Source of the DNA: Microvirga sp. Mcv34
GTDB taxonomy: Bacteria; Pseudomonadota; Alphaproteobacteria; Rhizobiales; Beijerinckiaceae
DNA length: 64,000 nt
Direction: 5' to 3'
Assembly: GCF_024519725.1 (NCBI RefSeq)
Contig: NZ_JALJRK010000029.1
Coordinates: forward strand, 1-64,000
The notes beneath the pieces were generated by a model that was not told the origin of the DNA, searched no databases, and saw only the letters and a list, made by a program, of their open reading frames with translations. Below, one piece after another: positions 1-64,000 of this stretch (within the stretch, counting starts at the first letter, position 1; each line of letters opens with the position of its first letter). The translations under genes and the position numbers were made by a program.

Positions 1-442
1 TGGCCCGGCCCATGGCGACGCGCTGGCGCTGGCCGCCGGAGAGCTGGCGGGGATAGCGGTCAAGGAGCTTGCCGAGGCCGAGGATCTCGGCGGCGCGGTC
101 GACGCGGGACTTGATCTCTGCCTTGGGCGCCTTCTTGAGCTTGAGCGAGAAGGCCATGTTGTCGGCGACCGTCATGTGCGGATAGAGCGCATAATTCTGG
201 AACACCATGGCGATGTCGCGCTCTTTGGGCGGCACGTCGTTGACCACCTTGGGGCCGATGCGCAGCTCGCCGCCGGAGACGCTCTCCAGGCCGGCGATCA
301 TGCGCAGCAGGGTGGACTTGCCGCAGCCCGACGGCCCGACGAGGATCACGAACTCCCCGTCCTGGATATCGATCGACACGCCGTGAATGACCGGTACCGT
401 TCCGAAATTCTTGCGGATGTTGCGGATCTCAACTGAGGCCAC
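1..442 (-). CDS. Sugar ABC transporter ATP-binding protein (UgpC/MsmK type), partial
   Basis: The N-terminal ~147 residues of an ABC ATPase; the C-terminus lies beyond the left edge. Walker A (GPSGCGKST) is at residues 36-44. The Q-loop ([12 protein letters not shown]) follows, and the LSGGQRQR signature comes just before the cut. This spacing and sequence are typical of the MalK/UgpC/MsmK family, which energises carbohydrate importers in the cytoplasm. The start is a GTG at 442 preceded by a good GGAGG ribosome site (about 450-456). The two sugar permeases at 4785-6579 have no ATPase beside them, so this is their likely partner (inference). It is transcribed divergently from the dehydrogenase at 750. 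Confidence 0.93.
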
Positions 443-749
443 GGGGCTTCCTCCAAAACTTTGTGCGTTCGCGGCACTCTCAGGGTGCCCTGCAGAACCT
501 TGATGCGGCTACGCTAAGGTATGCGTTTTTACGGCTTGATCAAGTTAAGCACATATCATGTTGCACGACAAATCTTGACATGCAAGCCGGAGTGACGTTG
601 CATCGCGAAGATTACGGTTCCTGAAGCTCAGCCACAATGAGTCGCTGTCGCCCCATCGCAGATCCGTCTGCCCTCACGCGCAGGAGCCGTTTTGCATCGT
701 CAAGCTCCGGACGGCCCGCATGGCCCGGAGCCAAGGGAGAAGAGCGCTC
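443..749. promoter_or_regulatory. Divergent intergenic region between ABC ATPase and dehydrogenase
   Basis: About 300 bases with no gene, more AT-rich in its middle (about 510-600). A TTGACA hexamer at 575-580 could be a -35 box for the rightward gene, but no good -10 follows. TTGCA (561-565) and TGCAA (581-585) form short spaced arms. These are weak signals, recorded only as the probable promoter region for both directions. Confidence 0.4.
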
Positions 750-1850
750 ATGATCAAGAACGTTGCGGTCGTCGGTTGTGGAATCGGCCGCACCCACATT
801 GTTTCCTATGCGGCTCATCCGGACAAGTTCCGCGTGGTCGCCATCTGCGATCTCAACGACGAGCGCCTGGCGAGCATCGGCGACGAGTTCGGCATCGCGC
901 GGCGGACCAAGGATTTCGGCGAAGTTCTCCGGATGGAGGATGTGGACATCGTCGATGTCTGCACGCCTCCGGCGGTCCATCTCGAACAGATCCTGGCGGC
1001 GCTCGCCGCAGGCAAGAACGTGGTCTGCGAGAAGCCGCTCGTCGGCTCCGTGGCGGACGTGGACAAGGTGATCGCAGCCGAGAAGCAGTCCAAGGGCCGT
1101 GTGCTGCCGATCTTCCAGTACCGCTATGGCAACGGCATCATGAAGGCCAAGCACATCATCGACCAGGGCATCGCCGGCAAGCCCTACCTCGCTTCCGTCG
1201 AGGTGTTCTGGAAGCGCACCGCGAAGTACTACGACAATCCCTGGCGCGGGCGTTGGGAAACCGAGCTCGGCGGCGTTCTCGTCACCCATGCGATTCACCT
1301 GCACGACCTTCTCACCTTCATCATGGGCCCGGTGAAATCCGTGTTCGCCCGCGCGGCGACGCGCGTGAACGACATCGAGGTGGAGGATTGCGTCGTCGGC
1401 AGCCTGGAGATGCAGAACGGCGCCCTCGCCTCCACGGCGGCGACGCTCGGCTCGCAGGATGAGATCAGCCGCCTGCGCTTCTGCTTCGAGAACGTGACCT
1501 TCGAGAGCAGCCAGAAGCCCTATGCGCCCGGCGACGATCCCTGGAAGATCATCCCCGCATCGCCCGAGGTTCAGGCGAAAATCGATCAGGCCTTCGAGGG
1601 ATGGACCTTCGTTCCGACGCGCTTCGAGGGATTGTTCGCCCCTTATCACGAGGCGCTCGTCACGGGTGGCGCGCTTCCCATCACCCTGGCCGATGCGCGC
1701 CGCTCGCTGGAGCTGCTGACGGCGTTCTATCAATCCATCGAGACCGAGCGTCCGCAGAGCTTGCACGTCGGTCCCGACCATCCGCGCTATGCGAACTGGA
1801 GCCTTGCGAACAAAGGCGCCGACATCCTGCGCTACGCGGCCCGGGCTTGA
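750..1850 (+). CDS. Gfo/Idh/MocA family oxidoreductase
   Basis: A 366-residue NAD(P)-dependent sugar/polyol dehydrogenase of the Gfo/Idh/MocA family. The N-terminal Rossmann motif GCGIG is at residues 9-13 and the family EKP motif is at 94-96. The C-terminal half carries the substrate-domain pattern, including THAIHLHDL. I chose the ATG at 750 over an in-frame ATG at 720 because AAGGGAG lies about 13 bases before it and the Rossmann strand then begins at residue 4. It sits between the ABC ATPase (divergent) and udh (convergent). Family members oxidise a sugar or cyclitol hydroxyl; the exact substrate cannot be read from sequence. It is one of four full Gfo/Idh/MocA genes in the first 14 kb. 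Confidence 0.92.
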   Translation: MIKNVAVVGCGIGRTHIVSYAAHPDKFRVVAICDLNDERLASIGDEFGIARRTKDFGEVLRMEDVDIVDVCTPPAVHLEQILAALAAGKNVVCEKPLVGSVADVDKVIAAEKQSKGRVLPIFQYRYGNGIMKAKHIIDQGIAGKPYLASVEVFWKRTAKYYDNPWRGRWETELGGVLVTHAIHLHDLLTFIMGPVKSVFARAATRVNDIEVEDCVVGSLEMQNGALASTAATLGSQDEISRLRFCFENVTFESSQKPYAPGDDPWKIIPASPEVQAKIDQAFEGWTFVPTRFEGLFAPYHEALVTGGALPITLADARRSLELLTAFYQSIETERPQSLHVGPDHPRYANWSLANKGADILRYAARA

Positions 1851-1870
1851 TCCCTGGTCGTATGTGAAAA

Positions 1871-1897
1871 GCCGGAGCGCTCGCGCGGCGCTCCGGC
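1871..1897. terminator. Bidirectional terminator-like hairpin
   Basis: A perfect 10-bp stem, GCCGGAGCGC / GCGCTCCGGC, with a 7-base loop. It lies between the convergent ends of the dehydrogenase (1850) and udh (1945). AAAA precedes it and CTATTTATT follows, giving modest T-runs on both strands. Confidence 0.7.
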
Positions 1898-1944
1898 CTA
1901 TTTATTGCTTCAGCCAGCGCAGCGGTCGATTGACCGGCGACAAC

Positions 1945-2748
1945 TCAGCCCAGCCATTCCCTGCGGCTCGTGAACTCCTCCGGCACGAAGTTTCCGCCCT
2001 GATAGCTTCGGGCAAGCTCCGCCTTGAGCTCGATGCTTTCGACCTCCGCGGCATAGATCTCCGCATTGTCCAGCGGCTCGTAACCGAGGCGATAGGCGGC
2101 GGAATTGTCCCACCAGGAGCGGGTGTTGCGCGAGACGCCGTAGACGATCTCGTGGACGTAATCGGCGGTCAGGCCCACCTCGATCAGGCGGACGAAATCC
2201 TCATGAGACAGCCACGTGGACAAGGCGCGCCGGTTGTCCGGCTTCGGCAGGCACGATCCGATCCTCAGGCAAAGACTGCGGATGCCGTGCTTGTAGGCAT
2301 AAAGCGCCGCCAGATCCTCACCGAAGGCCTTGGTCAGGCCGTAGCGTGAATCGGGACGGGGCGGGCTGTCGCCGGACAGCGTCCTGTCGTTCGGATACAT
2401 GCCTGTGGCATGGTTGCTGCTCGCGAAAAGCACGCGGTCGACGCCGGCAAGCCGGGCGCCTTCATACAGGTTCACGGTACCCGCGATGTTGGTTCGCAAC
2501 ATCTCCGCCCAGTCCGTCTCATGGGGGATGCCGCCGAGATGGATGATCGCATCCACGCCTTCGCACAGCAGCCGAACGGCAGCCGCATCGGCAAGGTCGC
2601 AGGGCACGATCTGCTCGCCCTGCCCCGCTTCCTCCATGGGCACGATGTCGGACAGCCGCAGCAACTCGCAGCGTCCGGCCAGCGATTGGCGCAGGATCGT
2701 TCCTAGGCGGCCGGCGGCTCCGGTGATCAGGATTCGTTTCGAGGTCAT
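1945..2748 (-). CDS. udh: Uronate dehydrogenase (NAD-dependent epimerase/dehydratase family)
   Basis: A 267-residue short-chain/extended-SDR protein. The NAD motif TGAAGRLG is at residues 10-17, the active-site strand SSNHATGMYP is central, and the YGLTK catalytic Tyr/Lys pair follows. The SSNHxxGxYP block, the RIGSC segment and the STWxSHxDFVxLIE segment match the Agrobacterium/Pseudomonas uronate dehydrogenases I know. Those oxidise D-galacturonate or D-glucuronate to the aldaro-lactone with NAD+. The ATG at 2748 puts the Rossmann motif in its usual place; a longer reading frame upstream overlaps the next gene and is unlikely. An SMP-30 lactonase gene lies upstream in the same direction and fits the next pathway step. 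It is the last gene of the ABC-importer operon. Confidence 0.88.
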   Translation of the reverse strand: MTSKRILITGAAGRLGTILRQSLAGRCELLRLSDIVPMEEAGQGEQIVPCDLADAAAVRLLCEGVDAIIHLGGIPHETDWAEMLRTNIAGTVNLYEGARLAGVDRVLFASSNHATGMYPNDRTLSGDSPPRPDSRYGLTKAFGEDLAALYAYKHGIRSLCLRIGSCLPKPDNRRALSTWLSHEDFVRLIEVGLTADYVHEIVYGVSRNTRSWWDNSAAYRLGYEPLDNAEIYAAEVESIELKAELARSYQGGNFVPEEFTSRREWLG

Positions 2749-2864
2749 GGCAGGTCCGCGGTGCTGATGATCGACGTCTAATTTATCGGATATATGATGA
2801 ATTTTCAGGCATGGACGAGTGTCCGATCCGCCGTCGCGAGGTGGGGCGGCGGCGGAACCGGCAG

Positions 2865-3743
2865 TCAGGCGTCCGCCCACCGGGCGATTCGCGCGCCCGT
2901 CACGGGCGACGATGCGATGAACAGGCTCCCGGATTGCGGGGCGGAGGCCAGGACGCCCGGATCGTCCGGCTTGAGGGACGTGACCACGAGCGTCCTCAGA
3001 TCGTCGCCGCAGAAGCACGGCATGGTGGGAGCGGGCACGGGAACCGGGTGGGTTTCCACGATCTCTCCCGTGGGCGAGAAACGGTTCAGCCGTCCAGCGG
3101 ACACGCCGCAGCTCCAGTAAAACCCTTCCGCATCGCAGGCACCGCCATCGGGCCGCCCTCTGGTTTCGTCAAGCGTGGCGATGCGCGCCCGGTTCGCGAG
3201 ACGTCCCGAGGAAGGCTCGAAGTCGTAGCGGTCGATCCAGGGGCCGCGGGAATCCGAATGGAACATGGTGCGGCCGTCGGCCGACCACGCGAGACCGTTC
3301 GACACGAGGCAGACATGCTCGAGCACGCGGGTCACTCGGCCGCGCCCGTCGACGCGATAGAGCGAGCCGCGCGGTTCCTTCTGCGGCCGGTCGTCCATGG
3401 ACCCGACCCAGAACGCGCCGTCGGGCCCGACCTTTCCGTCGTTCAGCCGGTGCCAAGAGGGCTCGCCGGGGAGTTCCGCGAGGATGTCGAGGCTCTCAGC
3501 ATTCGGATCGAAGACCGCGATGCTGCGCTCGAGCGCCACCACCAGGCGGCCGCTGGCGCCGAGCCCGATGGAGCCGACGACCTTCGGCATCGTCCAGGTG
3601 CGATGCTCCGTGCCGTCGAGCCGGATGGAATGGATGGCCGGAGCCTTGATGTCGACGAAGAACAGGACCTTGCGGCGATCGTCCCAGACCGGGCTCTCGC
3701 CGATGCCGCAACGCACATCCTTGAGCAGGCGGAATGCGAGCAT
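2865..3743 (-). CDS. SMP-30/gluconolactonase family protein (probable sugar-acid lactonase)
   Basis: A 292-residue six-bladed propeller lactonase of the SMP-30/regucalcin family. The metal-site pattern is recognisable: GESPVWDD near residue 16, RLNDGKVGPDG near 100, SNGLAW near 150 and PDGGACD near 198. Such enzymes hydrolyse aldono- or aldaro-lactones with a divalent cation. Its start overlaps the stop of the upstream dehydrogenase (TGATG at 3741-3745), so the two are probably translationally coupled. With Udh downstream, it would open the lactone made by uronate or sugar oxidation (inference). Confidence 0.88.
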   Translation of the reverse strand: MLAFRLLKDVRCGIGESPVWDDRRKVLFFVDIKAPAIHSIRLDGTEHRTWTMPKVVGSIGLGASGRLVVALERSIAVFDPNAESLDILAELPGEPSWHRLNDGKVGPDGAFWVGSMDDRPQKEPRGSLYRVDGRGRVTRVLEHVCLVSNGLAWSADGRTMFHSDSRGPWIDRYDFEPSSGRLANRARIATLDETRGRPDGGACDAEGFYWSCGVSAGRLNRFSPTGEIVETHPVPVPAPTMPCFCGDDLRTLVVTSLKPDDPGVLASAPQSGSLFIASSPVTGARIARWADA

Positions 3744-4774
3744 CAGCGGGCCCCCTGCCCGGCTGGCGCCGCTTCCGCCAGAGCCTGCGCCTCGAGGGTC
3801 AGCTCCATGGCCTTGAAGCAGTGCTCCTGGCCCATGGCCGTCTCGGTCCGATCGCGCACGTCGTTGAGAAGATTCCGCCCATAGGGCAGGTCTTCACCGG
3901 AGCAGTCGAGATGGCGCGTGCCGGTCCTGTCCACGAGGAAGAGGTGATCCTTGCCCTCGCGCCCGGCGATGTCGATGTATTTGCGCATCTCGATATAGCC
4001 GTCCGTCCCGACGACCATGACGCGCCCGTCGCCCCAGATCGGCAGGCCGTCCGGGGTGAACCAGTCCACGCGGATATAGCCGGTGGCGTCATTCGACCGG
4101 AGCGTCATCTCGCCGAAATCCTGCAGGCCCGGTGTCCGAGGATTGTTGCGGTTGGCTACCATCGCGTAGGTGACTTCCGCGTCCTTCGCGCCCGTATAGA
4201 ACAGGAACTGCTCGCATTGATGGGACGCGATGTCAGTCAGGATGCCGCCATAGGCCTCCCTCTCGAAGAACCAGGACGGGCGGCTTGGCGCATTGAGCCG
4301 GTGCGGGCCGAGGCCAAGGGTGTTCACCACCTTGCCGATCGCCCCATCGCGGATCAGTTCGCCGGCCTTGTCGGTGACGCGGCTGTTGAAGTGCTCCGAG
4401 TAGAAGATCGAATAGATGCGCCCCGTCTCCTGCTGGACCCGGCGCACTTCGGCCAGTTCCTCGAGCGTGACCATGCCGGGCTTGTCGACCATGTAGTCCT
4501 TGCCGCGACGCATGACCTCGATGCCGATCCGCGCGCGATCCTTCGGGATCGCGGCGCTCAGCACGAGGGCGATGCCGTCGTCCTCCAGGATGCGGCGGGC
4601 GTCGTGAACGCGCTCCGCCTGCGGATAGCGCTCCGCGAAGGACGCCGCGAGGTCGTCCTCTCGTGCGAAGAAGGACACGAACGTGGCCCCAGCGCCGAGA
4701 AGGGCATCAACCTGGCCGAAAATGTGGTTGTGGTTGATGCCGATCACGGAAAAGCGAATACCGGATGATGACAT
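3743..4774 (-). CDS. Gfo/Idh/MocA family oxidoreductase (divergent)
   Basis: A 343-residue member of the Gfo/Idh/MocA family. The glycine-rich loop is unusual: IGINHNHIFGQ (about residues 11-21) replaces GxGxxG, and VDKPG replaces the common EKP. The C-terminal half keeps SHQCEQFLFYTGA, in the place of the family's catalytic His block. It may bind NAD differently or act on an unusual substrate; a purely structural role is less likely given its position between importer and lactonase. It starts 10 bases after the permease stop and overlaps the lactonase start, so it is an integral operon member. Confidence 0.88.
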   Translation of the reverse strand: MSSSGIRFSVIGINHNHIFGQVDALLGAGATFVSFFAREDDLAASFAERYPQAERVHDARRILEDDGIALVLSAAIPKDRARIGIEVMRRGKDYMVDKPGMVTLEELAEVRRVQQETGRIYSIFYSEHFNSRVTDKAGELIRDGAIGKVVNTLGLGPHRLNAPSRPSWFFEREAYGGILTDIASHQCEQFLFYTGAKDAEVTYAMVANRNNPRTPGLQDFGEMTLRSNDATGYIRVDWFTPDGLPIWGDGRVMVVGTDGYIEMRKYIDIAGREGKDHLFLVDRTGTRHLDCSGEDLPYGRNLLNDVRDRTETAMGQEHCFKAMELTLEAQALAEAAPAGQGAR

Positions 4775-4784
4775 TCGCTCGATC

Positions 4785-5645
4785 CTAACCCTTGAGACCC
4801 GTGGTCGCGATGCCTTCGATCAGCAGACGCTGGAAGATCCCGAAGAACAGCAGGACCGGGATCAGGGCGACCACCGACATGGCGAACAGGGCGCTCCAGT
4901 CGGACTTGCCCGTCGAATCCACGAAGGTGCGCAGGCCGAGCTGGACCGTGTACTGGCTCGCGTCGTTCAGGTAGATCAGCGGGCCGAAGAAGTCGTCCCA
5001 GGTCCAGATGAAGGTGAAGATCGCCGCCGTGGCCAGGGCCGGCACCGACAGGGGCAGCATGACGCTCCAGAAGATGCGCCAGGGGCCGGCTCCATCGATG
5101 ATCGCCGCTTCGTCGAGCTCGCGCGGGATGCCGCGGAAGAACTGGTAGAGCAGGAAGATGAAGAAGGCGTCCGCGGCTAGGAACTTCGGCACCACCAGCG
5201 GCAGGAAGGTGTTCACCCAGTCGAGGTTCAGGAACAGCACGTATTGCGGGATCAGGGTCACGTGGTATGGCAGCATCAGCGTGCCGAGCATGAGGGCGAA
5301 CCAGAAATTCTTCAGCGGGAACTTCAGGCGCGCGAAGGCATAGGCCGCCAGCGAGCAGGAGATCACGTTGCCGATCACGCTCAGCACCGCGATCACCAGC
5401 GAGTTCCAGAAGAAGGTTCCGAAGCTCACCGTCAGGCCGCTCCAACCGCGGATATACGCGTCGATGGTGAAGCTGTCCGGCCACAGCGAGGCGTTGCCGA
5501 AGATCTCGTCGTCGGGCTTGAAGCTGCTCGCGAGCATCCAGAGCAGCGGATAGAGCATGACCAGAGACACGGCGCACAGGATCACATGGTACAGAAGCGA
5601 GCGGGCGCCGCCGACATTCTGCGTCGTTGCTGCAGCATCAGTCAT
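4785..5645 (-). CDS. Carbohydrate ABC transporter permease (MalG type)
   Basis: A 286-residue inner-membrane permease with six hydrophobic segments. The EAA loop (DEAAIIDGAGPWRIF, near residue 180) contacts the ATPase. The MalG-type N-terminus has one transmembrane helix, and a periplasmic loop follows. The gene overlaps the upstream permease by 8 bases, which is typical of paired MalF/MalG genes. It would import a sugar, uronate or oligosaccharide delivered by the binding protein at 6667-7947. Confidence 0.95.
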   Translation of the reverse strand: MTDAAATTQNVGGARSLLYHVILCAVSLVMLYPLLWMLASSFKPDDEIFGNASLWPDSFTIDAYIRGWSGLTVSFGTFFWNSLVIAVLSVIGNVISCSLAAYAFARLKFPLKNFWFALMLGTLMLPYHVTLIPQYVLFLNLDWVNTFLPLVVPKFLAADAFFIFLLYQFFRGIPRELDEAAIIDGAGPWRIFWSVMLPLSVPALATAAIFTFIWTWDDFFGPLIYLNDASQYTVQLGLRTFVDSTGKSDWSALFAMSVVALIPVLLFFGIFQRLLIEGIATTGLKG

Positions 5646-6579
5646 TGTAATGGACCCAGTAGCGAGAGGTGAGGAACGAGAAGGCGGTGAAGCTGGCGAT
5701 GATGATCAGCAGGATCCATGCCAGAGCTGACGCGTATCCCATGCGGAAATAGGCGAAGCCTTCCTGATACAGGTACAGGGTGTAGAAAAGGGTCGAGTCG
5801 ATCGGACCGCCGGTGCCTTCGCTGATGATGAAGGCCGGCGTGAAGGCCTTGAAGGCGTCGATGGTCTGCACGATGCCGTTGAAGAACACCACCGGCGTGA
5901 GCAGCGGCAGGGTGATCTTGAAGAATTGCTGCACCTTGTTCGCGCCGTCGATGTTCGCGGCCTCGTACACGTCCGGCGGGATCTGGCGCAGGCCGGCGAG
6001 GAAGATGATCATCGGCGAGCCGAACTGCCAGACGCTGAGCAGGACCAGGGTATAGAGCGAGTAGTTCGGATCGGAGATCCAACTCGGCCCCTCGATGCCG
6101 AAGAGGCCCAGAGCCACGTTGGCGAGGCCGTCCTTGGCGAAGAGCTGGCGCCAGAGCACCGCGATGGCGACGCTCGCGCCGAGCAGCGAGGGCAGATAGA
6201 AAAGAGCGCGGTACAGGGGCAGGCCGGCGATGCCGCGGTTGAGCACCATCGCGAGGCCGAGCGCGAAGGCGAGCTTCAGCGGCACCGCCATGACGACGTA
6301 GGTGAAGGTCACCTGCATGGAGTGCCAGAACTTCACGTCATTGGTGACGATGCGCTGGTAATTGGCCAATCCGATGAACTGCGGATCCTGCAGCAGGTCG
6401 AAATTGGTGAAGGACAGATAAAGGGATGCGAGCGTCGGGCCGAGGGTCAGCCCGAGAAAGCCGATGAGCCAGGGCGCGAGAAACGAATAGGAGACGAGCG
6501 TCCGGGACAAGCTTCCGCGGCGCCTGCTGCGCTTCTCCGGCTCGCTGATCGTCAAAGGGATTTGAGCAGTTGTTGTCAT
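5638..6579 (-). CDS. Carbohydrate ABC transporter permease (MalF/UgpA type)
   Basis: A 313-residue inner-membrane permease. A basic cytoplasmic N-terminus (EKRSRRRGSLSR) is followed by six hydrophobic segments and the EAA motif (YEAANIDGANKVQQFF, near residue 210). It pairs with the downstream MalG-type permease. It follows the binding-protein gene after an 87-base gap that contains a strong hairpin. Confidence 0.95.
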   Translation of the reverse strand: MTTTAQIPLTISEPEKRSRRRGSLSRTLVSYSFLAPWLIGFLGLTLGPTLASLYLSFTNFDLLQDPQFIGLANYQRIVTNDVKFWHSMQVTFTYVVMAVPLKLAFALGLAMVLNRGIAGLPLYRALFYLPSLLGASVAIAVLWRQLFAKDGLANVALGLFGIEGPSWISDPNYSLYTLVLLSVWQFGSPMIIFLAGLRQIPPDVYEAANIDGANKVQQFFKITLPLLTPVVFFNGIVQTIDAFKAFTPAFIISEGTGGPIDSTLFYTLYLYQEGFAYFRMGYASALAWILLIIIASFTAFSFLTSRYWVHYND

Positions 6580-6615
6580 ACGGAATGGCTCACAGCAATG
6601 TCATGATAGACGGGC

Positions 6616-6644
6616 AGGCCGACCCGGTTCGGCTGGGTCGGCCT
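6616..6644. other. Intergenic hairpin between binding-protein and permease genes
   Basis: Perfect 10-bp arms AGGCCGACCC / GGGTCGGCCT with a 9-base loop, directly after the binding-protein stop. There is no T-run, so it is more likely an mRNA-stabilising or attenuating stem. Such stems let binding proteins be made in excess over permeases in ABC operons (known principle; inferred here). Confidence 0.65.
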
Positions 6645-6666
6645 GGTGAGTCAGAAGGCGGTCGCG

Positions 6667-7947
6667 TCAGGCGCGGCTCAGAATGGCCTGGGCTTCGCTG
6701 ACATACTGCTTACCGCCGTCGGCCGGAGACAGGCGCGCAAAGCCGACCTGCTCGGCAATGCGGCGCTGCATCGTCTGGATCTCACCGGCACCCTTCGGCG
6801 GAGCGGGCGGAATCGGCCCGACCTTGGGCGTGACGTGAGCGATGAAGCCCACCACGAGCTTGCCCATATCGTCGAGATCCGCCGAGACCGCATCGCGGAC
6901 CTTGGGTGAGGCGGGCACACCGCGCTCCACGCCGAGGACCTTCGCGCCGTCCACGTCCTCCACGGTGAAGTTGGCGAACTTCACCGCCTGTTCAGCCACT
7001 TTGGAGCGGGCATAGATGCTCCACATCATCGATGGCTTGAGATAATGGCCGGGGTTCGGGCCCGCGCCCTGTGGATACATGGTGATGCCGAGCGGGTTCT
7101 TGTTGAGAACTTGATAGCCGACATACTGGTTCGAGTGGTTGAACGCACAGGCCGCGCGGCCCTGGGTCAGCAGGTTCGTCTCGATGTTGTTCTTGTCGAG
7201 CGCTTGCAGGTCGGCCGGCGGGCAGGCCTTCGTCTCGCGCGCCTTGGCCCACATGGCGAACCAGTCGGTCGCATCCTGCTCGGTCAGGCCGAGCTTGCCG
7301 TCTTCCGTGTAGAGCGCCTTGCCGCGCTGGCGCAGCCAGTTCTCAAAGGCGGTCTCTTCGGAGCTTCCATCCGATGTTCCGAAATATTCACCGTTATGCG
7401 CCTTCGTGACGGCGGCAGCGAGTTCGAAGAACTTGTCCCAGGTCACGTCGATCGGCTCGGGCACGCCGGCCTTCTGGAAAGCGGCTTTGTTGTAGATCAG
7501 GGCATTCGAGTTATTGCCGATATTGATGCCGTAGAGCTTGCCGTCGACCTTGCAGCTGTCGAGGGAGGCCTTGTCGAAATCGCCGATGGTGAGCGACTTG
7601 CCCATGAACTCGTCGAGCGGCATCAGGGCGCCGCGACGCGCATATTCCGCGACGTACCGGTAATCCATCTGGATCAGATCGGGAGCGTTGCGGCCAGCCG
7701 CCTGGGTGGCGAGCCGGGGCCAGTAATCGCCCCAAGCCAGGGTCTCGCCGTCGATCTTCACGCCCGGGTTCCGCTCCTGATAGAGCGCGACCGCTTTCAA
7801 CGTGCGGTCGGCGCGCTCCTTGGAGCCCCACCAGTACAGGCGAATGCGCGCGTCCTGCGCGAAGGCCGGAAGGTTGCCCAGGGCGCTGAGGCCGGCGGAC
7901 CCGAGGGCCGCCTTCAGCAGAGTCCTACGATTAAGGTCATGTTTCAT
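6667..7947 (-). CDS. Carbohydrate ABC transporter substrate-binding protein (Tat-type signal)
   Basis: A 426-residue family-1 extracellular solute-binding protein. The N-terminus has NRRTLLK followed by a hydrophobic stretch and a PAFAQ cleavage region near residue 31, a twin-arginine export pattern. The mature part has the family's LYWWGSKERADRT start and GDYWPRLATQ block. The start at 7947 has GGAGATA as its ribosome site. It is the first gene of a leftward six-gene operon (importer, dehydrogenase, lactonase, Udh). The ligand is probably a sugar or uronic acid, judged only from the downstream enzymes. Confidence 0.93.
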   Translation of the reverse strand: MKHDLNRRTLLKAALGSAGLSALGNLPAFAQDARIRLYWWGSKERADRTLKAVALYQERNPGVKIDGETLAWGDYWPRLATQAAGRNAPDLIQMDYRYVAEYARRGALMPLDEFMGKSLTIGDFDKASLDSCKVDGKLYGINIGNNSNALIYNKAAFQKAGVPEPIDVTWDKFFELAAAVTKAHNGEYFGTSDGSSEETAFENWLRQRGKALYTEDGKLGLTEQDATDWFAMWAKARETKACPPADLQALDKNNIETNLLTQGRAACAFNHSNQYVGYQVLNKNPLGITMYPQGAGPNPGHYLKPSMMWSIYARSKVAEQAVKFANFTVEDVDGAKVLGVERGVPASPKVRDAVSADLDDMGKLVVGFIAHVTPKVGPIPPAPPKGAGEIQTMQRRIAEQVGFARLSPADGGKQYVSEAQAILSRA

Positions 7948-8124
7948 GTGGCGTATCTCCCTCTTGGGCGCCGCCTAGGCGGCCACCCGGACCTATTGGC
8001 TCTCACTGGGCGACTGTTCTTGTCTTTGGCCTGCGTCGCGCCGAGGTTTTGGCTCCTGGCTCCTCCGCTACGCTGGCGGTTTTCCTCATGTCGCCCTCCG
8101 ACATGAAGCTAAAATTTAGAACGG

Positions 8125-8146
8125 TTGTATGTCAACCAGTTGTATG
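8125..8146. promoter_or_regulatory. Tandem TTGTATG elements, candidate FadR-type operators
   Basis: TTGTATGTCAA at 8125-8135 and TTGTATG at 8140-8146 lie in the same orientation, 15 bases apart. The first is one mismatch from the TTGT-N3-ACAA pattern used by many FadR-subfamily regulators. The same heptamer occurs beside the FadR-type gene at 23064 (sites at 22769 and about 23925). Confidence 0.45.
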
Positions 8147-8245
8147 ATGTAATTTGGCGATCTAAGCTTTCTTTCCGAAGCTTCCCTAGGAATAATCAGA
8201 CTGAGAAGAGACCTCCCCTCTGGTTTGCCGACGGCTGAAGCTCTT

Positions 8246-8260
8246 ATTTGTCTGACAAAT
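8246..8260. promoter_or_regulatory. Perfect palindrome ATTTGTC-T-GACAAAT, candidate operator
   Basis: Seven-base perfect arms around one T, 50 bases before the start of the dehydrogenase at 8310. The core TTGT-CTG-ACAA fits the FadR-family operator form. The position next to a probable promoter fits repression (inference). Confidence 0.55.
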
Positions 8261-8309
8261 TAATCGCTCAATGAACCTCAAGAGCGAAGCAGCAGGAGAA
8301 CCCAAGAGA

Positions 8310-9560
8310 ATGGACCGCGCCAACAGGAAACGCATTGCCCTCATCGGCACAGGCCATCGCGGCACGAGCATGTGGGGCATCAACGTCGTCAAGGGTTACG
8401 GCGACTTCGTCGAGATCGTGGCCCTGTGCGACATCAACAGGCTTCGCGCCGAGCGCGCCCGGGGCTTCCTGGGGATCGATGCTCCCATCTACGCCGACGC
8501 CCAGGAGATGATCGCGACCGTCAAGCCGGATACGGTGATCATCTGCACACGGGATTCAAATCACGACGAGATGATCGTGCGGGCGCTCGAAGCCGGCGTG
8601 AACGTGATTACCGAGAAGCCGATGACGACGACGGCCGAGAAGGTGCGCCGCATCCTCGATGCCGAGAAGCGCACGGGCAAGCGTGTCGACGTAACCTTCA
8701 ATTACCGCTACGCCCCGACCGTTCGGAAGATCAAGGAGCTCCTGAACTCGGGCGTGATCGGCGACGTCACCTCCATCGATTTCCACTGGTTCCTCGACAA
8801 CAAGCACGGGGCCGACTATTTCCGGCGCTGGCACGCCGTCGAGGAGAATTCCGGCAGCCTGTTCGTGCACAAGAGCACGCACCATTTCGACCTGATGAAC
8901 TGGTACCTGGACGACGACCCGGAGGACGTGTTCGCCCTCGCGAGCCTGCGCAAATACGGCAAGGCCGGTCCCTTCCGGGGCGAGCGCTGCAAGACCTGCC
9001 CGCATGCCAGCTATTGCGACTACTACATGGACATCAGCCAGGATCCCTGGCTCGAAGCCCTCTATGAGGATCCCTCGCGCGAGGACGGCTATGTGCGCGA
9101 CGCCTGCGTGTTCCGCGAGGAGATCAACATCCCCGACACCATGTCGGCCATGATCCGCTACAAGAAGGGCGTGCAGGTCACCTATTCGGTGAACACCTAC
9201 ATGCCGATCGAGGGCCACTTCATCGCCTTCGACGGCACCAAGGGACGCATTCAGATGCGCCAGTTCGAGCGCCAGCCCTGGGAGACGCCGGAGCACGACG
9301 AGATCCTGCTGGTGCGGAATTTCGGCGGCGCGGAGACCATCAAGGTCCCGCATGAGCCGGGCGGGCATTTCGGCGGCGACCCGAAGCTGCAGGACATGCT
9401 CTTCAAGCCCGATACGCCGGATCCGCTGAACCAGCGCGCCGGCTCGCGCGCCGGCGCCATGTCGGTCCTGTGCGGCGTCGCGGCGCTCCAGAGCGCGAAG
9501 ACCGGCCAGAGGGTCAGCGTCTCGAAGCTGCTCGATCCGGCGCAGGCCATCGCGGCCTGA
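8310..9560 (+). CDS. Gfo/Idh/MocA family oxidoreductase with four-cysteine motif
   Basis: A 416-residue dehydrogenase-like protein. The Rossmann loop GTGHRG comes near the start, EKPMTT near residue 105, and THHFDLMNW is in the catalytic-His region. The middle carries an unusual cysteine set: C227, C230, C236 and C266 (Cx2Cx5Cx29C), which could bind Zn or an Fe-S cluster. I start at the ATG 8310, with AGGAG about 11 bases upstream; an ATG at 8271 has no ribosome site. The gene is the first of a probable pair with the Ldh2-type enzyme, and palindromes lie upstream. The substrate is unknown. Confidence 0.88.
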   Translation: MDRANRKRIALIGTGHRGTSMWGINVVKGYGDFVEIVALCDINRLRAERARGFLGIDAPIYADAQEMIATVKPDTVIICTRDSNHDEMIVRALEAGVNVITEKPMTTTAEKVRRILDAEKRTGKRVDVTFNYRYAPTVRKIKELLNSGVIGDVTSIDFHWFLDNKHGADYFRRWHAVEENSGSLFVHKSTHHFDLMNWYLDDDPEDVFALASLRKYGKAGPFRGERCKTCPHASYCDYYMDISQDPWLEALYEDPSREDGYVRDACVFREEINIPDTMSAMIRYKKGVQVTYSVNTYMPIEGHFIAFDGTKGRIQMRQFERQPWETPEHDEILLVRNFGGAETIKVPHEPGGHFGGDPKLQDMLFKPDTPDPLNQRAGSRAGAMSVLCGVAALQSAKTGQRVSVSKLLDPAQAIAA

Positions 9561-9637
9561 TCTCGACGGAGGTGGCGCAAGCCACCTCCTCACCGGCTCC
9601 TTGGAGCAGCCGAATTGATGGAACGAAAGCATTGGCC

Positions 9638-10750
9638 ATGGTCGCGAGCGAGAACTTCTCGGCGGACGTGATTCGCGCCCAGATCGAGGCGATCCTCCGA
9701 GCCTGGGGCATGGATGAGGACAAGCTGCGCCTGACGGCCGAGGTGATGGTCGAGACGGACCTGCGGGGCATCGACTCGCACGGCATCTCGATGCTCACGC
9801 AATATGCCCAGATGCAGACAGCCGGGCAGTTGCGGCTTCAGGCCGAACCCAGGATCGTCCGGCAGAGCGCGAGCACGGCCCTGATCGACGGCGGAGCAGG
9901 GCTCGGCCATCCCGCCGCCCTGATGGGCATGAACCTCGCCATCGAGAAGGCGCTGGCGCATGATGTCGGTACCGTCTCGGTGTTCAATTCCCACCATTTC
10001 GGCGCCGCCGGCTATTACGCCACGATGGCGGCGGAACGCGGGCTGATCGGAATTGTCTCCTCCACGACCCGCGTCATCTCCGTCGTGCCGACGAACGGTG
10101 TCGAGCGCGTGCTCGGTACGAACCCGATCGCGGTCGCGGTCCCGGCGGGGTCTCATCCGGATATCTGCCTCGACATTTCCACCAGCGTCGTGGCGGCCAA
10201 CAAGGTGAAGGTCTATGCCCTCCAGGACAAGGAGCTTCCGAGCGGATGGGTGATCGACGGGCAAGGCGAGCCGGTTACCGATTCCAATAGGGCATTTCGC
10301 CAGATCTTCGATGGGCACGAGGGCGGCCTCACGCCCATCGGCGGCGACGGCAGCGACATGGGAGGCCATAAGGGATACGGGCTTGGACTGATCGCCCAGA
10401 TCCTGTCGGGCACCCTCTCCGGCGCATCCTTCTCGCCGGTCAGGAACCGGACGCAGAAATCGTCCGATCCCGACAATATCGGCCATTTCTTCATGGCCCT
10501 GAACCCGGCCGCCTTCAGGCCGTTCGATGAATTCCAGGCGGACGTGGAGGTGATCGTCGATACCCTCCATGCCACGAAGCCCGTCCGTGAGGACGAACCG
10601 GTTTTGATACCGGGCGAACCGGAATGGACAGCCCGTGAGGAGCGGCTCGCCAAGGGTATCCCGGTCCCCGAGACATTGCAGGTGAAGATCCGGGAAATCG
10701 CGGAAGCGGCCGGCGCGCCCTATCTGCTGCAAGCCGCCATGGCCGCGTGA
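9638..10750 (+). CDS. Ldh2-family (malate/L-lactate dehydrogenase-like) oxidoreductase
   Basis: About 370 residues of the Ldh_2/YlbC/ureidoglycolate dehydrogenase fold. Family marks are TDLRGIDSHGISML near residue 40, HHFGAAGYY near 120 and MGGHKGYGLG near 245. Members reduce or oxidise 2-hydroxy/2-keto acids with NAD(P), for example sulfolactate, ureidoglycolate or diketogulonate. The ATG at 9638 is the first in-frame ATG before the conserved fold; its ribosome site is weak, and a TTG at 9632 is possible. It lies 77 bases after the Gfo/Idh/MocA gene, so the two probably form one transcript. It would act on a keto acid formed downstream in the same catabolic route (inference). Confidence 0.85.
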   Translation: MVASENFSADVIRAQIEAILRAWGMDEDKLRLTAEVMVETDLRGIDSHGISMLTQYAQMQTAGQLRLQAEPRIVRQSASTALIDGGAGLGHPAALMGMNLAIEKALAHDVGTVSVFNSHHFGAAGYYATMAAERGLIGIVSSTTRVISVVPTNGVERVLGTNPIAVAVPAGSHPDICLDISTSVVAANKVKVYALQDKELPSGWVIDGQGEPVTDSNRAFRQIFDGHEGGLTPIGGDGSDMGGHKGYGLGLIAQILSGTLSGASFSPVRNRTQKSSDPDNIGHFFMALNPAAFRPFDEFQADVEVIVDTLHATKPVREDEPVLIPGEPEWTAREERLAKGIPVPETLQVKIREIAEAAGAPYLLQAAMAA

Positions 10751-10758
10751 CGGTTTGC

Positions 10759-10782
10759 GGCTCCCGCCCGTAGGCGGGAGCC
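10759..10782. terminator. Hairpin between convergent genes
   Basis: A perfect 10-bp stem GGCTCCCGCC / GGCGGGAGCC with a 4-base loop, between gene ends at 10750 and 10825. There is no long T-run, so termination may be inefficient or Rho-assisted. Confidence 0.6.
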
Positions 10783-10824
10783 AATGTTCAAAGACACGAT
10801 GTCAAAGATCGAACGGGCGTCTTC

Positions 10825-11691
10825 TCAGACGACCGTGCGGTGACGCTCGATGCAGGTGGCGAGCACCTCCTCCATCGGCCGTTTCCACCAATTGTTTTCC
10901 GAGAAGATCTCGACTTCCGAATAGCCCGCGAAACCGACCGCCTCGACCTCCTGACGGATGCCACGCAGGTCGATGACGCCGTCGCCCATCATGCCGCGGT
11001 CGAGCAGCAAATCCGTGGTGGGCACAAGCCAGTCGCAGACGTGATAGGCGAGCAGCCGATCCTGGCCCGTGCGCCGGATCTGCTCCTTCAGCTCCGGATC
11101 CCACCAGACGTGATACACGTCGACCGCGAGGCCGAGCATGCCCGTCCGCTCCGGATCGACCCGGTCACAGATGTCGAGCGCCTGGCGCATGGTGTTCACG
11201 CAGGCGCGATCCGCCGCATACATCGGGTGCAGCGGCTCGATGGCGAGCGGGAGTCCGGCCTGACGGGAATAGTCGAGCAGGGTCGCGATGCCATCGTCGA
11301 CCATGGCGCGGGCGGCCTCGATGTCCTTCGATACGGGAGAGCCCGGCCGCGAATATTGCGGCAGGCCGCCGACGACGAGCACGAGACAGGGCGCCCCGAG
11401 CGCGACGGCCTCGTCCACCGCGCGGCGGTTGTCGTCGGTGGCTTCCTGCAGGCGTGCCGCATCGGCCGGGAACATGCCGCCGCGGCAATAGCCGGAGAGT
11501 TCGAGCCCCGCGTCCTTCACGGCCGCCACGGCCCGGTTGAGGCCGACATGCGCCACCTGGTCGCGCCAGGGCGAGATCGCCTTGATGTCGGCTCTCGCGC
11601 AGGCCTCCGTGATGGCCACGAGATCGCCCTGCTTTCTCACCGTCGCGGTGTTGATCGACAGGGCGCGGTGATCGCCGGAAAAGTCACGCAT
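10825..11691 (-). CDS. Sugar phosphate isomerase/epimerase-like TIM-barrel protein
   Basis: A 288-residue xylose-isomerase-like TIM barrel (AP endonuclease 2 superfamily). Probable metal ligands are visible in order: Glu in LAIEPLHP, Asp in LAVDVYHVWWD, His in AYHVCDW and Glu in YSEVEIFS. Members isomerise or epimerise sugars and cyclitols, or catalyse eliminations on keto-sugars. It is the last gene of the seven-gene operon of module C and begins 3 bases after the DUF993 stop. Partnership with a Gfo/Idh/MocA dehydrogenase is typical of cyclitol and 3-keto-sugar pathways. Confidence 0.87.
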   Translation of the reverse strand: MRDFSGDHRALSINTATVRKQGDLVAITEACARADIKAISPWRDQVAHVGLNRAVAAVKDAGLELSGYCRGGMFPADAARLQEATDDNRRAVDEAVALGAPCLVLVVGGLPQYSRPGSPVSKDIEAARAMVDDGIATLLDYSRQAGLPLAIEPLHPMYAADRACVNTMRQALDICDRVDPERTGMLGLAVDVYHVWWDPELKEQIRRTGQDRLLAYHVCDWLVPTTDLLLDRGMMGDGVIDLRGIRQEVEAVGFAGYSEVEIFSENNWWKRPMEEVLATCIERHRTVV

Positions 11692-11694
11692 GCG

Positions 11695-12885
11695 TCACGC
11701 CTCCACGCCACGCGTGGCGAGGACTGCGCGCATGCGCTCCACCGCGAGGTCCGGATCCCGCAGCAGGCCGGCCTTGTCCGCCAGGCGGAAGAGCTCGGCC
11801 AGATGCAGGGTCGAGCGCGCGCTCTCCTGTCCACCCACCATGGTGAAGTGGTCCTGATGGCCGTTGAGATAGGCCATGAACACCACGCCGGTCTTGTAGA
11901 ACCGCGTCGGCGCCCGGAAGATGTGCCGGGAGAGCGGAACGGTCGGCGCGAGCGTCTCGTGGAACGCGTCGAGATTACCGGCCGCCAGGCTCACGAGAGC
12001 GGACGAAGCCGCTGGCGCGATAGCGTCGAAGATGCCGAGCAGCGCGTGCGAATAGCCCTGATCGTCGCCGGCAATCAGCTCGGCATAGTTGAAGTCGTCG
12101 CCCGTATACATCCGCACGCGCTCGTCGAGGCGGCGGCGCATGGCAATTTCCTTGTCCTTGTCGAGGAGCGAGATCTTGACTCCGTCAACCTTGGACGCGT
12201 TGTCGTTGATGATCGACACGGCCGTGTCCATGGCGGCATCGAGATCGCCCGTGCCCCAATAGCCCGCCAGCGCCGGATCGAACATGTCGCCGAGCCAGTG
12301 AATGATCACGGGCTCCTTCGCCTGGCCGAGGATCCGGTTGTAGACCTTGACGTAGTCGTCCGGCGACTTGGCGACGCGCGCGAGAGCCCGCGAGGCCATC
12401 AGAATGATGCGCCCGCCCACCGCCTCGATGGCGGCGAACTGCTCCTCGTAGGCGCGGATCACGTCGTCGATGCTGCGCGCCGCCTCGGGCGCGAGGTGGT
12501 CCGTGCCGGCGCCGGAGAACACCAGGGCATCGCCCCGCGCCTTGGCGGCGCCAACCGAACGGCGGATCAGTTCGAGAGAGGTCGGCCAGTCGAGGCCCAT
12601 ACCGCGTTGCGCGGTATCCATCGCCTCGGCGACGCCGAGACCGAGATCCCACAGGCGCTCGCGATAGGCGATGGTCTTGTCCCAGTCGATGGTGGCCTGC
12701 AGCCACGGATCCGCATCGGCGAGCGGATCGGCGACCACGTGGGCGGCCGAGAACGCGATGCGGTTCATCGGTCCGCTCGCCTTCTCGGGGAAGGATTTCG
12801 GCGCGGAGAGCTGATAAGACTCAAGGCTGCGATCCGTCTGCGGCAGGCGGATCGACAGGGCGCTGATGGACTCAGGCCGGTTCAT
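11695..12885 (-). CDS. DUF993 / dihydrodipicolinate-synthase-like protein
   Basis: A 396-residue protein that I recognise as DUF993, sometimes annotated as dihydrodipicolinate synthase family. It has an aldolase-like barrel with blocks [26 protein letters not shown] and [14 protein letters not shown]. Lys is present in [13 protein letters not shown], where a Schiff-base Lys could sit. It overlaps the upstream dehydrogenase by 14 bases. An in-frame ATG nearer [10 protein letters not shown] (about residue 40) would give a shorter protein and is a real alternative start. A keto-acid or keto-sugar aldolase/lyase role is inference only. Confidence 0.85.
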
Positions 12886-14059
12886 GCTGCTTCTCCTTCG
12901 CGGCGCCCACGTTCAGCGGCGGCACGTCGACCCAGCGGCGCTCGCGCCAGCTCTCGAGCGCGCATTCCACGAGCTGGACGCCCTTGGCGCCTTCCACCAG
13001 CGTGTACTTGTAGGGCGCATCCTCGACCACGTGGCGGACGAACATCTCCCACTGGGTCTTGAAGCCGTTGTCGTAGACCACGTTGTCGGGCACCGGCTGC
13101 CAGGTGTCGTAGAAGTCGATGGTCTGCTTCTGGTCCGGGTTCCAGACCGGGCGCGGCGTGGCCTGGCGCGGCTGGATCACGCAATCGGTGAGGCCGGCGA
13201 CGGCCGAGCCGTGCGTTCCGTCCACGTGGAACGTGACGAGATCGTCACGATAGACGCGGGTGCACCAGGACATGTTGATATGGGCGATCACGCCGCCGTC
13301 GAGCATGAACGTGGCGTAAGCCGAGTCGTCCGCGGTGGCCTGATAGGTCTTGCCCTTCTCGTCCACGCGCTCCGGAATATGCGTCGAGCCGATGCAGGAG
13401 ACCGAGCGCACCTCGCCGAAGAGGTTGTCGAGCACGTAGCGCCAGTGGCAGACCATGTCGAGGATCATGCCGCCGCCGTCCTCGGAACGGTAGTTCCAGG
13501 ACGGGCGCTGCGCCGGCTGGCCCCAATCGCCTTCGAACACCCAATAGCCGAACTCGCCGCGCACGGAGAGCATGCGGCCGAAGAAGCCGGAATCGCGCAG
13601 CATCTTCAGCTTCTGAAGACCCGGCAGGAACAGCTTGTCCTGCACGGTGCCGTTCTTCACGCCCTTCTCGCGGGCGAGGCGGACGATCTTCAGGGCCTCC
13701 GGCAGGTTCGTGGAAATCGGCTTCTCGCAATAGATGTGCTTGCCGGCATTGATCGCCTGCTCCAGCAGGGTCGGCCGCATCTGGGTCGTCGCCGCGTCGA
13801 AGAAGATTTCGTCGTTCGTATCCGCGATGGCTGCATCGAGATCAGTCGTCCAGCGGTCGATGCCGTAGGTCTTGGCCAACTCTTGGATCTTGTCCGCGTT
13901 GCGTCCGACCAGGATGGGATCGAGCTGCACCTTCGATCCGTCCGAGAGCGTCACGCCGCCCTGGGCGCGGATGGCCGCGACGGAACGGATGAGGTGCTGG
14001 TTCATGCCCATGCGGCCGGTGATGCCGTGCATCACGATGCCTAATCTGCGCTGTGCCAT
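12872..14059 (-). CDS. Gfo/Idh/MocA family oxidoreductase
   Basis: A 395-residue protein. The N-terminal nucleotide loop HGITGRMG (about residues 11-18) resembles DapB as much as classical Gfo proteins. EKPIST near residue 110 and the [14 protein letters not shown] block are family marks. It lies between the enolase-superfamily gene (27-base gap) and DUF993 (14-base overlap) in module C, so all three should act on the same compound. It would oxidise a hydroxyl of the imported substrate or its dehydrated product; the exact reaction is not known. Confidence 0.88.
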
Positions 14060-14086
14060 AATGAATGTCCCCTATCAAAGATGGTT

Positions 14087-15460
14087 TTAGGCGAGCGGAA
14101 TGAGACTGCTCCAGTCGGGTTCGGCGCCGCTGGCAAAGCCGGGAGCAGACAGGAGCGAAGCGGTCGGAAGCGAGCCGCGCTCGAAAGCGAGGCCGATCCG
14201 GTCGCCGCGCTTCCGGTAGAGATCGGGATGCGCGGCCAGAAAGCGCGCCGCCTCCGCAGCCTGTGCGGGGCCGAAGCCCTCGACGTAATGGTGCCCGTTG
14301 CGCTCGGCGTGGGTCAGGCCGAGCGTTGCGACGAGCGCGGTGTCCTGCTGGATGCCGAGCCCCGCCTGGCAGGTGAGATCCTCGGCGGAGACGAAGAACC
14401 GGGCTGGCTGCGCCTCGTTCAGAACCGACACGCGCACGGCGTTCAGCACGGACTTGTAGAACCCCTTGCAGGCTTTCGAGGACACGCCGCGATAGCCGAG
14501 CGCGACTGCGCGCGGGAAGGAATCGTAATCGCCATCCGCCTCGTCGATGATGAACGGGATCTCGCCGGCGAGATCATCCAGCGGCGCGGCGAAGGTGCCG
14601 GCCCGGTCGAAGGGCTGCTCGATATAGAGAAGGTGATCGCGGAACGCCCGCAGCGCGCCGCCGCTCAGGGCCTGGAGCAGAACCCGTAGGCGCGGCGGAT
14701 CGTACTGCTCGTTTGCATCGAGAGTGGCGCGGTAATCGGGGACGTGCCGCGACAGGAGATCGTGGATGGCCGCCAGACGCGCGATGTCCGCCTCGACATC
14801 GCCGCCGATCTTGATCTTGAAGAGCTTCAGGTTGGCGAGCCGAATCTCGTCCTCGAGCCCGCCGGCGCCGTCGAGGGAATCGAGCAGGCCGACCGTGTGC
14901 CGCAACTGCACGTCGCCGACCGGCCGGACGTCCGCCAGGAAGGACCGGATGCGCTCTTCCGCAAGATCCGGCGTCTGCCGTGCGTCGATGCCGAAGACGT
15001 TGCGGCGCAGGCCTTCGGCGAAGTCGAGCCTCAGCACGTTGAGGAGCGCATCGGCGACGGCCTTGTCGATGAGCGCGGGCCCGTAGGAGGCGACGAGGCC
15101 CGGCAGCCCGTGATCGGCGGCCCACATCTTCTGGGCCGAGAAGCCGCGCGCATGATGGCCGAAGGCCGTGTCCCAATCCTGAGATTGGGCGTAGTTCCCG
15201 GCGGCCTCATCAAGGCTCGCCTTCAGATCGGCGATCGTATCCTGCGGAGACTTGGCCGGGTTCTTGTCGAACCATTTCGGCATCATCATCTCGGCCGTAA
15301 CGCCCGTGGCGGTCCCGGCGCCCTCCACCTCGACCACGGCCCGCACGAAGGCCTGAGGCGCCTCGTCGACGGTCACGAGGCCGAACCGGAACGGCCGCGC
15401 GAAGCGCATGGGACGCTCGAAGGTCTGGATCTCAACAATGCGAAGCCGGGTGCCTGACAT
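14087..15460 (-). CDS. Enolase-superfamily (mandelate racemase/muconate lactonizing-like) protein
   Basis: 457 residues with enolase-superfamily marks in order. These are LFKIKIGGD (base Lys region), TLDANEQY (first metal Asp), YIEQPFDR (second metal Glu), FIIDEADGDY (third metal acid) and VSSKACKG (distal Lys). Superfamily members abstract a proton alpha to a carboxylate, giving racemisation or sugar-acid dehydration. At 457 residues it is longer than typical 370-400-residue members. Its start is 5 bases from the end of the ABC ATPase gene, and it is the first enzyme of module C. Substrate is likely an acid carried by the NMT1-type importer (inference). Confidence 0.82.
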   Translation of the reverse strand: MSGTRLRIVEIQTFERPMRFARPFRFGLVTVDEAPQAFVRAVVEVEGAGTATGVTAEMMMPKWFDKNPAKSPQDTIADLKASLDEAAGNYAQSQDWDTAFGHHARGFSAQKMWAADHGLPGLVASYGPALIDKAVADALLNVLRLDFAEGLRRNVFGIDARQTPDLAEERIRSFLADVRPVGDVQLRHTVGLLDSLDGAGGLEDEIRLANLKLFKIKIGGDVEADIARLAAIHDLLSRHVPDYRATLDANEQYDPPRLRVLLQALSGGALRAFRDHLLYIEQPFDRAGTFAAPLDDLAGEIPFIIDEADGDYDSFPRAVALGYRGVSSKACKGFYKSVLNAVRVSVLNEAQPARFFVSAEDLTCQAGLGIQQDTALVATLGLTHAERNGHHYVEGFGPAQAAEAARFLAAHPDLYRKRGDRIGLAFERGSLPTASLLSAPGFASGAEPDWSSLIPLA

Positions 15461-15465
15461 GGTCT

Positions 15466-16311
15466 TCAGTCCAAGTGGCCGCGGGCATAGAAGTGACCGC
15501 GGATCCTTTGCGTGAGCTCGATGAAGGTCGGATGCCCCATGACATCCAGGTTGCGCGGGCGCGGCAGCGTCACGTCATAGATGGCGGCGATCGCGCCTGG
15601 TCGCTCGGACATCACGACCACGCGGTCGGCCAGGAACACCGCCTCGGGGATCGAGTGGGTGATGAGCAGGATCGTCTTGCCGGTCTCGTGGTGGATGCGC
15701 TGCAGTTCGAGGTTCATGCGCTCGCGCGTCATGGCGTCGAGAGCGCCGAAGGGTTCGTCCATGAGCACGATCTTCGGATCATGCACCAGGGCCCGGCAGA
15801 TGGCGGCGCGCTGCTGCATGCCGCCGGAGAGCTGCCAGGGATACTTGTTCTGGAAATCCTCGAGCCCCGCCATGGACAGGAGCTTGCGGGCGCGGGTGAG
15901 ATGGCTCTCCCGATCGAGCCTGCGCACCTCCACGGGCATCATCACGTTGCGCAGCACCGAGCGCCAGGGCAGCAGCACCGGGCTCTGGAACACGATGCCG
16001 ACGTCGTCCGGCGGCTCGCGCACGGCGACGCCGCCGATCTGCACCTCGCCTTCGGTCGGCGGGATGAGGCCGGCCACGAGCTTCAGGAGCGTGGACTTGC
16101 CGCAGCCCGAGGGCCCGACCACGGCGACGAACTCGCCGTCGGTGATGTCGAGGTTGATCGGCCGCAGGGACGGAACATCGCCGCCCCGGGTGCGATAGGT
16201 TTTCGCGAGGTTGCGGATCTCGATCATGTTGCGAGGCGCGGACGCCTCGCTCTTCGGCTCATGGCTCGGTATGACACGAAGATGTGCCATGGCGTGCGCG
16301 GTCCTGCTCAC
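15466..16311 (-). CDS. ABC transporter ATP-binding protein (SsuB/TauB type)
   Basis: A 281-residue ATPase with Walker [10 protein letters not shown] near residue 65, the SGGMQQRAAICRA signature, Walker B VLMDEPFGALD and the H-loop LLITHSIPEA. It belongs to the nitrate/sulfonate/taurine family of importers. The GTG start at 16311 overlaps the binding-protein stop as GTGA. An internal ATG (MIEIRNLAKTY, about residue 29) would also give a full ATPase domain. It powers the permease at 17355 with the binding protein at 16308. Confidence 0.93.
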   Translation of the reverse strand: MSRTAHAMAHLRVIPSHEPKSEASAPRNMIEIRNLAKTYRTRGGDVPSLRPINLDITDGEFVAVVGPSGCGKSTLLKLVAGLIPPTEGEVQIGGVAVREPPDDVGIVFQSPVLLPWRSVLRNVMMPVEVRRLDRESHLTRARKLLSMAGLEDFQNKYPWQLSGGMQQRAAICRALVHDPKIVLMDEPFGALDAMTRERMNLELQRIHHETGKTILLITHSIPEAVFLADRVVVMSERPGAIAAIYDVTLPRPRNLDVMGHPTFIELTQRIRGHFYARGHLD

Positions 16312-17315
16312 TGCGTGGCCTTGGGCAGGAAGTCGCGGGTGTAGAACGCCTTGGGGTTCTCCTTCGCCGACGGGTCGAGACCGCCGTACTCGATGAGCAG
16401 GTTCACCGTCTCGGCCATGTTGGCGTCGGTGACGTTGAACGGGCGCTGGTTCTTCGTCTCTTCCGTGCGGTAGAGCGGGATCGTCAGCTCGAAACCTTCC
16501 TGCAGCGTGTCGGGCTTGCCCGCCTTCGGCAGGGCTTTCAGCACCGCCTGCGTGGCCTCGGCCGGGGCCTTCTCGGCGCCCTCGATGGCCTTGGTGGTCG
16601 CGCTCATGAAGCGGCGCACGAGATCGGCCTTGTCCTTCAACGTATCCTTGTGGGCGATGATGCCAGAGGACACGAGGTTGACGCCGTAATCCGCGAACAT
16701 GACCGGCGTGACGTCCTTGCCCGTCGCGTCCTTGATCTTCATGCTCTGGTCCATCACGTAGCCGAGCAGCACGTCGGCCTGACCGTTGATGACCGCGTTG
16801 AGCTTCGTCTGCGCGTCGCCGGAGACGATGCGCATCTCGCTTTCCTTGAGGCCCGCCTTCTTCAGGAAGAGCGGCCAGATCTGCGACATGGAATCGCCCG
16901 GTGTCGTCGCCACCGTCTTGCCGCGCAGGTCCTCGGCCTTGCGGATGTTCTTCTCGGAGAAGCCCATTGCCGACATCGGGTTCTTCTGCAGCAGGACGCC
17001 CGGAGACGTGACGGGCGCGCCCTTGACCGCTGCGCGGATCATGGTCGGAACGTCCGCATAGGCGAAGTCCACGGTCTTGGCGGCCACCGCCTGCACGGTG
17101 ACGGCCGATCCGCGCCCTTCCTGAATTTCGAGATCGATGCCTTCGGCGGCGTAAAGCCCCTTCTCCTTGCCGTAGAAGAACGGCGCGTGCTCGCCATAGA
17201 CATACCAGTTGAGCATCAGCACGACCTTGTCCGCGGCCTGCGCCGGCAGCGACACGAACGGCATGAGAGCGGTGGCGGCAAAAAGGGTGGCTTTCAGGAA
17301 CGTACGCTTCTTCAT
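16308..17315 (-). CDS. ABC transporter substrate-binding protein (NMT1/SsuA-like)
   Basis: A 335-residue periplasmic binding protein. The signal peptide is KKRTFLKATLF followed by a hydrophobic core and cleavage near PAQAAD (about residue 28). The mature part starts with LMLNWYVYGEHAPFFYGKEKGLY, the pattern of NMT1/THI5-like domains. Relatives bind sulfonates, aromatic acids, pyrimidine precursors or other small acids, so the ligand need not be a sugar. It is the second gene of the module C operon, 39 bases after the permease. Confidence 0.92.
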   Translation of the reverse strand: MKKRTFLKATLFAATALMPFVSLPAQAADKVVLMLNWYVYGEHAPFFYGKEKGLYAAEGIDLEIQEGRGSAVTVQAVAAKTVDFAYADVPTMIRAAVKGAPVTSPGVLLQKNPMSAMGFSEKNIRKAEDLRGKTVATTPGDSMSQIWPLFLKKAGLKESEMRIVSGDAQTKLNAVINGQADVLLGYVMDQSMKIKDATGKDVTPVMFADYGVNLVSSGIIAHKDTLKDKADLVRRFMSATTKAIEGAEKAPAEATQAVLKALPKAGKPDTLQEGFELTIPLYRTEETKNQRPFNVTDANMAETVNLLIEYGGLDPSAKENPKAFYTRDFLPKATQ

Positions 17316-17354
17316 GGACTTCCTCCGCTTGTGTTGTGGGCCCCGCCGTTATGG

Positions 17355-18161
17355 TCAGGCGGTTGCTGCAAAATCATGCCGCTGGCTGGCGTGCCACGGC
17401 ACGGTGAGACGTTCGATGAGATCGATGATCCAGAAGAGGATGACGCTGATCAGCGCCAGGATGACGAGAGCCGCGAACATGGTCGGCAGCTCGAAATTAC
17501 CGATGGAGCGCTGGAGCACGAAGCCGATGCCGGAATTGGCGCCGACGAATTCACCGACGACGGCGCCGACAACGGCGAGCGTGACGGAAACCTTCAGTCC
17601 CGCGAAGATCGCCGGCAGCGCGTACGGCAGGTTGACCATGGTGAAGGCTTGCAGGCGCGAAGCCTTCATGGAGCGCACGAGATCGCGCATCTCGGGATCA
17701 AGCGATTTGAAGCCCTGCACGCCGGCGACGACCACGGGAAAGAACCCGAGAAGAAACGCGGAAATCACCTTCGGGGCCATGCCGAATCCGAACCACACCA
17801 CGAAGAGCGGCGCCACCGCGACCTTCGGAATCGACTGCGAGAAGACGAGCAGCGGATAGACGTAGGATTCGACCGTCCGCGAGCCCGCGATAAGCATGGC
17901 GATCGGGATGCCGAACAGGGCCGAGAGGATGAACCCGCCGAGCGTGGCCGTTGTCGTGGGAATGGCCTCTCGGAGCAGCATGCCGCCCTCGTTCCAGAAG
18001 GCCACGGCCACGTCCTTTGGGGGCGGGATCAGATAGGCCGGGATCGCGAAGATCCGGACCGTGAGGTCCCAGAGCACGACCGTGAGAATGAGAAGCCCGA
18101 AAGGCTTGATCCAGGCGGAATTCAGCAGATTTTGACTGGCGCGCGCGAGCTTCGACGTCAT
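17355..18161 (-). CDS. ABC transporter permease (SsuC/TauC type)
   Basis: A 268-residue inner-membrane permease with about six hydrophobic segments and the SsuC/TauC coupling region (LDPEMRDLVRSMKASRLQ). It is the first gene of the leftward module C operon. A near-palindromic candidate operator lies 60-75 bases upstream (18223-18236). Confidence 0.94.
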   Translation of the reverse strand: MTSKLARASQNLLNSAWIKPFGLLILTVVLWDLTVRIFAIPAYLIPPPKDVAVAFWNEGGMLLREAIPTTTATLGGFILSALFGIPIAMLIAGSRTVESYVYPLLVFSQSIPKVAVAPLFVVWFGFGMAPKVISAFLLGFFPVVVAGVQGFKSLDPEMRDLVRSMKASRLQAFTMVNLPYALPAIFAGLKVSVTLAVVGAVVGEFVGANSGIGFVLQRSIGNFELPTMFAALVILALISVILFWIIDLIERLTVPWHASQRHDFAATA

Positions 18162-18222
18162 GCAGCGTCTTCCTCAAGGGCGTTTCCAAAGGGCATTTGC
18201 AGGCGGCTTCAGCCGCTCTATG

Positions 18223-18236
18223 TAACTATCTGGTTA
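18223..18236. promoter_or_regulatory. Near-palindrome TAACTA-TC-TGGTTA, candidate TetR operator
   Basis: A 14-base inverted repeat with one mismatch (TAACtA against TAACCA) in an AT-rich stretch before the module C operon. The form ACCA-N2-TGGT is that of RutR-like TetR operators. The TetR gene just upstream is the obvious candidate regulator (inference). Confidence 0.55.
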
Positions 18237-18281
18237 ATTAGATGCCCGGTTGTCGGACATGTCAAGCGCTCTTTGGAATTT

Positions 18282-18923
18282 TCAGGCGCGCACGCCCGCC
18301 AGGACGAAATCGACCACGTGGTCGATGCGCTCTTTCATGGCCGGCGGGGACAGAAGCTCGCGGCCGAAGGCCACGGACAGGGTGTAGACGTTCGACAGGT
18401 AGAAGTAGCAGAGCCCGGCAATGGAGACGTAAAGCTGCACCGGATCGATGCCGGGGCGAATGGTCTTGGCCTTTTCGCCCCGCTTGAGGATGACCCCGAT
18501 GGTCTCGATGACCGGGGAGTTCATGGTGTGCACCCGGGTGGATTGCTTCAGGTGCTTGGCGTGATGCTGGTTCTCCGCGTTGAGCAGCATCATGAACTCG
18601 GGATACTGAACGAAATAGTTCCACGTGAAACGCACGAGCTCCTCGAGCGCCTGCAAGGGCGACAGCTCCTCCAGATGCAGCTCGCGCTCAGCGGCGCGGA
18701 TATGGTCGTAGGCCGCTTCGAGGGTCGCGAGAAACAGCGCCTCCTTGCTCCCGTAATAATAGTAGAGCATGCGCTTGTTCGTGCGGGCCGCTTCCGCGAT
18801 CTGGTCCACCCGCGCCCCGCCATAGCCATGACCGGCGAACTCGGCCGTCGCCGCATCGAGGATCCGCCGCTTCGTCGCCTCGGCGTCTCGAACGGCTTGC
18901 TTGCTGACGGCGGGGACGTTCAT
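18282..18923 (-). CDS. TetR/AcrR family transcriptional regulator
   Basis: A 213-residue repressor-type protein. The N-terminal TetR helix-turn-helix spans about residues 18-65 (RRILDAATAEFAGHGYGGARV then IAEAARTNKRMLYYYYGSKEALF). The YYYYGSKE recognition segment and the C-terminal half resemble the RutR-like branch. It is transcribed in the same direction as module C and lies 120 bases upstream of the permease. It probably senses the imported compound and controls the operon at 18223-18236. Confidence 0.92.
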   Translation of the reverse strand: MNVPAVSKQAVRDAEATKRRILDAATAEFAGHGYGGARVDQIAEAARTNKRMLYYYYGSKEALFLATLEAAYDHIRAAERELHLEELSPLQALEELVRFTWNYFVQYPEFMMLLNAENQHHAKHLKQSTRVHTMNSPVIETIGVILKRGEKAKTIRPGIDPVQLYVSIAGLCYFYLSNVYTLSVAFGRELLSPPAMKERIDHVVDFVLAGVRA

Positions 18924-19058
18924 GAAGCTCCAGTTGTCTGCGGGCCGGCGGTGGCTGGCCCAATGTTGTTAGCGCAATCGGCATCAAAACGAAACGGCCG
19001 TGGGGAATAAGGCTTTTCGACCCAGGATTGCGGTGCATGGCGTGATCTTTCCCTGAGC

Positions 19059-19166
19059 CCTCATCCTGAGGAGGAGCTTCAGCTCCGTCTCGAAGGATCA
19101 GGGCGCCTCCAGTGCGTGCTGGATGATCCTTCGAGACGCCTGCTCCGCAGGCTCCTCAGGATGAGG
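19059..19166. repeat. Nested inverted repeat, copy 1
   Basis: Outer arms are CCTCATCCTGAGGAG (19059-19073) and CTCCTCAGGATGAGG (19152-19166). Inner arms are GTCTCGAAGGATCA (19087-19100) and TGATCCTTCGAGAC (19124-19137). Both pairs are perfect. A related but eroded copy lies at 52403-52506, so this is a dispersed intergenic element able to fold into a long hairpin. It fills the gap between the TetR start and the FAD-dehydrogenase end. Confidence 0.85.
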
Positions 19167-19193
19167 TGAGAGTTTGATCATTCGACCTCTTCT

Positions 19194-20660
19194 CTATGCC
19201 TTGCTGCCCATCGGCAGGGCCGGCGGAAGATCGCCTTCCAGGGCGACGACCTTGCCGGGGTTGAGGATGTTCTGCGGATCGAGGGCCTGCTTCAGGGTCT
19301 TCATCAGGTCGAGCGCCACCGGGTCCTTGTAGCGGATCAGCTCGTCGCGCTTGATGAGGCCGATTCCGTGCTCGGCGGAGATCGATCCGTTCATGGCGTG
19401 GACGATGTCGTGGACGATGCGGTTGAAGCGTTCCCATTGGGCCAGGAAAAGCGCCTTCTCCATGTCGACGGGCTGCGTCAGGTTGAAATGGATGTTGCCG
19501 TCTCCGAAATGGCCGAAGGCGCAGACGCGGATTCCGGGCAGGGCCTCCTCGCAGGCCCGGCTCGCCGCGACGATGAAATCCGCCACGTCCGACACCGGCA
19601 CGGAAACGTCGTGCTTGATCGAACCACCTTCGAGCCCCTGCACGTCGGAGAGGCTTTCGCGCAGGTGCCAGAGGGCCGCGTTCTGGGCCTCGCTCACGGC
19701 GATGGTCGCGTCCTCGATGGTGCCTTTCTCGAAGGCGGCCCCGAGAGCCTTCTCCAGAAGCGCGGGCAGGTCGAGATCGGGATCGGGCGACGCGACTTCG
19801 ATCAGCGCATAGGCGGCATGATCGCCGCTCAGGGGGTGGACGGCGCCGGGTGCATGCCTGAGCACGATATCCAGGGCGAAGCGCGGCATGAACTCGAAGG
19901 CCGTGAGCTCGTCGCCCAGGGTCTGGCGCAGGCCCTCGAAGAGATCGAGGGCGGCATGGGGCGAGGCGCAGCCGACGAAGGCGACCACGCGGGTCTTCGG
20001 TTTCGGAAAGAGCTTCAGCACCGCCGCCGTGACGATGCCGAGAGTGCCTTCCGAACCGATGAACAGGTTCTTCAGGTCGTAGCCGGTGTTGTCCTTGCGC
20101 AGGCTCTTCAAGCCGTTCCAGATCCGCCCGTCGGCGAGGACGACTTCGAGCCCGAGCACGAGTTCGCGGGTATTGCCGTAGCGCAGCACGTTCACGCCGC
20201 CGGCATTGGTCGCAATGTTGCCGCCGATCCGGCAGGATCCTTCGGACGCCAGCGAGAGCGGGAAGATGCAATCGACCTTTTCCGCCGCCTCCTGAATGAT
20301 CTTCAGGATGCACCCGGCCTCGACGGTCATGGTGGCGTTGAAGGGATTGACCTCGCGGATGCGGTCGAGACGAGCGAGCGACAGGACGATGCCCGTATGC
20401 GGCACCCCTCCCCCGACGAGCCCCGTATTGCCACCCTGCGGCACCACGGCGACCTTCGCCTTGGCGCATTCCCGCACCACGAAGGCGACCTCCTCGGTGC
20501 TGCCGGGGCGGACCACCGCCAGGGCCTTGCCGCGATAGAGCTTCCGCTCCTCGACGAGATAGCTCTCCATCCCGGCGGGATCGGCGATGACGTGCTTGGC
20601 TCCCAGGCGCGCGGAGAGCGCGCCCAGGAGATCGGTTTGGATTTCAGGCATAGAGTTCAC
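19194..20660 (-). CDS. FAD-binding 2-hydroxyacid dehydrogenase (GlcD / D-2-hydroxyglutarate dehydrogenase-like)
   Basis: A 488-residue flavoprotein of the FAD_binding_4 / FAD-oxidase C family. FAD-site blocks are VVPQGGNTGLVGGGVP (near residue 93), IGGNIATNAGG and GSEGTLGIVTAA. C-terminal blocks are GHFGDGNIHFN and EHGIGLIKRDEL. Members oxidise D-lactate, glycolate or D-2-hydroxyglutarate to 2-keto acids and pass electrons to the respiratory chain or ETF. It lies downstream of a DapA-like enzyme. If that enzyme is an aldolase giving glycolaldehyde, this protein could handle glycolate (inference). Confidence 0.88.
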   Translation of the reverse strand: MNSMPEIQTDLLGALSARLGAKHVIADPAGMESYLVEERKLYRGKALAVVRPGSTEEVAFVVRECAKAKVAVVPQGGNTGLVGGGVPHTGIVLSLARLDRIREVNPFNATMTVEAGCILKIIQEAAEKVDCIFPLSLASEGSCRIGGNIATNAGGVNVLRYGNTRELVLGLEVVLADGRIWNGLKSLRKDNTGYDLKNLFIGSEGTLGIVTAAVLKLFPKPKTRVVAFVGCASPHAALDLFEGLRQTLGDELTAFEFMPRFALDIVLRHAPGAVHPLSGDHAAYALIEVASPDPDLDLPALLEKALGAAFEKGTIEDATIAVSEAQNAALWHLRESLSDVQGLEGGSIKHDVSVPVSDVADFIVAASRACEEALPGIRVCAFGHFGDGNIHFNLTQPVDMEKALFLAQWERFNRIVHDIVHAMNGSISAEHGIGLIKRDELIRYKDPVALDLMKTLKQALDPQNILNPGKVVALEGDLPPALPMGSKA

Positions 20661-20714
20661 AGACGCCTTGCATGCTGCCGGCGCGAGGCCGGTCGACCGA
20701 TGATGCCGGCCAGA

Positions 20715-21653
20715 TTACGCAGCCGCGGCCTGCTGTCGAGCGGTCATTTCCGCCGCGAGGAGCGCCTTGGCGGCCTCCCGGATGTCGCCATGAACCGCCG
20801 GGTCGGCCTCGGTGAGGAGCGGCAGGATCGGGCCCATATCGGCCACGCCCGACAGGGACACGGCGGTGTGGAGGACCCGGATCGCATTGTGGCGCTCGCG
20901 CAGGGCTTCGAGGGGCATGAAGGCCTCCAGCTGGCGCCGCGCCTCGGCCTCGTCGCCGCGCTTCAGCGCGTGGAGGAAGGCCATGGACAGATGCGGCGCG
21001 ATGCAGACGCAGCCCGCCGTGAAGCCGGCAAGGTTGAAATGCGTGAGATGCGGCAGCGCCGGCGGCTCGCCGAAGCCGCTGACAATGCGCTCCGCGCCGA
21101 CTGCGTCGATCAGCTCCTGCAGGTAGGAATCCTGCGTCAGGTCGGCGCGCGGGACGGCGTACTTGATGCCGAAGACGGCGCCCTGTTCCACGAGCTTCGC
21201 CATCGCCTTCGCGGGCACGTATTGATCGGTCTTGATGTAGACGATCAGCGGAACGCCGGAACGATCCACGAAATCCCGCAGCCCGCGCACGACGCCCTCG
21301 GGGGTCTGCGGGGCGATCATCGGCAGCGCCATCGCGACGGGATAGCGGCGCGACTTCAGGATCGCCGCCTCGTCGACGAGCTTGCCCCAATCGGGCCCGA
21401 CCGACGGGATCAGCCACGTGCTCTCGGCCACCGATTCCTCGAGGCTGTCGAGCCATTCGGCGAATTTGGACACCGGCCAGTTATGGACATTGGCGTTGCC
21501 GCCATAGAGCAGGGTCGACACGCCGCCGGCTTCGAGATGGCGGATCAGCTTCGCGTTGGCCTCCCGGTTGATCTCGAAATCGCCCGTCAGGGCGAATGGC
21601 GGAACCGCCAGAACGGAACGGGCGAGGTGAGAGGTGTCGATGGTCGTCAGCAT
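20715..21653 (-). CDS. DapA-family (dihydrodipicolinate synthase-like) lyase or aldolase, divergent
   Basis: About 312 residues of the DHDPS/N-acetylneuraminate-lyase barrel family. The Schiff-base lysine is probably in FGIKYAVP. The usual GTTGE substrate loop is replaced by LLYGGNANVHNW near residue 50, so substrate choice should differ from classical DapA. I start at the ATG 21653; an upstream ATG at 21713 adds 20 residues without a better ribosome site. It sits between a TctC-type binding protein and an FAD dehydrogenase, and near a sugar-acid dehydratase. A 2-keto-3-deoxy-sugar-acid aldolase or dehydratase is likely. Confidence 0.8.
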   Translation of the reverse strand: MLTTIDTSHLARSVLAVPPFALTGDFEINREANAKLIRHLEAGGVSTLLYGGNANVHNWPVSKFAEWLDSLEESVAESTWLIPSVGPDWGKLVDEAAILKSRRYPVAMALPMIAPQTPEGVVRGLRDFVDRSGVPLIVYIKTDQYVPAKAMAKLVEQGAVFGIKYAVPRADLTQDSYLQELIDAVGAERIVSGFGEPPALPHLTHFNLAGFTAGCVCIAPHLSMAFLHALKRGDEAEARRQLEAFMPLEALRERHNAIRVLHTAVSLSGVADMGPILPLLTEADPAVHGDIREAAKALLAAEMTARQQAAAA

Positions 21654-21730
21654 GGATATTGTCTCGCTGGTTTCAGGACGGTTCTGCACGGGCGAGGCAT
21701 GGCCCGGCCGCATTCTTCAAGGGTAGGTTC

Positions 21731-22711
21731 TCACTGGCCGATCTGGATGCCGACGGTCTTGACGACCTCGGACCATTTCTGCCGCTCGCTCCGGATGTAG
21801 TCGGCGAACTGTTTCGGCGTCATCGCCGCCGTGACCGAGGCCATTTCGGCCGCCTTCTTCTGGATCTCGGGCTTCTCGAGAATAGTCTTCACATCGGCCG
21901 CGATGGTATCGACGATGGCCTGCGGGGTGCCGGCCGGTGCCCACAGCCCGTTCCAGGAAGTGGCATCGAACCCGGTCAGCGTTTCGGCGACGGTCGGGAT
22001 CTCGGGCGCCTGCTGGCTGCGCTCGGGGCTGGTGACGGCGAGCGCCCGCACGGTTCCGCCCTGCGCCTGCGGCCAGGCGATGGTCATGTTGTCGAAGGCG
22101 AGATCGATATGGCCACCGATGAGGCCGTTGACGATGTCCTGGGATGAGCGGAACGGCACATGGGTCATCTTGGCGCCGGTCTTGAGCTGGAACAGCTCGG
22201 CCGCCAGATGCTGCGAGGTTCCCGCCCCGGACGAGCCGTAATTCAGCTTGCCGGGGTTCTGCTTTGCGTAGTCGACGAATTCCGCAAAGGTCTTCACCGG
22301 GATCTTGGGGTTCACCACCAGGAGATTGGGGAGCTTGGCGAGGCCGGTGATCGGAATGAAGTCCTTTTCGGCATCGTGGGGAAGGTTCTTGTAGAGGAAC
22401 GGGTTGATCGCGTGCGTGCTCACCGTGCCGACGAGGAGCGTGTGGCCGTCCGGCGCGGCCTTGGCGACCGCCGTCGTGCCGATATTGCCGCCGGCGCCGG
22501 GGCGGTTCTCGATGATGAAGGGCTTGCCGTATTTCGCATGAAGCTGCTCGGCCACGAGGCGGGCGAACAGGTCGGTCGTGCCGCCCGGACCGAAAGGCAC
22601 GACGATCGTGACCTGCTTCTGGGGCCAGTCGGTGCCCTGCGCCTGTGCGGAGCCGAACCCGGCCCCCGAGCCGAGGAGCGAAAGGCCGATCGCGGCGAGC
22701 CATGACTTCAT
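21731..22711 (-). CDS. Bug/TctC-family tripartite tricarboxylate transporter binding protein
   Basis: A 326-residue periplasmic protein with a clear signal peptide (MKSWLAAIGLSLLGSGAG, cleavage near AQAQ). Bug-family blocks are VPFGPGGTTDLFARLVAEQL, ENRPGAGGNIGT and NYGSSGAGTSQHLAAELF. These bind carboxylates for TctAB permeases or for signalling. No tctA or tctB genes are in the window, so it is an orphan here. The start at 22711 has AGGGAGA upstream. It leads the leftward set that includes the DapA-like and FAD enzymes. Confidence 0.92.
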   Translation of the reverse strand: MKSWLAAIGLSLLGSGAGFGSAQAQGTDWPQKQVTIVVPFGPGGTTDLFARLVAEQLHAKYGKPFIIENRPGAGGNIGTTAVAKAAPDGHTLLVGTVSTHAINPFLYKNLPHDAEKDFIPITGLAKLPNLLVVNPKIPVKTFAEFVDYAKQNPGKLNYGSSGAGTSQHLAAELFQLKTGAKMTHVPFRSSQDIVNGLIGGHIDLAFDNMTIAWPQAQGGTVRALAVTSPERSQQAPEIPTVAETLTGFDATSWNGLWAPAGTPQAIVDTIAADVKTILEKPEIQKKAAEMASVTAAMTPKQFADYIRSERQKWSEVVKTVGIQIGQ

Positions 22712-23063
22712 GCGTTCTCTCCCTGATTCCATCTTATTGAACTGAGGCGCTGGAACCTGCGACATATCTTGTATGGCAACATACAAATTTTGACAAGCGT
22801 GGTGCATCGGTGCACACTCGTCCTGCTATGGCGGCTTTCCACTGACGAAAGTTGCTGTAATAACAATTTCTTTTGACTTGGGAGATGCCGGCAAGGTAGT
22901 GAGACATACGACAAGTGGGCCTGCCGGATCGGGCACATCACCCGTGGGGCCGGCCAAAGCTCCGGACCCCGGTGCGGACTTGGCGGATCGCTTCCGAACC
23001 GATTGGAAGCAGCAACCAGGCATCTTTCATTCTCAACGCCTTGCAAGAGGCATCAACGGCTCC
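22712..23063. promoter_or_regulatory. Divergent promoter region, TctC gene and FadR-type regulator
   Basis: A 352-base gap with an AT-rich part around 22740-22875 and the palindrome at 22769. An in-frame upstream extension of the regulator exists (from 22878) but has the composition of non-coding DNA and lacks a ribosome site. Confidence 0.5.
22769..22786. promoter_or_regulatory. Perfect palindrome TTGTATG-GCAA-CATACAA, candidate operator
   Basis: Seven-base perfect arms with a 4-base spacer in the divergent promoter between the TctC gene and the FadR-type regulator. It shares TTGTATG with the sites at 8125, 8140 and about 23925. Most simply it is an autoregulatory site of the regulator at 23064 (inference). 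Confidence 0.6.
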
Positions 23064-23852
23064 ATGAACGAACGCTCCTTCCTCTCCGACCTGTCCCTCA
23101 ACACCGTCGCCCGCAAGCGCAACCTCGTGAGCGATCTGGCGGAAGCGATCTCCCGCGAGATCGCCGAAGGACGGCTGCAGGCGGGCGATCGTTTACCGAC
23201 CGAGGCCGAACTCGCGGCGGCCGCTGGCGTCAGCCGGACCGTGGTGCGCGAGGCCGTCGCGGCGCTGAAGGCCGCGAAGCTCGTCCAGACCCGACAAGGC
23301 GCCGGCGCCTTCGTGCTCCCGCCCCCGCCGAAATCGGATTTCTTCGCGTCCCTGAGCAACGGCGAGGTGGACGACATCCTGGCCATGCTGGAACTGCGTC
23401 TCGCCGTGGAAGTGGAGGCCGCGTCGCTGGCCGCCGTGCGCCGCACCGACGAGGAGATGGCGGCGCTCGACCGGGCCCTGGAGAACATCACCAAGGGCGA
23501 GGATTACGGCATCGCGGCGGATCTCGAATTCCACCGCATCCTGGCGGGCGCCACCAAGAACCCCTATTTCGCGCGCTTCCTGGACTTCCTCGGCGAGTTC
23601 GCCGTTCCCCGCCGCTCGGGCCAGACGGACCCGGTCGGCACGGACCAGCGCCAGCGCGATTATCTCAGCGTGATCGAGCGCGAGCACAGGGCGATCCGGG
23701 ACGCCATCGCCATGGGCGACTCCAACCTCGCCGCCGCAATGATGCGCGCGCATCTGGCCAACAGCCGCAATCGCTATTCGGCCCGGATCCTGCAGGCATC
23801 CGACAAGCCTGCTCCCAAGGCCGTCAGGGTCCGCTCCGCCGCCAAGGCCTGA
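23064..23852 (+). CDS. GntR/FadR-family transcriptional regulator
   Basis: A 262-residue regulator. The GntR winged helix spans about residues 20-85 (GDRLPTEAELAAAAGVSRTV, then GAGAFV wing). It is followed by an FCD effector domain with DLEFHRILAGAT and HRAIRDAI, the usual acid/His metal-site segments. FadR-type regulators sense sugar acids, lactate and similar carboxylates. The ATG at 23064 is preferred because the homologous fold starts about 20 residues later; a weak AAGAGG lies upstream. It lies between the two arms of module D and near TTGTATG-type sites. Confidence 0.9.
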   Translation: MNERSFLSDLSLNTVARKRNLVSDLAEAISREIAEGRLQAGDRLPTEAELAAAAGVSRTVVREAVAALKAAKLVQTRQGAGAFVLPPPPKSDFFASLSNGEVDDILAMLELRLAVEVEAASLAAVRRTDEEMAALDRALENITKGEDYGIAADLEFHRILAGATKNPYFARFLDFLGEFAVPRRSGQTDPVGTDQRQRDYLSVIEREHRAIRDAIAMGDSNLAAAMMRAHLANSRNRYSARILQASDKPAPKAVRVRSAAKA

Positions 23853-23923
23853 ACAGACACGCCGGGCAAAAGGGACGGTTGCACTTGACAGCCGCCCCTA
23901 AAACGGCGACCACTTTTCAAAGT

Positions 23924-23938
23924 TGTATGACATATGGC
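23924..23938. promoter_or_regulatory. TTGTATGACATA element before the dehydratase gene
   Basis: TTGT-ATG-ACAT fits the FadR-type TTGT-N3-ACAA form with one mismatch. It lies about 40 bases before the dehydratase start, so a bound regulator could block transcription. It shares the TTGTATG heptamer with the other candidate sites. Confidence 0.45.
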
Positions 23939-23972
23939 TTTTGCGCCTCTAGGCGCGGGGAGTGAAACAGGA

Positions 23973-25694
23973 ATGGCCAAGCGATCGCCCGAACAGTTGA
24001 GAAGCTACCGCTGGTTTGGCGTCACCGATCTGCGCTCCTTCGGGCATCGGTCCCGGACGCTTCAGATGGGCTATGCCCGGGAAGACTTCATGGGCAAGCC
24101 GGTGATTGCGATCATCAACACCTGGAGCGACATCAATCCCTGCCATTCCCATTTCCGTGCCCGCGTCGAGGACGTGAAGCGCGGCGTCTGGCAGGCGGGT
24201 GGGTTCCCCATCGAGCTGCCGGCCCTGTCGTTGTCGGAGAACTTCGTCAAGCCGACCACGATGCTCTATCGCAATCTTCTCGCGCTTGAGGTGGAGGAGC
24301 TCCTGCGCTCGCATCCGGTCGACGGGGCGGTGCTCATGGGCGGCTGCGACAAGACCACGCCCGCCACCGTCATGGGCGCGATCAGCATGAACCTGCCGAT
24401 GATCTTCATGCCGGCCGGCCCCATGATCCGCGGCCACCATGCCGGCACGATCCTGGGCTCCGGATCCGACATCTGGAAGTATTGGGCCGAGAAGGAAGCC
24501 GGCACCATCACGGACCAGCAATGGAACGACATGGAGGCGGGCATCGCGCGCTCGCCCGGCACCTGCATGACCATGGGCACCGCCTCCACCATGACGTCCA
24601 TCGTCGAGACGCTGGGCCTGAGCCTTCCCGGCGCCGCATCGATCCCGGCCGTCGACGCCGCCCATCCGCGCATGGCGAGCCTCACCGGCCGCAAGATCGT
24701 CGAGATGGTGTGGGACGACCTGAAGCCCAGCGACATCCTCACGCGGCGCTCGTTCGAGAACGCCCTGATGGTTCACAACGCGCTCGCCGGCTCGACCAAT
24801 GCGATGATCCATCTCGTGGCGATGGCGGGCCGCGCCGGCATCGAGGTCTCACTGCAGGATTTCGACGACTTCGCCCAGAAGGTGCCAGTGATCGCCAATG
24901 TGCGTCCCTCGGGCCAGTGGCTGATGGAGGACTTCCATATCGCCGGCGGCATCAGGGGCCTTCTGTCCCGCCTCGCATCGATGCTGCATCTCGACGAGCG
25001 CACCGTGACCGGCACCCTGCGCGACGCCCTCGAAGGCGCGGCGGTCTACAACGACGACGTGATCCGCCCGCTCGACAAGCCGATCGCGGCCTCCGGCGGC
25101 ACCGCCATCCTGCGCGGCAACCTGGCCCCGAAGGGCTGCGTGATCAAGCCGCCGGCGGCGGAGCCGCGCCTGCTGCAGCACACGGGGCCGGCCATCGTCT
25201 TCGACACCTACGACGAGATGACGAAGGCCGTGAACGACCTCGACCTCGACGTCACGCCCGATCACATCATGGTGCTGCGCAATGCCGGACCCATCGGCGG
25301 ACCAGGCATGCCGGAATGGGGTATGCTGCCGATCCCGAAGAAGCTCCTGCGACAGGGCGTGCGCGACATGCTGCGCATTTCCGACGCACGCATGAGCGGC
25401 ACCAGCTACGGCGCCTGCATCCTGCATGTCTCACCGGAAGCGCATATCGGCGGCCCGCTGGCCGCCGTCAGGACCGGCGATCTCATCACGGTCGACGTGC
25501 CGAACCGTTCGATCCACCTGCATGTGAGCGACGAGCAGATCAAGGATCGCCTGCGCACTTGGTCGCCGCCGCCGCGCGATTATCCGCGGGGCTACAACAA
25601 GCTCTTCGCCCAGCACATCCGCCAAGCGGACGAGGGCTGCGACTTCGACTTCCTCGAAGGATCCGGCGGCGTGCCGGAGCCCGAGATCCACTGA
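23973..25694 (+). CDS. IlvD/Edd-family sugar-acid dehydratase (L-arabinonate/D-xylonate dehydratase-like)
   Basis: A 573-residue Fe-S dehydratase of the IlvD/Edd family. Cluster cysteines are C57 (NPCHSH), C125 (GGCDKTTP) and C198 (GTCMTMG). The catalytic SDARMSGT block lies near residue 475. Overall it resembles Rhizobium L-arabinonate dehydratase, which carries a [2Fe-2S] cluster and removes water from pentonates or hexonates to give 2-keto-3-deoxy acids. The start at 23973 is chosen because the fold begins at once; an upstream ATG (23934) adds 13 non-conserved residues. It sits next to a FadR-type regulator, a mutarotase and, further off, a DapA-like enzyme. Confidence 0.9.
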   Translation: MAKRSPEQLRSYRWFGVTDLRSFGHRSRTLQMGYAREDFMGKPVIAIINTWSDINPCHSHFRARVEDVKRGVWQAGGFPIELPALSLSENFVKPTTMLYRNLLALEVEELLRSHPVDGAVLMGGCDKTTPATVMGAISMNLPMIFMPAGPMIRGHHAGTILGSGSDIWKYWAEKEAGTITDQQWNDMEAGIARSPGTCMTMGTASTMTSIVETLGLSLPGAASIPAVDAAHPRMASLTGRKIVEMVWDDLKPSDILTRRSFENALMVHNALAGSTNAMIHLVAMAGRAGIEVSLQDFDDFAQKVPVIANVRPSGQWLMEDFHIAGGIRGLLSRLASMLHLDERTVTGTLRDALEGAAVYNDDVIRPLDKPIAASGGTAILRGNLAPKGCVIKPPAAEPRLLQHTGPAIVFDTYDEMTKAVNDLDLDVTPDHIMVLRNAGPIGGPGMPEWGMLPIPKKLLRQGVRDMLRISDARMSGTSYGACILHVSPEAHIGGPLAAVRTGDLITVDVPNRSIHLHVSDEQIKDRLRTWSPPPRDYPRGYNKLFAQHIRQADEGCDFDFLEGSGGVPEPEIH

Positions 25695-25705
25695 TCCTCC
25701 CCCTG

Positions 25706-25745
25706 GCCGGCAGTGCCGCCTCATCGCGGCGCTGCCGGCATTTTT
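25706..25745 (+). terminator. Rho-independent terminator between dehydratase and mutarotase
   Basis: A 14-base stem with one internal mismatch (GCCGGCAG-T-GCCGC / GCGGC-G-CTGCCGGC), a 6-base loop and TTTTT at 25741-25745. It ends only 10 bases before the mutarotase ATG. The mutarotase is therefore either read through at low level or has its own start signal. Confidence 0.8.
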
Positions 25746-25755
25746 ACGTCGGCTC

Positions 25756-26799
25756 ATGAGCATCCAGAAATCCATCTTCGGCACCATCGACGGCGCGCCG
25801 GTCGAGGCCTTCGACATCGAGGCGGGCCAGGCCCGCGCCACGATCATCACCTATGCGGCCGCCTTGAGCCGACTGTTCGTTCCCGATGGCGACGGGCGGC
25901 AGGCCGACATCGTCCTCGGCTATGACGATCCCGCGTCCTACGTGCAGAATCGCGGCTCGGCGGGTGCGATCTGCGGCCGTTATGCCAACCGCATCGCCGA
26001 TGCGCGCTTCACCCTCGACGGCGAGACCTATTCCCTCTCGCCGAACGAAGCGCCCAACCACATCCATGGCGGCTTTCGCGGCTTCAGCAAGAGGATCTGG
26101 ACCGGCGAAGCCGACACGGCGAACAAGACCGTCCGATTGACATTGCAGCGGCCCGATGGCGACGAGGGCTATCCCGGCGCCGTCACCACGACGGTCACGT
26201 ACAGACTGACGGACGATCCCGCTCTCGAGATCGTCATGGAAACGACGACGGATCGCCCGACTGTCGTGAACCTCGCCTATCACGGCTACTGGAATCTCGC
26301 CGGTCACGATTCCGGACATGTCCGCGATCAGCATCTCCTGATCGAGGCCGATCATTACACGCCCGTCGGGCCCGGAAAGATCCCGACCGGCGAGCTGGCA
26401 CCCGTCGCCGGCACCGCATTCGACTTCCGGGCGTCACGACCCATCGGCGCGATGATCGACGACACAACCCAGCTCCCGGAAGCGGGCTACGACCACAATT
26501 TCTGTCTCAACGAGAACGGCCAGCCTTTGCGCCGTGCGGCGCGGGCGGTGGATCCCGTCTCACGTCGCGGACTGGAGATCTGGACCAACCAGCCGGGCGT
26601 TCAGTTCTACACGGCCAATCATTTCGGCAAGGTTCCGGCCGTCGGCAAGGGCGGCGCCGTCTATGACCGACATGCCGGCTTCGCCCTTGAGACGCAGAAC
26701 TTTCCCAATGCGCCGAACATCCCGCATTTCCCCTCCGCCGTGCTGCGCCCCGGCGAAACATACCTGCATGTGATGCGCATTCCGTTCCTTGTCGTGTAG
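25756..26799 (+). CDS. Aldose 1-epimerase (galactose mutarotase family)
   Basis: A 347-residue GalM-type protein. Family marks are GAICGRYANRIADARF, NHIHGGFRGF, the catalytic-His strand VVNLAYHGYWNL (near residue 172) and the C-terminal catalytic Glu in GFALETQNFPNAPN. It interconverts alpha and beta anomers of an aldose, speeding supply of the anomer used by a sugar dehydrogenase. It has no clear ribosome site and lies directly after a terminator, so its expression may be low or separately controlled. Confidence 0.93.
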   Translation: MSIQKSIFGTIDGAPVEAFDIEAGQARATIITYAAALSRLFVPDGDGRQADIVLGYDDPASYVQNRGSAGAICGRYANRIADARFTLDGETYSLSPNEAPNHIHGGFRGFSKRIWTGEADTANKTVRLTLQRPDGDEGYPGAVTTTVTYRLTDDPALEIVMETTTDRPTVVNLAYHGYWNLAGHDSGHVRDQHLLIEADHYTPVGPGKIPTGELAPVAGTAFDFRASRPIGAMIDDTTQLPEAGYDHNFCLNENGQPLRRAARAVDPVSRRGLEIWTNQPGVQFYTANHFGKVPAVGKGGAVYDRHAGFALETQNFPNAPNIPHFPSAVLRPGETYLHVMRIPFLVV

Positions 26800-26803
26800 C
26801 CGA

Positions 26804-27592
26804 TCAGATGCCGGAGGCGAGATAGCCTCCGTCCACGTTGAGCACGGCACCCGTGACGAATCCCGATGCGGACGAGGCCAGATAGATCGCAGCGCCCACG
26901 AGCTCGTCGAGCTGCCCGAAGCGGCCTGCGGGCGTTCTCAGGAGCGCATTCTCCTTGCGCTTCGGGCTCATCTTGGACTGGTTCAGCTCCGTCATGAAGA
27001 AGCCGGGTGAAATGGCGTTGACGCGAACGCCGCGCTCAGCCCATTCGGCTGCGAGCGTCTTCGTCAGCCCGACGACGCCGTGCTTGCTTGCGGCATAGAC
27101 GGAGGCGAGCGGCCAACCACGATGGGCGGAGAGGGACGCAATCGTGATGATCGCACCCGACCCGCGATCCAGCATCGCCCTGCCGAAGCGCGTGCAGGTG
27201 AAGAACACGCTGCGGAGATTCGTCTGCATGATCTCGTCGTATTCCGCCGGCGTGAAGGCTTCCGCGGGCTTGAGGATCGTCGTGCCCTGACAGGCGACCA
27301 GGATATCGACGGGACCCAGATCAGCCAGAACCGATGCGACGAGCCGGTCGATCTCCTCCGGGCGCGCAGCATCGACCACGTAGCCTCGCGCGGACGGATC
27401 CTTCTCCTGCAGGCGCTGCGTCGCCGCCATCACCTTCTCGGATGTTCGGGCGGCGATCGCCACGCGGGCGCCGCTGTCCTGGAAACCGTGCGCGATCGCA
27501 TTGCCGATTCCGCTCGATCCACCCACGACGAGAGCCGTCCTGCCCTGCAGCGAGAACGGCGATCCTGCGATGGCATTCTGATAATCAACCAA
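26804..27592 (-). CDS. SDR family oxidoreductase
   Basis: A 262-residue classical short-chain dehydrogenase. The NAD(P) loop GGSSGIG is near residue 24, the active-site Ser region is IASLSAHRG, and YAASK is near residue 168. The C-terminal VNVDGGYLASG is typical of gluconate 5-dehydrogenase and glucose-dehydrogenase-like members. The TTG start at 27592 has a strong GGAGAAG ribosome site and overlaps the DMT gene end by 8 bases. It could oxidise the aldose or reduce a 2-keto-3-deoxy acid in module D; the substrate is uncertain. Confidence 0.9.
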   Translation of the reverse strand: MVDYQNAIAGSPFSLQGRTALVVGGSSGIGNAIAHGFQDSGARVAIAARTSEKVMAATQRLQEKDPSARGYVVDAARPEEIDRLVASVLADLGPVDILVACQGTTILKPAEAFTPAEYDEIMQTNLRSVFFTCTRFGRAMLDRGSGAIITIASLSAHRGWPLASVYAASKHGVVGLTKTLAAEWAERGVRVNAISPGFFMTELNQSKMSPKRKENALLRTPAGRFGQLDELVGAAIYLASSASGFVTGAVLNVDGGYLASGI

Positions 27593-28496
27593 GCTTCTTC
27601 TCCCCTGCGCATGGCTGGCGCGCTGATCTGTCGAGACGAGCCATGCGATTGTCGGCCCTGCGCTGGTGATCGAGGAGGTACAGGACCGATCCGATCACCA
27701 CGAGGGCTCCGGCGAGGACATGCAGCTTCGGCTCGTCGCCGAACACGAACAGCCCGACCGGAATGGCCCAGATGAGTTTTGTGTATTGCATGGGCGCGAC
27801 GCTCGACGCCGGCGCCTGGCGAAGCGACTCGATCATCAGGAACTGCGCCGACACCATGACGAGGCCGGCGACGCTCACCAGCCCGGCATCGCTCCACTCG
27901 GGAACGTGGCTCAAGGACAAGCCGGGAAGGCTCGCGGTCAGCTGACCGGCCATCACGGCCGCGACCATGATGGCGCGGTTTTCCTGCGACCCGATGGTGC
28001 GCATGATCAGGATCACCCCGGCCCCGACGAAAACGTTGAGGAAGGCCGCGAGGTGCCCGAGCGATAAGGCCGCATGGCCTGGCTGCACCATGATCAGGAT
28101 GCCGGAGAAGCCGACGAGGATCGCGGCCCACCGCGCCGGTCCCGTGCGCTCGCCGAGGAGCCACGCGGCCGCGACCGTGACGACCAGCGGCGACCCGAAC
28201 GTGATGGCATAGACATCGGCCAGCGGCAGGAGCGAGAAGGCATAGAAGCCTGAAACCGTTCCCACGCCTGCGAGGAAGCCGCGCCCGATCAGCATCTTCG
28301 GATTGCGGATCGCCGAGAGCCGGTAGGCCTTGTCGCGCCAGATGACGAAGCCCACCACGAGGCAGGCGACGCCGGCCTGCATGGCGATGATCTGGAAGAT
28401 GGGATAGTGCAGGGAGAGGAGCTTCACCAGGGTGTCGCTGGTCGCGAAAAGCCCGTTTGCGGCAATCGCAAAAAGGACACCTGTCAATCGGTTCAC
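27585..28496 (-). CDS. DMT-superfamily (EamA) transporter
   Basis: A 303-residue membrane protein with about ten hydrophobic segments arranged as two EamA repeats. The start is a GTG at 28496. EamA proteins export or import small metabolites; the direction is not predictable. It is cotranscribed with the SDR gene. A TGTCATCATACA sequence lies 50 bases upstream, related to the TTGTATGATG element at 8140. Confidence 0.88.
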   Translation of the reverse strand: MNRLTGVLFAIAANGLFATSDTLVKLLSLHYPIFQIIAMQAGVACLVVGFVIWRDKAYRLSAIRNPKMLIGRGFLAGVGTVSGFYAFSLLPLADVYAITFGSPLVVTVAAAWLLGERTGPARWAAILVGFSGILIMVQPGHAALSLGHLAAFLNVFVGAGVILIMRTIGSQENRAIMVAAVMAGQLTASLPGLSLSHVPEWSDAGLVSVAGLVMVSAQFLMIESLRQAPASSVAPMQYTKLIWAIPVGLFVFGDEPKLHVLAGALVVIGSVLYLLDHQRRADNRMARLDRSARQPCAGEKKLG

Positions 28497-28819
28497 GGGC
28501 GGATCCCACCTGGCTGATGAAGGCTTTCAGCCCCCATCTATTTGCCTGTCATCATACATTCTTTCGTGTGAGTCGGAATGCCCGCAGCGCATGGGTGGGA
28601 AGCGCTGGCGGTGGGCGAGACAAGAGAAGGCAGCGGACGCTAGTTCGAACTCACGTCCAATGCTTCATCTGTTTGGTTCGACGCATCGTCTCGCGCAAAA
28701 CCGAGGCCCACTTTTGCGTTCGATGCTCTCGGCTGCATTTTGAACACAGTCTGGGAGGGTAAATGGCACCCGCCCGATGGGGTGATGCGGGTATTCGCTT
28801 TCAGCGCAGTTGCAGCCGC
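28497..28819. other. Intergenic region, no gene seen
   Basis: About 320 bases between the DMT gene start and a small hypothetical gene end. It holds the TGTCATCATACA element (28547-28558), probably in the DMT promoter. A weak CACCCGC/GCGGGT stem lies near 28768-28792. Reading frames here have no ribosome site or recognisable product. Confidence 0.5.
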
Positions 28820-29341
28820 TTAATCCTTTGAACGCGGCGGCCATAGCCCTTTTTGCGCATCGACCTGCTCGACTTGGACGAGGCGGCCTTTGCGATCAAA
28901 GGACAAAACGTTTCCAGACGGTTCAGTATTGTCGACGGCTAGAGCACCCCAGACGACAAGTTTTTCACCTCGGCATTCGAGCGGCCGCTCGGTTGCATAA
29001 TCGATTTCTCTGACAACCTTGCCGGTTGAAGCCAAAAAGAGAATGCGGTTGACACCTCTCGGTGTCATGGCGCCCGGGACGAGCTCGCGAAGATCGAGAA
29101 CCGCGATGGATTCTCCTGCGATCTTCAAGGAACAGACATAACTGAGATGGGATACCAACCTGTCCGGATGGACGATGCGCTGGCGCTGGAGCAGAGCGAG
29201 AATCCGGGAGCGGCCTTGCTCCAAAGAGGAAGAAAGAGGCTCGGCCATTGCCGAACTTCCCAGGATGGAGAGAAGCAAGCCAAATGGGACGCAAAATTGT
29301 TTCCAGCGGACGGCAAACCCTCCGCTGGAAAACACCATCAT
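28820..29341 (-). CDS. Small secreted protein of unknown function
   Basis: A 173-residue protein I do not recognise. It starts ATG-ATG at 29336-29341 and has a signal peptide (KQFCVPFGLLLSILGSSAMAEP, cleavage near residue 32). The mature part has three short repeats of a beta-rich pattern: VLDLRELVPG, RILFLASTGKVVREIDYAT and NVLSFDRKGRLVQVEQVD. These suggest a small beta-propeller-like or lipoprotein-like fold in the periplasm. It begins 8 bases after the pckA stop and could be read through from pckA. Confidence 0.7.
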   Translation of the reverse strand: MMVFSSGGFAVRWKQFCVPFGLLLSILGSSAMAEPLSSSLEQGRSRILALLQRQRIVHPDRLVSHLSYVCSLKIAGESIAVLDLRELVPGAMTPRGVNRILFLASTGKVVREIDYATERPLECRGEKLVVWGALAVDNTEPSGNVLSFDRKGRLVQVEQVDAQKGLWPPRSKD

Positions 29342-29348
29342 AGGACTC

Positions 29349-30959
29349 TTACGCTGCAATCGACGTCTGCGGCGCTGCCGAGCGGACGTCGGAATCCACA
29401 TGGCTCTCGAAGCGCTTGAAGTTCTCGTTGAACATGTCGATCAGGCGCTTGGCGGTCTCGGCGAACTCCGCTTTGTTCTGCCAGGTCTTCACCGGATACA
29501 GGATGTGCGGCTCGACGCCGGGCACCGAGGTCGGCACCGCGAAGCCGAAATACGGGTCGCGGCGGAAATCGGCGCGGGAGAGTGAGCCATCGAGCGCCGC
29601 GGTCAGCAGGCGGCGGGTGACGCGGATCGGCATGCGCCGGCCCACACCGTACTTGCCGCCCGTCCAGCCCGTGTTGACGAGCCAGCAATCCACCGAGTGC
29701 TTGGCGATGAGATCGCGCAGCAGGTTGCCGTATTCGGACGGATGACGCGGCATGAAGGGCGCGCCGAAGCAGGTGGAGAAGGTGGCCTCCGGATCCTTCA
29801 CGCCCTTTTCCGTACCGGCGACCTTCGCCGTGTAGCCGGAGAGGAAGTGGTACATGGCCTCGGCCGGAGTCAGCTTCGCGATGGGAGGCAGCACGCCGAA
29901 GGCATCGCAGGTGAGCATCACGATGTTCTTCGGAATGCCCGCGCGGCCCGTGGCGCTCGCATTAGGAATGAAGTCGAGCGGATAGGCGCAGCGCGTGTTC
30001 TCCGTCTTGGAGGCATCGTCGAAATCGGGAACGCGCGTGATCGGATCGATGGTCACGTTCTCCAGCACCGTGCCGAAGCGCTCGGTAGTGGCGAAGATCT
30101 CGGGCTCCGCCTCGCGGGAGAGGCGGATGGTCTTGGCGTAGCAGCCGCCCTCGAAGTTGAACACGCCGTTCGGAGCCCAGCCATGTTCGTCGTCGCCGAG
30201 CAGGATGCGGTTTGGATCGTTGGAGAGCGTGGTCTTGCCGGTGCCGGAGAGACCGAAGAACACGGCCACGTCGCCCTCCTTGCCCACATTGGCGGAGCAA
30301 TGCATGGGCATGATCTTCTGGGCGGGCAGCACGTAGTTGAGATAGGTGAAGACCGACTTCTTCATCTCGCCCGCATAGGACGTGCCGCCGATGAGCACGA
30401 TCTTGCGCTTGAAGTCGCAGGCGATGACCGTCTCGGTGCGGCAGCCGTGGCGGGCCGGGTCGGCCTTGAAGGACGGCAGGTCGATGATGGTCAGGCCGGG
30501 CACGTAATCGGTGAGCTCGCCCCGGTCGGGACGGATCAGCAGGTTGCGGATGAAGAGCGAGTGCCAGGCATATTCCGTGAAGACACGCGCCTTGACCCGG
30601 TAGGCCGGATCGGCGCCGCCGAAGAGATCCTGCGCGAACAGCTCCTTGCCCTCGGCATGGGCCAGGAAGTCGGCCAGCAGGGTGTCGAAATGGCCAGGCG
30701 TGATGGCGCCGTTGTTGTCCCACCAGACGGTGTTTTCCGTGGTTTCGTCGCGCACCACGAACTTATCCTTGGGCGAACGGCCCGTATGCACGCCGGTGTC
30801 GGCCAGAAGCGCACCGCCCTGCACGAGCTTGGTCTCGCCCCGGGTCAGGGACTGCTCGTAGAGGGCAGGCGCCTCGAGGTTCCAGTAGACCCGTTTGAGA
30901 TTGCGGAGGCCGGAGGCCTCAGCGCCCTGTGCGCTGTTGAAGACGCCGATATTTTCCAC
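29349..30959 (-). CDS. pckA: Phosphoenolpyruvate carboxykinase (ATP)
   Basis: A 536-residue gluconeogenic enzyme converting oxaloacetate and ATP to phosphoenolpyruvate, CO2 and ADP in the cytosol. The ATP/Mn site is clear: the P-loop [11 protein letters not shown] (near residue 236) and the downstream LLGDDEHGW. Other marks are [14 protein letters not shown] and [18 protein letters not shown]. It is divergent from chvI, the order found in Agrobacterium and Sinorhizobium. In those genera pckA next to chvGI is a conserved neighbourhood. Confidence 0.97.
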
Positions 30960-31470
30960 GGAAGACTTCTCCTGATTGGCGGTCGCCGCGCGGCCGGATC
31001 AGCCGCCGTCCGATGACCGTCACATGGGGTAGGCCAAACAATTCGGGCAAGACTTTGCCGTCTCGCTTGAACATGGAACCTTCTTTAGGTCAGCTGACGG
31101 TGCCGTCAACTCAGGTCGTTTCATCGCATTCTATTTTTCCGAGAACCAGACCTTTGCCAGCTCTAATCCCTCGAATTTCAAGGTATTTTCCGCATTCTTT
31201 CGTATGATTGACCGGATATTTCAGCCCGAAATCCGATATATGCCGCAACGGAAAGCGCAGGAGCGCATCCCGTCCGGGCCACCAGGGGGCCGTTCATCGG
31301 AGGTTGAACGGGCGCCCGTTAGACACCACTATCAGGACCGCCCCTGGCCACAGCCGAGGGAAACCATATTTACGCCACGAGAAAGGCGCAGTTGGGGACG
31401 TTTTAGGGCCTCCTGCGTTGTCAGACGATACGAAAATCTGACATAGTTGTGCCAAACTAAGGAAGAGTTC
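30960..31470. promoter_or_regulatory. pckA/chvI divergent regulatory region
   Basis: A 511-base gap holding promoters of two divergent genes. Two overlapping palindromes, GTCAGCTGAC (31089-31098) and TGACGG-TG-CCGTCA (31095-31108), lie about 130 bases upstream of pckA. ATTTC-AGCCC-GAAAT lies near 31217. No conserved gene is visible in it. Confidence 0.5.
31089..31108. promoter_or_regulatory. Overlapping palindromes upstream of pckA, candidate operator
   Basis: GTCAGCTGAC (31089-31098) is a perfect 10-base palindrome. It overlaps TGACGG-TG-CCGTCA (31095-31108), with 6-base perfect arms. The spacing suits one or two dimers bound upstream of pckA. Which regulator binds (ChvI, a carbon-source regulator, or another) cannot be told from sequence. 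Confidence 0.45.
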
Positions 31471-32169
31471 ATGCCAACGATCGCCCTTGTCGATGACGAT
31501 CGCAACATCCTGACCTCTGTTTCCATCGCCCTCGAAGCGGAGGGCTATCGCATTCAGACCTATACGGACGGGGCTTCGGCTCTGGACGGCCTCAAGCATG
31601 CTCCTCCGGATCTGGCGATCTTCGACATCAAGATGCCCCGCATGGACGGCATGGAGCTCCTGCGCCGCCTGCGGCAGAAGTCGGACCTGCCGGTGATCTT
31701 CCTGACCTCCAAGGACGAGGAGATCGACGAGCTGTTCGGCCTCAAGATGGGCGCCGACGACTTCATCCGGAAGCCGTTTTCCCAGCGCCTTCTTGTCGAG
31801 CGCGTGAAGGCCGTCCTGCGGCGGTTCGCGCCCAAGGACCAGACCGCCCCCAAGGAGGCCGATCCGAAGGCCCTGGAGCGCGGCCAGCTCAAGATGGACC
31901 CGGAGCGTCATGCCTGCACCTGGAAGGGCGAGCCGGTGACCCTCACCGTCACGGAATTCCTGATCCTGCAGGCCCTCGCCACGCGCCCCGGGGTGGTGAA
32001 AAGCCGCAACGCCCTGATGGACGCGGCCTATGACGACCAGGTCTATGTGGACGACCGCACCATCGACAGTCACATCAAGCGCCTGCGCAAGAAGTTCAAG
32101 TCGGTTGACCAGAGTTTCGAAATGATCGAGACCCTCTACGGCGTGGGCTACCGCTTCAAGGAAGCCTGA
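31471..32169 (+). CDS. chvI: Two-component response regulator ChvI
   Basis: A 232-residue OmpR-type response regulator. The receiver domain has the acidic pocket DDD at 8-10, phospho-acceptor D52 and the switch region ending KPFSQRLL. The winged-helix domain spans about residues 130-230 ([22 protein letters not shown], then [17 protein letters not shown] and the GVGYRF end). The start at 31471 has AAGGAAG just upstream. In Rhizobiales ChvI controls acid response, exopolysaccharide, motility and symbiosis or virulence genes. It is followed by its kinase chvG. Confidence 0.95.
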
Positions 32170-32259
32170 CGCTTTGGTAGCGCGAGCACCCTGGCAGGCA
32201 ACCCGGAACGGCGGCCATGGTCCGGGACGCAGATACCGGATCGGGCTTGAACGAGTGGC

Positions 32260-34107
32260 ATGAAGGCAGACCCTATCCACGCCGAGGCGGCATTCGACGA
32301 TCCGCCGGCCCCTCAGGGCATCCTGGCGCGGCTGAAGAATTTCGGCCGCATGATCATCCAGCGCGGCTCGTCGAGCCTGACGCGCCGGATCGTCGTGCTC
32401 AACTTGGCCGGCCTCGTGGCCCTGCTCGTCGGCTTCCTCTACCTCAACCAGTTCCGCGAAGGCCTCATCGAGGCCCGGGTGCAGAGCCTTCTGACCCAGG
32501 GCGAGATCATAGCGGGCGCTATCGCGAGCTCCGCTACGGTCGAGACCAACACCATCACGATCGACCCGGACCAGCTCCTGCAGATGCAGGCGGGGGAGAC
32601 CGAGCGGTTCAACGACGAATCCTTCTCGTCGCTCGAGTTCTCCATCAATCCGGAACGCGTCGCCCCCCTGCTGCGCCGGCTGGTGACGCCGACCAAGACC
32701 CGCGCCCGCATCTTCGACCGGGAAGGCACCCTGCTGCTCGATTCCAGGTCGTTCTATTCCCGCGGCGACATCCTGCGCATGGAGCTGCCGCCGGTCGCCA
32801 ATGTCGAGGATACGACGAGCTTCATCGAACGCACCTGGAACAGCATCCGCAAGATGTTCCGTCGCACCAGGCGTCCGGTGCAGGAGGAGGTCGGACCGGC
32901 CAACGGCAAGTCCCTGCCGGAGGTGCAGCAGGCCTTCGCCGGCCAGCAATCGAGCGTGGTGCGCATCAATAACCGCGGCGAGACCATCGTGTCGGTGGCC
33001 GTGCCGGTCCAGCGCTTCCGCACGGTCCAGGGCGCGCTCCTGCTCTCGACCCAGGAAGGCGACATCGACGCGATCATCGCGTCCGAGCGCTTCGCCCTGC
33101 TCCAGGTCTTCCTGGTGGCGGCCGTGGTCATGATCGTCCTGTCGCTCTTTCTCGCCGGCGCCATCGCGGGCCCGGTGCGGCGGCTGGCCGAGGCGGCGGA
33201 ACGGGTGCGTTGGGGCACGAAGTCCCGGCAGGAAATTCCCGATTTCACCAAGCGATCCGACGAGATCGGCCACCTGTCGGGCGCCCTGCGCGACATGACC
33301 CGGGCGCTGTACAACCGCATCGACGCCATCGAGAGCTTCGCTGCGGACGTGGCCCACGAGCTGAAGAACCCGCTGACCTCCCTGCGCAGCGCCGTCGAAA
33401 CCCTGCCGCTTGCCCGCAGCGACGAGTCCCGGGAGCGCCTCCTGTCGATCATCCAGCACGACGTGAAGCGCCTCGACCGGCTGATCAGCGACATTTCCGA
33501 CGCGTCGCGGCTCGACGCGGAACTCGCCCGCGCCGACGCGGAGCCGGTGGACATGGTGCAACTGCTCGACGCGGTGGTGTCGGTTGCCAACGAGCGCCGC
33601 CAGGACAACGATCCGCTCATCACGCTCAGCATCGAACGGCAGGCCAAGGGCCGGGACGCCTTCCTGGTCCTCGGCCATGACAGCCGCCTGGGCCAGGTCT
33701 TCAACAACCTGATCGACAACGCCCGCTCCTTCTCGCCGCCCGACGAGACGGTCAGCGTCTCCATGCGCCGCCGCAAGAACCAGGTGGAGATCCTGGTGGA
33801 GGACAGCGGCCCCGGCATCGAGCCGGACGCCCTCGACCGAATCTTCGAGCGCTTCTACACGGACCGGCCCGAGCAGGGCTTCGGCCAGAATTCCGGCCTC
33901 GGCCTGTCCATCTCGCGCCAGATCATCGAGGCCCATCGCGGCACGATCCGGGCCGAGAACCGGCTCAGCCCTCCGGATGAGGACGGCGAGCCCGACCGCC
34001 TCGGCGCCCGCTTCGTCATCCGCCTGCCCGTCGAAGGGGCGAAGGCCAAGAAGGAGCAGGAGAAGAAGGACAGGGCCCGGCGCGACACCGGGAAGAAATC
34101 CCCTTGA
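32260..34107 (+). CDS. chvG: Sensor histidine kinase ChvG
   Basis: A 615-residue membrane kinase. The first transmembrane segment lies at about residues 43-65 and a periplasmic sensor region at about 66-275. The second membrane segment is about 278-305 and is followed by a HAMP linker. The H-box DVAHELKNPLTSL carries H366, and the ATPase domain has the N-box, DSGPGIE and GLGLSISRQI. In rhizobia the periplasmic repressor ExoR sets its activity; exoR is not in this window. The gene overlaps hprK by 4 bases (TTGA), so kinase and HPr kinase are translationally linked. Confidence 0.95.
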   Translation: MKADPIHAEAAFDDPPAPQGILARLKNFGRMIIQRGSSSLTRRIVVLNLAGLVALLVGFLYLNQFREGLIEARVQSLLTQGEIIAGAIASSATVETNTITIDPDQLLQMQAGETERFNDESFSSLEFSINPERVAPLLRRLVTPTKTRARIFDREGTLLLDSRSFYSRGDILRMELPPVANVEDTTSFIERTWNSIRKMFRRTRRPVQEEVGPANGKSLPEVQQAFAGQQSSVVRINNRGETIVSVAVPVQRFRTVQGALLLSTQEGDIDAIIASERFALLQVFLVAAVVMIVLSLFLAGAIAGPVRRLAEAAERVRWGTKSRQEIPDFTKRSDEIGHLSGALRDMTRALYNRIDAIESFAADVAHELKNPLTSLRSAVETLPLARSDESRERLLSIIQHDVKRLDRLISDISDASRLDAELARADAEPVDMVQLLDAVVSVANERRQDNDPLITLSIERQAKGRDAFLVLGHDSRLGQVFNNLIDNARSFSPPDETVSVSMRRRKNQVEILVEDSGPGIEPDALDRIFERFYTDRPEQGFGQNSGLGLSISRQIIEAHRGTIRAENRLSPPDEDGEPDRLGARFVIRLPVEGAKAKKEQEKKDRARRDTGKKSP

Positions 34108-34559
34108 GCGAGGGCGAGACGATCCATGCCGGCTGCGTGCTCGTCGGCGAGGCGGGGCTCCTGATCCGGGGCGCGTCGGGATCGGGCAAGTCGACGCTGG
34201 CCCGCGAGGTGGTGTCGCTCGCTCTCCGAGCGGGCCGCTTCGGGCGGCTGGTCAGCGACGACCGCACCCGCCTCGAAGCGCATCACGGCCGCCTGCTCGC
34301 CCGGCCGGTGGAGCCCCTCGGCGGGAGCATCGAGGTGTTCGGCCTCGGCATCGTCCGCCAGCCTTTCGAAAAGGCCGCCGTGGTGCGCCTGGTGGCCGAC
34401 CTCTCCGACGGCCCCGCCCGCTATCCCGAGGAGGGAGACAGGCAGGTCGAGCTCTGCGGCGTCATGATCCCTCGCATCCGGATGCAGGCCGGTGCAATCT
34501 CGGCGGATGTCGCCCTGGCCTGCCTGAGTGGTGTTTGCGACACGGTCGTGACACTGTGA
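34104..34559 (+). CDS. hprK: HPr kinase/phosphorylase, short alphaproteobacterial form
   Basis: A 151-residue protein corresponding only to the catalytic C-terminal domain of HprK. The usual N-terminal domain of Gram-positive HprK is absent, as is normal for alphaproteobacteria. Walker A GASGSGKST is at residues 23-31, VSDDR near 50, and EVFGLGIVRQP is the HprK signature. It phosphorylates HPr on serine using ATP. The start is a TTG overlapping the chvG stop, with GGAAG upstream. The EIIA and HPr genes follow. Confidence 0.9.
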   Translation: MSEGETIHAGCVLVGEAGLLIRGASGSGKSTLAREVVSLALRAGRFGRLVSDDRTRLEAHHGRLLARPVEPLGGSIEVFGLGIVRQPFEKAAVVRLVADLSDGPARYPEEGDRQVELCGVMIPRIRMQAGAISADVALACLSGVCDTVVTL

Positions 34560-34647
34560 TGAACTTTTCCTCTCATTGCTCTTGCGCTTGGCTTCGCAGT
34601 GCACAAAATAGCGGCTCCGCTCTCGGAGCGTTCGGACTTGTAACATT

Positions 34648-35046
34648 ATGATTGGAATGGTGCTCGTCACCCACGGGCAGCTCGCGACGGAATTCAAAGC
34701 GGCGCTCGAGCATGTCGTGGGTCCTCAAGAGCAGCTTGAAACGATCACGATCGGCCCCGACGACGACATGGAGACTCGGCGCAAGGACATCATGGCCGCC
34801 GTCTGCCGGGTCAATACGGGCCAAGGGGTCGTGGTCCTGACGGATATGTTCGGCGGCACGCCCTCGAACCTGGCCCTGTCCTGCATGAACGGCTCCGTCG
34901 AGGTGGTGGCCGGCATCAATCTGCCCATGCTCATCAAGCTGGCCTCCGTCCGCGACGAGGAAACCCTGTCCGACGCCGTCTCCCACGCCCAGGAGGCGGG
35001 GCGCAAATACATCAATATCGCCTCGCGCGTTCTCTCCGGAAAGTGA
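34648..35046 (+). CDS. PTS mannose-family EIIA protein (regulatory PTS)
   Basis: A 132-residue EIIA-Man domain. The phosphorylated His is H9 in VLVTHGQLA, and the core has DMFGGTPSNLA. There are no EIIB, EIIC or EIID sugar-transport genes nearby. It therefore serves the regulatory phosphorelay known in alphaproteobacteria (EI-Ntr, HPr, EIIA) rather than sugar uptake. It overlaps HPr by GTGA. Confidence 0.93.
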   Translation: MIGMVLVTHGQLATEFKAALEHVVGPQEQLETITIGPDDDMETRRKDIMAAVCRVNTGQGVVVLTDMFGGTPSNLALSCMNGSVEVVAGINLPMLIKLASVRDEETLSDAVSHAQEAGRKYINIASRVLSGK

Positions 35047-35372
35047 GCGTCATGCACAGTCTCAGCGATGAGAATTGCCCTCCGGCTCCTGTGCCGGACG
35101 GAGCCGAGGTCCGGGAGCTTCCCATCATCAACCGCCGGGGCCTGCACGCCCGCGCCTCGGCCAAGTTCGTCCAGACCGTCGAGCGGTTCAATTCCGACGT
35201 GACGGTGACCCGCTGCGGCGAGACCGTGGGCGGGCGCTCCATCATGGGCCTTCTGACCCTCGCGGCCGCCCAGGGCACCTCCATCACGGTCACGGCCAAG
35301 GGCGAGGATGCTCAGGCCTGCCTCCAGGCCATCGACGACCTTCTCGCCAACAGGTTCGGCGAGGACGAATAG
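35043..35372 (+). CDS. ptsH: HPr phosphocarrier protein with N-terminal extension
   Basis: 109 residues from a GTG overlapping the EIIA stop (106 from the ATG at 35052). It carries both regulatory sites: H35 in RRGLHARAS (EI-dependent) and S66 in GGRSIMGLL (HprK target). Typical HPr has about 85-90 residues, so the first ~20, Pro- and acid-rich, are an extension. It links nitrogen/carbon signals to EIIA and HprK. Confidence 0.92.
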   Translation: MSVMHSLSDENCPPAPVPDGAEVRELPIINRRGLHARASAKFVQTVERFNSDVTVTRCGETVGGRSIMGLLTLAAAQGTSITVTAKGEDAQACLQAIDDLLANRFGEDE

Positions 35373-35430
35373 GCCCCCTGCTCGGGACCGGGATAGGACG
35401 ATCCTGGCAGGACCTCCCACTCCGGATAAC

Positions 35431-35450
35431 ATATAAAGACATCTTTATAT
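35431..35450. promoter_or_regulatory. 20-bp palindrome upstream of ahcY, candidate SahR-type operator
   Basis: ATATAAAGA (35431-35439) and TCTTTATAT (35442-35450) form perfect 9-base arms around CA. They lie about 75-95 bases before the ahcY start, so the element probably overlaps the promoter. ahcY in many proteobacteria is controlled by the ArsR-family regulator SahR through AT-rich palindromes. Assignment to SahR is inference. Confidence 0.6.
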
Positions 35451-35524
35451 CTTGATTGCCTCTCCCGGCGAGCTCTGATAGAGACAGCGCCAATTCAACC
35501 GAACAGGTGCAGAGAGAGGCCATC

Positions 35525-36925
<1,401 letters not shown>

Positions 36926-36951
36926 TCGGTCGCTCCTCGCGAATGAACGAA

Positions 36952-36976
36952 AGCCCGGCTTTTGCCGGGCTTTTTT
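36952..36976 (+). terminator. Rho-independent terminator of ahcY
   Basis: Stem AGCCCGGC / GCCGGGCT with a TTTT loop and a following T-run, 26 bases after the ahcY stop. It also closes the transcript before the divL promoter. Confidence 0.92.
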
Positions 36977-37311
36977 CTTGCCTCACGTGCGGACGTCCAT
37001 GACGAGGCGGGAAACCATCGAATCGTCCAAACTGTCGCACCGGCATGTGTGTGTCACAAATGCAATATGGTTCGAGGAATTGCACACAGGTTCTCCAAAG
37101 GAAGTTTAAGCCGGTGTTAACCCTCTTCCTGGCGGAGTCGGGGGTAGTCTAGAGTGAACACGAATCGACCGGCTGTGCTGTGGCTTCGAACCTGCGCCGG
37201 CAGTTCCGTTCATGCGTAGACGGTTGACCCCTGCAGCGCCGCAAGGCGCGGTCGGGATCGATCCAACTTGGCCTTTGTTTTCTGGCCGCCAACAAGGAAG
37301 GGCAGCACGGC
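36977..37311. promoter_or_regulatory. divL upstream region
   Basis: About 335 bases after the ahcY terminator. It holds a full CtrA box at 37106 and GANTC methylation sites GAATC at 37020-37024 and 37162-37166, all common in cell-cycle promoters. An AAGGAAGG ribosome site precedes the divL start at 37312. No other gene is seen. Confidence 0.6.
37106..37120. promoter_or_regulatory. CtrA binding site TTAA-N7-TTAA
   Basis: TTAA-GCCGGTG-TTAA is a complete match to the CtrA consensus TTAA-N7-TTAA. It lies about 190 bases upstream of divL. DivL acts upstream of CtrA in the CckA relay, so a feedback loop is plausible (inference). Confidence 0.65.
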
Positions 37312-39882
37312 ATGGCCGGGCAATGGGAGCGTCATAGCGGCAACAGCGATGGGACAGGCTCCCTCGCCGGTTCGACCCGCATCCCCCTGTCCCTGATGCT
37401 CCTGACCGGCACCTCCCAGGCGGCCCTCGCCAACGACCTGCTGCGCCCGATCACGGACGGAGCGACGGACCTTCTCGGTTTCCTGAACAGTTTCGACCTG
37501 CACAACGCGGTCTATTTCGGCCTGTTCATGGGCCTCGTGGCCGTCTCGACCACCAGCGCCCTGCTGTTGATGCACGAGCGCAAGCGTGCCGCCCGGATGG
37601 AGCGGCGCCTGCGCAACGAGCTCGACGCCCTGCGGGGCTCGGATGATCTCGCGACCCTCCTCATGGGCTCGGAACGCCAGCTCCTCGTGAGCTGGCACGG
37701 GCGGGAGGGCGAACCGCGCTTCCAGGGCGACCCCACCATCGTGGGCGAGAATGCCTCGGCCCAGCGCGCGCTGGCCTTCGGCACCTGGCTCGCCCCGGCG
37801 GACGCCACCGCGGTGGAGAGCGCCCTCGAACAGCTTAAAGAGCGCGGCCAGGCGTTCCGCATGACTGGGCGCTGCACCGCGGGCCGCCGCTTCGTCGACG
37901 TGGAGGGCCGCACCATCGGCGGACGGGCGCTCCTGCGCCTGCGGGACGTGACCGGCGACCGGGCCGAGCTCATGAAGGTTCAGGGCCAGCTCTCGGTGGC
38001 GCGCAGCGACCTGCGCTCCATGACGATGCTGCTCGACGACGTGGCCTATCCGCTCTGGATCCGCGATACGGACGACAAGCTGCTCTGGGCGAACCAGGCC
38101 TATCTGCGCTCCGTCGAGGCCAAGGACCTCGACGACGCCATCGCCCGTTCCCTCGAACTCCTCGGCACGGCCACCCGGGACGAGGCGCGGCGGCAGCGCC
38201 GGTCGGGCGCCACCTATTCGGGCCGGGTCACGGCCGTCGTCGCGGGCCATCGCGCGGTGCTCGACGTGATCGAGCGCCCCACCGCCGGCGGCAGCGCGGG
38301 CATTGCCGTGGACGTGTCCGAACTCGAAGCGGTGCGCACCAACCTGCAGCGCCAGATGGACGCCCATGTGCGCACCCTGGACCAGCTGCCGACGGCGGTC
38401 GCGATCTTCGACGGGTCGCAGACCCTCATCTTCAGCAACGCCGCCTATCAGCGTCTCTGGGGCCTGGACGGCGCCTTCCTCGCCTCCCGCCCCACGGACA
38501 GCGAGGTGCTCGACAAGCTGCGCGCCGGTCGCAAGATTCCCGAGCAGGCGGATTTCCGCGCCTGGAAGACCGAGTTCCTGCAGGGCTATCACTCGGTCGA
38601 GCAGCAGGAAACCTGGTGGCATCTGCCCGACCGGCGCACCTTGCGCGTGGTCATCAACCCCAATCCGCAGGGCGGCGTCACCTACCTGTTCGACGACGTG
38701 AGCGAGCGCTTCGAGCTCGCCTCGCAGGTGCATTCGTTGACCCGCGTGCAGTCCGAGACCCTGGACACCCTGAAGGAAGGCGTCGCCGTGTTCGGCTCCG
38801 ACGGGCGCCTCAAGCTGCACAACCGCGCCTTCGCCGACATGTGGAACCTGTCGCCCGAGATGACGGCCGAAAACCCGCATATCGACACGATCATCAGGGC
38901 CTGCCGTCTGCTGTCGCCGCGCGACGAGCCATGGATCGACATTCGCGGCGCGGTGGCGGGCCTTGCCGACATGCGCATGGGGCTCACCTGCCGCATCGAA
39001 CGCCTCGACGGCACGGCGCTCGACTGCGCGGCCCAACCCCTGCCCGACGGCGCGACGCTCCTGAGCTTCACGGACGTCACCGCGAGCGTGAACGTGGAGC
39101 GCGCGCTCACCGAGCGCAACGACGCGCTGGAACGGGCCTCGCGCCTGCGCGACGAATTCGTGCACCACGTGTCCTACGAGCTGCGCTCGCCGCTCACCAA
39201 CATCATCGGCTTCACGCAATTGCTCGGCGACGAGACGGTAGGCGCCCTCAATCCGCGCCAGCGCGATTACGCCGACCACATCATGCGGTCCTCGGCGTCG
39301 CTGCTCGCGATCCTCAACGACATTCTCGATCTCGCTTCCATCGACACCGGCTCGCTGGAATTGACGCCCGAGATCGTCGACATCCGCTCCACCATCGAGG
39401 CCGCCATGCGCGGGCTCGAGGACCGGCTGGCGGAATCCTCCCTCAACCTGGTCATCGACACGCCGGACGACATCGGCACCTTCGTGGCCGACGGCAAGCG
39501 CGTTCGCCAGATTCTGTTCAACCTGCTCTCCAACGCGGTCGGCTTCTCGTCGCCCGGCCAGACGATCCAGGTGTCGGCGCGCAAGCGCGGCGGCGAGGTG
39601 ATCTTCGACGTGAAGGACCAGGGGCGCGGCATTCCGGCCGAGATCAAGGCGCGCATCTTCGAGCGGTTCGAAAGCCACACGCTGGGAACGCGCCATCGCG
39701 GCGTGGGCCTGGGGCTGTCCATCGTGCGCTCCTTCGTGGAACTGCATGGCGGGCGCATCGAGGTCTCGTCTACGCCAGGCCTCGGCACCACGGTCACGTG
39801 CATCTTCCCCAATGACCGGCACGAGGCGCCGTCCGATGGCCGATCCGCGCAATCTGCGCTAACTCCAATCGCAGCCGAGTAG
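37312..39882 (+). CDS. divL: Atypical sensor kinase DivL (Tyr in place of phospho-His)
   Basis: An 856-residue PAS-kinase. A hydrophobic N-terminus and a transmembrane segment lie at about residues 63-86. Several PAS-like regions follow, then a HisKA-like region and an HATPase domain (DQGRGIP, GVGLGLSIVRSF). In the H-box the sequence is HHVSYELRSPL: residue 622 is Tyr where kinases carry the phospho-accepting His. This substitution is the mark of Caulobacter DivL, which works as a non-kinase adaptor controlling CckA and CtrA. Its location next to ahcY and the chvGI block matches Agrobacterium. The start at 37312 has AAGGAAGG upstream. Confidence 0.9.
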   Translation: MAGQWERHSGNSDGTGSLAGSTRIPLSLMLLTGTSQAALANDLLRPITDGATDLLGFLNSFDLHNAVYFGLFMGLVAVSTTSALLLMHERKRAARMERRLRNELDALRGSDDLATLLMGSERQLLVSWHGREGEPRFQGDPTIVGENASAQRALAFGTWLAPADATAVESALEQLKERGQAFRMTGRCTAGRRFVDVEGRTIGGRALLRLRDVTGDRAELMKVQGQLSVARSDLRSMTMLLDDVAYPLWIRDTDDKLLWANQAYLRSVEAKDLDDAIARSLELLGTATRDEARRQRRSGATYSGRVTAVVAGHRAVLDVIERPTAGGSAGIAVDVSELEAVRTNLQRQMDAHVRTLDQLPTAVAIFDGSQTLIFSNAAYQRLWGLDGAFLASRPTDSEVLDKLRAGRKIPEQADFRAWKTEFLQGYHSVEQQETWWHLPDRRTLRVVINPNPQGGVTYLFDDVSERFELASQVHSLTRVQSETLDTLKEGVAVFGSDGRLKLHNRAFADMWNLSPEMTAENPHIDTIIRACRLLSPRDEPWIDIRGAVAGLADMRMGLTCRIERLDGTALDCAAQPLPDGATLLSFTDVTASVNVERALTERNDALERASRLRDEFVHHVSYELRSPLTNIIGFTQLLGDETVGALNPRQRDYADHIMRSSASLLAILNDILDLASIDTGSLELTPEIVDIRSTIEAAMRGLEDRLAESSLNLVIDTPDDIGTFVADGKRVRQILFNLLSNAVGFSSPGQTIQVSARKRGGEVIFDVKDQGRGIPAEIKARIFERFESHTLGTRHRGVGLGLSIVRSFVELHGGRIEVSSTPGLGTTVTCIFPNDRHEAPSDGRSAQSALTPIAAE

Positions 39883-39890
39883 GAACAGCG

Positions 39891-41477
39891 ATGGTGAATG
39901 GACTGGCCCTCATGCCCGAGCAGGATCTTTTGCAAGCCGCCTGGATCGTGACGCTTCCCGACCACGCGTCGACGGAGCGCTTCGCCCGGATCCTGGCCGA
40001 AGAGCTGAAACCGGGAGACCTCGTCACCTTGTCGGGCGGCCTCGGCGCCGGCAAGACGACCCTCGCCCGCGCCCTGGTGCGGACCCTGGCGGGCGATCCG
40101 GAGCTCGAGGTCCCGAGCCCCACCTTCACCCTGATGCAGGTCTATGACGGCCAGCAGCCCCCCATCGTCCATGCGGATTTCTACCGCCTCTCCGGCGGCT
40201 ACGAACTCGCGGAGCTGGGCTGGGACGAGATGACGGAGAACGCCATCGCGCTCGTCGAATGGCCGGAACGGGCCGACGGCGCGCTGAACCCCGAGCATCT
40301 CGACATCCGCCTCGACTTCGCCCCCGGCAGCCAGGGACGCGGCCGCCTCGCGATGCTCACCGGAACCGGCGCTTTCGCATCCCGGCTCCAGCGCATGAAG
40401 GCCTATCGCAGCCTCGTCGAGCGCTGCGGCTGGGGCGATGCGAAGCGCCAGCCCATGCCGAGCGACGCCTCCGTGATCCGCTCCTACGAGCGCCTGGTGA
40501 AGCCCGACGGCTCGACCGCGCTGCTGATGATCTCGCCCCCGCGTCCGGTCGGGCCCGCCGTGCGGCGCGGCAAGCCCTACACGACCATCGCGAAGCTGGC
40601 CGAGACGGTGCATGCCTTCGTGGCCATGGACAAGGGCCTGCGCGCCCTCGGCTTCAGCGCGCCCTACATCTACGGCGAGGATCTCGATGCGGGCCTCCTC
40701 CTCATCGAGGATCTCGGCTCCGAGCCCTTCACCGACGCCAGGGGCCCGATCCCGGAGCGCTATGCGGAGGCGACCCGGGTCCTGGCGCAGCTCCACGGCC
40801 AAACCCTGCCGCAGGTGCTTCCCGTGGCGGACGGCATCGACCATCCGATCCCGCCCTACGACCTCGAAGCGCTGCTCATCGAGGTGGAGCTTCTGCTCGA
40901 CTGGTACGTGCCCCACATCATCGGCACGCAGCCCTCAGGGTCGGCGCGGGCGGAGTTCGTCAATCTCTGGACCGAGACCCTGGGCGAGGTTCTCGCCGCC
41001 CCGGCCACCTGGACCCTGCGCGACTATCACTCCCCCAACCTGATCTGGCTGCCCCGCCGCGAGGGCCTGCAGCGGGTCGGCATGATCGACTTCCAGGACG
41101 CGGTTCTGGGCTCGCCCGCCTACGACGTCGCGTCGCTCCTGCAGGATGCGCGCGTGACCGTGCCGCCCGAGCTCGAACTGAAGCTCATAGGCCTCTATGC
41201 CCGCGACCGGAAAGCCGTCGACCCCGATTTCGACGTGTCGGCCTTCGCCCGCGCCTATGCGATCATGGCGGGCCAGCGTGCAACCAAGATCCTCGGCATC
41301 TTCGCCCGCCTCGACCGGCGCGACGGCAAGCCGCATTACCTCAAGCATCTGCCGCGGATCGAAGCCTATCTCATCCGCAACCTCGCTCATCCGGCCCTGG
41401 GCAAGCTCAAGGGCTGGTATGAAAATTATCTGCCGAGGCTCATCCCGCCGGCGGATGAAGTCCCTCCCGAATCCTGA
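39891..41477 (+). CDS. tsaE: TsaE domain fused to AmgK-like aminosugar kinase
   Basis: 528 residues, two domains. Residues 1 to about 150 are TsaE, the ATPase for the threonylcarbamoyl-adenosine (t6A) modification of tRNA: GGLGAGKTT at 49-57, SPTFTL near 75, HADFYRL near 93 and VEWPER. Residues from about 165 to the end are an aminoglycoside-phosphotransferase fold with the catalytic H380xxN and metal D400 in GMIDFQD. That half resembles AmgK, the anomeric kinase for N-acetylmuramate and N-acetylglucosamine. A murU-like gene follows at once. AGGA precedes the ATG, and it begins 8 bases after divL ends. Confidence 0.88.
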   Translation: MVNGLALMPEQDLLQAAWIVTLPDHASTERFARILAEELKPGDLVTLSGGLGAGKTTLARALVRTLAGDPELEVPSPTFTLMQVYDGQQPPIVHADFYRLSGGYELAELGWDEMTENAIALVEWPERADGALNPEHLDIRLDFAPGSQGRGRLAMLTGTGAFASRLQRMKAYRSLVERCGWGDAKRQPMPSDASVIRSYERLVKPDGSTALLMISPPRPVGPAVRRGKPYTTIAKLAETVHAFVAMDKGLRALGFSAPYIYGEDLDAGLLLIEDLGSEPFTDARGPIPERYAEATRVLAQLHGQTLPQVLPVADGIDHPIPPYDLEALLIEVELLLDWYVPHIIGTQPSGSARAEFVNLWTETLGEVLAAPATWTLRDYHSPNLIWLPRREGLQRVGMIDFQDAVLGSPAYDVASLLQDARVTVPPELELKLIGLYARDRKAVDPDFDVSAFARAYAIMAGQRATKILGIFARLDRRDGKPHYLKHLPRIEAYLIRNLAHPALGKLKGWYENYLPRLIPPADEVPPES

Positions 41478-41486
41478 GCCAGCCCC

Positions 41487-42221
41487 TTGTCCCAGACCTC
41501 ACCGCGCGCGCCGCACAAAGCCATCGTTCTCGCCGCAGGCCTGGGCAAGCGCATGCTGCCGATCACGGCCACCCTGCCGAAGCCCCTCGTGAAGGTGGCG
41601 GGACAAAGTCTCATCGACTTCGCCCTCGACCGGCTGCACGAGGCGGGCATCGACACGGTGGTGGTGAACGTGCACCACTTCGCCGACATGCTCGAAGCGC
41701 ATGTGTGCACGCGTGCGTTCCCGCGCATCATCATCTCCGATGAGCGCGGCGAGCTCCTGGAAACCGGCGGCGGCGTGAAGAAGGCCCTGCCCCTTCTCGG
41801 CGACGAGCCCTTCATCACGTTCAATTCCGATTCGCTCTGGATCGAGGGCAAAGAGCCGAATCTGAAGCGTCTCGTGGCGGCCTGGGAGCCGGACAGGATG
41901 GACATTCTCATGCTCGTGGCGCCGTTATCCACAAGCATCGGTTTCGAAGGCCGGGGCGATTTTCACATGGACGAGAGCGGCCGCCTGCGCCGCCGCGGAA
42001 CGGACCCGAGCGCTCCTTTCGCCTATGCGGGCGTCGCCATCGTGAAGCCGGAACTCGTGCACGGAACGCCCGACGGAGCGTTCTCGGCCAACGCCTTCTA
42101 CGATCGCGCCATCGCGAAGGAGCGCCTCTACGGCTTGTGCATGGAGGGGCAATGGCTGCATGTTGGGGAGCCTCAGGCGATTACCGAGGCCGAACGATGC
42201 CTCGCCGCCAGCAAGCGATGA
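41487..42221 (+). CDS. murU: Nucleotidyltransferase, probable MurU (N-acetylmuramate-1-phosphate uridylyltransferase)
   Basis: A 244-residue NTP-transferase. The nucleotide loop LAAGLGKRMLP and TLPKPLVKVAG (about residues 15-40) are as in MurU and GlmU-type enzymes, but there is no left-handed helix domain, as in MurU. It would make UDP-MurNAc from MurNAc-1-phosphate in the cell-wall recycling route that bypasses de novo synthesis and gives fosfomycin tolerance in Pseudomonas and Caulobacter. The start is a TTG at 41487, 9 bases after the kinase stop; there is no strong ribosome site. Confidence 0.85.
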   Translation: MSQTSPRAPHKAIVLAAGLGKRMLPITATLPKPLVKVAGQSLIDFALDRLHEAGIDTVVVNVHHFADMLEAHVCTRAFPRIIISDERGELLETGGGVKKALPLLGDEPFITFNSDSLWIEGKEPNLKRLVAAWEPDRMDILMLVAPLSTSIGFEGRGDFHMDESGRLRRRGTDPSAPFAYAGVAIVKPELVHGTPDGAFSANAFYDRAIAKERLYGLCMEGQWLHVGEPQAITEAERCLAASKR

Positions 42222-42230
42222 GGTTTTCGA

Positions 42231-45200
42231 GTGCCGAGCATGACCGGGAAAAGTGGGGATCGGTTTTCCGACGCGGTCAGGCTTGATTCGAGGATTGCGC
42301 CGCGCGTCTTTTCGATCCCGCCGGGCTGCGCCTTCCTGCCGGCGCTGGTGGACGCATTGTTCGACGGGGATCTCGTCGGCCCCCTGCCGGACGATCCGGC
42401 GGCTTTGTCCGACATCACGATCTATGTTCCCAACCGCCGCGCCACCCGGGCGCTGATCGCGCTGCTCGCCGAGCGCGGCGCCGGGCGGGCGCAGCTCCTG
42501 CCGCGGATCGTCCCCCTGGGTGAAACCGACGAGGCCGAGTTCGAGCTGACGGGCCTCGAAGGCACGCCGCTCCAGGAGGCCGCGAGCCTCAAGCCCCCGA
42601 TTCCGCCCCTGGAGCGCCGTCTCATCCTCACACGCCTCGTGCAGCGCTGGTCGGCGGAAGTGGACCGCGCGCTGCTGCAGCTCGGCCCCGAGGTGCCCTT
42701 CATGGTGCCGGCCTCGCCGGCCGACGCTGTGAACCTCGCGGGCGATCTCGAAACCCTGATGGATGCCTTCACGACGGAAGGCATCGACTGGCATGCCCTC
42801 GAACTGGCGGTGGATTCCGACTACTCGACCTATTTCGAGATCACGCGCCATTTCGTGCAGATCGCGAGCGAGAACTGGCCCCGAATCCTGGCCGAGCGCC
42901 AGGCGAGCGACCCAGCGCAGCGGCGCAACGCGCTCCTCGACGCGGAGGCCCGTCGCCTGACCCGCGAGCGGCCCGCGCATCCGATCATTGTCGCAGGCTC
43001 GACCGGTTCGGTGCCGGCGACCGCGAACCTCATGGGCGTGATCGCGCGCCTGCCCAAGGGCGCGGTCGTGCTGCCGGGGCTCGACACGGTTCTCGACGAG
43101 GAGAGCTGGTCCACCATCGGGGGTGTCGGCGACGACGAGACCGATCCGGTGCACGGGCACCCGCAGGCGTCGCTCCGCCGCCTCCTGGACAAGCATCTGC
43201 GCGTCCCGCGCGCCGCCGTCACCGTTCTCGGCGCGGTGCCGGACGCCGCGCAGGCCCGCAACCACCTGCTCTCCGAGATCCTACGCCCAGCCGACACCAC
43301 GGACCGCTGGTCGCTGATCGCGCCCGAGGATCGCGCCTCCATGAGCGCGCGCGGCTGCGAGGGCCTCGCCATCATCGAGGCCATGGACGAGCGCGAGGAA
43401 GCGCTCGCCATTGCCATTGCGCTGCGCGAAACCATGGCGCATCCGCACAAGACCGCAGCCCTCGTCACGCCGGACCGCGCGCTCGCCACGCGCGTGACGG
43501 CGGAGCTCGCCCGCTGGGGCCTGAGCGTCGAGGATTCCGCCGGCATTCCGTTGTCCGACACGCCCGCCGGACGCCTCGCGCGCATGGCCGCGGAAGCGGC
43601 CGCCGACGATTTGCGGCCCGTGCGCCTTCTGGCCCTGCTCGCGCACCCGATGGTGCGGCTCGGCCTGCCTCGCGAAACGGTCGAGCACGCGGCGAGCGTG
43701 CTCGAAATCGGCGTGTTGCGCGGGCCCGCTCCCGCGCTCGGCATCGAGGGCATGCGCGCCGCGCTCGCCAGCCGCCGCGCCGGGAACGATCATCGCACGC
43801 CGCGCCCGCGCAAGCGCCTGACGGAGGCCGATTGGGACCTCGCCGACGATCTGCTGCAGCGACTCGGCGTCGCCTTCGAGACCTTCACGCCGTCCGTGCA
43901 CGGCGAAGGGCGTCTCGACCTCATGTCCCTCGTGGAGCATCACCGCCGCGCTGTCGAGCTGCTCTGGACCGGTCCGGACGACGCATCTGAAGAGCAGGAC
44001 GACGATTCCTCGAGGGAAGCGCTCGCGGCTTTGTTCGACGATCTCGAACATTCCGACATCCGCGCAGAGGAAGGCCATCCGCTCGCGGGCCGCTTCGTCG
44101 ATTACCCGACCTTCTTCACGGCACTCGCCAATCAGCGCTCGTTGAGCCCTTCGCCACGCGCCACGCACCGGCGCCTGAAGATCCTCGGCCTGCTCGAAGC
44201 GCGCCTTCTCTCCGTCGACCGGGTGGTGCTCGGCGGTTTGGACGAGGGCTCCTGGCCGCCGCGCACGGTGACGGACGCGTTCCTCAACCGGCCCATGCGC
44301 TCGCGCGTCGGCCTGATGCCGCCGGAGCGGCGCATCGGCCAGACGGCGCACGATTTCGTGCAGGCGCTCGGCACGCACGACGTGGTGATCACCCGCGCGC
44401 ACAAGCGCGACGGCTCGCCCATGGTTCCCTCGCGTTTCCTCCAGCGCCTGAAGGCCTTTACCGGCAAGGACGTGTGGGAGCGCATGACGAACGCCGGCGA
44501 ATATTACCGCCGTCTCGCGCGCACTCTCGACACGCCGGAGCCCGCGCCGTCGCTGCCGCGCCCGCGTCCGAAGCCCGATCCGGCCCTGTTCCCGCGCTCC
44601 TTGAGCGTCACGGAGATCGAGACGCTGGTGCGAGACCCCTATTCGATCTTCGCGCGCCACATCCTCAAGCTCGATGCGCTCGATGCGATTGCCGTGACGC
44701 CGAGCGCCGCGGATCGCGGCACGATCATCCACGACGTGCTGGGCACGTTCGCCGAGCGATACCCGAAGGCGATGCCGGCTCATGCGCAGGAGATCCTGCT
44801 CGCTCTCGGCACCGACGCCTTCGCGGACATCGCCGAGGCCTATCCCGAACTCTATGCGGAATGGTGGCCGCGCTTCACCAGGCTCGCCACCGAATTCGTC
44901 GTGTGGGAGCAGAACCGCCGCCCCGATCTCGTCGAGATCTATGCGGAACGCTCGGGCCGCCTGTCGATCCCGCTGCCGGACGGCACGATCTTCAACTTGC
45001 GCGCCCGCGCCGACCGCATCGAGCATCGCCGCGACGGCCGCTTCGCGATCATCGATTTCAAAACGGGACAGCCGCCCGGCGTGCGCGAGGTCTATGCCGG
45101 CTTCTCGCCGCAGCTGACGCTGGAAGCCATGATGCTGATGAAGGGCGCCTTCAAGGGGCTGCCCATGGCGAAGGACACGCCGGACCTGATCTACATCCAC

Positions 45201-45455
45201 ACCACCGGCGGCCGCGAGCCGATCACGCCGCGCGAGATCAAGCCCGGACGCGACGAGGAGCGTTCGGTGCCGGAGATCGTCGAGGAGCATCGCCGCCGCT
45301 TCGAGGGCATGATCGTGCGCTATGCCAAGGGCGAAGCGGCTTACGTCTCGCGGCCGTTCCCGAAATATGCGCGCCGCTTCTCGGAATACGACCATCTGGC
45401 GCGCGTGAAGGAATGGTCGCTGGCGAGCGCCGGCGGGGTTGAGGGGTCCGAATGA
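42231..45455 (+). CDS. addB: Double-strand break repair protein AddB
   Basis: A 1074-residue partner of the AddAB helicase-nuclease. The middle carries helicase-like folds without full motor motifs (VLGGLDEGSWPPR). The C-terminus has the RecB-like nuclease core: DRGTIIHDVLGTF and AIIDFKTGQPPG. As usual in alphaproteobacteria, no four-Cys Fe-S box is visible around the nuclease. A GTG at 42231 and an ATG at 42240 are both possible starts. It overlaps addA by ATGA. Confidence 0.95.
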   Translation: MPSMTGKSGDRFSDAVRLDSRIAPRVFSIPPGCAFLPALVDALFDGDLVGPLPDDPAALSDITIYVPNRRATRALIALLAERGAGRAQLLPRIVPLGETDEAEFELTGLEGTPLQEAASLKPPIPPLERRLILTRLVQRWSAEVDRALLQLGPEVPFMVPASPADAVNLAGDLETLMDAFTTEGIDWHALELAVDSDYSTYFEITRHFVQIASENWPRILAERQASDPAQRRNALLDAEARRLTRERPAHPIIVAGSTGSVPATANLMGVIARLPKGAVVLPGLDTVLDEESWSTIGGVGDDETDPVHGHPQASLRRLLDKHLRVPRAAVTVLGAVPDAAQARNHLLSEILRPADTTDRWSLIAPEDRASMSARGCEGLAIIEAMDEREEALAIAIALRETMAHPHKTAALVTPDRALATRVTAELARWGLSVEDSAGIPLSDTPAGRLARMAAEAAADDLRPVRLLALLAHPMVRLGLPRETVEHAASVLEIGVLRGPAPALGIEGMRAALASRRAGNDHRTPRPRKRLTEADWDLADDLLQRLGVAFETFTPSVHGEGRLDLMSLVEHHRRAVELLWTGPDDASEEQDDDSSREALAALFDDLEHSDIRAEEGHPLAGRFVDYPTFFTALANQRSLSPSPRATHRRLKILGLLEARLLSVDRVVLGGLDEGSWPPRTVTDAFLNRPMRSRVGLMPPERRIGQTAHDFVQALGTHDVVITRAHKRDGSPMVPSRFLQRLKAFTGKDVWERMTNAGEYYRRLARTLDTPEPAPSLPRPRPKPDPALFPRSLSVTEIETLVRDPYSIFARHILKLDALDAIAVTPSAADRGTIIHDVLGTFAERYPKAMPAHAQEILLALGTDAFADIAEAYPELYAEWWPRFTRLATEFVVWEQNRRPDLVEIYAERSGRLSIPLPDGTIFNLRARADRIEHRRDGRFAIIDFKTGQPPGVREVYAGFSPQLTLEAMMLMKGAFKGLPMAKDTPDLIYIHTTGGREPITPREIKPGRDEERSVPEIVEEHRRRFEGMIVRYAKGEAAYVSRPFPKYARRFSEYDHLARVKEWSLASAGGVEGSE

Positions 45456-48400
45456 GCACCGATCTCGTCATCCCGGAATACACGAAGGACGCGCAGCGCC
45501 GCGCCGCCAATCCGCGCGCCTCCGCCTGGGTGTCGGCCAATGCGGGCGCGGGCAAGACCAAGGTGCTCACCGATCGCGTCGTGCGCCTTCTGCTCGCGGG
45601 TTCGCTGCCGGGCCGCATTCTCTGCCTCACCTTCACCAAGGCGGCCGCCGCCAACATGGCGATCCGCGTGTTCGAGCGCCTCGGCCGATGGGTCACGCTC
45701 GACGAGGAAAGCCTCGTCAAGGAGCTGACGGAGCTCGAAGGCGAGAGGCCGACGCGCCAGCAGGTGAAGCTCGCGCGCACGCTCTTCGCCCGGGCGGTGG
45801 AAACGCCCGGCGGCCTGAAGATCGACACCATCCATGCCTTCTGCGAGCGGCTTCTGCATCTCGTGCCGTTCGAGGCCAATGTGCCGGCGCGCTTCGCCGT
45901 GCTCGACGAGAGCCAGACCGACGAGATGCTCTCTCAGGCCACCGCCAATGTGATGGCCGATGCGGCGAGCGGCAGCTTCCCGGCGCTGGCCGAAGCGCTC
46001 GACATCATCAGCGTGGACGCGGTGGGCGACGCGCTCGCCAGCGCGATCAACGCGGCCTTGAAGTGCAAGGCTTTCCTGCACGATGCGTCAGGCCCCGCGC
46101 GGCTGCGCCGGGAGCTGGGGCTCGGCGCGGACGAGACGCTCGAGAGCGTGGAGACCGCCATGCTTGAAGGCGGCATCGGGCCGGACGAGTGGCCCGCCAT
46201 CGCGCAGGAGCTCCTCGCCGGCAAAGCGACCGACCAGAAGCGCGCGGCCTCCTTCATCGCGGCCGCCGAGGCGAAGGAAACAGCCGACAAACTCGAGAAC
46301 TATCTCTCGATCTTCCTCACCGAGGCCGGCACCCCGCGCAAGGGTTCGGCCTTCCTGACCAAGGATGTCGGCGAGAGCCTGAAGGACCGGCTGCTGCGCG
46401 AGCAGGAGCGGGTGTGTTCTCTCATCGACAAGCGCAAGGCCGCCCGCGCGGCCGAGCGCACCGGCGCGCTGTTCACGCTCGCGGCCGAGATCCATGCCCG
46501 CGTCGAGCAAGCGAAGATGCGCCTCGGCGCGCTCGACTTCCAGGACCTCATCGACAAGACGCTGGCGCTGCTCTCGCGCGGCGACACGGCCTGGGTGCTC
46601 TACAAGCTCGATCGCGGCATCGACCACGTGCTGATCGACGAGGCGCAGGACACGAACCCGGAGCAATGGGAAATCCTGCGCCGGATCACCGAGGATTTCA
46701 CGTCGGGCGCAGGTGCTGCGGCCTCACGCGTGCGCACGCTCTTTGCCGTGGGTGATCCCAAGCAGTCGATCTATGGCTTTCAAGGAGCCGCCCCGCAGGA
46801 ATTCGAAACGACGCGCCGGAGCTGGTCGCAGAAGGTGAAAAACGCCGAGCTTCACTTCGAGGATGTGTCGCTCACCATGTCGTTCCGCTCGGGCCGGGCC
46901 GTGCTGTCGGCCGTGGACGCCACCTTCGCGGTCGCGGCGAATTTCAAGGGCCTGTCCTTCGAGGACAAGGCGGTCGGCACCGTGCATGAGAGCGCGCGCC
47001 CCCATGCGCCCGGCCTCGTGGAGATGTGGCCGCTGGAAATGCCCGCCAAGGAGGAGGAGCCCGAGGCCTGGGTGCTGCCCATCGACGAGCCGGAACAGCA
47101 TTCGCCCCCCGTGGTCGTCGCGCGCCGCATCGCCCAGGCGGTGAAGTGCTGGACCACCAAGGGCGACGAGATGGGCCGCGTGTGGTCCGCCGGCGACGTG
47201 CTCGTGCTGGTGCGAAAGCGCGGCGCGGCGTTCGAGGCGGTGATCCGCGCCCTTAAGGAAGCGGGCGTGCCGGTAGCCGGCGCGGACCGGCTCAACATCG
47301 GCGAGCACATCGCCGTGCTGGACCTCGTGGCCGCAGGCCGCGCGGCGCTTCTGCCGGACGACGATCTCACGCTCGCGACTGCGCTGAAATCTCCCCTCGT
47401 CGGCCTGACCGACGACGACCTCATCCGCATCGCGGCCGACCGGGCGGACGAGGAATCCCTGCACGCCGCGATGACGCGCCACGCGGAAGCGGGCGACGCG
47501 AAGGCGAGGCGCGGCTGCGAGGCGCTGAGCGCCTGGCGCGAGCTGGCCCGCGTCCACGGTCCCTTCGGCTTCTTCGCCACCCTGCTCGGACCGCGCGGCG
47601 GACGCTCGCTGCTCGTGGCGCGGCTGGGCAGCGAGGCGGGCGACGCCATCGACGCCTTCCTGTGCTTCGCCCATCAATCGGAGATGACCGAGACGCCCTC
47701 CCTCACGGTCTTCCTCAGCCGGTTCGAATCCGCCTCGCACACGATCAAGCGCGACCTCGATTCCGTGAACAACGAAGTGCGCGTGATGACCGTGCACGGC
47801 GCGAAGGGTCTGGAAGCCCCCATCGTGGTGCTCATCGACGGCTGCGAGGTGCTCGGCCGCGATCCGCCGCTGCTGCAGCTGCAGACCGCGACCGGCGGGA
47901 AGATCCCGGTCTGGGCGCCCGGCAAGACTTCCGATTCGAGCGTGATGGAGCAGGCGCGCGAGCTCCTGCACGCCAAGGGCTACGAGGAGCACAACCGCCT
48001 GCTCTACGTCGCCATGACCCGTGCCAAGGACCGGCTGGTGATCGCCCCCTACCGGACGAACGGCAACGAAACCAAGCAGGAAGCCTGGTGCGAGATGATC
48101 CGTCACGGGCTCGTCGCCAAGGCCGGTGGCCTGGAGCTCGACAAGGCTCCCTATGGCGAGATCGCCGTCTGGCGCGAAGGCTCGCCCCTGGCCCGCACGC
48201 TGGTGGCCGAATCCGACGTGGCGCCGCTCGATCCCATCGCGGTCCCGGACTGGCTGACCACGGCGGCCATGCCGGAGCCCGAGCCCCTGCCCCCGATCCG
48301 CCCCTCCAGCGCCCTCGGCGCCGCCGACCGGATGACACGGCCCGGCGACGGCCCTTACGCGCCCGAGGCCCGCCTGCGCGGCACCCTGGTCCATGCCCTG

Positions 48401-48886
48401 CTGGAACGCCTGCCCGCGCTCGCGCCGGAGCACCGGGAGAGCATGGCGCGCGCCTACGTCAAGGCCCGCGCCCCGCGTCTTCCCCAGGACCTGCGCGAGT
48501 CGATCCTGACCAACGCCCTCGGGGTTCTCGACCACCCGGACCTGAAGCCCCTCTTCGGCCAGGGCACCCGGGCGGAAGCGCCCATCGCCGGGCGGGTGCT
48601 GACGGGCCAGGGCGAGATCCTGGTGTCCGGCCAGATCGACCGGCTGGCCGTGCTCGACACGGACGTGCTGGTGGCCGATTTCAAGACCACCGCGCGGGCG
48701 CCGAAGCCGGGCCAGCCGCCGCCGCGCTCCTATGTGGCGCAGCTCGCCCTCTACCGGATGCTCCTCGCCGAGATCTATCCGGAGAAGCGCATCCGCACCT
48801 TCCTGATCTGGACTTCCGGGCCCGTGATCCACGAGCTCCTGGAACCCGAGCTGGAATCCGCACTTACCCTCATCAAAGCGGCGTGA
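45452..48886 (+). CDS. addA: Double-strand break repair helicase AddA
   Basis: An 1144-residue UvrD-like helicase with a C-terminal nuclease. Walker A is SANAGAGKTK (near residue 30), LCLTFTKAAAANM follows, motif II is VLIDEAQDTNPEQW and motif III is AVGDPKQSIYGFQGA. A late helicase motif is EHNRLLYVAMTRAKDRL, and the nuclease motif is LVADFKTTAR. With AddB it resects broken DNA ends for RecA loading. It follows addB with a 4-base overlap. Confidence 0.96.
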   Translation: MSTDLVIPEYTKDAQRRAANPRASAWVSANAGAGKTKVLTDRVVRLLLAGSLPGRILCLTFTKAAAANMAIRVFERLGRWVTLDEESLVKELTELEGERPTRQQVKLARTLFARAVETPGGLKIDTIHAFCERLLHLVPFEANVPARFAVLDESQTDEMLSQATANVMADAASGSFPALAEALDIISVDAVGDALASAINAALKCKAFLHDASGPARLRRELGLGADETLESVETAMLEGGIGPDEWPAIAQELLAGKATDQKRAASFIAAAEAKETADKLENYLSIFLTEAGTPRKGSAFLTKDVGESLKDRLLREQERVCSLIDKRKAARAAERTGALFTLAAEIHARVEQAKMRLGALDFQDLIDKTLALLSRGDTAWVLYKLDRGIDHVLIDEAQDTNPEQWEILRRITEDFTSGAGAAASRVRTLFAVGDPKQSIYGFQGAAPQEFETTRRSWSQKVKNAELHFEDVSLTMSFRSGRAVLSAVDATFAVAANFKGLSFEDKAVGTVHESARPHAPGLVEMWPLEMPAKEEEPEAWVLPIDEPEQHSPPVVVARRIAQAVKCWTTKGDEMGRVWSAGDVLVLVRKRGAAFEAVIRALKEAGVPVAGADRLNIGEHIAVLDLVAAGRAALLPDDDLTLATALKSPLVGLTDDDLIRIAADRADEESLHAAMTRHAEAGDAKARRGCEALSAWRELARVHGPFGFFATLLGPRGGRSLLVARLGSEAGDAIDAFLCFAHQSEMTETPSLTVFLSRFESASHTIKRDLDSVNNEVRVMTVHGAKGLEAPIVVLIDGCEVLGRDPPLLQLQTATGGKIPVWAPGKTSDSSVMEQARELLHAKGYEEHNRLLYVAMTRAKDRLVIAPYRTNGNETKQEAWCEMIRHGLVAKAGGLELDKAPYGEIAVWREGSPLARTLVAESDVAPLDPIAVPDWLTTAAMPEPEPLPPIRPSSALGAADRMTRPGDGPYAPEARLRGTLVHALLERLPALAPEHRESMARAYVKARAPRLPQDLRESILTNALGVLDHPDLKPLFGQGTRAEAPIAGRVLTGQGEILVSGQIDRLAVLDTDVLVADFKTTARAPKPGQPPPRSYVAQLALYRMLLAEIYPEKRIRTFLIWTSGPVIHELLEPELESALTLIKAA

Positions 48887-48987
48887 GGAACGGGCCCGTT
48901 GCTTGATTCCCTCAAGCCGGGTTCTTACCTTGGCCCTATAGCCGAGCGGCTCGGGAATCGAGTCGCGCTCAAGTCAAAGGTGATCTG

Positions 48988-49308
48988 ATGGCAACCGTAA
49001 AGGTGACCGACTCAAGCTTCGCGCAGGATGTCCTGCAATCCTCCGAGCCCGTCGTGGTCGATTTCTGGGCCGAATGGTGCGGCCCCTGCCGCATGATCGG
49101 CCCGGCCCTGGAAGAGATTTCCAACGAGATGGCCGGCAAGGTGAAGATCGCCAAGCTCAACGTGGACGAGAACCCGCAGATCTCCTCCCAGCTCGGCATC
49201 CGGTCGATCCCGGCGCTCATGATGTTCAAGGACGGCAAGGTCGTCGCCCAGAAGGTCGGCGCCGCCCCCAAGGGCGAGCTCTCCCGCTGGATCCAGGCCT
49301 CGGCCTGA
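48988..49308 (+). CDS. trxA: Thioredoxin
   Basis: A 106-residue cytosolic thioredoxin with the active site WCGPC at residues 30-34 (C31, C34), conserved DFWAEW before it and the cis-Pro in SIPALMMF. It reduces protein disulfides and serves ribonucleotide reductase and similar enzymes. It lies about 100 bases after addA and ends with a strong terminator. Confidence 0.97.
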
Positions 49309-49333
49309 TCGATCCGACGTGCGTAAGAGCACG

Positions 49334-49357
49334 AAGGGGCCGAAAGGCCCCTTTTTT
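49334..49357 (+). terminator. Rho-independent terminator of trxA
   Basis: Stem AAGGGGCC / GGCCCCTT with a GAAA loop, followed by a T-run, 26 bases after the trxA stop. Confidence 0.93.
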
Positions 49358-49380
49358 GTGCCCGCCCGGCTCTTGTCGAA

Positions 49381-49429
49381 ATGAAATTTCATCACACTTC
49401 AACCGCCTTGAAGAACAGGTGTGATGAAA
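49381..49429 (+). promoter_or_regulatory. Competing hairpins directly before the DUF930 gene
   Basis: TTTCATCACAC (49387-49397) and GTGTGATGAAA (49419-49429) are perfect 11-base arms, with inner TTCAA/TTGAA arms. The left arm also pairs with an upstream ATGAAA (49381-49386, palindrome ATGAAATTTCAT). The two pairings are mutually exclusive, and the right arm ends 7 bases before the ATG at 49437. It could be an operator or an RNA switch over the ribosome site. Confidence 0.5.
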
Positions 49430-49436
49430 GCAATCT

Positions 49437-50099
49437 ATGACCCGACGCGCGGCGACCCGAGCCGTCTTGAGCTATGTCAGGGGTGATCCGTGGAGTATTC
49501 CGGCATCCCTGATCCTGCACGCCTTTCTGCTGCTGGCCTTGAGCAGCCTTCTGGCTCCCATGATTCTCCCGCCGGCCACAGAGGGCATTCCGGTGGAGAT
49601 CTGGTCTCCCGAGGAGTGGCATGCCTTCGGCAAGGCCTCCGTTCCCGGTGGCAGCCGCCCCGATGCTGAGGAGCCTGCCGGAACCCCATTTGGCAATCCT
49701 GGCCCGATCCGCGCCACGACGATACTGTCGGCCACCATCTTGGCTCATCCCGGCAGCAGCGCCATGCGAACGGCCCTTGTCGGCATGGAGGAAGAAACGC
49801 GGCTGGAACAGCTCTGCGATATCGAGGCTCTGGCCCAGATTGGGGCTTCGCTCCAACAATTTCATCCTGATCGGATCGTCGCTTACGCAAAGTCGGACGT
49901 GACAATCATCAACGACACCGTTGTTGCCGAGGGAGCCGCGTTCCGCAGTCACCGACAGTGGTATGATCTGACCTTCAAGTGTGGGCTCAGCACCCATCAT
50001 CAGGCTGTGCAGAGCTTCGAGTTTTCCGTCGGCAAGGCTATCCCGAAACGCTTGTGGGACAAGTACAATCTGCCCGATCCGATGCTGGATGCGGATTAG
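49437..50099 (+). CDS. DUF930 domain-containing protein
   Basis: A 220-residue protein. One transmembrane segment lies at about residues 20-43 after a basic N-terminus, and a Pro-rich linker follows. The C-terminal DUF930 region is about 125-215 (LEQLCDIEALAQI, HPDRIVAYAKSD, EGAAFRSHRQWYDLTFKC). Inner-membrane or periplasmic location is likely; the function is unknown. It has no normal ribosome site, because the upstream region is taken by the hairpin at 49381-49429. Confidence 0.8.
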   Translation: MTRRAATRAVLSYVRGDPWSIPASLILHAFLLLALSSLLAPMILPPATEGIPVEIWSPEEWHAFGKASVPGGSRPDAEEPAGTPFGNPGPIRATTILSATILAHPGSSAMRTALVGMEEETRLEQLCDIEALAQIGASLQQFHPDRIVAYAKSDVTIINDTVVAEGAAFRSHRQWYDLTFKCGLSTHHQAVQSFEFSVGKAIPKRLWDKYNLPDPMLDAD

Positions 50100-50109
50100 T
50101 TGCAGCTCC

Positions 50110-51438
50110 CTATTCCGGCAGCGTCCCGTTGGCCGCCAGCACCTCGCCGGCGAGATACAGCGAGCCGCAGATCAGGATGCGGGGCGGGTGATCCCAGACG
50201 TAGTTGTGGAGCGACGCGAGGGCCGATTCGACGCTCGGGGCCGTCGAGGTGGTGAGCCCGACGCTCGAGGCAATGGCCGCGACCTCCTCGGCCGGGCGCG
50301 CGGCGATCTGGCCGGCGATCGGCACCGCGATCACCTCGCGGGCAAGGCCTGAGAAATTCTTGAAGAAGGCCTGGCTGTCCTTCGTGCCGAGCATGCCGGT
50401 GATCAGCACGAGGGGCACGTCCGAGCGGTCGCTCCGGTCCGCCATGGCGGCGGCCAGCACCCGGCCGCCGTCGGGGTTGTGCCCGCCGTCGAGCCAGAGC
50501 TCGCAGCCCCGCGGGGCGATCTCCGGCAGGCGGCCCCGGTTGAGGCGCTGCAGGCGGCCCGGCCATTCGGCCCGGGTGAGGCCGGCCTCGAAAGCTGAGG
50601 TCTCGAACTTCTCGAATCCAGCCGCACGCAGGGCAGCAATCGCCGTACCGGCGTTCGTGAACTGGTGCCGCCCGATGAGCCGAGGGCGCGGCAGGTCGAG
50701 CAGGCCCTTCTCGTCCTGATAGACAAGGCGCCCGCCTTCCTCGTGCACCGAGAAATCCTGCTGGCCGACGAGGAGCGGCGAGGCGCCGATGCGCTCCGCC
50801 TCGTCGCGCAGGGTCTGGTCGGCTTCCGTATAATCCTGCGGGGCGATGACCGCCGGGCAGCCGCGCTTGAAGATGCCGGCCTTCTCCCGGGCGATGGCCT
50901 GCAGGGTCGTGCCGAGATATTCCGCATGGTCGTGCCCGATGGGCGTGACGACGGCGGCGGCGGGCCGGTCGATGACGTTGGTGGCGTCGAAGCGGCCGCC
51001 GAGGCCCACTTCGAGCAGGAGCACGTCGGCGGGCTCCTCGGCGAAGATCAGCAGGGCCGCCGCCGTTGTGATCTCGAATACCGTGATGGGCTCGCCCGCG
51101 TTCACCGCCTCGCAGCGGCGGAAGGCCTCGACCAGCCTCTCCTCGCTCACATAGCGGCCGCCGCCGCCGAGCCGGCCCAAGCGGATGCGCTCGTGAAAGC
51201 GCACGAGATGGGGTGAGGTGTAGACGTGGACGGCAAGCCCCGCGCTCTCCAGGATCGCCCGCATGAACGCGATCGTCGAGCCTTTGCCGTTGGTGCCGGC
51301 CACATGGATGACCGGCGGCAGGCGCCGCTCCGGATGGCCGAGCTGGGCCAGGAGCCGCTGGATGCGCCCGAGCGAAAGATCGATGGTCTTCGGGTGCAGG
51401 GCGAGAAAGCGCGCGATCAGCGCATCGGAGGAATCCAT
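50110..51438 (-). CDS. folC: Folylpolyglutamate synthase/dihydrofolate synthase
   Basis: A 442-residue ATP-dependent ligase adding glutamate to dihydropteroate and folates. The P-loop VAGTNGKGST is near residue 45. Other marks are HVYTSPHLVRFHERI, LLEVGLGGRFDATNVI, the Lys-containing EKAGIFKRG, and LWLDGGHNPDGG in the C-terminal domain. It follows accD by 14 bases, the usual alphaproteobacterial pair. Confidence 0.96.
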   Translation of the reverse strand: MDSSDALIARFLALHPKTIDLSLGRIQRLLAQLGHPERRLPPVIHVAGTNGKGSTIAFMRAILESAGLAVHVYTSPHLVRFHERIRLGRLGGGGRYVSEERLVEAFRRCEAVNAGEPITVFEITTAAALLIFAEEPADVLLLEVGLGGRFDATNVIDRPAAAVVTPIGHDHAEYLGTTLQAIAREKAGIFKRGCPAVIAPQDYTEADQTLRDEAERIGASPLLVGQQDFSVHEEGGRLVYQDEKGLLDLPRPRLIGRHQFTNAGTAIAALRAAGFEKFETSAFEAGLTRAEWPGRLQRLNRGRLPEIAPRGCELWLDGGHNPDGGRVLAAAMADRSDRSDVPLVLITGMLGTKDSQAFFKNFSGLAREVIAVPIAGQIAARPAEEVAAIASSVGLTTSTAPSVESALASLHNYVWDHPPRILICGSLYLAGEVLAANGTLPE

Positions 51439-51452
51439 CGCCCTGGTCTCGC

Positions 51453-52364
51453 TTACTCGGCAGCCGCGGCTGTGATCTCGGCATTTGCCGGAACAGGTTT
51501 AGCGACGGCGCTCACGGCCGGTGCCTTGGTGAAGAGGCGCGACAGGCGGGCGACCGTCTCCTTCAGGTCGTGGCGATGCACGACGGCGTCCACCATGCCG
51601 TGCTCCTTCAGGTATTCGGAGCGCTGGAAGCCGTCGGGAAGCTTTTCGCGGATGGTCTGCTCGATGACGCGCGGACCGGCGAAGCCGATGAGCGCGCCGG
51701 GCTCGGCCAGATGCACGTCGCCAAGCATCGCATAGGAAGCCGTCACGCCGCCCGTGGTCGGGTTGGTGAGCACGACGATGTAGGGCAGCTTCGCTTCGCG
51801 CAGGCGGCGGATCGCCACCGTGGTGCGGGGCATCTGCATGAGGGACAGGATGCCCTCCTGCATGCGGGCGCCGCCGGAACCGGCGAAGAGCACGAAAGGC
51901 GTCTTCTTGTCGAGCGCCGTCTCGGCGCCCTTGATGAAGGCCTCGCCGGCCGCCATGCCGAGGGAGCCGCCCATGAAGCCGAAATCCTGCACCGCGATGG
52001 TCATCGGCAGGTCCGCGACCCGGCCGAAGCCGACCTTGAACGCATCCTGCTGGCCGGTCTTGGTGCGGGCGTCCTTCAGGCGGTCGATATAGCGCTTCTC
52101 GTCACGGAATTTCAGCGGGTCGACAGCCACTTCCGGCAGGGCTACGTCGAGCCAGGTGGCGCCATCGAACATGAGCTGGAGGCGCTGGGTGGCGGAAATC
52201 CGCATGTGGTGGTTGGAGCCGGGGATCACCCACTGGTTCGCCTCCACGTCCTTGTGAAATACGACCTGTCCGGTCTCCGGGCACTTGATCCAGAGATTGT
52301 CCGGCGTCTCGCGCTTGAAGAGCGTCTTGATCTTCGGACGGACGACTTCGGAAATCCAGTTCAT
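51453..52364 (-). CDS. accD: Acetyl-CoA carboxylase carboxyltransferase subunit beta
   Basis: A 303-residue beta subunit that, with AccA, transfers carboxyl from biotin to acetyl-CoA to start fatty-acid synthesis. The carboxyltransferase core is [32 protein letters not shown] and [15 protein letters not shown]. The N-terminal zinc ribbon is degenerate: only the first Cys of the usual four remains (WIKCPETGQ, then VIPGSNHHM). The start at 52364 has AAGGA upstream. Confidence 0.96.
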
Positions 52365-52402
52365 CGCTAATCCTTCTCCGTGAGGAGCACCCGGAAGCCC
52401 GA

Positions 52403-52506
52403 ATCCTGAGGAGGTCACGTCAGTGACCGTCTCGAAGGATCAGGGCGCATCCCGCGCTCTCTGGCCCCATCTTCGAGACGCAGCTTCGCTGCTCCGCGAG
52501 GAGGGA
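52403..52506. repeat. Nested inverted repeat, copy 2 (degenerate)
   Basis: It shares ATCCTGAGGAG, the 20-base GTCTCGAAGGATCAGGGCGC segment (52429-52448) and the reverse arm ATCTTCGAGACGC (52469-52481) with the copy at 19059-19166. The outer right arm is eroded (GCGAGGAGGGA). It lies between the accD start and the trpA end. Confidence 0.75.
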
Positions 52507-52520
52507 CTTTGTTCTATGTA

Positions 52521-53360
52521 TTAGGCCGCCGCCCGTTTTGCCACCGAGCGCACGCCCTCGCTCAATTCCTTCACCAGCTTCGTGACCGCCTCGACAGAGC
52601 CTGCCGTTGCGCGATCCTGGGCATCGAGCGTGCCCTTCAGGGCGTCGATGAGGGCCGAGCCCACCACCACGCCGTCGGCGCCTTGGGCCACGGCGGCCGC
52701 ATGGGCGCCGCTCTTGACGCCGAAGCCCACCACCACCGGCAGGGGCGTGTGGCGCTTGATCCGCTCCACCGCCGTCGCGACCTTGCCGAAATCGGGGGTC
52801 GCGGCACCCGTGATGCCGGTGATCGACACGTAATAGACGAAGCCCGCCGTGTTCGCGAGAACGGCCGGCAGGCGCTTGTCGTCCGTGGTCGGCGTGGCGA
52901 GGCGGATGAAGGCGAGGCCGGCCTTGAGGGCCGGCAGGCACAGCTCGTCGTCCTCTTCCGGCGGCAGGTCGACCACGATCAGTCCATCGACGCCGGCTTG
53001 CCTAGCGTCAGCCAGGAAGCGGTCGACGCCGTAGACGAAGATCGGATTGAAATAGCCCATGAGGATCACGGGCGTGTCCTGGTCCTCGGCCCGGAAGCGG
53101 CGGATGAGGTCGAGGGTCTTGACCGTATCCTGACCCACCTTCAGGGCGCGCAGGCCCGCCGCCTGGATGGCCGGCCCGTCGGCCATGGGATCGGTGAAGG
53201 GCAGCCCGAACTCGACGATGTCCGCGCCGGCCTTCGGCAGGCTCTTCAGGATCTCCAGGGAGGTCTCGGGATCCGGATCTCCGGCCATCACATAGGTGAC
53301 GAGAGCGGCGCGGCCTTCCGCGCGGCACTTCTGGAAACGGGCTTCGATGCGCTGTGTCAT
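52521..53360 (-). CDS. trpA: Tryptophan synthase alpha subunit
   Basis: A 279-residue TIM-barrel subunit that cleaves indole-3-glycerol phosphate to indole and glyceraldehyde-3-phosphate. Catalytic Glu and Asp are in [16 protein letters not shown] (near residue 50). The phosphate loop is [11 protein letters not shown] then GVVVGSALI. It follows trpB after a 110-base gap with a hairpin. Confidence 0.96.
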
Positions 53361-53418
53361 GGGCGGGTCTTTAGCATGAGAAGGAGGCGGGGCGAAATAT
53401 GTGAAGAGCGCCGCATGT

Positions 53419-53441
53419 CCCCTCCCCCTTGTGGGGAGGGG
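53419..53441. other. Hairpin in the trpB-trpA gap
   Basis: Perfect 9-base arms CCCCTCCCC / GGGGAGGGG with a 5-base loop (CTTGT). There is no T-run on the trp mRNA strand, so it is more likely a processing or mRNA-stabilising stem. The CCTCCCC-CTTGT-GGGGAGG form recurs in intergenic DNA of related genomes (recollection, not checked). Confidence 0.6.
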
Positions 53442-53470
53442 GTCGGTTGCGCTTCATGCCAAGGCTGTTC

Positions 53471-54691
<1,221 letters not shown>

Positions 54692-54752
54692 GGCCTGTCC
54701 TGCCTTGAAGATCTTGAAGGCACGCCCTGGGAGAAGGACGCGCGTCTTGAAT

Positions 54753-55415
54753 TTAGTGATGGGCAGCCGCGAATGCTGTCCGGGCGGCCCTGATGAAGGC
54801 TTCGATCCGTGCCGGATCCTTGAGGCCCGGCCCGCTTTCCACCCCGGACGACACGTCGACGGCCTGCGGCTTCGTCAGCCGGATCGCCTCCGCCACGTTG
54901 TCGGGGTCGAGGCCCCCTGACAACATGAAGGAAACCTTGCGGTCAAGGCCGTTCAGGAGCCGCCAGTCGAAAGCGATCCCGTTGCCGCCGGGCAGTGCAC
55001 CCGCCGTGCGGGGCGGCTTGGCATCGAGCAGGATGCGGTCGACGCCGCCCGCATAGGGTTGCAGCGCCTGCAGATCGGAGGCATCGGCGATGCCCAGCGC
55101 CTTCATGACCGGGCGTCTGACCATGGAGCGGATTTCGGCGACGCGCTCGGGAGTCTCGCTTCCATGCAGCTGGATCAGGTCAGGGTTGAGTGCCTCGATG
55201 GCCTGCGCGACATCCTCGTCGCCCGGATTGACCAGGAGCACCACGCGCTGGGCGCGGCCCCGTGCCTGCAGGGAGAGCTTGTGGCCGAGATCGAGGCTGA
55301 CGTGACGGGGGCTCTTGGGAAAACGCACGAAACCGACCATGTCCGCGCCTGCGCTTAAGGCCGCATCGAGGGTCTCGGGCGTCGAGAGCCCGCAGATTTT
55401 GATCAGGTTATCCAT
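54753..55415 (-). CDS. trpF: Phosphoribosylanthranilate isomerase
   Basis: A 220-residue TIM-barrel enzyme in the tryptophan pathway. The [10 protein letters not shown] start carries the catalytic Cys (C9), and the catalytic Asp is in [13 protein letters not shown]. The phosphate site is [13 protein letters not shown] longer frame to 55490 adds 25 residues rich in Arg and Trp that overlap the neighbour, so I start at 55415. Confidence 0.95.
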
Positions 55416-55428
55416 AAGGGCTACTTTA

Positions 55429-56373
55429 CTACGCTTTTGCGAGCGAGCGCCACACCAGCATCGCCGCAGCCAGGTCCTCCAATGCCGCACCGACCGACTT
55501 GAAGGCCGTGATCGACGCGGCCTCGCGGCCGGGGGCGCTCCGGCACAGGTCCGCTAGGGTGCCCCGGATATGGCTCTCGGCCATCGCGCCGCTCTGGAGC
55601 GACACGGCCACGTCTCCGCCTTCCGTCTGGGCGGCGGGCGTGTCGATATAGACTTGGGAACGCAGCAGGGCCTCATCGTCCGCCTCGCGCATCCGGAGAT
55701 TGAAGGCGCCGACGAGGTCGAGATGCGCTCCCGGCTTCAGCCACGCGCCTCGGACGATCGGGGCCGTCGACAGGGTCGCGCAGGAGACGAGATCCGCCTC
55801 GCGCACGGCCGTCTCCAGGTCCGTCACGGCGGTGACGGGCAGGCCTTCCCGCTGCAGCTCGGCCGCGAGCGCCTCGGCCCTGGCGCCGTTATGGTTCCAG
55901 AGCGCCACCTCGCGGATCGGCCGCTGGCTCATATGGGCGCGGATGAGGAAGGGCGCGAGGGATCCGGCCCCGACCATGACCATGCGGCTCGCATCCTGGC
56001 GCGCCAGGTATCGGGCCGCCAGAGCCGATGCGGCCGCCGTGCGCCACACGGTCAGGCGTGTGCCGTCGAGAACCGACACGGGCTGTCCCGTGGTGCCGTC
56101 CATCAGCAGGTAGGAGCCCATGACGCTCGGAAGGTTCCTGGCGCCGTTCTCCGGGAAGACGGACACGACCTTGACGCCGATGAAGCCGTCCTGCGTGGCG
56201 GGACCGGTCCAGGACGGCATGAGCAGGAGCGTGCCATGGGCGCCGGCGCGCTCGATCTCGTGGTGGTGGCGCACCGGCGTGACCATGTCGCCGCGAAAGG
56301 CCTCAGCCAGGGCATCGATCAGGGCCGGAAAGGTGAGAACCCGATCGATCTCGGCAGATGTCACGACACGCAT
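55429..56373 (-). CDS. Ornithine cyclodeaminase / mu-crystallin family protein
   Basis: A 314-residue Rossmann protein. The NAD loop is MVMVGAGSLAPF (near residue 130), and the substrate strand DGTRLTVWRTAAASALAARYL precedes it. Members are ornithine cyclodeaminases, alanine dehydrogenases or delta-1-pyrroline/thiazolidine carboxylate reductases; activity cannot be chosen here. It sits between lapA (9-base gap) and trpF (13-base gap), an insertion into the usual lapA-trpF order. Confidence 0.87.
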   Translation of the reverse strand: MRVVTSAEIDRVLTFPALIDALAEAFRGDMVTPVRHHHEIERAGAHGTLLLMPSWTGPATQDGFIGVKVVSVFPENGARNLPSVMGSYLLMDGTTGQPVSVLDGTRLTVWRTAAASALAARYLARQDASRMVMVGAGSLAPFLIRAHMSQRPIREVALWNHNGARAEALAAELQREGLPVTAVTDLETAVREADLVSCATLSTAPIVRGAWLKPGAHLDLVGAFNLRMREADDEALLRSQVYIDTPAAQTEGGDVAVSLQSGAMAESHIRGTLADLCRSAPGREAASITAFKSVGAALEDLAAAMLVWRSLAKA

Positions 56374-56382
56374 GGGAGGATT

Positions 56383-56742
56383 TCAGAACCTGGGGCTGGG
56401 AGACGAGGACAGGGTCGCCGGCAGGGTGGTGGCCGGAGGGTTCTGCGTCTTGAGGCGCTCGGTCTCGTAGCGCAGCTCGCGCGTCTCGCGCCGCAGCTGG
56501 CGGCGCGACTTGCGGTGCTTGCCCTGCGCGAGCCAGCTCGCCGTGCCGCCGATGATCACACCGAGCATGACGGCCGCGAAGATCACGGCGAAGAGCGGCA
56601 GCTGGGTGGCGAATTCCGGCGCGTCCTGGGAGAACGGATCGAGCGACAGAGTCACCGGCGCGCGGTTCGCCACCGCGAGCAGAACGACCAGGATGGCCAC
56701 CGGCAGAAGAATGAGCGCCTTCAGAAAGCGAATCACGAACAC
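56383..56742 (-). CDS. lapA: LapA-domain membrane protein
   Basis: A 119-residue inner-membrane protein with two hydrophobic segments (about residues 5-25 and 45-70). A charged coiled-coil follows (HRKSRRQLRRETRELRYETERL). LapA-domain proteins help assemble or regulate lipopolysaccharide synthesis with LapB in E. coli. The GTG start at 56742 lies 11 bases after the ihfB stop. Confidence 0.85.
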   Translation of the reverse strand: MFVIRFLKALILLPVAILVVLLAVANRAPVTLSLDPFSQDAPEFATQLPLFAVIFAAVMLGVIIGGTASWLAQGKHRKSRRQLRRETRELRYETERLKTQNPPATTLPATLSSSPSPRF

Positions 56743-56753
56743 CTCTCAAGCAA

Positions 56754-57068
56754 TCACTGGGCGGCCGCGGCCTTGAGCACCTTGGGAGCCGGAGCATTGA
56801 GCCGCTGACGCATTTCCTTGCCCGTCTTGAAGACGGGGACGACCTTTTCGGAGATGGAAACGGCTTCGCCCGTGCGCGGGTTGCGACCCGTGCGGGCGTC
56901 ACGCTTCTTCACCGAGAACGCGCCGAAGCCGCGCAGCTCGACCCGGTCGCCCCTGGCAAGGGCATCGCCGATCGTATCGAGAATCGCGTTCACGATCTTC
57001 TCCACATCGCGCTGGTAGAGATGCGGGTTCTGCTCGGCGATCTTGAGCACCAGTTCGGATTTGATCAT
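56754..57068 (-). CDS. ihfB: Integration host factor subunit beta
   Basis: A 104-residue HU/IHF-fold DNA-bending protein. The beta-arm is [20 protein letters not shown] with the conserved RNPRTGE Pro tip, and the N-terminus begins [19 protein letters not shown]. With IhfA it bends DNA at promoters and recombination sites. It follows sppA by 26 bases. Confidence 0.94.
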
Positions 57069-57094
57069 GGATTGGCTATATCTTTGACGTTGCT

Positions 57095-58060
57095 TTATTT
57101 TTCCGAAGGTTGCCAGACCGCCAGAAGGCCGTCAAGTTGCGCGATCTCCGCATGGGACGATGCGCGGCGCAAGCCGTCCGCCACCCGGTCGAAGCCGAAG
57201 AGGTCGGCCACGGTCGCGCCCATGGCGAAGAGGGACAGGTCCCGGTCGCTCTTCGGCTTCCAGTCCCGAATCGGCAGGTCCTTGGCCACGCCCTTGTTCT
57301 GCTCCAGCCAGGCGACAGCATCGCGCTCCGCGCCGATCCTGTCGACGAGCTTCATGGGCACGCCCTGACGGCCGCTGAACACCTGGCCGGTGGATGCGGC
57401 GGCCAGCTCGCTCTCGCTGAGGCGGCGGCGCTCGCGCACCAGGGTCTTGAACCAGTCATAGGTGTCGTTGACCACCGCCTGCATGGCCGCGCGGGCTTCT
57501 GGCGATGTAGGCTTGAAGGGGCTGGGCTCTGCCTTGAGCGGCGTGGACTTCACCTCCTCCAGCTTCACGCCGACCTGGCTCATGAGGCCCGACAGGTCGG
57601 GATATTGGAAGAGCACGCCGATGGAGCCCACGATGGAGGTCTCGCGCGCGACGATGTAATCGGTCGCGATGGCCGTGATGTAGCCGCCCGACGCGGCCGT
57701 GCCGTCGACGAAGGTGACGACGGGCTTCTTGTCGGCGAGGCGGCGGATGTTGCGGTAGAGCTCCTCGGAGCCGGTCGTGGTGCCGCCGGGGCTGTTGATG
57801 GAGATCACCACACCGGAGACCGCGCTCGATTCGCCGACCCGCTGCATCAGGTCGGCGAGGCGCTGGTTGCCGGTGATCACGCCGTCGACGGAGATGCGGG
57901 CGATCTGGTTCTGGATCGCCCCGTATCCGGCCCGGTCGGCGGCGGCATAGCCCAGCGCGGCCACGGCCGCGATGAGGCCCAGGAATCCCGCGACCCGCCA
58001 GAAGGAAAGCTTGCGGCGCAGACGGCGGCGGTCGGCGATGGCTTCGGCATCGATGGACAT
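57095..58060 (-). CDS. sppA: Signal peptide peptidase SppA, short form
   Basis: A 321-residue inner-membrane serine protease of the S49 family, half the size of E. coli SppA. One transmembrane segment lies at about residues 22-42. Active-site marks are [14 protein letters not shown] and the nucleophile Ser in [12 protein letters not shown], with the [15 protein letters not shown] loop. It degrades cleaved signal peptides. I start at the ATG 58060 with AAGAGA upstream; a frame to 58105 adds 15 residues. Confidence 0.92.
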
Positions 58061-58216
58061 CGATTGGTCTCTTGCTGGTTCCGGATCGGATGAGGAGGGC
58101 TGCACCCTAGAGCGGTTTGGATGCTTTTTCTAGGCTGCGGTCATGAATCCGCAACCGCTGAAAAGGCGCCCGTTCGCAAGCAGATAGGGCGGGAGGACAG
58201 CCGGCCAAGGAAAAAC

Positions 58217-59797
58217 CTACGTGGCCGTTCTCGTCAGACCTCGATCCATCGGCTCGCGCCGGGTGGACCCGACAGCAGCCTTTGGCCCTCGTGTCGTGGA
58301 CCTTCCGGAGATCGCGACTGAGGCTTCCTCTTCGGCATCCTGCGGCTCTCCCCAAAACTCGGCGACGCTCGGGCCGTTCCGCAGGAGCGGATCACGAATG
58401 AAGCCGAAGACCTCATGGAACCATACGCGCCGCCCCATCTGCGTGTACCATCGCATCGCGTGCCGAAGACCTTTGTCCGGCTGAAATAAGATCCTGTAGA
58501 GCGCTTTGGGGCGCATCTGAACAACGAGCTCCGTGAGTTTGAACCATAACAGGACCCGCCATGGCGGCATGTAGCGCGTGGCCAGGACCTGATGCTTGTA
58601 GTCCCATTTCCGGCGGTCGGTCTGGATGACGATCCGGCCGGCGGCCAGACGGAAGTACGGGGTCCACCGATGCGGCGTGACATAGAGCATCTGGATCTGA
58701 TCGGGATCATAGGAAAGCAGCTGGCGCAAACCTCGCCAGTGATCTCGATCCGTCTCCTCCTCGAAGCCTACGACCCAGGTCGCCATGGAAAGAATACCGT
58801 GCTGGCGCAGCAGGCGGATCGCTTCACGATCCGTGGCTGTCGCACCACCCTTGCGGATCATTTCGAGGGTCTTCGCGTCGGTATTCTCCAGCCCCAGGAG
58901 AAAACGCTGCCAACCTGCCTTCTTGTAGAGATGCAGAATATCGGCGTCGCGCACGATGTCGTCGGCACGGGTCGATCCAACAAGGATCAGGTCGACGTTT
59001 TCCGCGATCAGGGCCTCTAGAAAAACTCTCCACGACTTCTTGGAAACGGTCGGGTTCTCGTCGGCAAAGTTGATGACCTTGACGCCGTGCTCGCGGTGGA
59101 GGCGAGCAAGTTCCTGGGCGAATTTCACCGGATCGCGATGGCGCCAGCGGGTCCAGAAACCGCGCTGTCCGCAGTAATTGCACAGATGCGGGCATCCGCG
59201 CGAGAATTGCACCACGACGGCACGCAAGCCACCCCAGTAGCTATAGCGGGCGTGGTCGATGAGTTCCCATCCGACGCGGTAGGCGTCGAGGTCTTGGATG
59301 ACGGGTGCGGGTGCCGTGGCTTTCGGGCCTTCTCCCGTCCGGTAAGCAATACCCTGTACATCCGAAAGGCGACTCCCATTCTGGAAAGCAGCCACGAGCC
59401 GGCGCGTCGTTTCCTCGCCTTCGCCGCGCACAATGGTATCGACATAAGGCTCTTCCGCGAGGATTTCGCGCCAGTGATAGGTGGGATAGACGCCGCCATA
59501 GACGATGCGGGCATGCGGCAGCTGACCGGCAACAGCGCGAGCCACGGCACTGATGATCGGGTGGCCGGAAGTGGAACCGGAATGGCCGAACATGACGATG
59601 TCCGGGCTTAGGCCAACCACCTCTCGGACGATGGCCTCTAGTGGCATCGGGCCGAACTCCCCATCGACCAGATGAACCTCGTGGCCGTCGTCGATCAGCG
59701 GCCCGCCGACAGAGAGGAGGCCCAACGGCGGGAGATGATCGTCCGGAATCCGGCTGCCAATGGATGGGTGGGGAACATTGACGAGCACGATCTGCAT
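58217..59797 (-). CDS. bchE: BchE-like B12-binding radical SAM protein (anaerobic Mg-protoporphyrin monomethyl ester cyclase)
   Basis: A 526-residue protein. The N-terminal B12-binding-like Rossmann part (about 1-140) holds VMFGHSGSTSGHP and IVYGGVYPTYHWREIL. The radical SAM core has C202xxxC206xxC209 in SRGCPHLCNYCGQRGFW. Overall similarity is to BchE, which makes the isocyclic ring of bacteriochlorophyll without oxygen. No other bch, puf or crt gene is in the window. It is inserted between rpsA and sppA, which are normally adjacent in this order of bacteria. Confidence 0.85.
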   Translation of the reverse strand: MQIVLVNVPHPSIGSRIPDDHLPPLGLLSVGGPLIDDGHEVHLVDGEFGPMPLEAIVREVVGLSPDIVMFGHSGSTSGHPIISAVARAVAGQLPHARIVYGGVYPTYHWREILAEEPYVDTIVRGEGEETTRRLVAAFQNGSRLSDVQGIAYRTGEGPKATAPAPVIQDLDAYRVGWELIDHARYSYWGGLRAVVVQFSRGCPHLCNYCGQRGFWTRWRHRDPVKFAQELARLHREHGVKVINFADENPTVSKKSWRVFLEALIAENVDLILVGSTRADDIVRDADILHLYKKAGWQRFLLGLENTDAKTLEMIRKGGATATDREAIRLLRQHGILSMATWVVGFEEETDRDHWRGLRQLLSYDPDQIQMLYVTPHRWTPYFRLAAGRIVIQTDRRKWDYKHQVLATRYMPPWRVLLWFKLTELVVQMRPKALYRILFQPDKGLRHAMRWYTQMGRRVWFHEVFGFIRDPLLRNGPSVAEFWGEPQDAEEEASVAISGRSTTRGPKAAVGSTRREPMDRGLTRTAT

Positions 59798-60002
59798 GCC
59801 GGGAACCAGGATCTACAGGATCGGCCTGCGATCCGGACAGAATCCTAGAACTTTATTACGTTTAATCAAGATCGACTTGCTCGACAGTATCAGACCTGAA
59901 AGTGGGTCGACTTTTGCCGACGCGGCCCTTGGGGCCCGCACGATGTTGCAATGCCGGCTCTTACGGCTCCGATATGAGCCCCCGCGCCGAACCGCGCGGC
60001 CC

Positions 60003-60034
60003 AAAAAAATCCCCGGGCTTTTCAGCCCGGGGAT
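60003..60034 (-). terminator. Rho-independent terminator of rpsA
   Basis: Stem TCCCCGGGCT / AGCCCGGGGA (60010-60033) with a 4-base loop. On the minus strand it is followed by seven T (A-run at 60003-60009). It closes rpsA and isolates the bchE gene behind it. Confidence 0.93.
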
Positions 60035-60062
60035 CCATCGAACTCTGAAAGTCAGAACCCGA

Positions 60063-61760
60063 TTACTTCTTGTCCTTGGCCTTCAGGGCGGCGCCCAGGA
60101 TGTCGCCGAGCGAGGCACCCGAATCGGTCGAGCCGTACTGAGCCATGGCCTCCTTCTCCTCAGCGACCTCGAGGGCCTTGATGGAGACGGTGACGCGGCG
60201 GGCCTTGCGGTCGAACTGCGTGACGCGGGCATCGAGCTTCTCGCCGGCGGCGAAGCGCTCGGGGCGCTGGTCGGCGCGGTCACGAGCGAGCTCGTTGCGC
60301 TTGATGAAGGTGGTGAGGTCGGTGTCGACGATCTTCACCTCCAGGCCGCCGTCCTTCACCTCGAGAACCTCGCAGGTGACGATCTGGCCCTTCTTGATCT
60401 CGCCGGCTTCGGCGAAGGGGTCGCCCGCAAGCTGCTTGATGCCAAGGGAGATGCGCTCCTTCTCGACGTCCACGTCGAGAACCTGAGCGCGGACGACGTC
60501 GCCCTTCTTGAAGTCGTCGATGACCTGCTCGCCCGGACGGTTCCAGTCGAGGTCCGAGAGGTGGACCATGCCGTCGACGTCGTTCTCGAGACCGATGAAC
60601 AGACCGAACTCGGTCTTGTTCTTGACCTCGCCTTCGACTTCGGAGCCGACAGGGTGCTTCTCGGCGAAGGCTTCCCACGGGTTCTGGAGCGTCTGCTTCA
60701 GGCCGAGCGAGATGCGGCGCTTCACCTGGTCGACCTCGAGAATCACGACCTCAACCTCCTGCGAGGTGGAGATGATCTTGCCGGGGTGGACGTTCTTCTT
60801 GGTCCAGGACATCTCGGACACGTGGATCAGGCCTTCGATGCCCGGCTCCAGCTCCACGAACGCGCCGTAATCGGTGATGTTCGTGACGCGGCCCTTCAGC
60901 TTCGCGCCGACGGGGTAACGGGCGGCGATGCCCTCCCACGGATCGGCGAGCAGCTGCTTGATGCCCAGCGAGATGCGGTGCGTCTCGTGGTTGATCTTGA
61001 TGATCTTCACCTTCACCGTCTGGCCGATGGTTACGACCTCGGACGGATGGTTGACGCGGCGCCATGCCATGTCGGTGACGTGCAGCAGGCCATCGATGCC
61101 GCCGAGATCAACGAACGCACCGTACTCGGTGATGTTCTTGACCACGCCGTCGATGACCTGACCCTCTTCGAGGTTGGCCACGAGCTCGGAGCGCTGCTCG
61201 GCGCGGCTCTCTTCGAGAACCGTGCGGCGCGACACGACGATGTTGCCGCGGCGGCGGTCCATCTTGAGGATCTGGAACGGCTGAGCCACGCCCATGAGCG
61301 GGGTGACGTCGCGGACCGGGCGGATGTCGACCTGCGAGCGGGGCAGGAACGCCACGGCGCCGTCGAGGTCGACCGTGTAGCCGCCCTTCACCTGGTTGAA
61401 GATCGTGCCGTTGACGCGCTCGCCGGCCTCGAAGGCCTTCTCGAGCTTCACCCACGACTCTTCGCGGCGAGCCTTGTCACGGGAGATGACGGCCTCGCCC
61501 AGCGCATTCTCGATGCGCTCGACATAGACCTCGACCTCGTCGCCGACGACCACGGTCTGGTCGCGGTTCGGGCCGGCAAATTCCTTAAGAGCGACACGAC
61601 CTTCGGTCTTGGCGCCGATATCGATGACCGCGACGTCCTTTTCGATCGCGACCACCTTGCCCTTCACGACCGAGCCTTCGCTGATCTCGTTCGTGCGGAA
61701 GGATTCTTCGAGCAGGGCCGCGAAATCTTCACGGCTCGGCTGTTGCAAAGCTGCAGACAT
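60063..61760 (-). CDS. rpsA: 30S ribosomal protein S1
   Basis: A 565-residue protein with six S1 RNA-binding repeats, each with a GxVxxIxxxGAFV-type strand (for example VVKNITEYGAFVDLGG and RVTNITDYGAFVELEP). S1 brings mRNA to the ribosome, important for leaders with weak ribosome sites. The start at 61760 is preceded by AGGAGA. The gene directly upstream in this region is usually cmk; here an MFS transporter is found instead. Confidence 0.97.
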   Translation of the reverse strand: MSAALQQPSREDFAALLEESFRTNEISEGSVVKGKVVAIEKDVAVIDIGAKTEGRVALKEFAGPNRDQTVVVGDEVEVYVERIENALGEAVISRDKARREESWVKLEKAFEAGERVNGTIFNQVKGGYTVDLDGAVAFLPRSQVDIRPVRDVTPLMGVAQPFQILKMDRRRGNIVVSRRTVLEESRAEQRSELVANLEEGQVIDGVVKNITEYGAFVDLGGIDGLLHVTDMAWRRVNHPSEVVTIGQTVKVKIIKINHETHRISLGIKQLLADPWEGIAARYPVGAKLKGRVTNITDYGAFVELEPGIEGLIHVSEMSWTKKNVHPGKIISTSQEVEVVILEVDQVKRRISLGLKQTLQNPWEAFAEKHPVGSEVEGEVKNKTEFGLFIGLENDVDGMVHLSDLDWNRPGEQVIDDFKKGDVVRAQVLDVDVEKERISLGIKQLAGDPFAEAGEIKKGQIVTCEVLEVKDGGLEVKIVDTDLTTFIKRNELARDRADQRPERFAAGEKLDARVTQFDRKARRVTVSIKALEVAEEKEAMAQYGSTDSGASLGDILGAALKAKDKK

Positions 61761-62093
61761 AGGTTCTCCTGAATGGCCCTCGTTTAAAGGGGCAACGCCG
61801 GCGGCTCGTGTTAACGGGCCGTTTCCAGCCGCCGCTGCCTGAGGACGCCCCTTCTAGGGCCATGTCCGAGGCATGCCGCTCATCGAGCGGGCCGGCGTAT
61901 CATCAGCGGATGGAAACGCTTGTACCGACAGGACTTTTCGGAACACCGCGAGGGCGCGGAACACGCACCCTTACGCAACGATAACCGTCAATGTCTTGTC
62001 GGATGGAGGTTCTAATATCCCAAATGGCCTCGGACCACAAGGCTTTCAAGGATTTGAGCCTCCCCGGCGCTCTGCGGGGAGGCTCGGGACGGC
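61761..62093. promoter_or_regulatory. rpsA leader and MFS 3' region
   Basis: A 333-base gap with the promoter of rpsA and the end of the MFS transcript. I see the rpsA ribosome site and the hairpin at 62056-62085; no gene or known riboswitch was recognised. Confidence 0.5.
62056..62085 (-). terminator. Hairpin downstream of the MFS gene
   Basis: Perfect 11-base arms GAGCCTCCCCG / CGGGGAGGCTC with an 8-base loop, 8 bases after the MFS stop on the minus strand. Only AAATCC follows, without a T-run, so it is a weak or Rho-assisted terminator. Confidence 0.6.
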
Positions 62094-63395
62094 TCAGTCC
62101 TCGTGGATCAGGCTGTGCTGGCGGGTGTCCTTCATGCGCAGGTAGACGATGAGGGACAGGCCGACCATGACGGTCACGTACCAGAAGAAACCGTATTCCA
62201 TCCCGGCCTGCTTGAACCAGAGCGCCACGTATTCGGCGGTGCCGCCGAAGACCGTGTTGGCGATGGCATAGGGAAGCGCCACCCCCAGGGCCCGGATATG
62301 GGCCGGGAACATCTCGGCCTTCACCACGGCGTTGATCGACGTGTAGCCGGTGACGATCACCAGGGCCGCGAGGCACAGGGCGAAGGCCGTGGTGGGATCC
62401 TTCGTGCCGGCCAGCGTCGAGAAGATCAGGTAGGTGAACAGCACGCCGAGCACGCCGAAGCCGACCATCAGGGGCTTGCGGCCGATCCTGTCGGACAGGG
62501 CGCCCGCCGCCGGCTGGATCACCATGAACACGAACAGGGCCGCCGCCGTGATCTGGCTCGCCGCCTCGCGGGAGAAGCCCGAGGTGTTGACCAGGAACTT
62601 CTGCAGGTAGGTGGTGTAGGCGTAGAAGGCCAGCGTGCCGCCGGCGGTCAGCGCGATCACCGTGAAGGCCTCGCGGGGGTACTTCGTGAAGAGCGCGAGG
62701 CCGCTGGAGCGGGGCCCCTTCGCGTCCTTGTTGGCGTTCTTATAGGATTCCGTCTCGGCGAGGCCGCGGCGGAGGTAGAACACGATCACCGCGAGCACGC
62801 CGCCGATGGCGAAGGGAATGCGCCAGCCCCAGGCTTCGAGGTTCTGCTCGGTCATGACCTGCTGCAGGACCAGCAGCACGGCGAGAGCCAGGAGCTGGCC
62901 GGAGATCAGGGTCACGTACTGGAAGCTGGAGAAGAAGCCGCGGCGGCTCTTGCCCGCCATCTCGCTGAGGTAAGTGGCGCTGGCGCCGTACTCGCCGCCG
63001 ACGCTGATGCCCTGGAGCAGGCGCGCCAGGACGAGGACGATCGGGGCGAACACGCCGATGCTGTCATAGCCCGGCGTGACGGCGATCATGAGCGAGCCCG
63101 TGCACATGAGCGTCACGGACAGGGTCAGGCCGGCCTTGCGGCCCCGGCGGTCCGCATAGATGCCCATGATCCAGGCGCCGATGGGGCGCATGAGGAACCC
63201 GACCGCGAAGACGGCGGCGGCGTTCAGAAGCTGGGCGGTCTGGTCGCCCTTGGGAAAGAAGATGGGGGCGAAATAGAGGGTGAAAGCGGAATAGACGTAC
63301 CAGTCGTACCACTCGACCATATTGCCGGCCGATCCGCCGAGGATCGACTTCAGGCGGCCTTTCTGGTCGGCGACACTGTTTTTCATCAACATCAT
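62094..63395 (-). CDS. MHS-family MFS transporter (alpha-ketoglutarate/dicarboxylate permease type)
   Basis: A 433-residue inner-membrane proton symporter with about twelve hydrophobic segments. Family marks are GNMVEWYDWYVYSAF (first helix), GIYADRRGRKAGL (loop 2-3), QGISVGGEYGASATYLSEM and GALSDRIGRKPLM. The closest known type is KgtP/ShiA-like metabolite:H+ symport, probably of a carboxylate. The ATG at 63395 is followed by other ATGs, so the start may be a few residues later. It separates rpsA from the normal cmk neighbour. Confidence 0.92.
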   Translation of the reverse strand: MMLMKNSVADQKGRLKSILGGSAGNMVEWYDWYVYSAFTLYFAPIFFPKGDQTAQLLNAAAVFAVGFLMRPIGAWIMGIYADRRGRKAGLTLSVTLMCTGSLMIAVTPGYDSIGVFAPIVLVLARLLQGISVGGEYGASATYLSEMAGKSRRGFFSSFQYVTLISGQLLALAVLLVLQQVMTEQNLEAWGWRIPFAIGGVLAVIVFYLRRGLAETESYKNANKDAKGPRSSGLALFTKYPREAFTVIALTAGGTLAFYAYTTYLQKFLVNTSGFSREAASQITAAALFVFMVIQPAAGALSDRIGRKPLMVGFGVLGVLFTYLIFSTLAGTKDPTTAFALCLAALVIVTGYTSINAVVKAEMFPAHIRALGVALPYAIANTVFGGTAEYVALWFKQAGMEYGFFWYVTVMVGLSLIVYLRMKDTRQHSLIHED

Positions 63396-63568
63396 GCGAC
63401 TCGTTTTCCAACGGGGGCACGCTCTCCGAACCGAGGGAGGGCATGGCTTTGCAACGAAATGGAAGGATTGTCGGAAGGGGGCGGCAGCGATTGGCGTCCC
63501 GCTGCGGCCTTATGGATTTGAAACCGACATAGTACTGCCCTGCCCTTGGGTCAAACTGGACCCTTTGG

Positions 63569-64000
63569 TCAAACCGGCCAGTCCGAGCGCCGGGCTTGGG
63601 CGACCGCCCAACTGAGAGCCTGTTCGAGCCGGTCGTTGCCCCAGAACATCTCCCCGTCCTCGGTGAAGAAGGTGGGCGCGCCGAAGAGGCCGCGGGACTG
63701 GACCTCGTCGCCCATCCGGCGCAGGCGCGTCTTGTTGGCCTCTCCTTGGGCCTTGGCGAGAACGGCCTCGGCCTCGAACCCCATCCCGGTCAGGATCGCG
63801 GCCAGCTCGGCCGGATCGGCGATGTCGCGGCCCTCGCCGAACTCGGCCGTATAGACGGCTTTCGTGAAGGCCGGTGTCCAGCCGGGCTCGACCCCGAGGA
63901 GCGCGATGCGCGCCGCCAGGAGCCCGTTCTGCGGGAAGGTCTTGGGACGGTAGAAGGGCAGCCCGAGCCGGGCGGCCTCCCGCTCCATGTCCCGCCACAT
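63569..64000 (-). CDS. DsbA-family 2-hydroxychromene-2-carboxylate isomerase-like protein, partial
   Basis: The last ~143 residues of a thioredoxin-fold protein cut by the right edge; its start lies outside. It holds RPKTFPQNGLLAARI and the cis-Pro loop GLFGAPTFFTEDGEMFWGNDRLEQAL. These are the marks of the HCCA isomerase / kappa-class GST group, which uses glutathione in aromatic degradation or detoxification. The reading frame stays open to the edge. Confidence 0.85.
   Translation of the reverse strand: MWRDMEREAARLGLPFYRPKTFPQNGLLAARIALLGVEPGWTPAFTKAVYTAEFGEGRDIADPAELAAILTGMGFEAEAVLAKAQGEANKTRLRRMGDEVQSRGLFGAPTFFTEDGEMFWGNDRLEQALSWAVAQARRSDWPV

Follow-up and report, generated by a model that had tools for sequence, protein, structure and literature searches.

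What a bacterium takes up and degrades with a gene set that matches no described pathway is the question raised by a compact operon in the 64,000-nucleotide stretch of Microvirga DNA analysed here (the window). An earlier note on this DNA described seven co-directional genes with a TetR gene and an operator at their head. A check of the sequence and of Pfam domains confirmed all eight genes on the minus strand at the coordinates given in that note, in the order permease (PERM), binding protein (SBP), ATPase (ATP), enolase-like enzyme (ENO), Gfo/Idh/MocA dehydrogenase (GFO), DUF993 and TIM-barrel protein (TIM). The TetR and permease genes are separated by 120 bases, followed by spacings of 39 bases (permease-SBP), 5 bases (ATPase-ENO), 27 bases (ENO-GFO) and 3 bases (DUF993-TIM) and by overlaps of 4 bases (SBP/ATPase, where the ATPase start codon is uncertain) and 14 bases (GFO/DUF993).

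The order PERM-SBP-ATP-ENO-GFO-DUF993-TIM is kept in 81 of 112 distinct mapped ENO loci, a count that leans to close relatives, mainly Bradyrhizobium, many of the loci being the best 80 ENO matches; a TetR homologue is present in 80 of these 81. The operon was found in Bradyrhizobium, Azospirillum, Microvirga and others, the eight-gene block being common among bacteria of soil and of plants, and two loci from outside the class of the window (L235, L245) carry the TetR gene and all seven genes arranged as in the window. The gene set thus recurs far beyond chance, and the conserved order bears out the proposal that the seven genes form one functional unit, a conclusion that is supported together with the presence of a local repressor gene.

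Co-occurrence of ENO and DUF993, which had been suggested as a check, holds strongly in one direction. Among 297 genomes of the same order, DUF993 was found in 42 of 43 genomes with ENO versus 89 of 297 overall (Fisher p 6.6e-25, without correction for kinship); counted by hand at the genus level, the figures are 16/16 and 34/123. In a survey of the phylum, DUF993 occurs in 14 of 15 ENO genomes versus 36 of 398, although 11 of these 15 were already part of the order survey, and three of the four new ones hold DUF993. The lone exception in each survey (L051 and L246, respectively) encodes a DHDPS-family protein, k15, beside ENO. In the other direction, 47 of the 89 DUF993 genomes in the order survey lack ENO. 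On a quick tree of DUF993, linkage to ENO needs 10 changes, at least six of them forced by starred branches, and therefore does not go back to one inheritance event. GFO is encoded in 25 of the 63 fetched DUF993 loci without ENO nearby, in 24 cases together with TIM; the core therefore does not need ENO. In the remaining 38 loci a GFO of the window type is absent from the vicinity, and CoA-type genes are present in 29, so DUF993 may have more than one substrate. GFO-DUF993-TIM is a module, and ENO is one of several additions to it.

The unit proposed earlier is real but was drawn too narrowly, since the system extends past the operon: a sugar importer and Gfo genes at 720-9557 join GFO-DUF993-TIM in some other genomes. 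A second transport unit of the CUT1 sugar ABC type (3749..7950, minus strand) comprises a binding protein (6673-7950), two permeases (5644-6579 and 4791-5645) and a Gfo protein (3749-4774), and its counterparts, not every member each time, are set beside GFO-DUF993-TIM in L045, L135, L171, L174, L177, L178, L182, L214 and L236. Two further Gfo proteins are encoded on the plus strand; one of 429 aa (8271..9560) accompanies GFO-DUF993-TIM in L045, L135, L177, L178, L182 and L236, and one of 376 aa (720..1847) occurs in 6 of the 25 GFO-type DUF993 loci without ENO nearby.

The regulator gene (18282..18923, minus strand) encodes a RutR-like TetR-family protein with TetR_N and TetR_C_29 domains (Pfam TetR_C_29, 4e-41), which scores 68.5 bits against the NCBIfam RutR model, where 368 are needed. 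A promoter-like sequence read by eye at 18237..18265 (minus strand) consists of TTGACA (18265-18260), a 17-base spacer and TCTAAT (18242-18237); it is omitted by a consensus promoter scan, the rule of which excludes TCTAAT. The near-palindromic operator reported at the head of the operon was found at 18222..18237 (minus strand), where the operator-like site TTAACCAGATAGTTAC shares the final base of the -10-like hexamer. Scanning of the window for TTAACCNNNNNGTTAM with at most one mismatch returned this site as the sole match, with 0.05 expected. In the genome itself a related 15-base pattern occurs once exactly and once with one mismatch. One match was likewise obtained with the reversed control of the pattern, which puts the second site at the level of chance. 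Sequences within two mismatches of TTAACCANNTGGTTAA are present in 62 of 83 upstream regions and in none of the shuffles. The operator-like TTAACC-N4-GGTTAA site recurs in other genera, and TTGAC(A/C/G) is found ahead of it in loci of Azospirillum and in Microvirga sesbaniae as well. We infer that the operon is controlled by the TetR protein, which would bind TTAACC-N4-GGTTAA across the -10/+1 region as a repressor and would dissociate in response to the substrate or an intermediate.

ENO (14087..15460, minus strand) matches Pfam MR_MLE_C at 7.1e-8 only. Its structure model (mean pLDDT 93.7) has the capping domain and modified TIM barrel of the enolase superfamily, and the best Foldseek matches are NSAR/OSBS, dipeptide epimerase, MLE and mandelate racemase (E about 1e-15), a comparison that does not reveal whether the enzyme is an epimerase, a dehydratase or a cycloisomerase. 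In 48 aligned sequences K214 and K216 (the KxK of strand 2), D247, E280 and D305 are invariant and align with 1jpm/3rit; K328, also invariant, aligns with the lysine of SLKLC in strand 6 of 1nu5, which we take to be catalytic. ENO thus shares with the MLE subgroup (3rit, 1jpm, 1nu5 and the NSAR/OSBS 5fjp from Foldseek) the barrel and capping fold, the KxK, the D/E/D metal ligands and the sixth-strand lysine. However, the 50 best Foldseek matches show 12-21% identity to ENO and, by query length, TM-scores of 0.54-0.62, ENO has 456 residues versus about 360, and it possesses conserved motifs of its own (PKWFDK, SSKxCKG and ERNGHH). ENO is an uncharacterised branch of the enolase superfamily with MLE-type residues, with which the proton abstraction proposed earlier is compatible.

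DUF993 (11695..12885, minus strand; Pfam DUF993, 8.5e-193) was modelled with a moderate mean pLDDT of 78.8, and the model matches the solved relative 4dnh, which has no assigned function, with a TM-score of 0.90. Foldseek matches ranked 2-50 are DHDPS/NAL-type by name (E 1.1e-9 to 2.5e-8), and the model and 4dnh both point to the DHDPS-type TIM-barrel fold. Among domain models, PF06187 alone was found; the Pfam DHDPS model and NCBIfam gave no match. K236 and H195-W196 are invariant in 28 aligned sequences, and T260 begins a T-G-D-D stretch. A profile alignment, not significant alone (probability 1%, E 0.052), pairs K236 with K179 of k15, which in turn aligns with a lysine of NAL/DHDPS that presumably forms the Schiff base. 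The argument is built on the fold match. Compared with the class I aldolases DHDPS and N-acetylneuraminate lyase, DUF993 has the same fold and, by the k15 alignment, a similarly placed lysine and TG(D/N)D stretch, but it shares 12-16% identity with them and differs in its 395 residues and invariant His195-Trp196. The C-C cleavage step of the earlier note is consistent with this fold. Its view that no characterised pathway is known to use this gene set also stands for the literature searched, in which neither a paper naming DUF993 or PF06187 nor one retrieved by combined terms was found, and no characterised counterpart was identified.

GFO (12872..14059, minus strand; GFO_IDH_MocA_C3, 5.3e-24) contains E111-K112-P113, and its nearest solved chain is 3oqb, 'Oxidoreductase' (E 3.7e-229), followed by 4fb5 (1.6e-19). 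TIM (10825..11691, minus strand; AP_endonuc_2, 1.6e-33) is a protein of the ketose-epimerase type. Conserved residues in 23 aligned sequences are E151, D190, H193, H216, E258 and E260, among which the invariant E151, D190, H216 and E258/E260 correspond to the putative Glu-Asp-His-Glu site of the ketose epimerase/IolI type, assumed here to bind the metal. Its solved relatives are 3ju2 ('uncharacterized protein SMc04130', 9.3e-136), 3qc0 ('sugar isomerase') and 7vpf ('Xylose isomerase', 3e-97), with IolI (1i60, 5.8e-14) ranking after them. If the name of 7vpf rests on more than its family, it denotes a sugar and not an acid, which counts against an acid substrate.

By Pfam, the importer has the composition of SsuABC/TauABC/NMT1-type systems, namely an NMT1-type periplasmic binding protein (16308..17315; NMT1, 4.8e-45), one SsuC/TauC/SaoP-like permease (17355..18161; BPD_transp_1, 1.7e-28) and one TauB/SaoA-like ATPase (15466..16311; ABC_tran, 2.2e-32), all on the minus strand. 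The NCBIfam matches listed for a named substrate subfamily (sulfonate, taurine, nitrate, SaoX) all fall under their cut-offs: 103.9 bits for the permease against SaoP (295), 62.6 of 163.5 bits for the binding protein against SsuA_fam, and 25 of 186 bits for the best match of the ATPase. The importer type differs among relatives (NMT1, tricarboxylate or TTT, CUT1 and peptide type), TTT importers standing in for the NMT1 importer; the window contains a CUT1 as well as an NMT1 importer, a combination that points to no single substrate. The import of an acid, as suggested earlier, fits the MLE-type residues of ENO and the TTT importers of relatives, from which the acidity of the substrate is inferred.

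In the best reading, to which we assign a probability of about 0.6, the operon encodes an undescribed pathway that takes up a small carboxylate and degrades it without phosphorylation, with C-C cleavage by DUF993 as the last step; the carboxylate is probably a sugar-type acid from plants or soil. The order of steps and every reaction are conjectural. The NMT1-type importer would take up the acid, and ENO, a metal-dependent enzyme in which both faces bear lysines (KxK and K328), would remove the carboxylate-adjacent proton and so epimerise or dehydrate the acid. GFO would oxidise a hydroxyl with NAD(P), TIM, as a metal-dependent enzyme, would isomerise a keto compound, and DUF993, with K236 as the likely Schiff-base lysine, would cleave a C-C bond to small products entering central metabolism. 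The compound is probably common around plants, since the operon occurs in several genera and ENO in 128 plasmid records, 92 of them from Rhizobium. Known non-phosphorylating sugar-acid pathways employ an enolase-superfamily dehydratase and then a DHDPS-type enzyme. The operon likewise combines members of these two superfamilies, but it has additional GFO and TIM steps, a DUF993 protein in place of DHDPS proper, and an ENO of the MLE type, as opposed to their His-Asp dehydratase type.

A broader proposal, which we advance tentatively, places DUF993 at a metabolic junction as a Schiff-base lyase that has so far gone unrecognised. Different upstream routes (ENO with GFO; only GFO, with importers for sugars or carboxylates; a set of CoA-transferase, acyl-CoA dehydrogenase and SDR) would supply it with one shared kind of intermediate, in many cases alongside TIM, and the window would contain the ENO version, with an enolase of a new reaction type. 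A narrower form of the best reading, possible but somewhat doubtful, takes the substrate as a plant saccharide with a uronic acid, the glycoside of which would be opened by several Gfo enzymes through keto chemistry, while ENO would act on the uronate at the C5 proton by epimerisation or 4,5-elimination. The CUT1 importer and further Gfo proteins of the window agree with this, as do an NAD-dependent epimerase-family protein with SSNHA, presumably the uronate-dehydrogenase motif, and an SMP-30-type lactonase, both encoded 7-9 kb past TIM. ENO also occurs with GH39, KduI/IolB-family and TIM proteins in Rhizobium loci, and heparinase II/III genes lie near ENO in two of three haloarchaeal records, in one together with sulfatases, the third having neither. 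However, the GH39 set was seen only in Rhizobium plasmids (L132, L140) and one genome of the window's order (L042). Among the other 200 mapped loci, a uronate-dehydrogenase-like gene turned up just twice (L080, L107) and no lactonase was present, an absence of low weight, given that just 2 of 94 TIM-holding ENO loci reach 9 kb past TIM.

An inositol-like cyclitol route, in which GFO would be an IolG-like dehydrogenase, TIM an IolE/IolI-like enzyme and DUF993 the replacement of a later lyase, is unlikely. The myo-inositol (iol) pathway shares a Gfo dehydrogenase and an AP_endonuc_2 TIM barrel with the operon, IolG is the top NCBIfam match of GFO, IolI is among the solved relatives of TIM, and the Rhizobium loci hold the KduI/IolB-family protein; yet the NCBIfam matches lie far under the curated cut-offs (75.4 of 355 bits for IolG, 24.7 of 300 for IolO), Pfam finds neither a kinase nor IolD in the operon, and cyclitols offer ENO no carboxylate. 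Slightly less probable still is a nitrogen heterocycle or aromatic acid, with ENO as a muconate-type cycloisomerase, to which the NMT1/SsuA-type importer, the RutR-like regulator and the chloromuconate cycloisomerase residues matched by ENO would point; the folds of TIM, GFO and DUF993 are of sugar type, and CUT1 and TTT importers accompany the same TetR, GFO, DUF993 and TIM in relatives. A loose catabolic island in which ENO functions separately from DUF993 is very improbable, for although ENO and DUF993 are not neighbours in 13 of 44 loci, 12 of the 13 have DUF993 elsewhere in the genome and the other (L051) has k15 beside ENO, and the gene order is maintained across families and beyond the class.

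If the carboxylate reading is true, the ENO branch, DUF993 and the TIM and GFO clades, all orphan groups at present, would gain one joint function, and the dependency between ENO and DUF993 puts a direct test within reach, for which one binding protein and four enzymes are enough. Three of the groups already have solved relatives with names that give no pathway (4dnh, 3ju2 and 3oqb). Two of these are Sinorhizobium meliloti proteins, SMc04130 (3ju2) for TIM and SMc04132 (4dnh) for DUF993, the entry names of which give no function; both presumably originate from structural genomics. The only paper found to name SMc04132 and SMc04133 (PMC12542648) tabulates both among regulated genes, SMc04133 as a 'putative oxidoreductase'.

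The operon described here runs on the reverse strand (10825..18236), downstream of a TetR-family regulator gene, and is best read, with a probability of roughly 0.6, as an undescribed carboxylate-catabolic operon. From 18923 down to 10825 the genes encode the TetR protein, an ABC permease, an NMT1-type binding protein and an ATPase, followed by an enolase-superfamily protein (ENO, 14087-15460), a Gfo/Idh/MocA dehydrogenase (GFO), DUF993 and an AP_endonuc_2 TIM barrel (TIM); the seven genes after the regulator are separated by at most 39 bases, with two overlaps. The coordinates and gene assignments of the earlier note are correct. By family model the weakest assignment is that of ENO, whose MR_MLE_C match scores 32.9 bits where 29.4 are required.

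Homologues of ENO were collected from 297 genomes of the host's order, GTDB contigs, plasmids and 398 genomes of the phylum, and genes in the mapped loci were called with a codon-usage scorer suited to high-GC DNA. In the GTDB-contig sample, the best 80 of 568 related stretches, the four ENO matches at 84-88% are all from Microvirga, in keeping with a Microvirga-like origin of the window. The plasmid search and the phylum survey yielded homologues in 128 records and 15 genomes, respectively. The order from permease to TIM is kept in 81 of 112 distinct mapped ENO loci, a set that leans toward close matches and is about half Bradyrhizobium (49 of 83 full-order loci, a figure predating the reduction of the double-counted pairs L032/L058 and L033/L063 to single loci for the 112-locus tally), and 80 of these 81 loci contain a TetR homologue. 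An eight-gene order identical to that of the window occurs in two genomes beyond the class (L235, L245). On Rhizobium plasmids (L132 4326-10380; L140), ENO is the last gene of an operon encoding a peptide-type ABC importer, a KduI/IolB-family protein, GH39, a TIM barrel and a 2-hydroxyacid dehydrogenase, and a similar set is found in one genome of the order (L042).

The predicted structure of ENO (pLDDT 93.7) has an enolase fold, and its top Foldseek matches, at 12-21% identity, are N-succinylamino-acid racemase/OSBS, dipeptide epimerases, muconate cycloisomerases and mandelate racemase. Residues K214, K216, D247, E280 and D305 line up with those of dipeptide epimerases; the counterpart of K328 is the lysine on strand 6 of chloromuconate cycloisomerase. 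All six are invariant across 48 aligned rows. On the basis of these residue matches, ENO is predicted to remove a proton adjacent to a carboxylate. Assignment of ENO to the DgcA family of dipeptide epimerases was rejected (21.5 bits, 400 required), as were GFO as IolG and TIM as IolO, by NCBIfam scores below cut-off. For the predicted structure of DUF993 the first match is 4dnh (TM 0.90), followed by proteins of the DHDPS/NAL type at E about 1e-9; the invariant K236 of DUF993 pairs, in a weak alignment, with a lysine of a DHDPS-family protein (k15), which in turn lines up with a NAL/DHDPS lysine that we take to be the Schiff-base lysine. GFO retains Glu-Lys-Pro, and TIM retains the conserved residues of the ketose-epimerase type, presumably the metal site. 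Solved relatives were deposited as 'uncharacterized protein' (4dnh), 'oxidoreductase' (3oqb), 'uncharacterized protein SMc04130' (3ju2), 'sugar isomerase' (3qc0) and 'xylose isomerase' (7vpf).

ENO depends on DUF993, and the reverse fails. The co-occurrence of the two families, proposed as a check in the earlier note, holds from the side of ENO, which is nearly always accompanied by DUF993, and breaks down from the other: of the 297 genomes in the order survey, 43 carry ENO and 89 carry DUF993; the two coincide in 42, leaving 1 with ENO alone and 47 with DUF993 alone. Weak ENO-like matches (E 1.1e-5 to 9.6e-4, in seven genomes without another match), the second piece of a broken ENO in G232 and a sub-cut-off DUF993 match in G216 were excluded before counting. 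By genus, in a hand count from two survey tables, DUF993 is present in 16 of 16 ENO genera versus 34 of 123 overall. The distance between ENO and DUF993 is at most 12 kb in 31 of 44 loci, and for 12 of the remaining 13 the genome has DUF993 at another place. Of the 15 ENO genomes in the phylum survey, 14 hold DUF993; 11 of the 15 are shared with the order survey, and among the four new ones three hold it. In both exceptions, G245 (L051) and G418 (L246), k15 adjoins ENO, and k15 or its SDR partner k14 was found in seven of the nine fetched ENO loci lacking DUF993 nearby. The alternative partner set, k14, k15 and the TIM barrel k12, was observed in L043 (2333-4463), L139 and L246.

Of 66 DUF993 places away from ENO in the order, 63 were mapped; the remainder are three fragments, two of them from G187 and one from G134, that enter the genome counts only. 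A window-type GFO is near DUF993 in 25 of the 63, together with TIM (24), a TetR homologue (22), a TTT carboxylate importer (14) or a CUT1 sugar importer (6); none of these 25 loci had a CoA-transferase or enoyl-CoA hydratase match. In the other 38, a TetR homologue is present in 8, and genes for CoA-transferase, acyl-CoA dehydrogenase or enoyl-CoA hydratase in 29. The same locus kinds occur on annotated plasmids, with glycerate kinase in four such records. On a quick DUF993 tree, with near-identical rows thinned and long rows flagged by the program, CoA-linked rows require only 4 changes versus a shuffled mean of 33.8, so the locus kinds form largely separate branches; ENO-linked rows require 10, at least 6 of them forced by starred branches, which indicates that ENO repeatedly joined or left GFO-type loci. 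The CoA-type clusters (L153 1-15826, L143, L144, L194, L204) differ in composition, each holding some of the following: GMC, ALDH, CoA-transferase, enoyl-CoA hydratase, glycerate kinase, acyl-CoA dehydrogenase, SDR, DUF993, TIM and ETF genes.

An operator-like site of the TTAACC-N4-GGTTAA type (18222-18237) precedes the permease gene and overlaps a promoter-like TTGACA-N17-TCTAAT, recognized by eye and outside the rule of the promoter scan. Sites with at most two mismatches to TTAACCANNTGGTTAA, a target picked after the window site was known, lie upstream of the permease gene in 62 of 83 loci and in none of the shuffles, which preserve base content only; the other 21 upstream regions have three or more mismatches. 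The site is a perfect palindrome, TTAACCAGCCGGTTAA, in Azospirillum and mostly TTATCCAACGGGTTAA in Bradyrhizobium. The strict palindrome (at most one mismatch) occurs once each in 64 of 201 loci, or 17 per Mb versus 1.3 in shuffles of the same kind; the window site, with two mismatches, falls outside this set. The host genome has one exact copy of its site, and a second with one mismatch is equalled by one control match. This recurrence upstream and the single exact copy point to a probable role of the TetR protein as a local repressor, acting at a putative operator.

The system extends past the seven-gene unit delimited in the earlier note, into 720-9557, where a CUT1 importer, an adjoining Gfo protein and Gfo proteins of 376 and 429 residues are encoded; this set, with varying members, recurs next to GFO-DUF993-TIM in L045, L135, L171, L174, L177, L178, L182, L214 and L236. 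The same stretch encodes two candidate further members of the system (1951-3746, reverse strand): an SMP-30-type lactonase and, next to it, a protein of the NAD-dependent epimerase family that carries an SSNHA motif and that we take to resemble uronate dehydrogenase. The two are perhaps an aldarate-forming pair. The uronate-dehydrogenase-like gene occurs in two further loci and a lactonase relative in none of the other mapped loci, most of which stop short of the expected places.

The leading rival, which we consider less likely, is a uronic-acid or glycoside source of the substrate. It is suggested by the neighbours of ENO relatives: in Rhizobium these are GH39 and KduI-type genes, and two of the three haloarchaeal records examined (L136, L137 and L138, ENO homologues of 34-35% identity) have heparinase II/III genes nearby. 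For the carboxylate-catabolic operon itself, the literature searched, with subscription journals mostly outside its coverage, did not name DUF993 or PF06187, and yielded no papers behind the 4DNH, 3OQB, 3JU2, 3QC0 and 7VPF structures and nothing informative on the operon for SMc04130-04138 and pRL100272-277; SMc04134 turns up in PMC11387232.

Two frames beside the operon, 19156-20466 and 9590-10729 (-), had no Pfam match, the true genes being 19197-20660 on the reverse strand and a forward-strand Ldh_2 gene (about 9590-10747) that was seen again, among mapped loci, solely in Microvirga (L052-L055). Another possible sugar-acid set is located at 19197-25691, with an FAD-linked oxidase and a DHDPS-family protein; inspection by eye adds a TctC-like binding protein, a regulator of the FCD type and an IlvD/Edd-like dehydratase.
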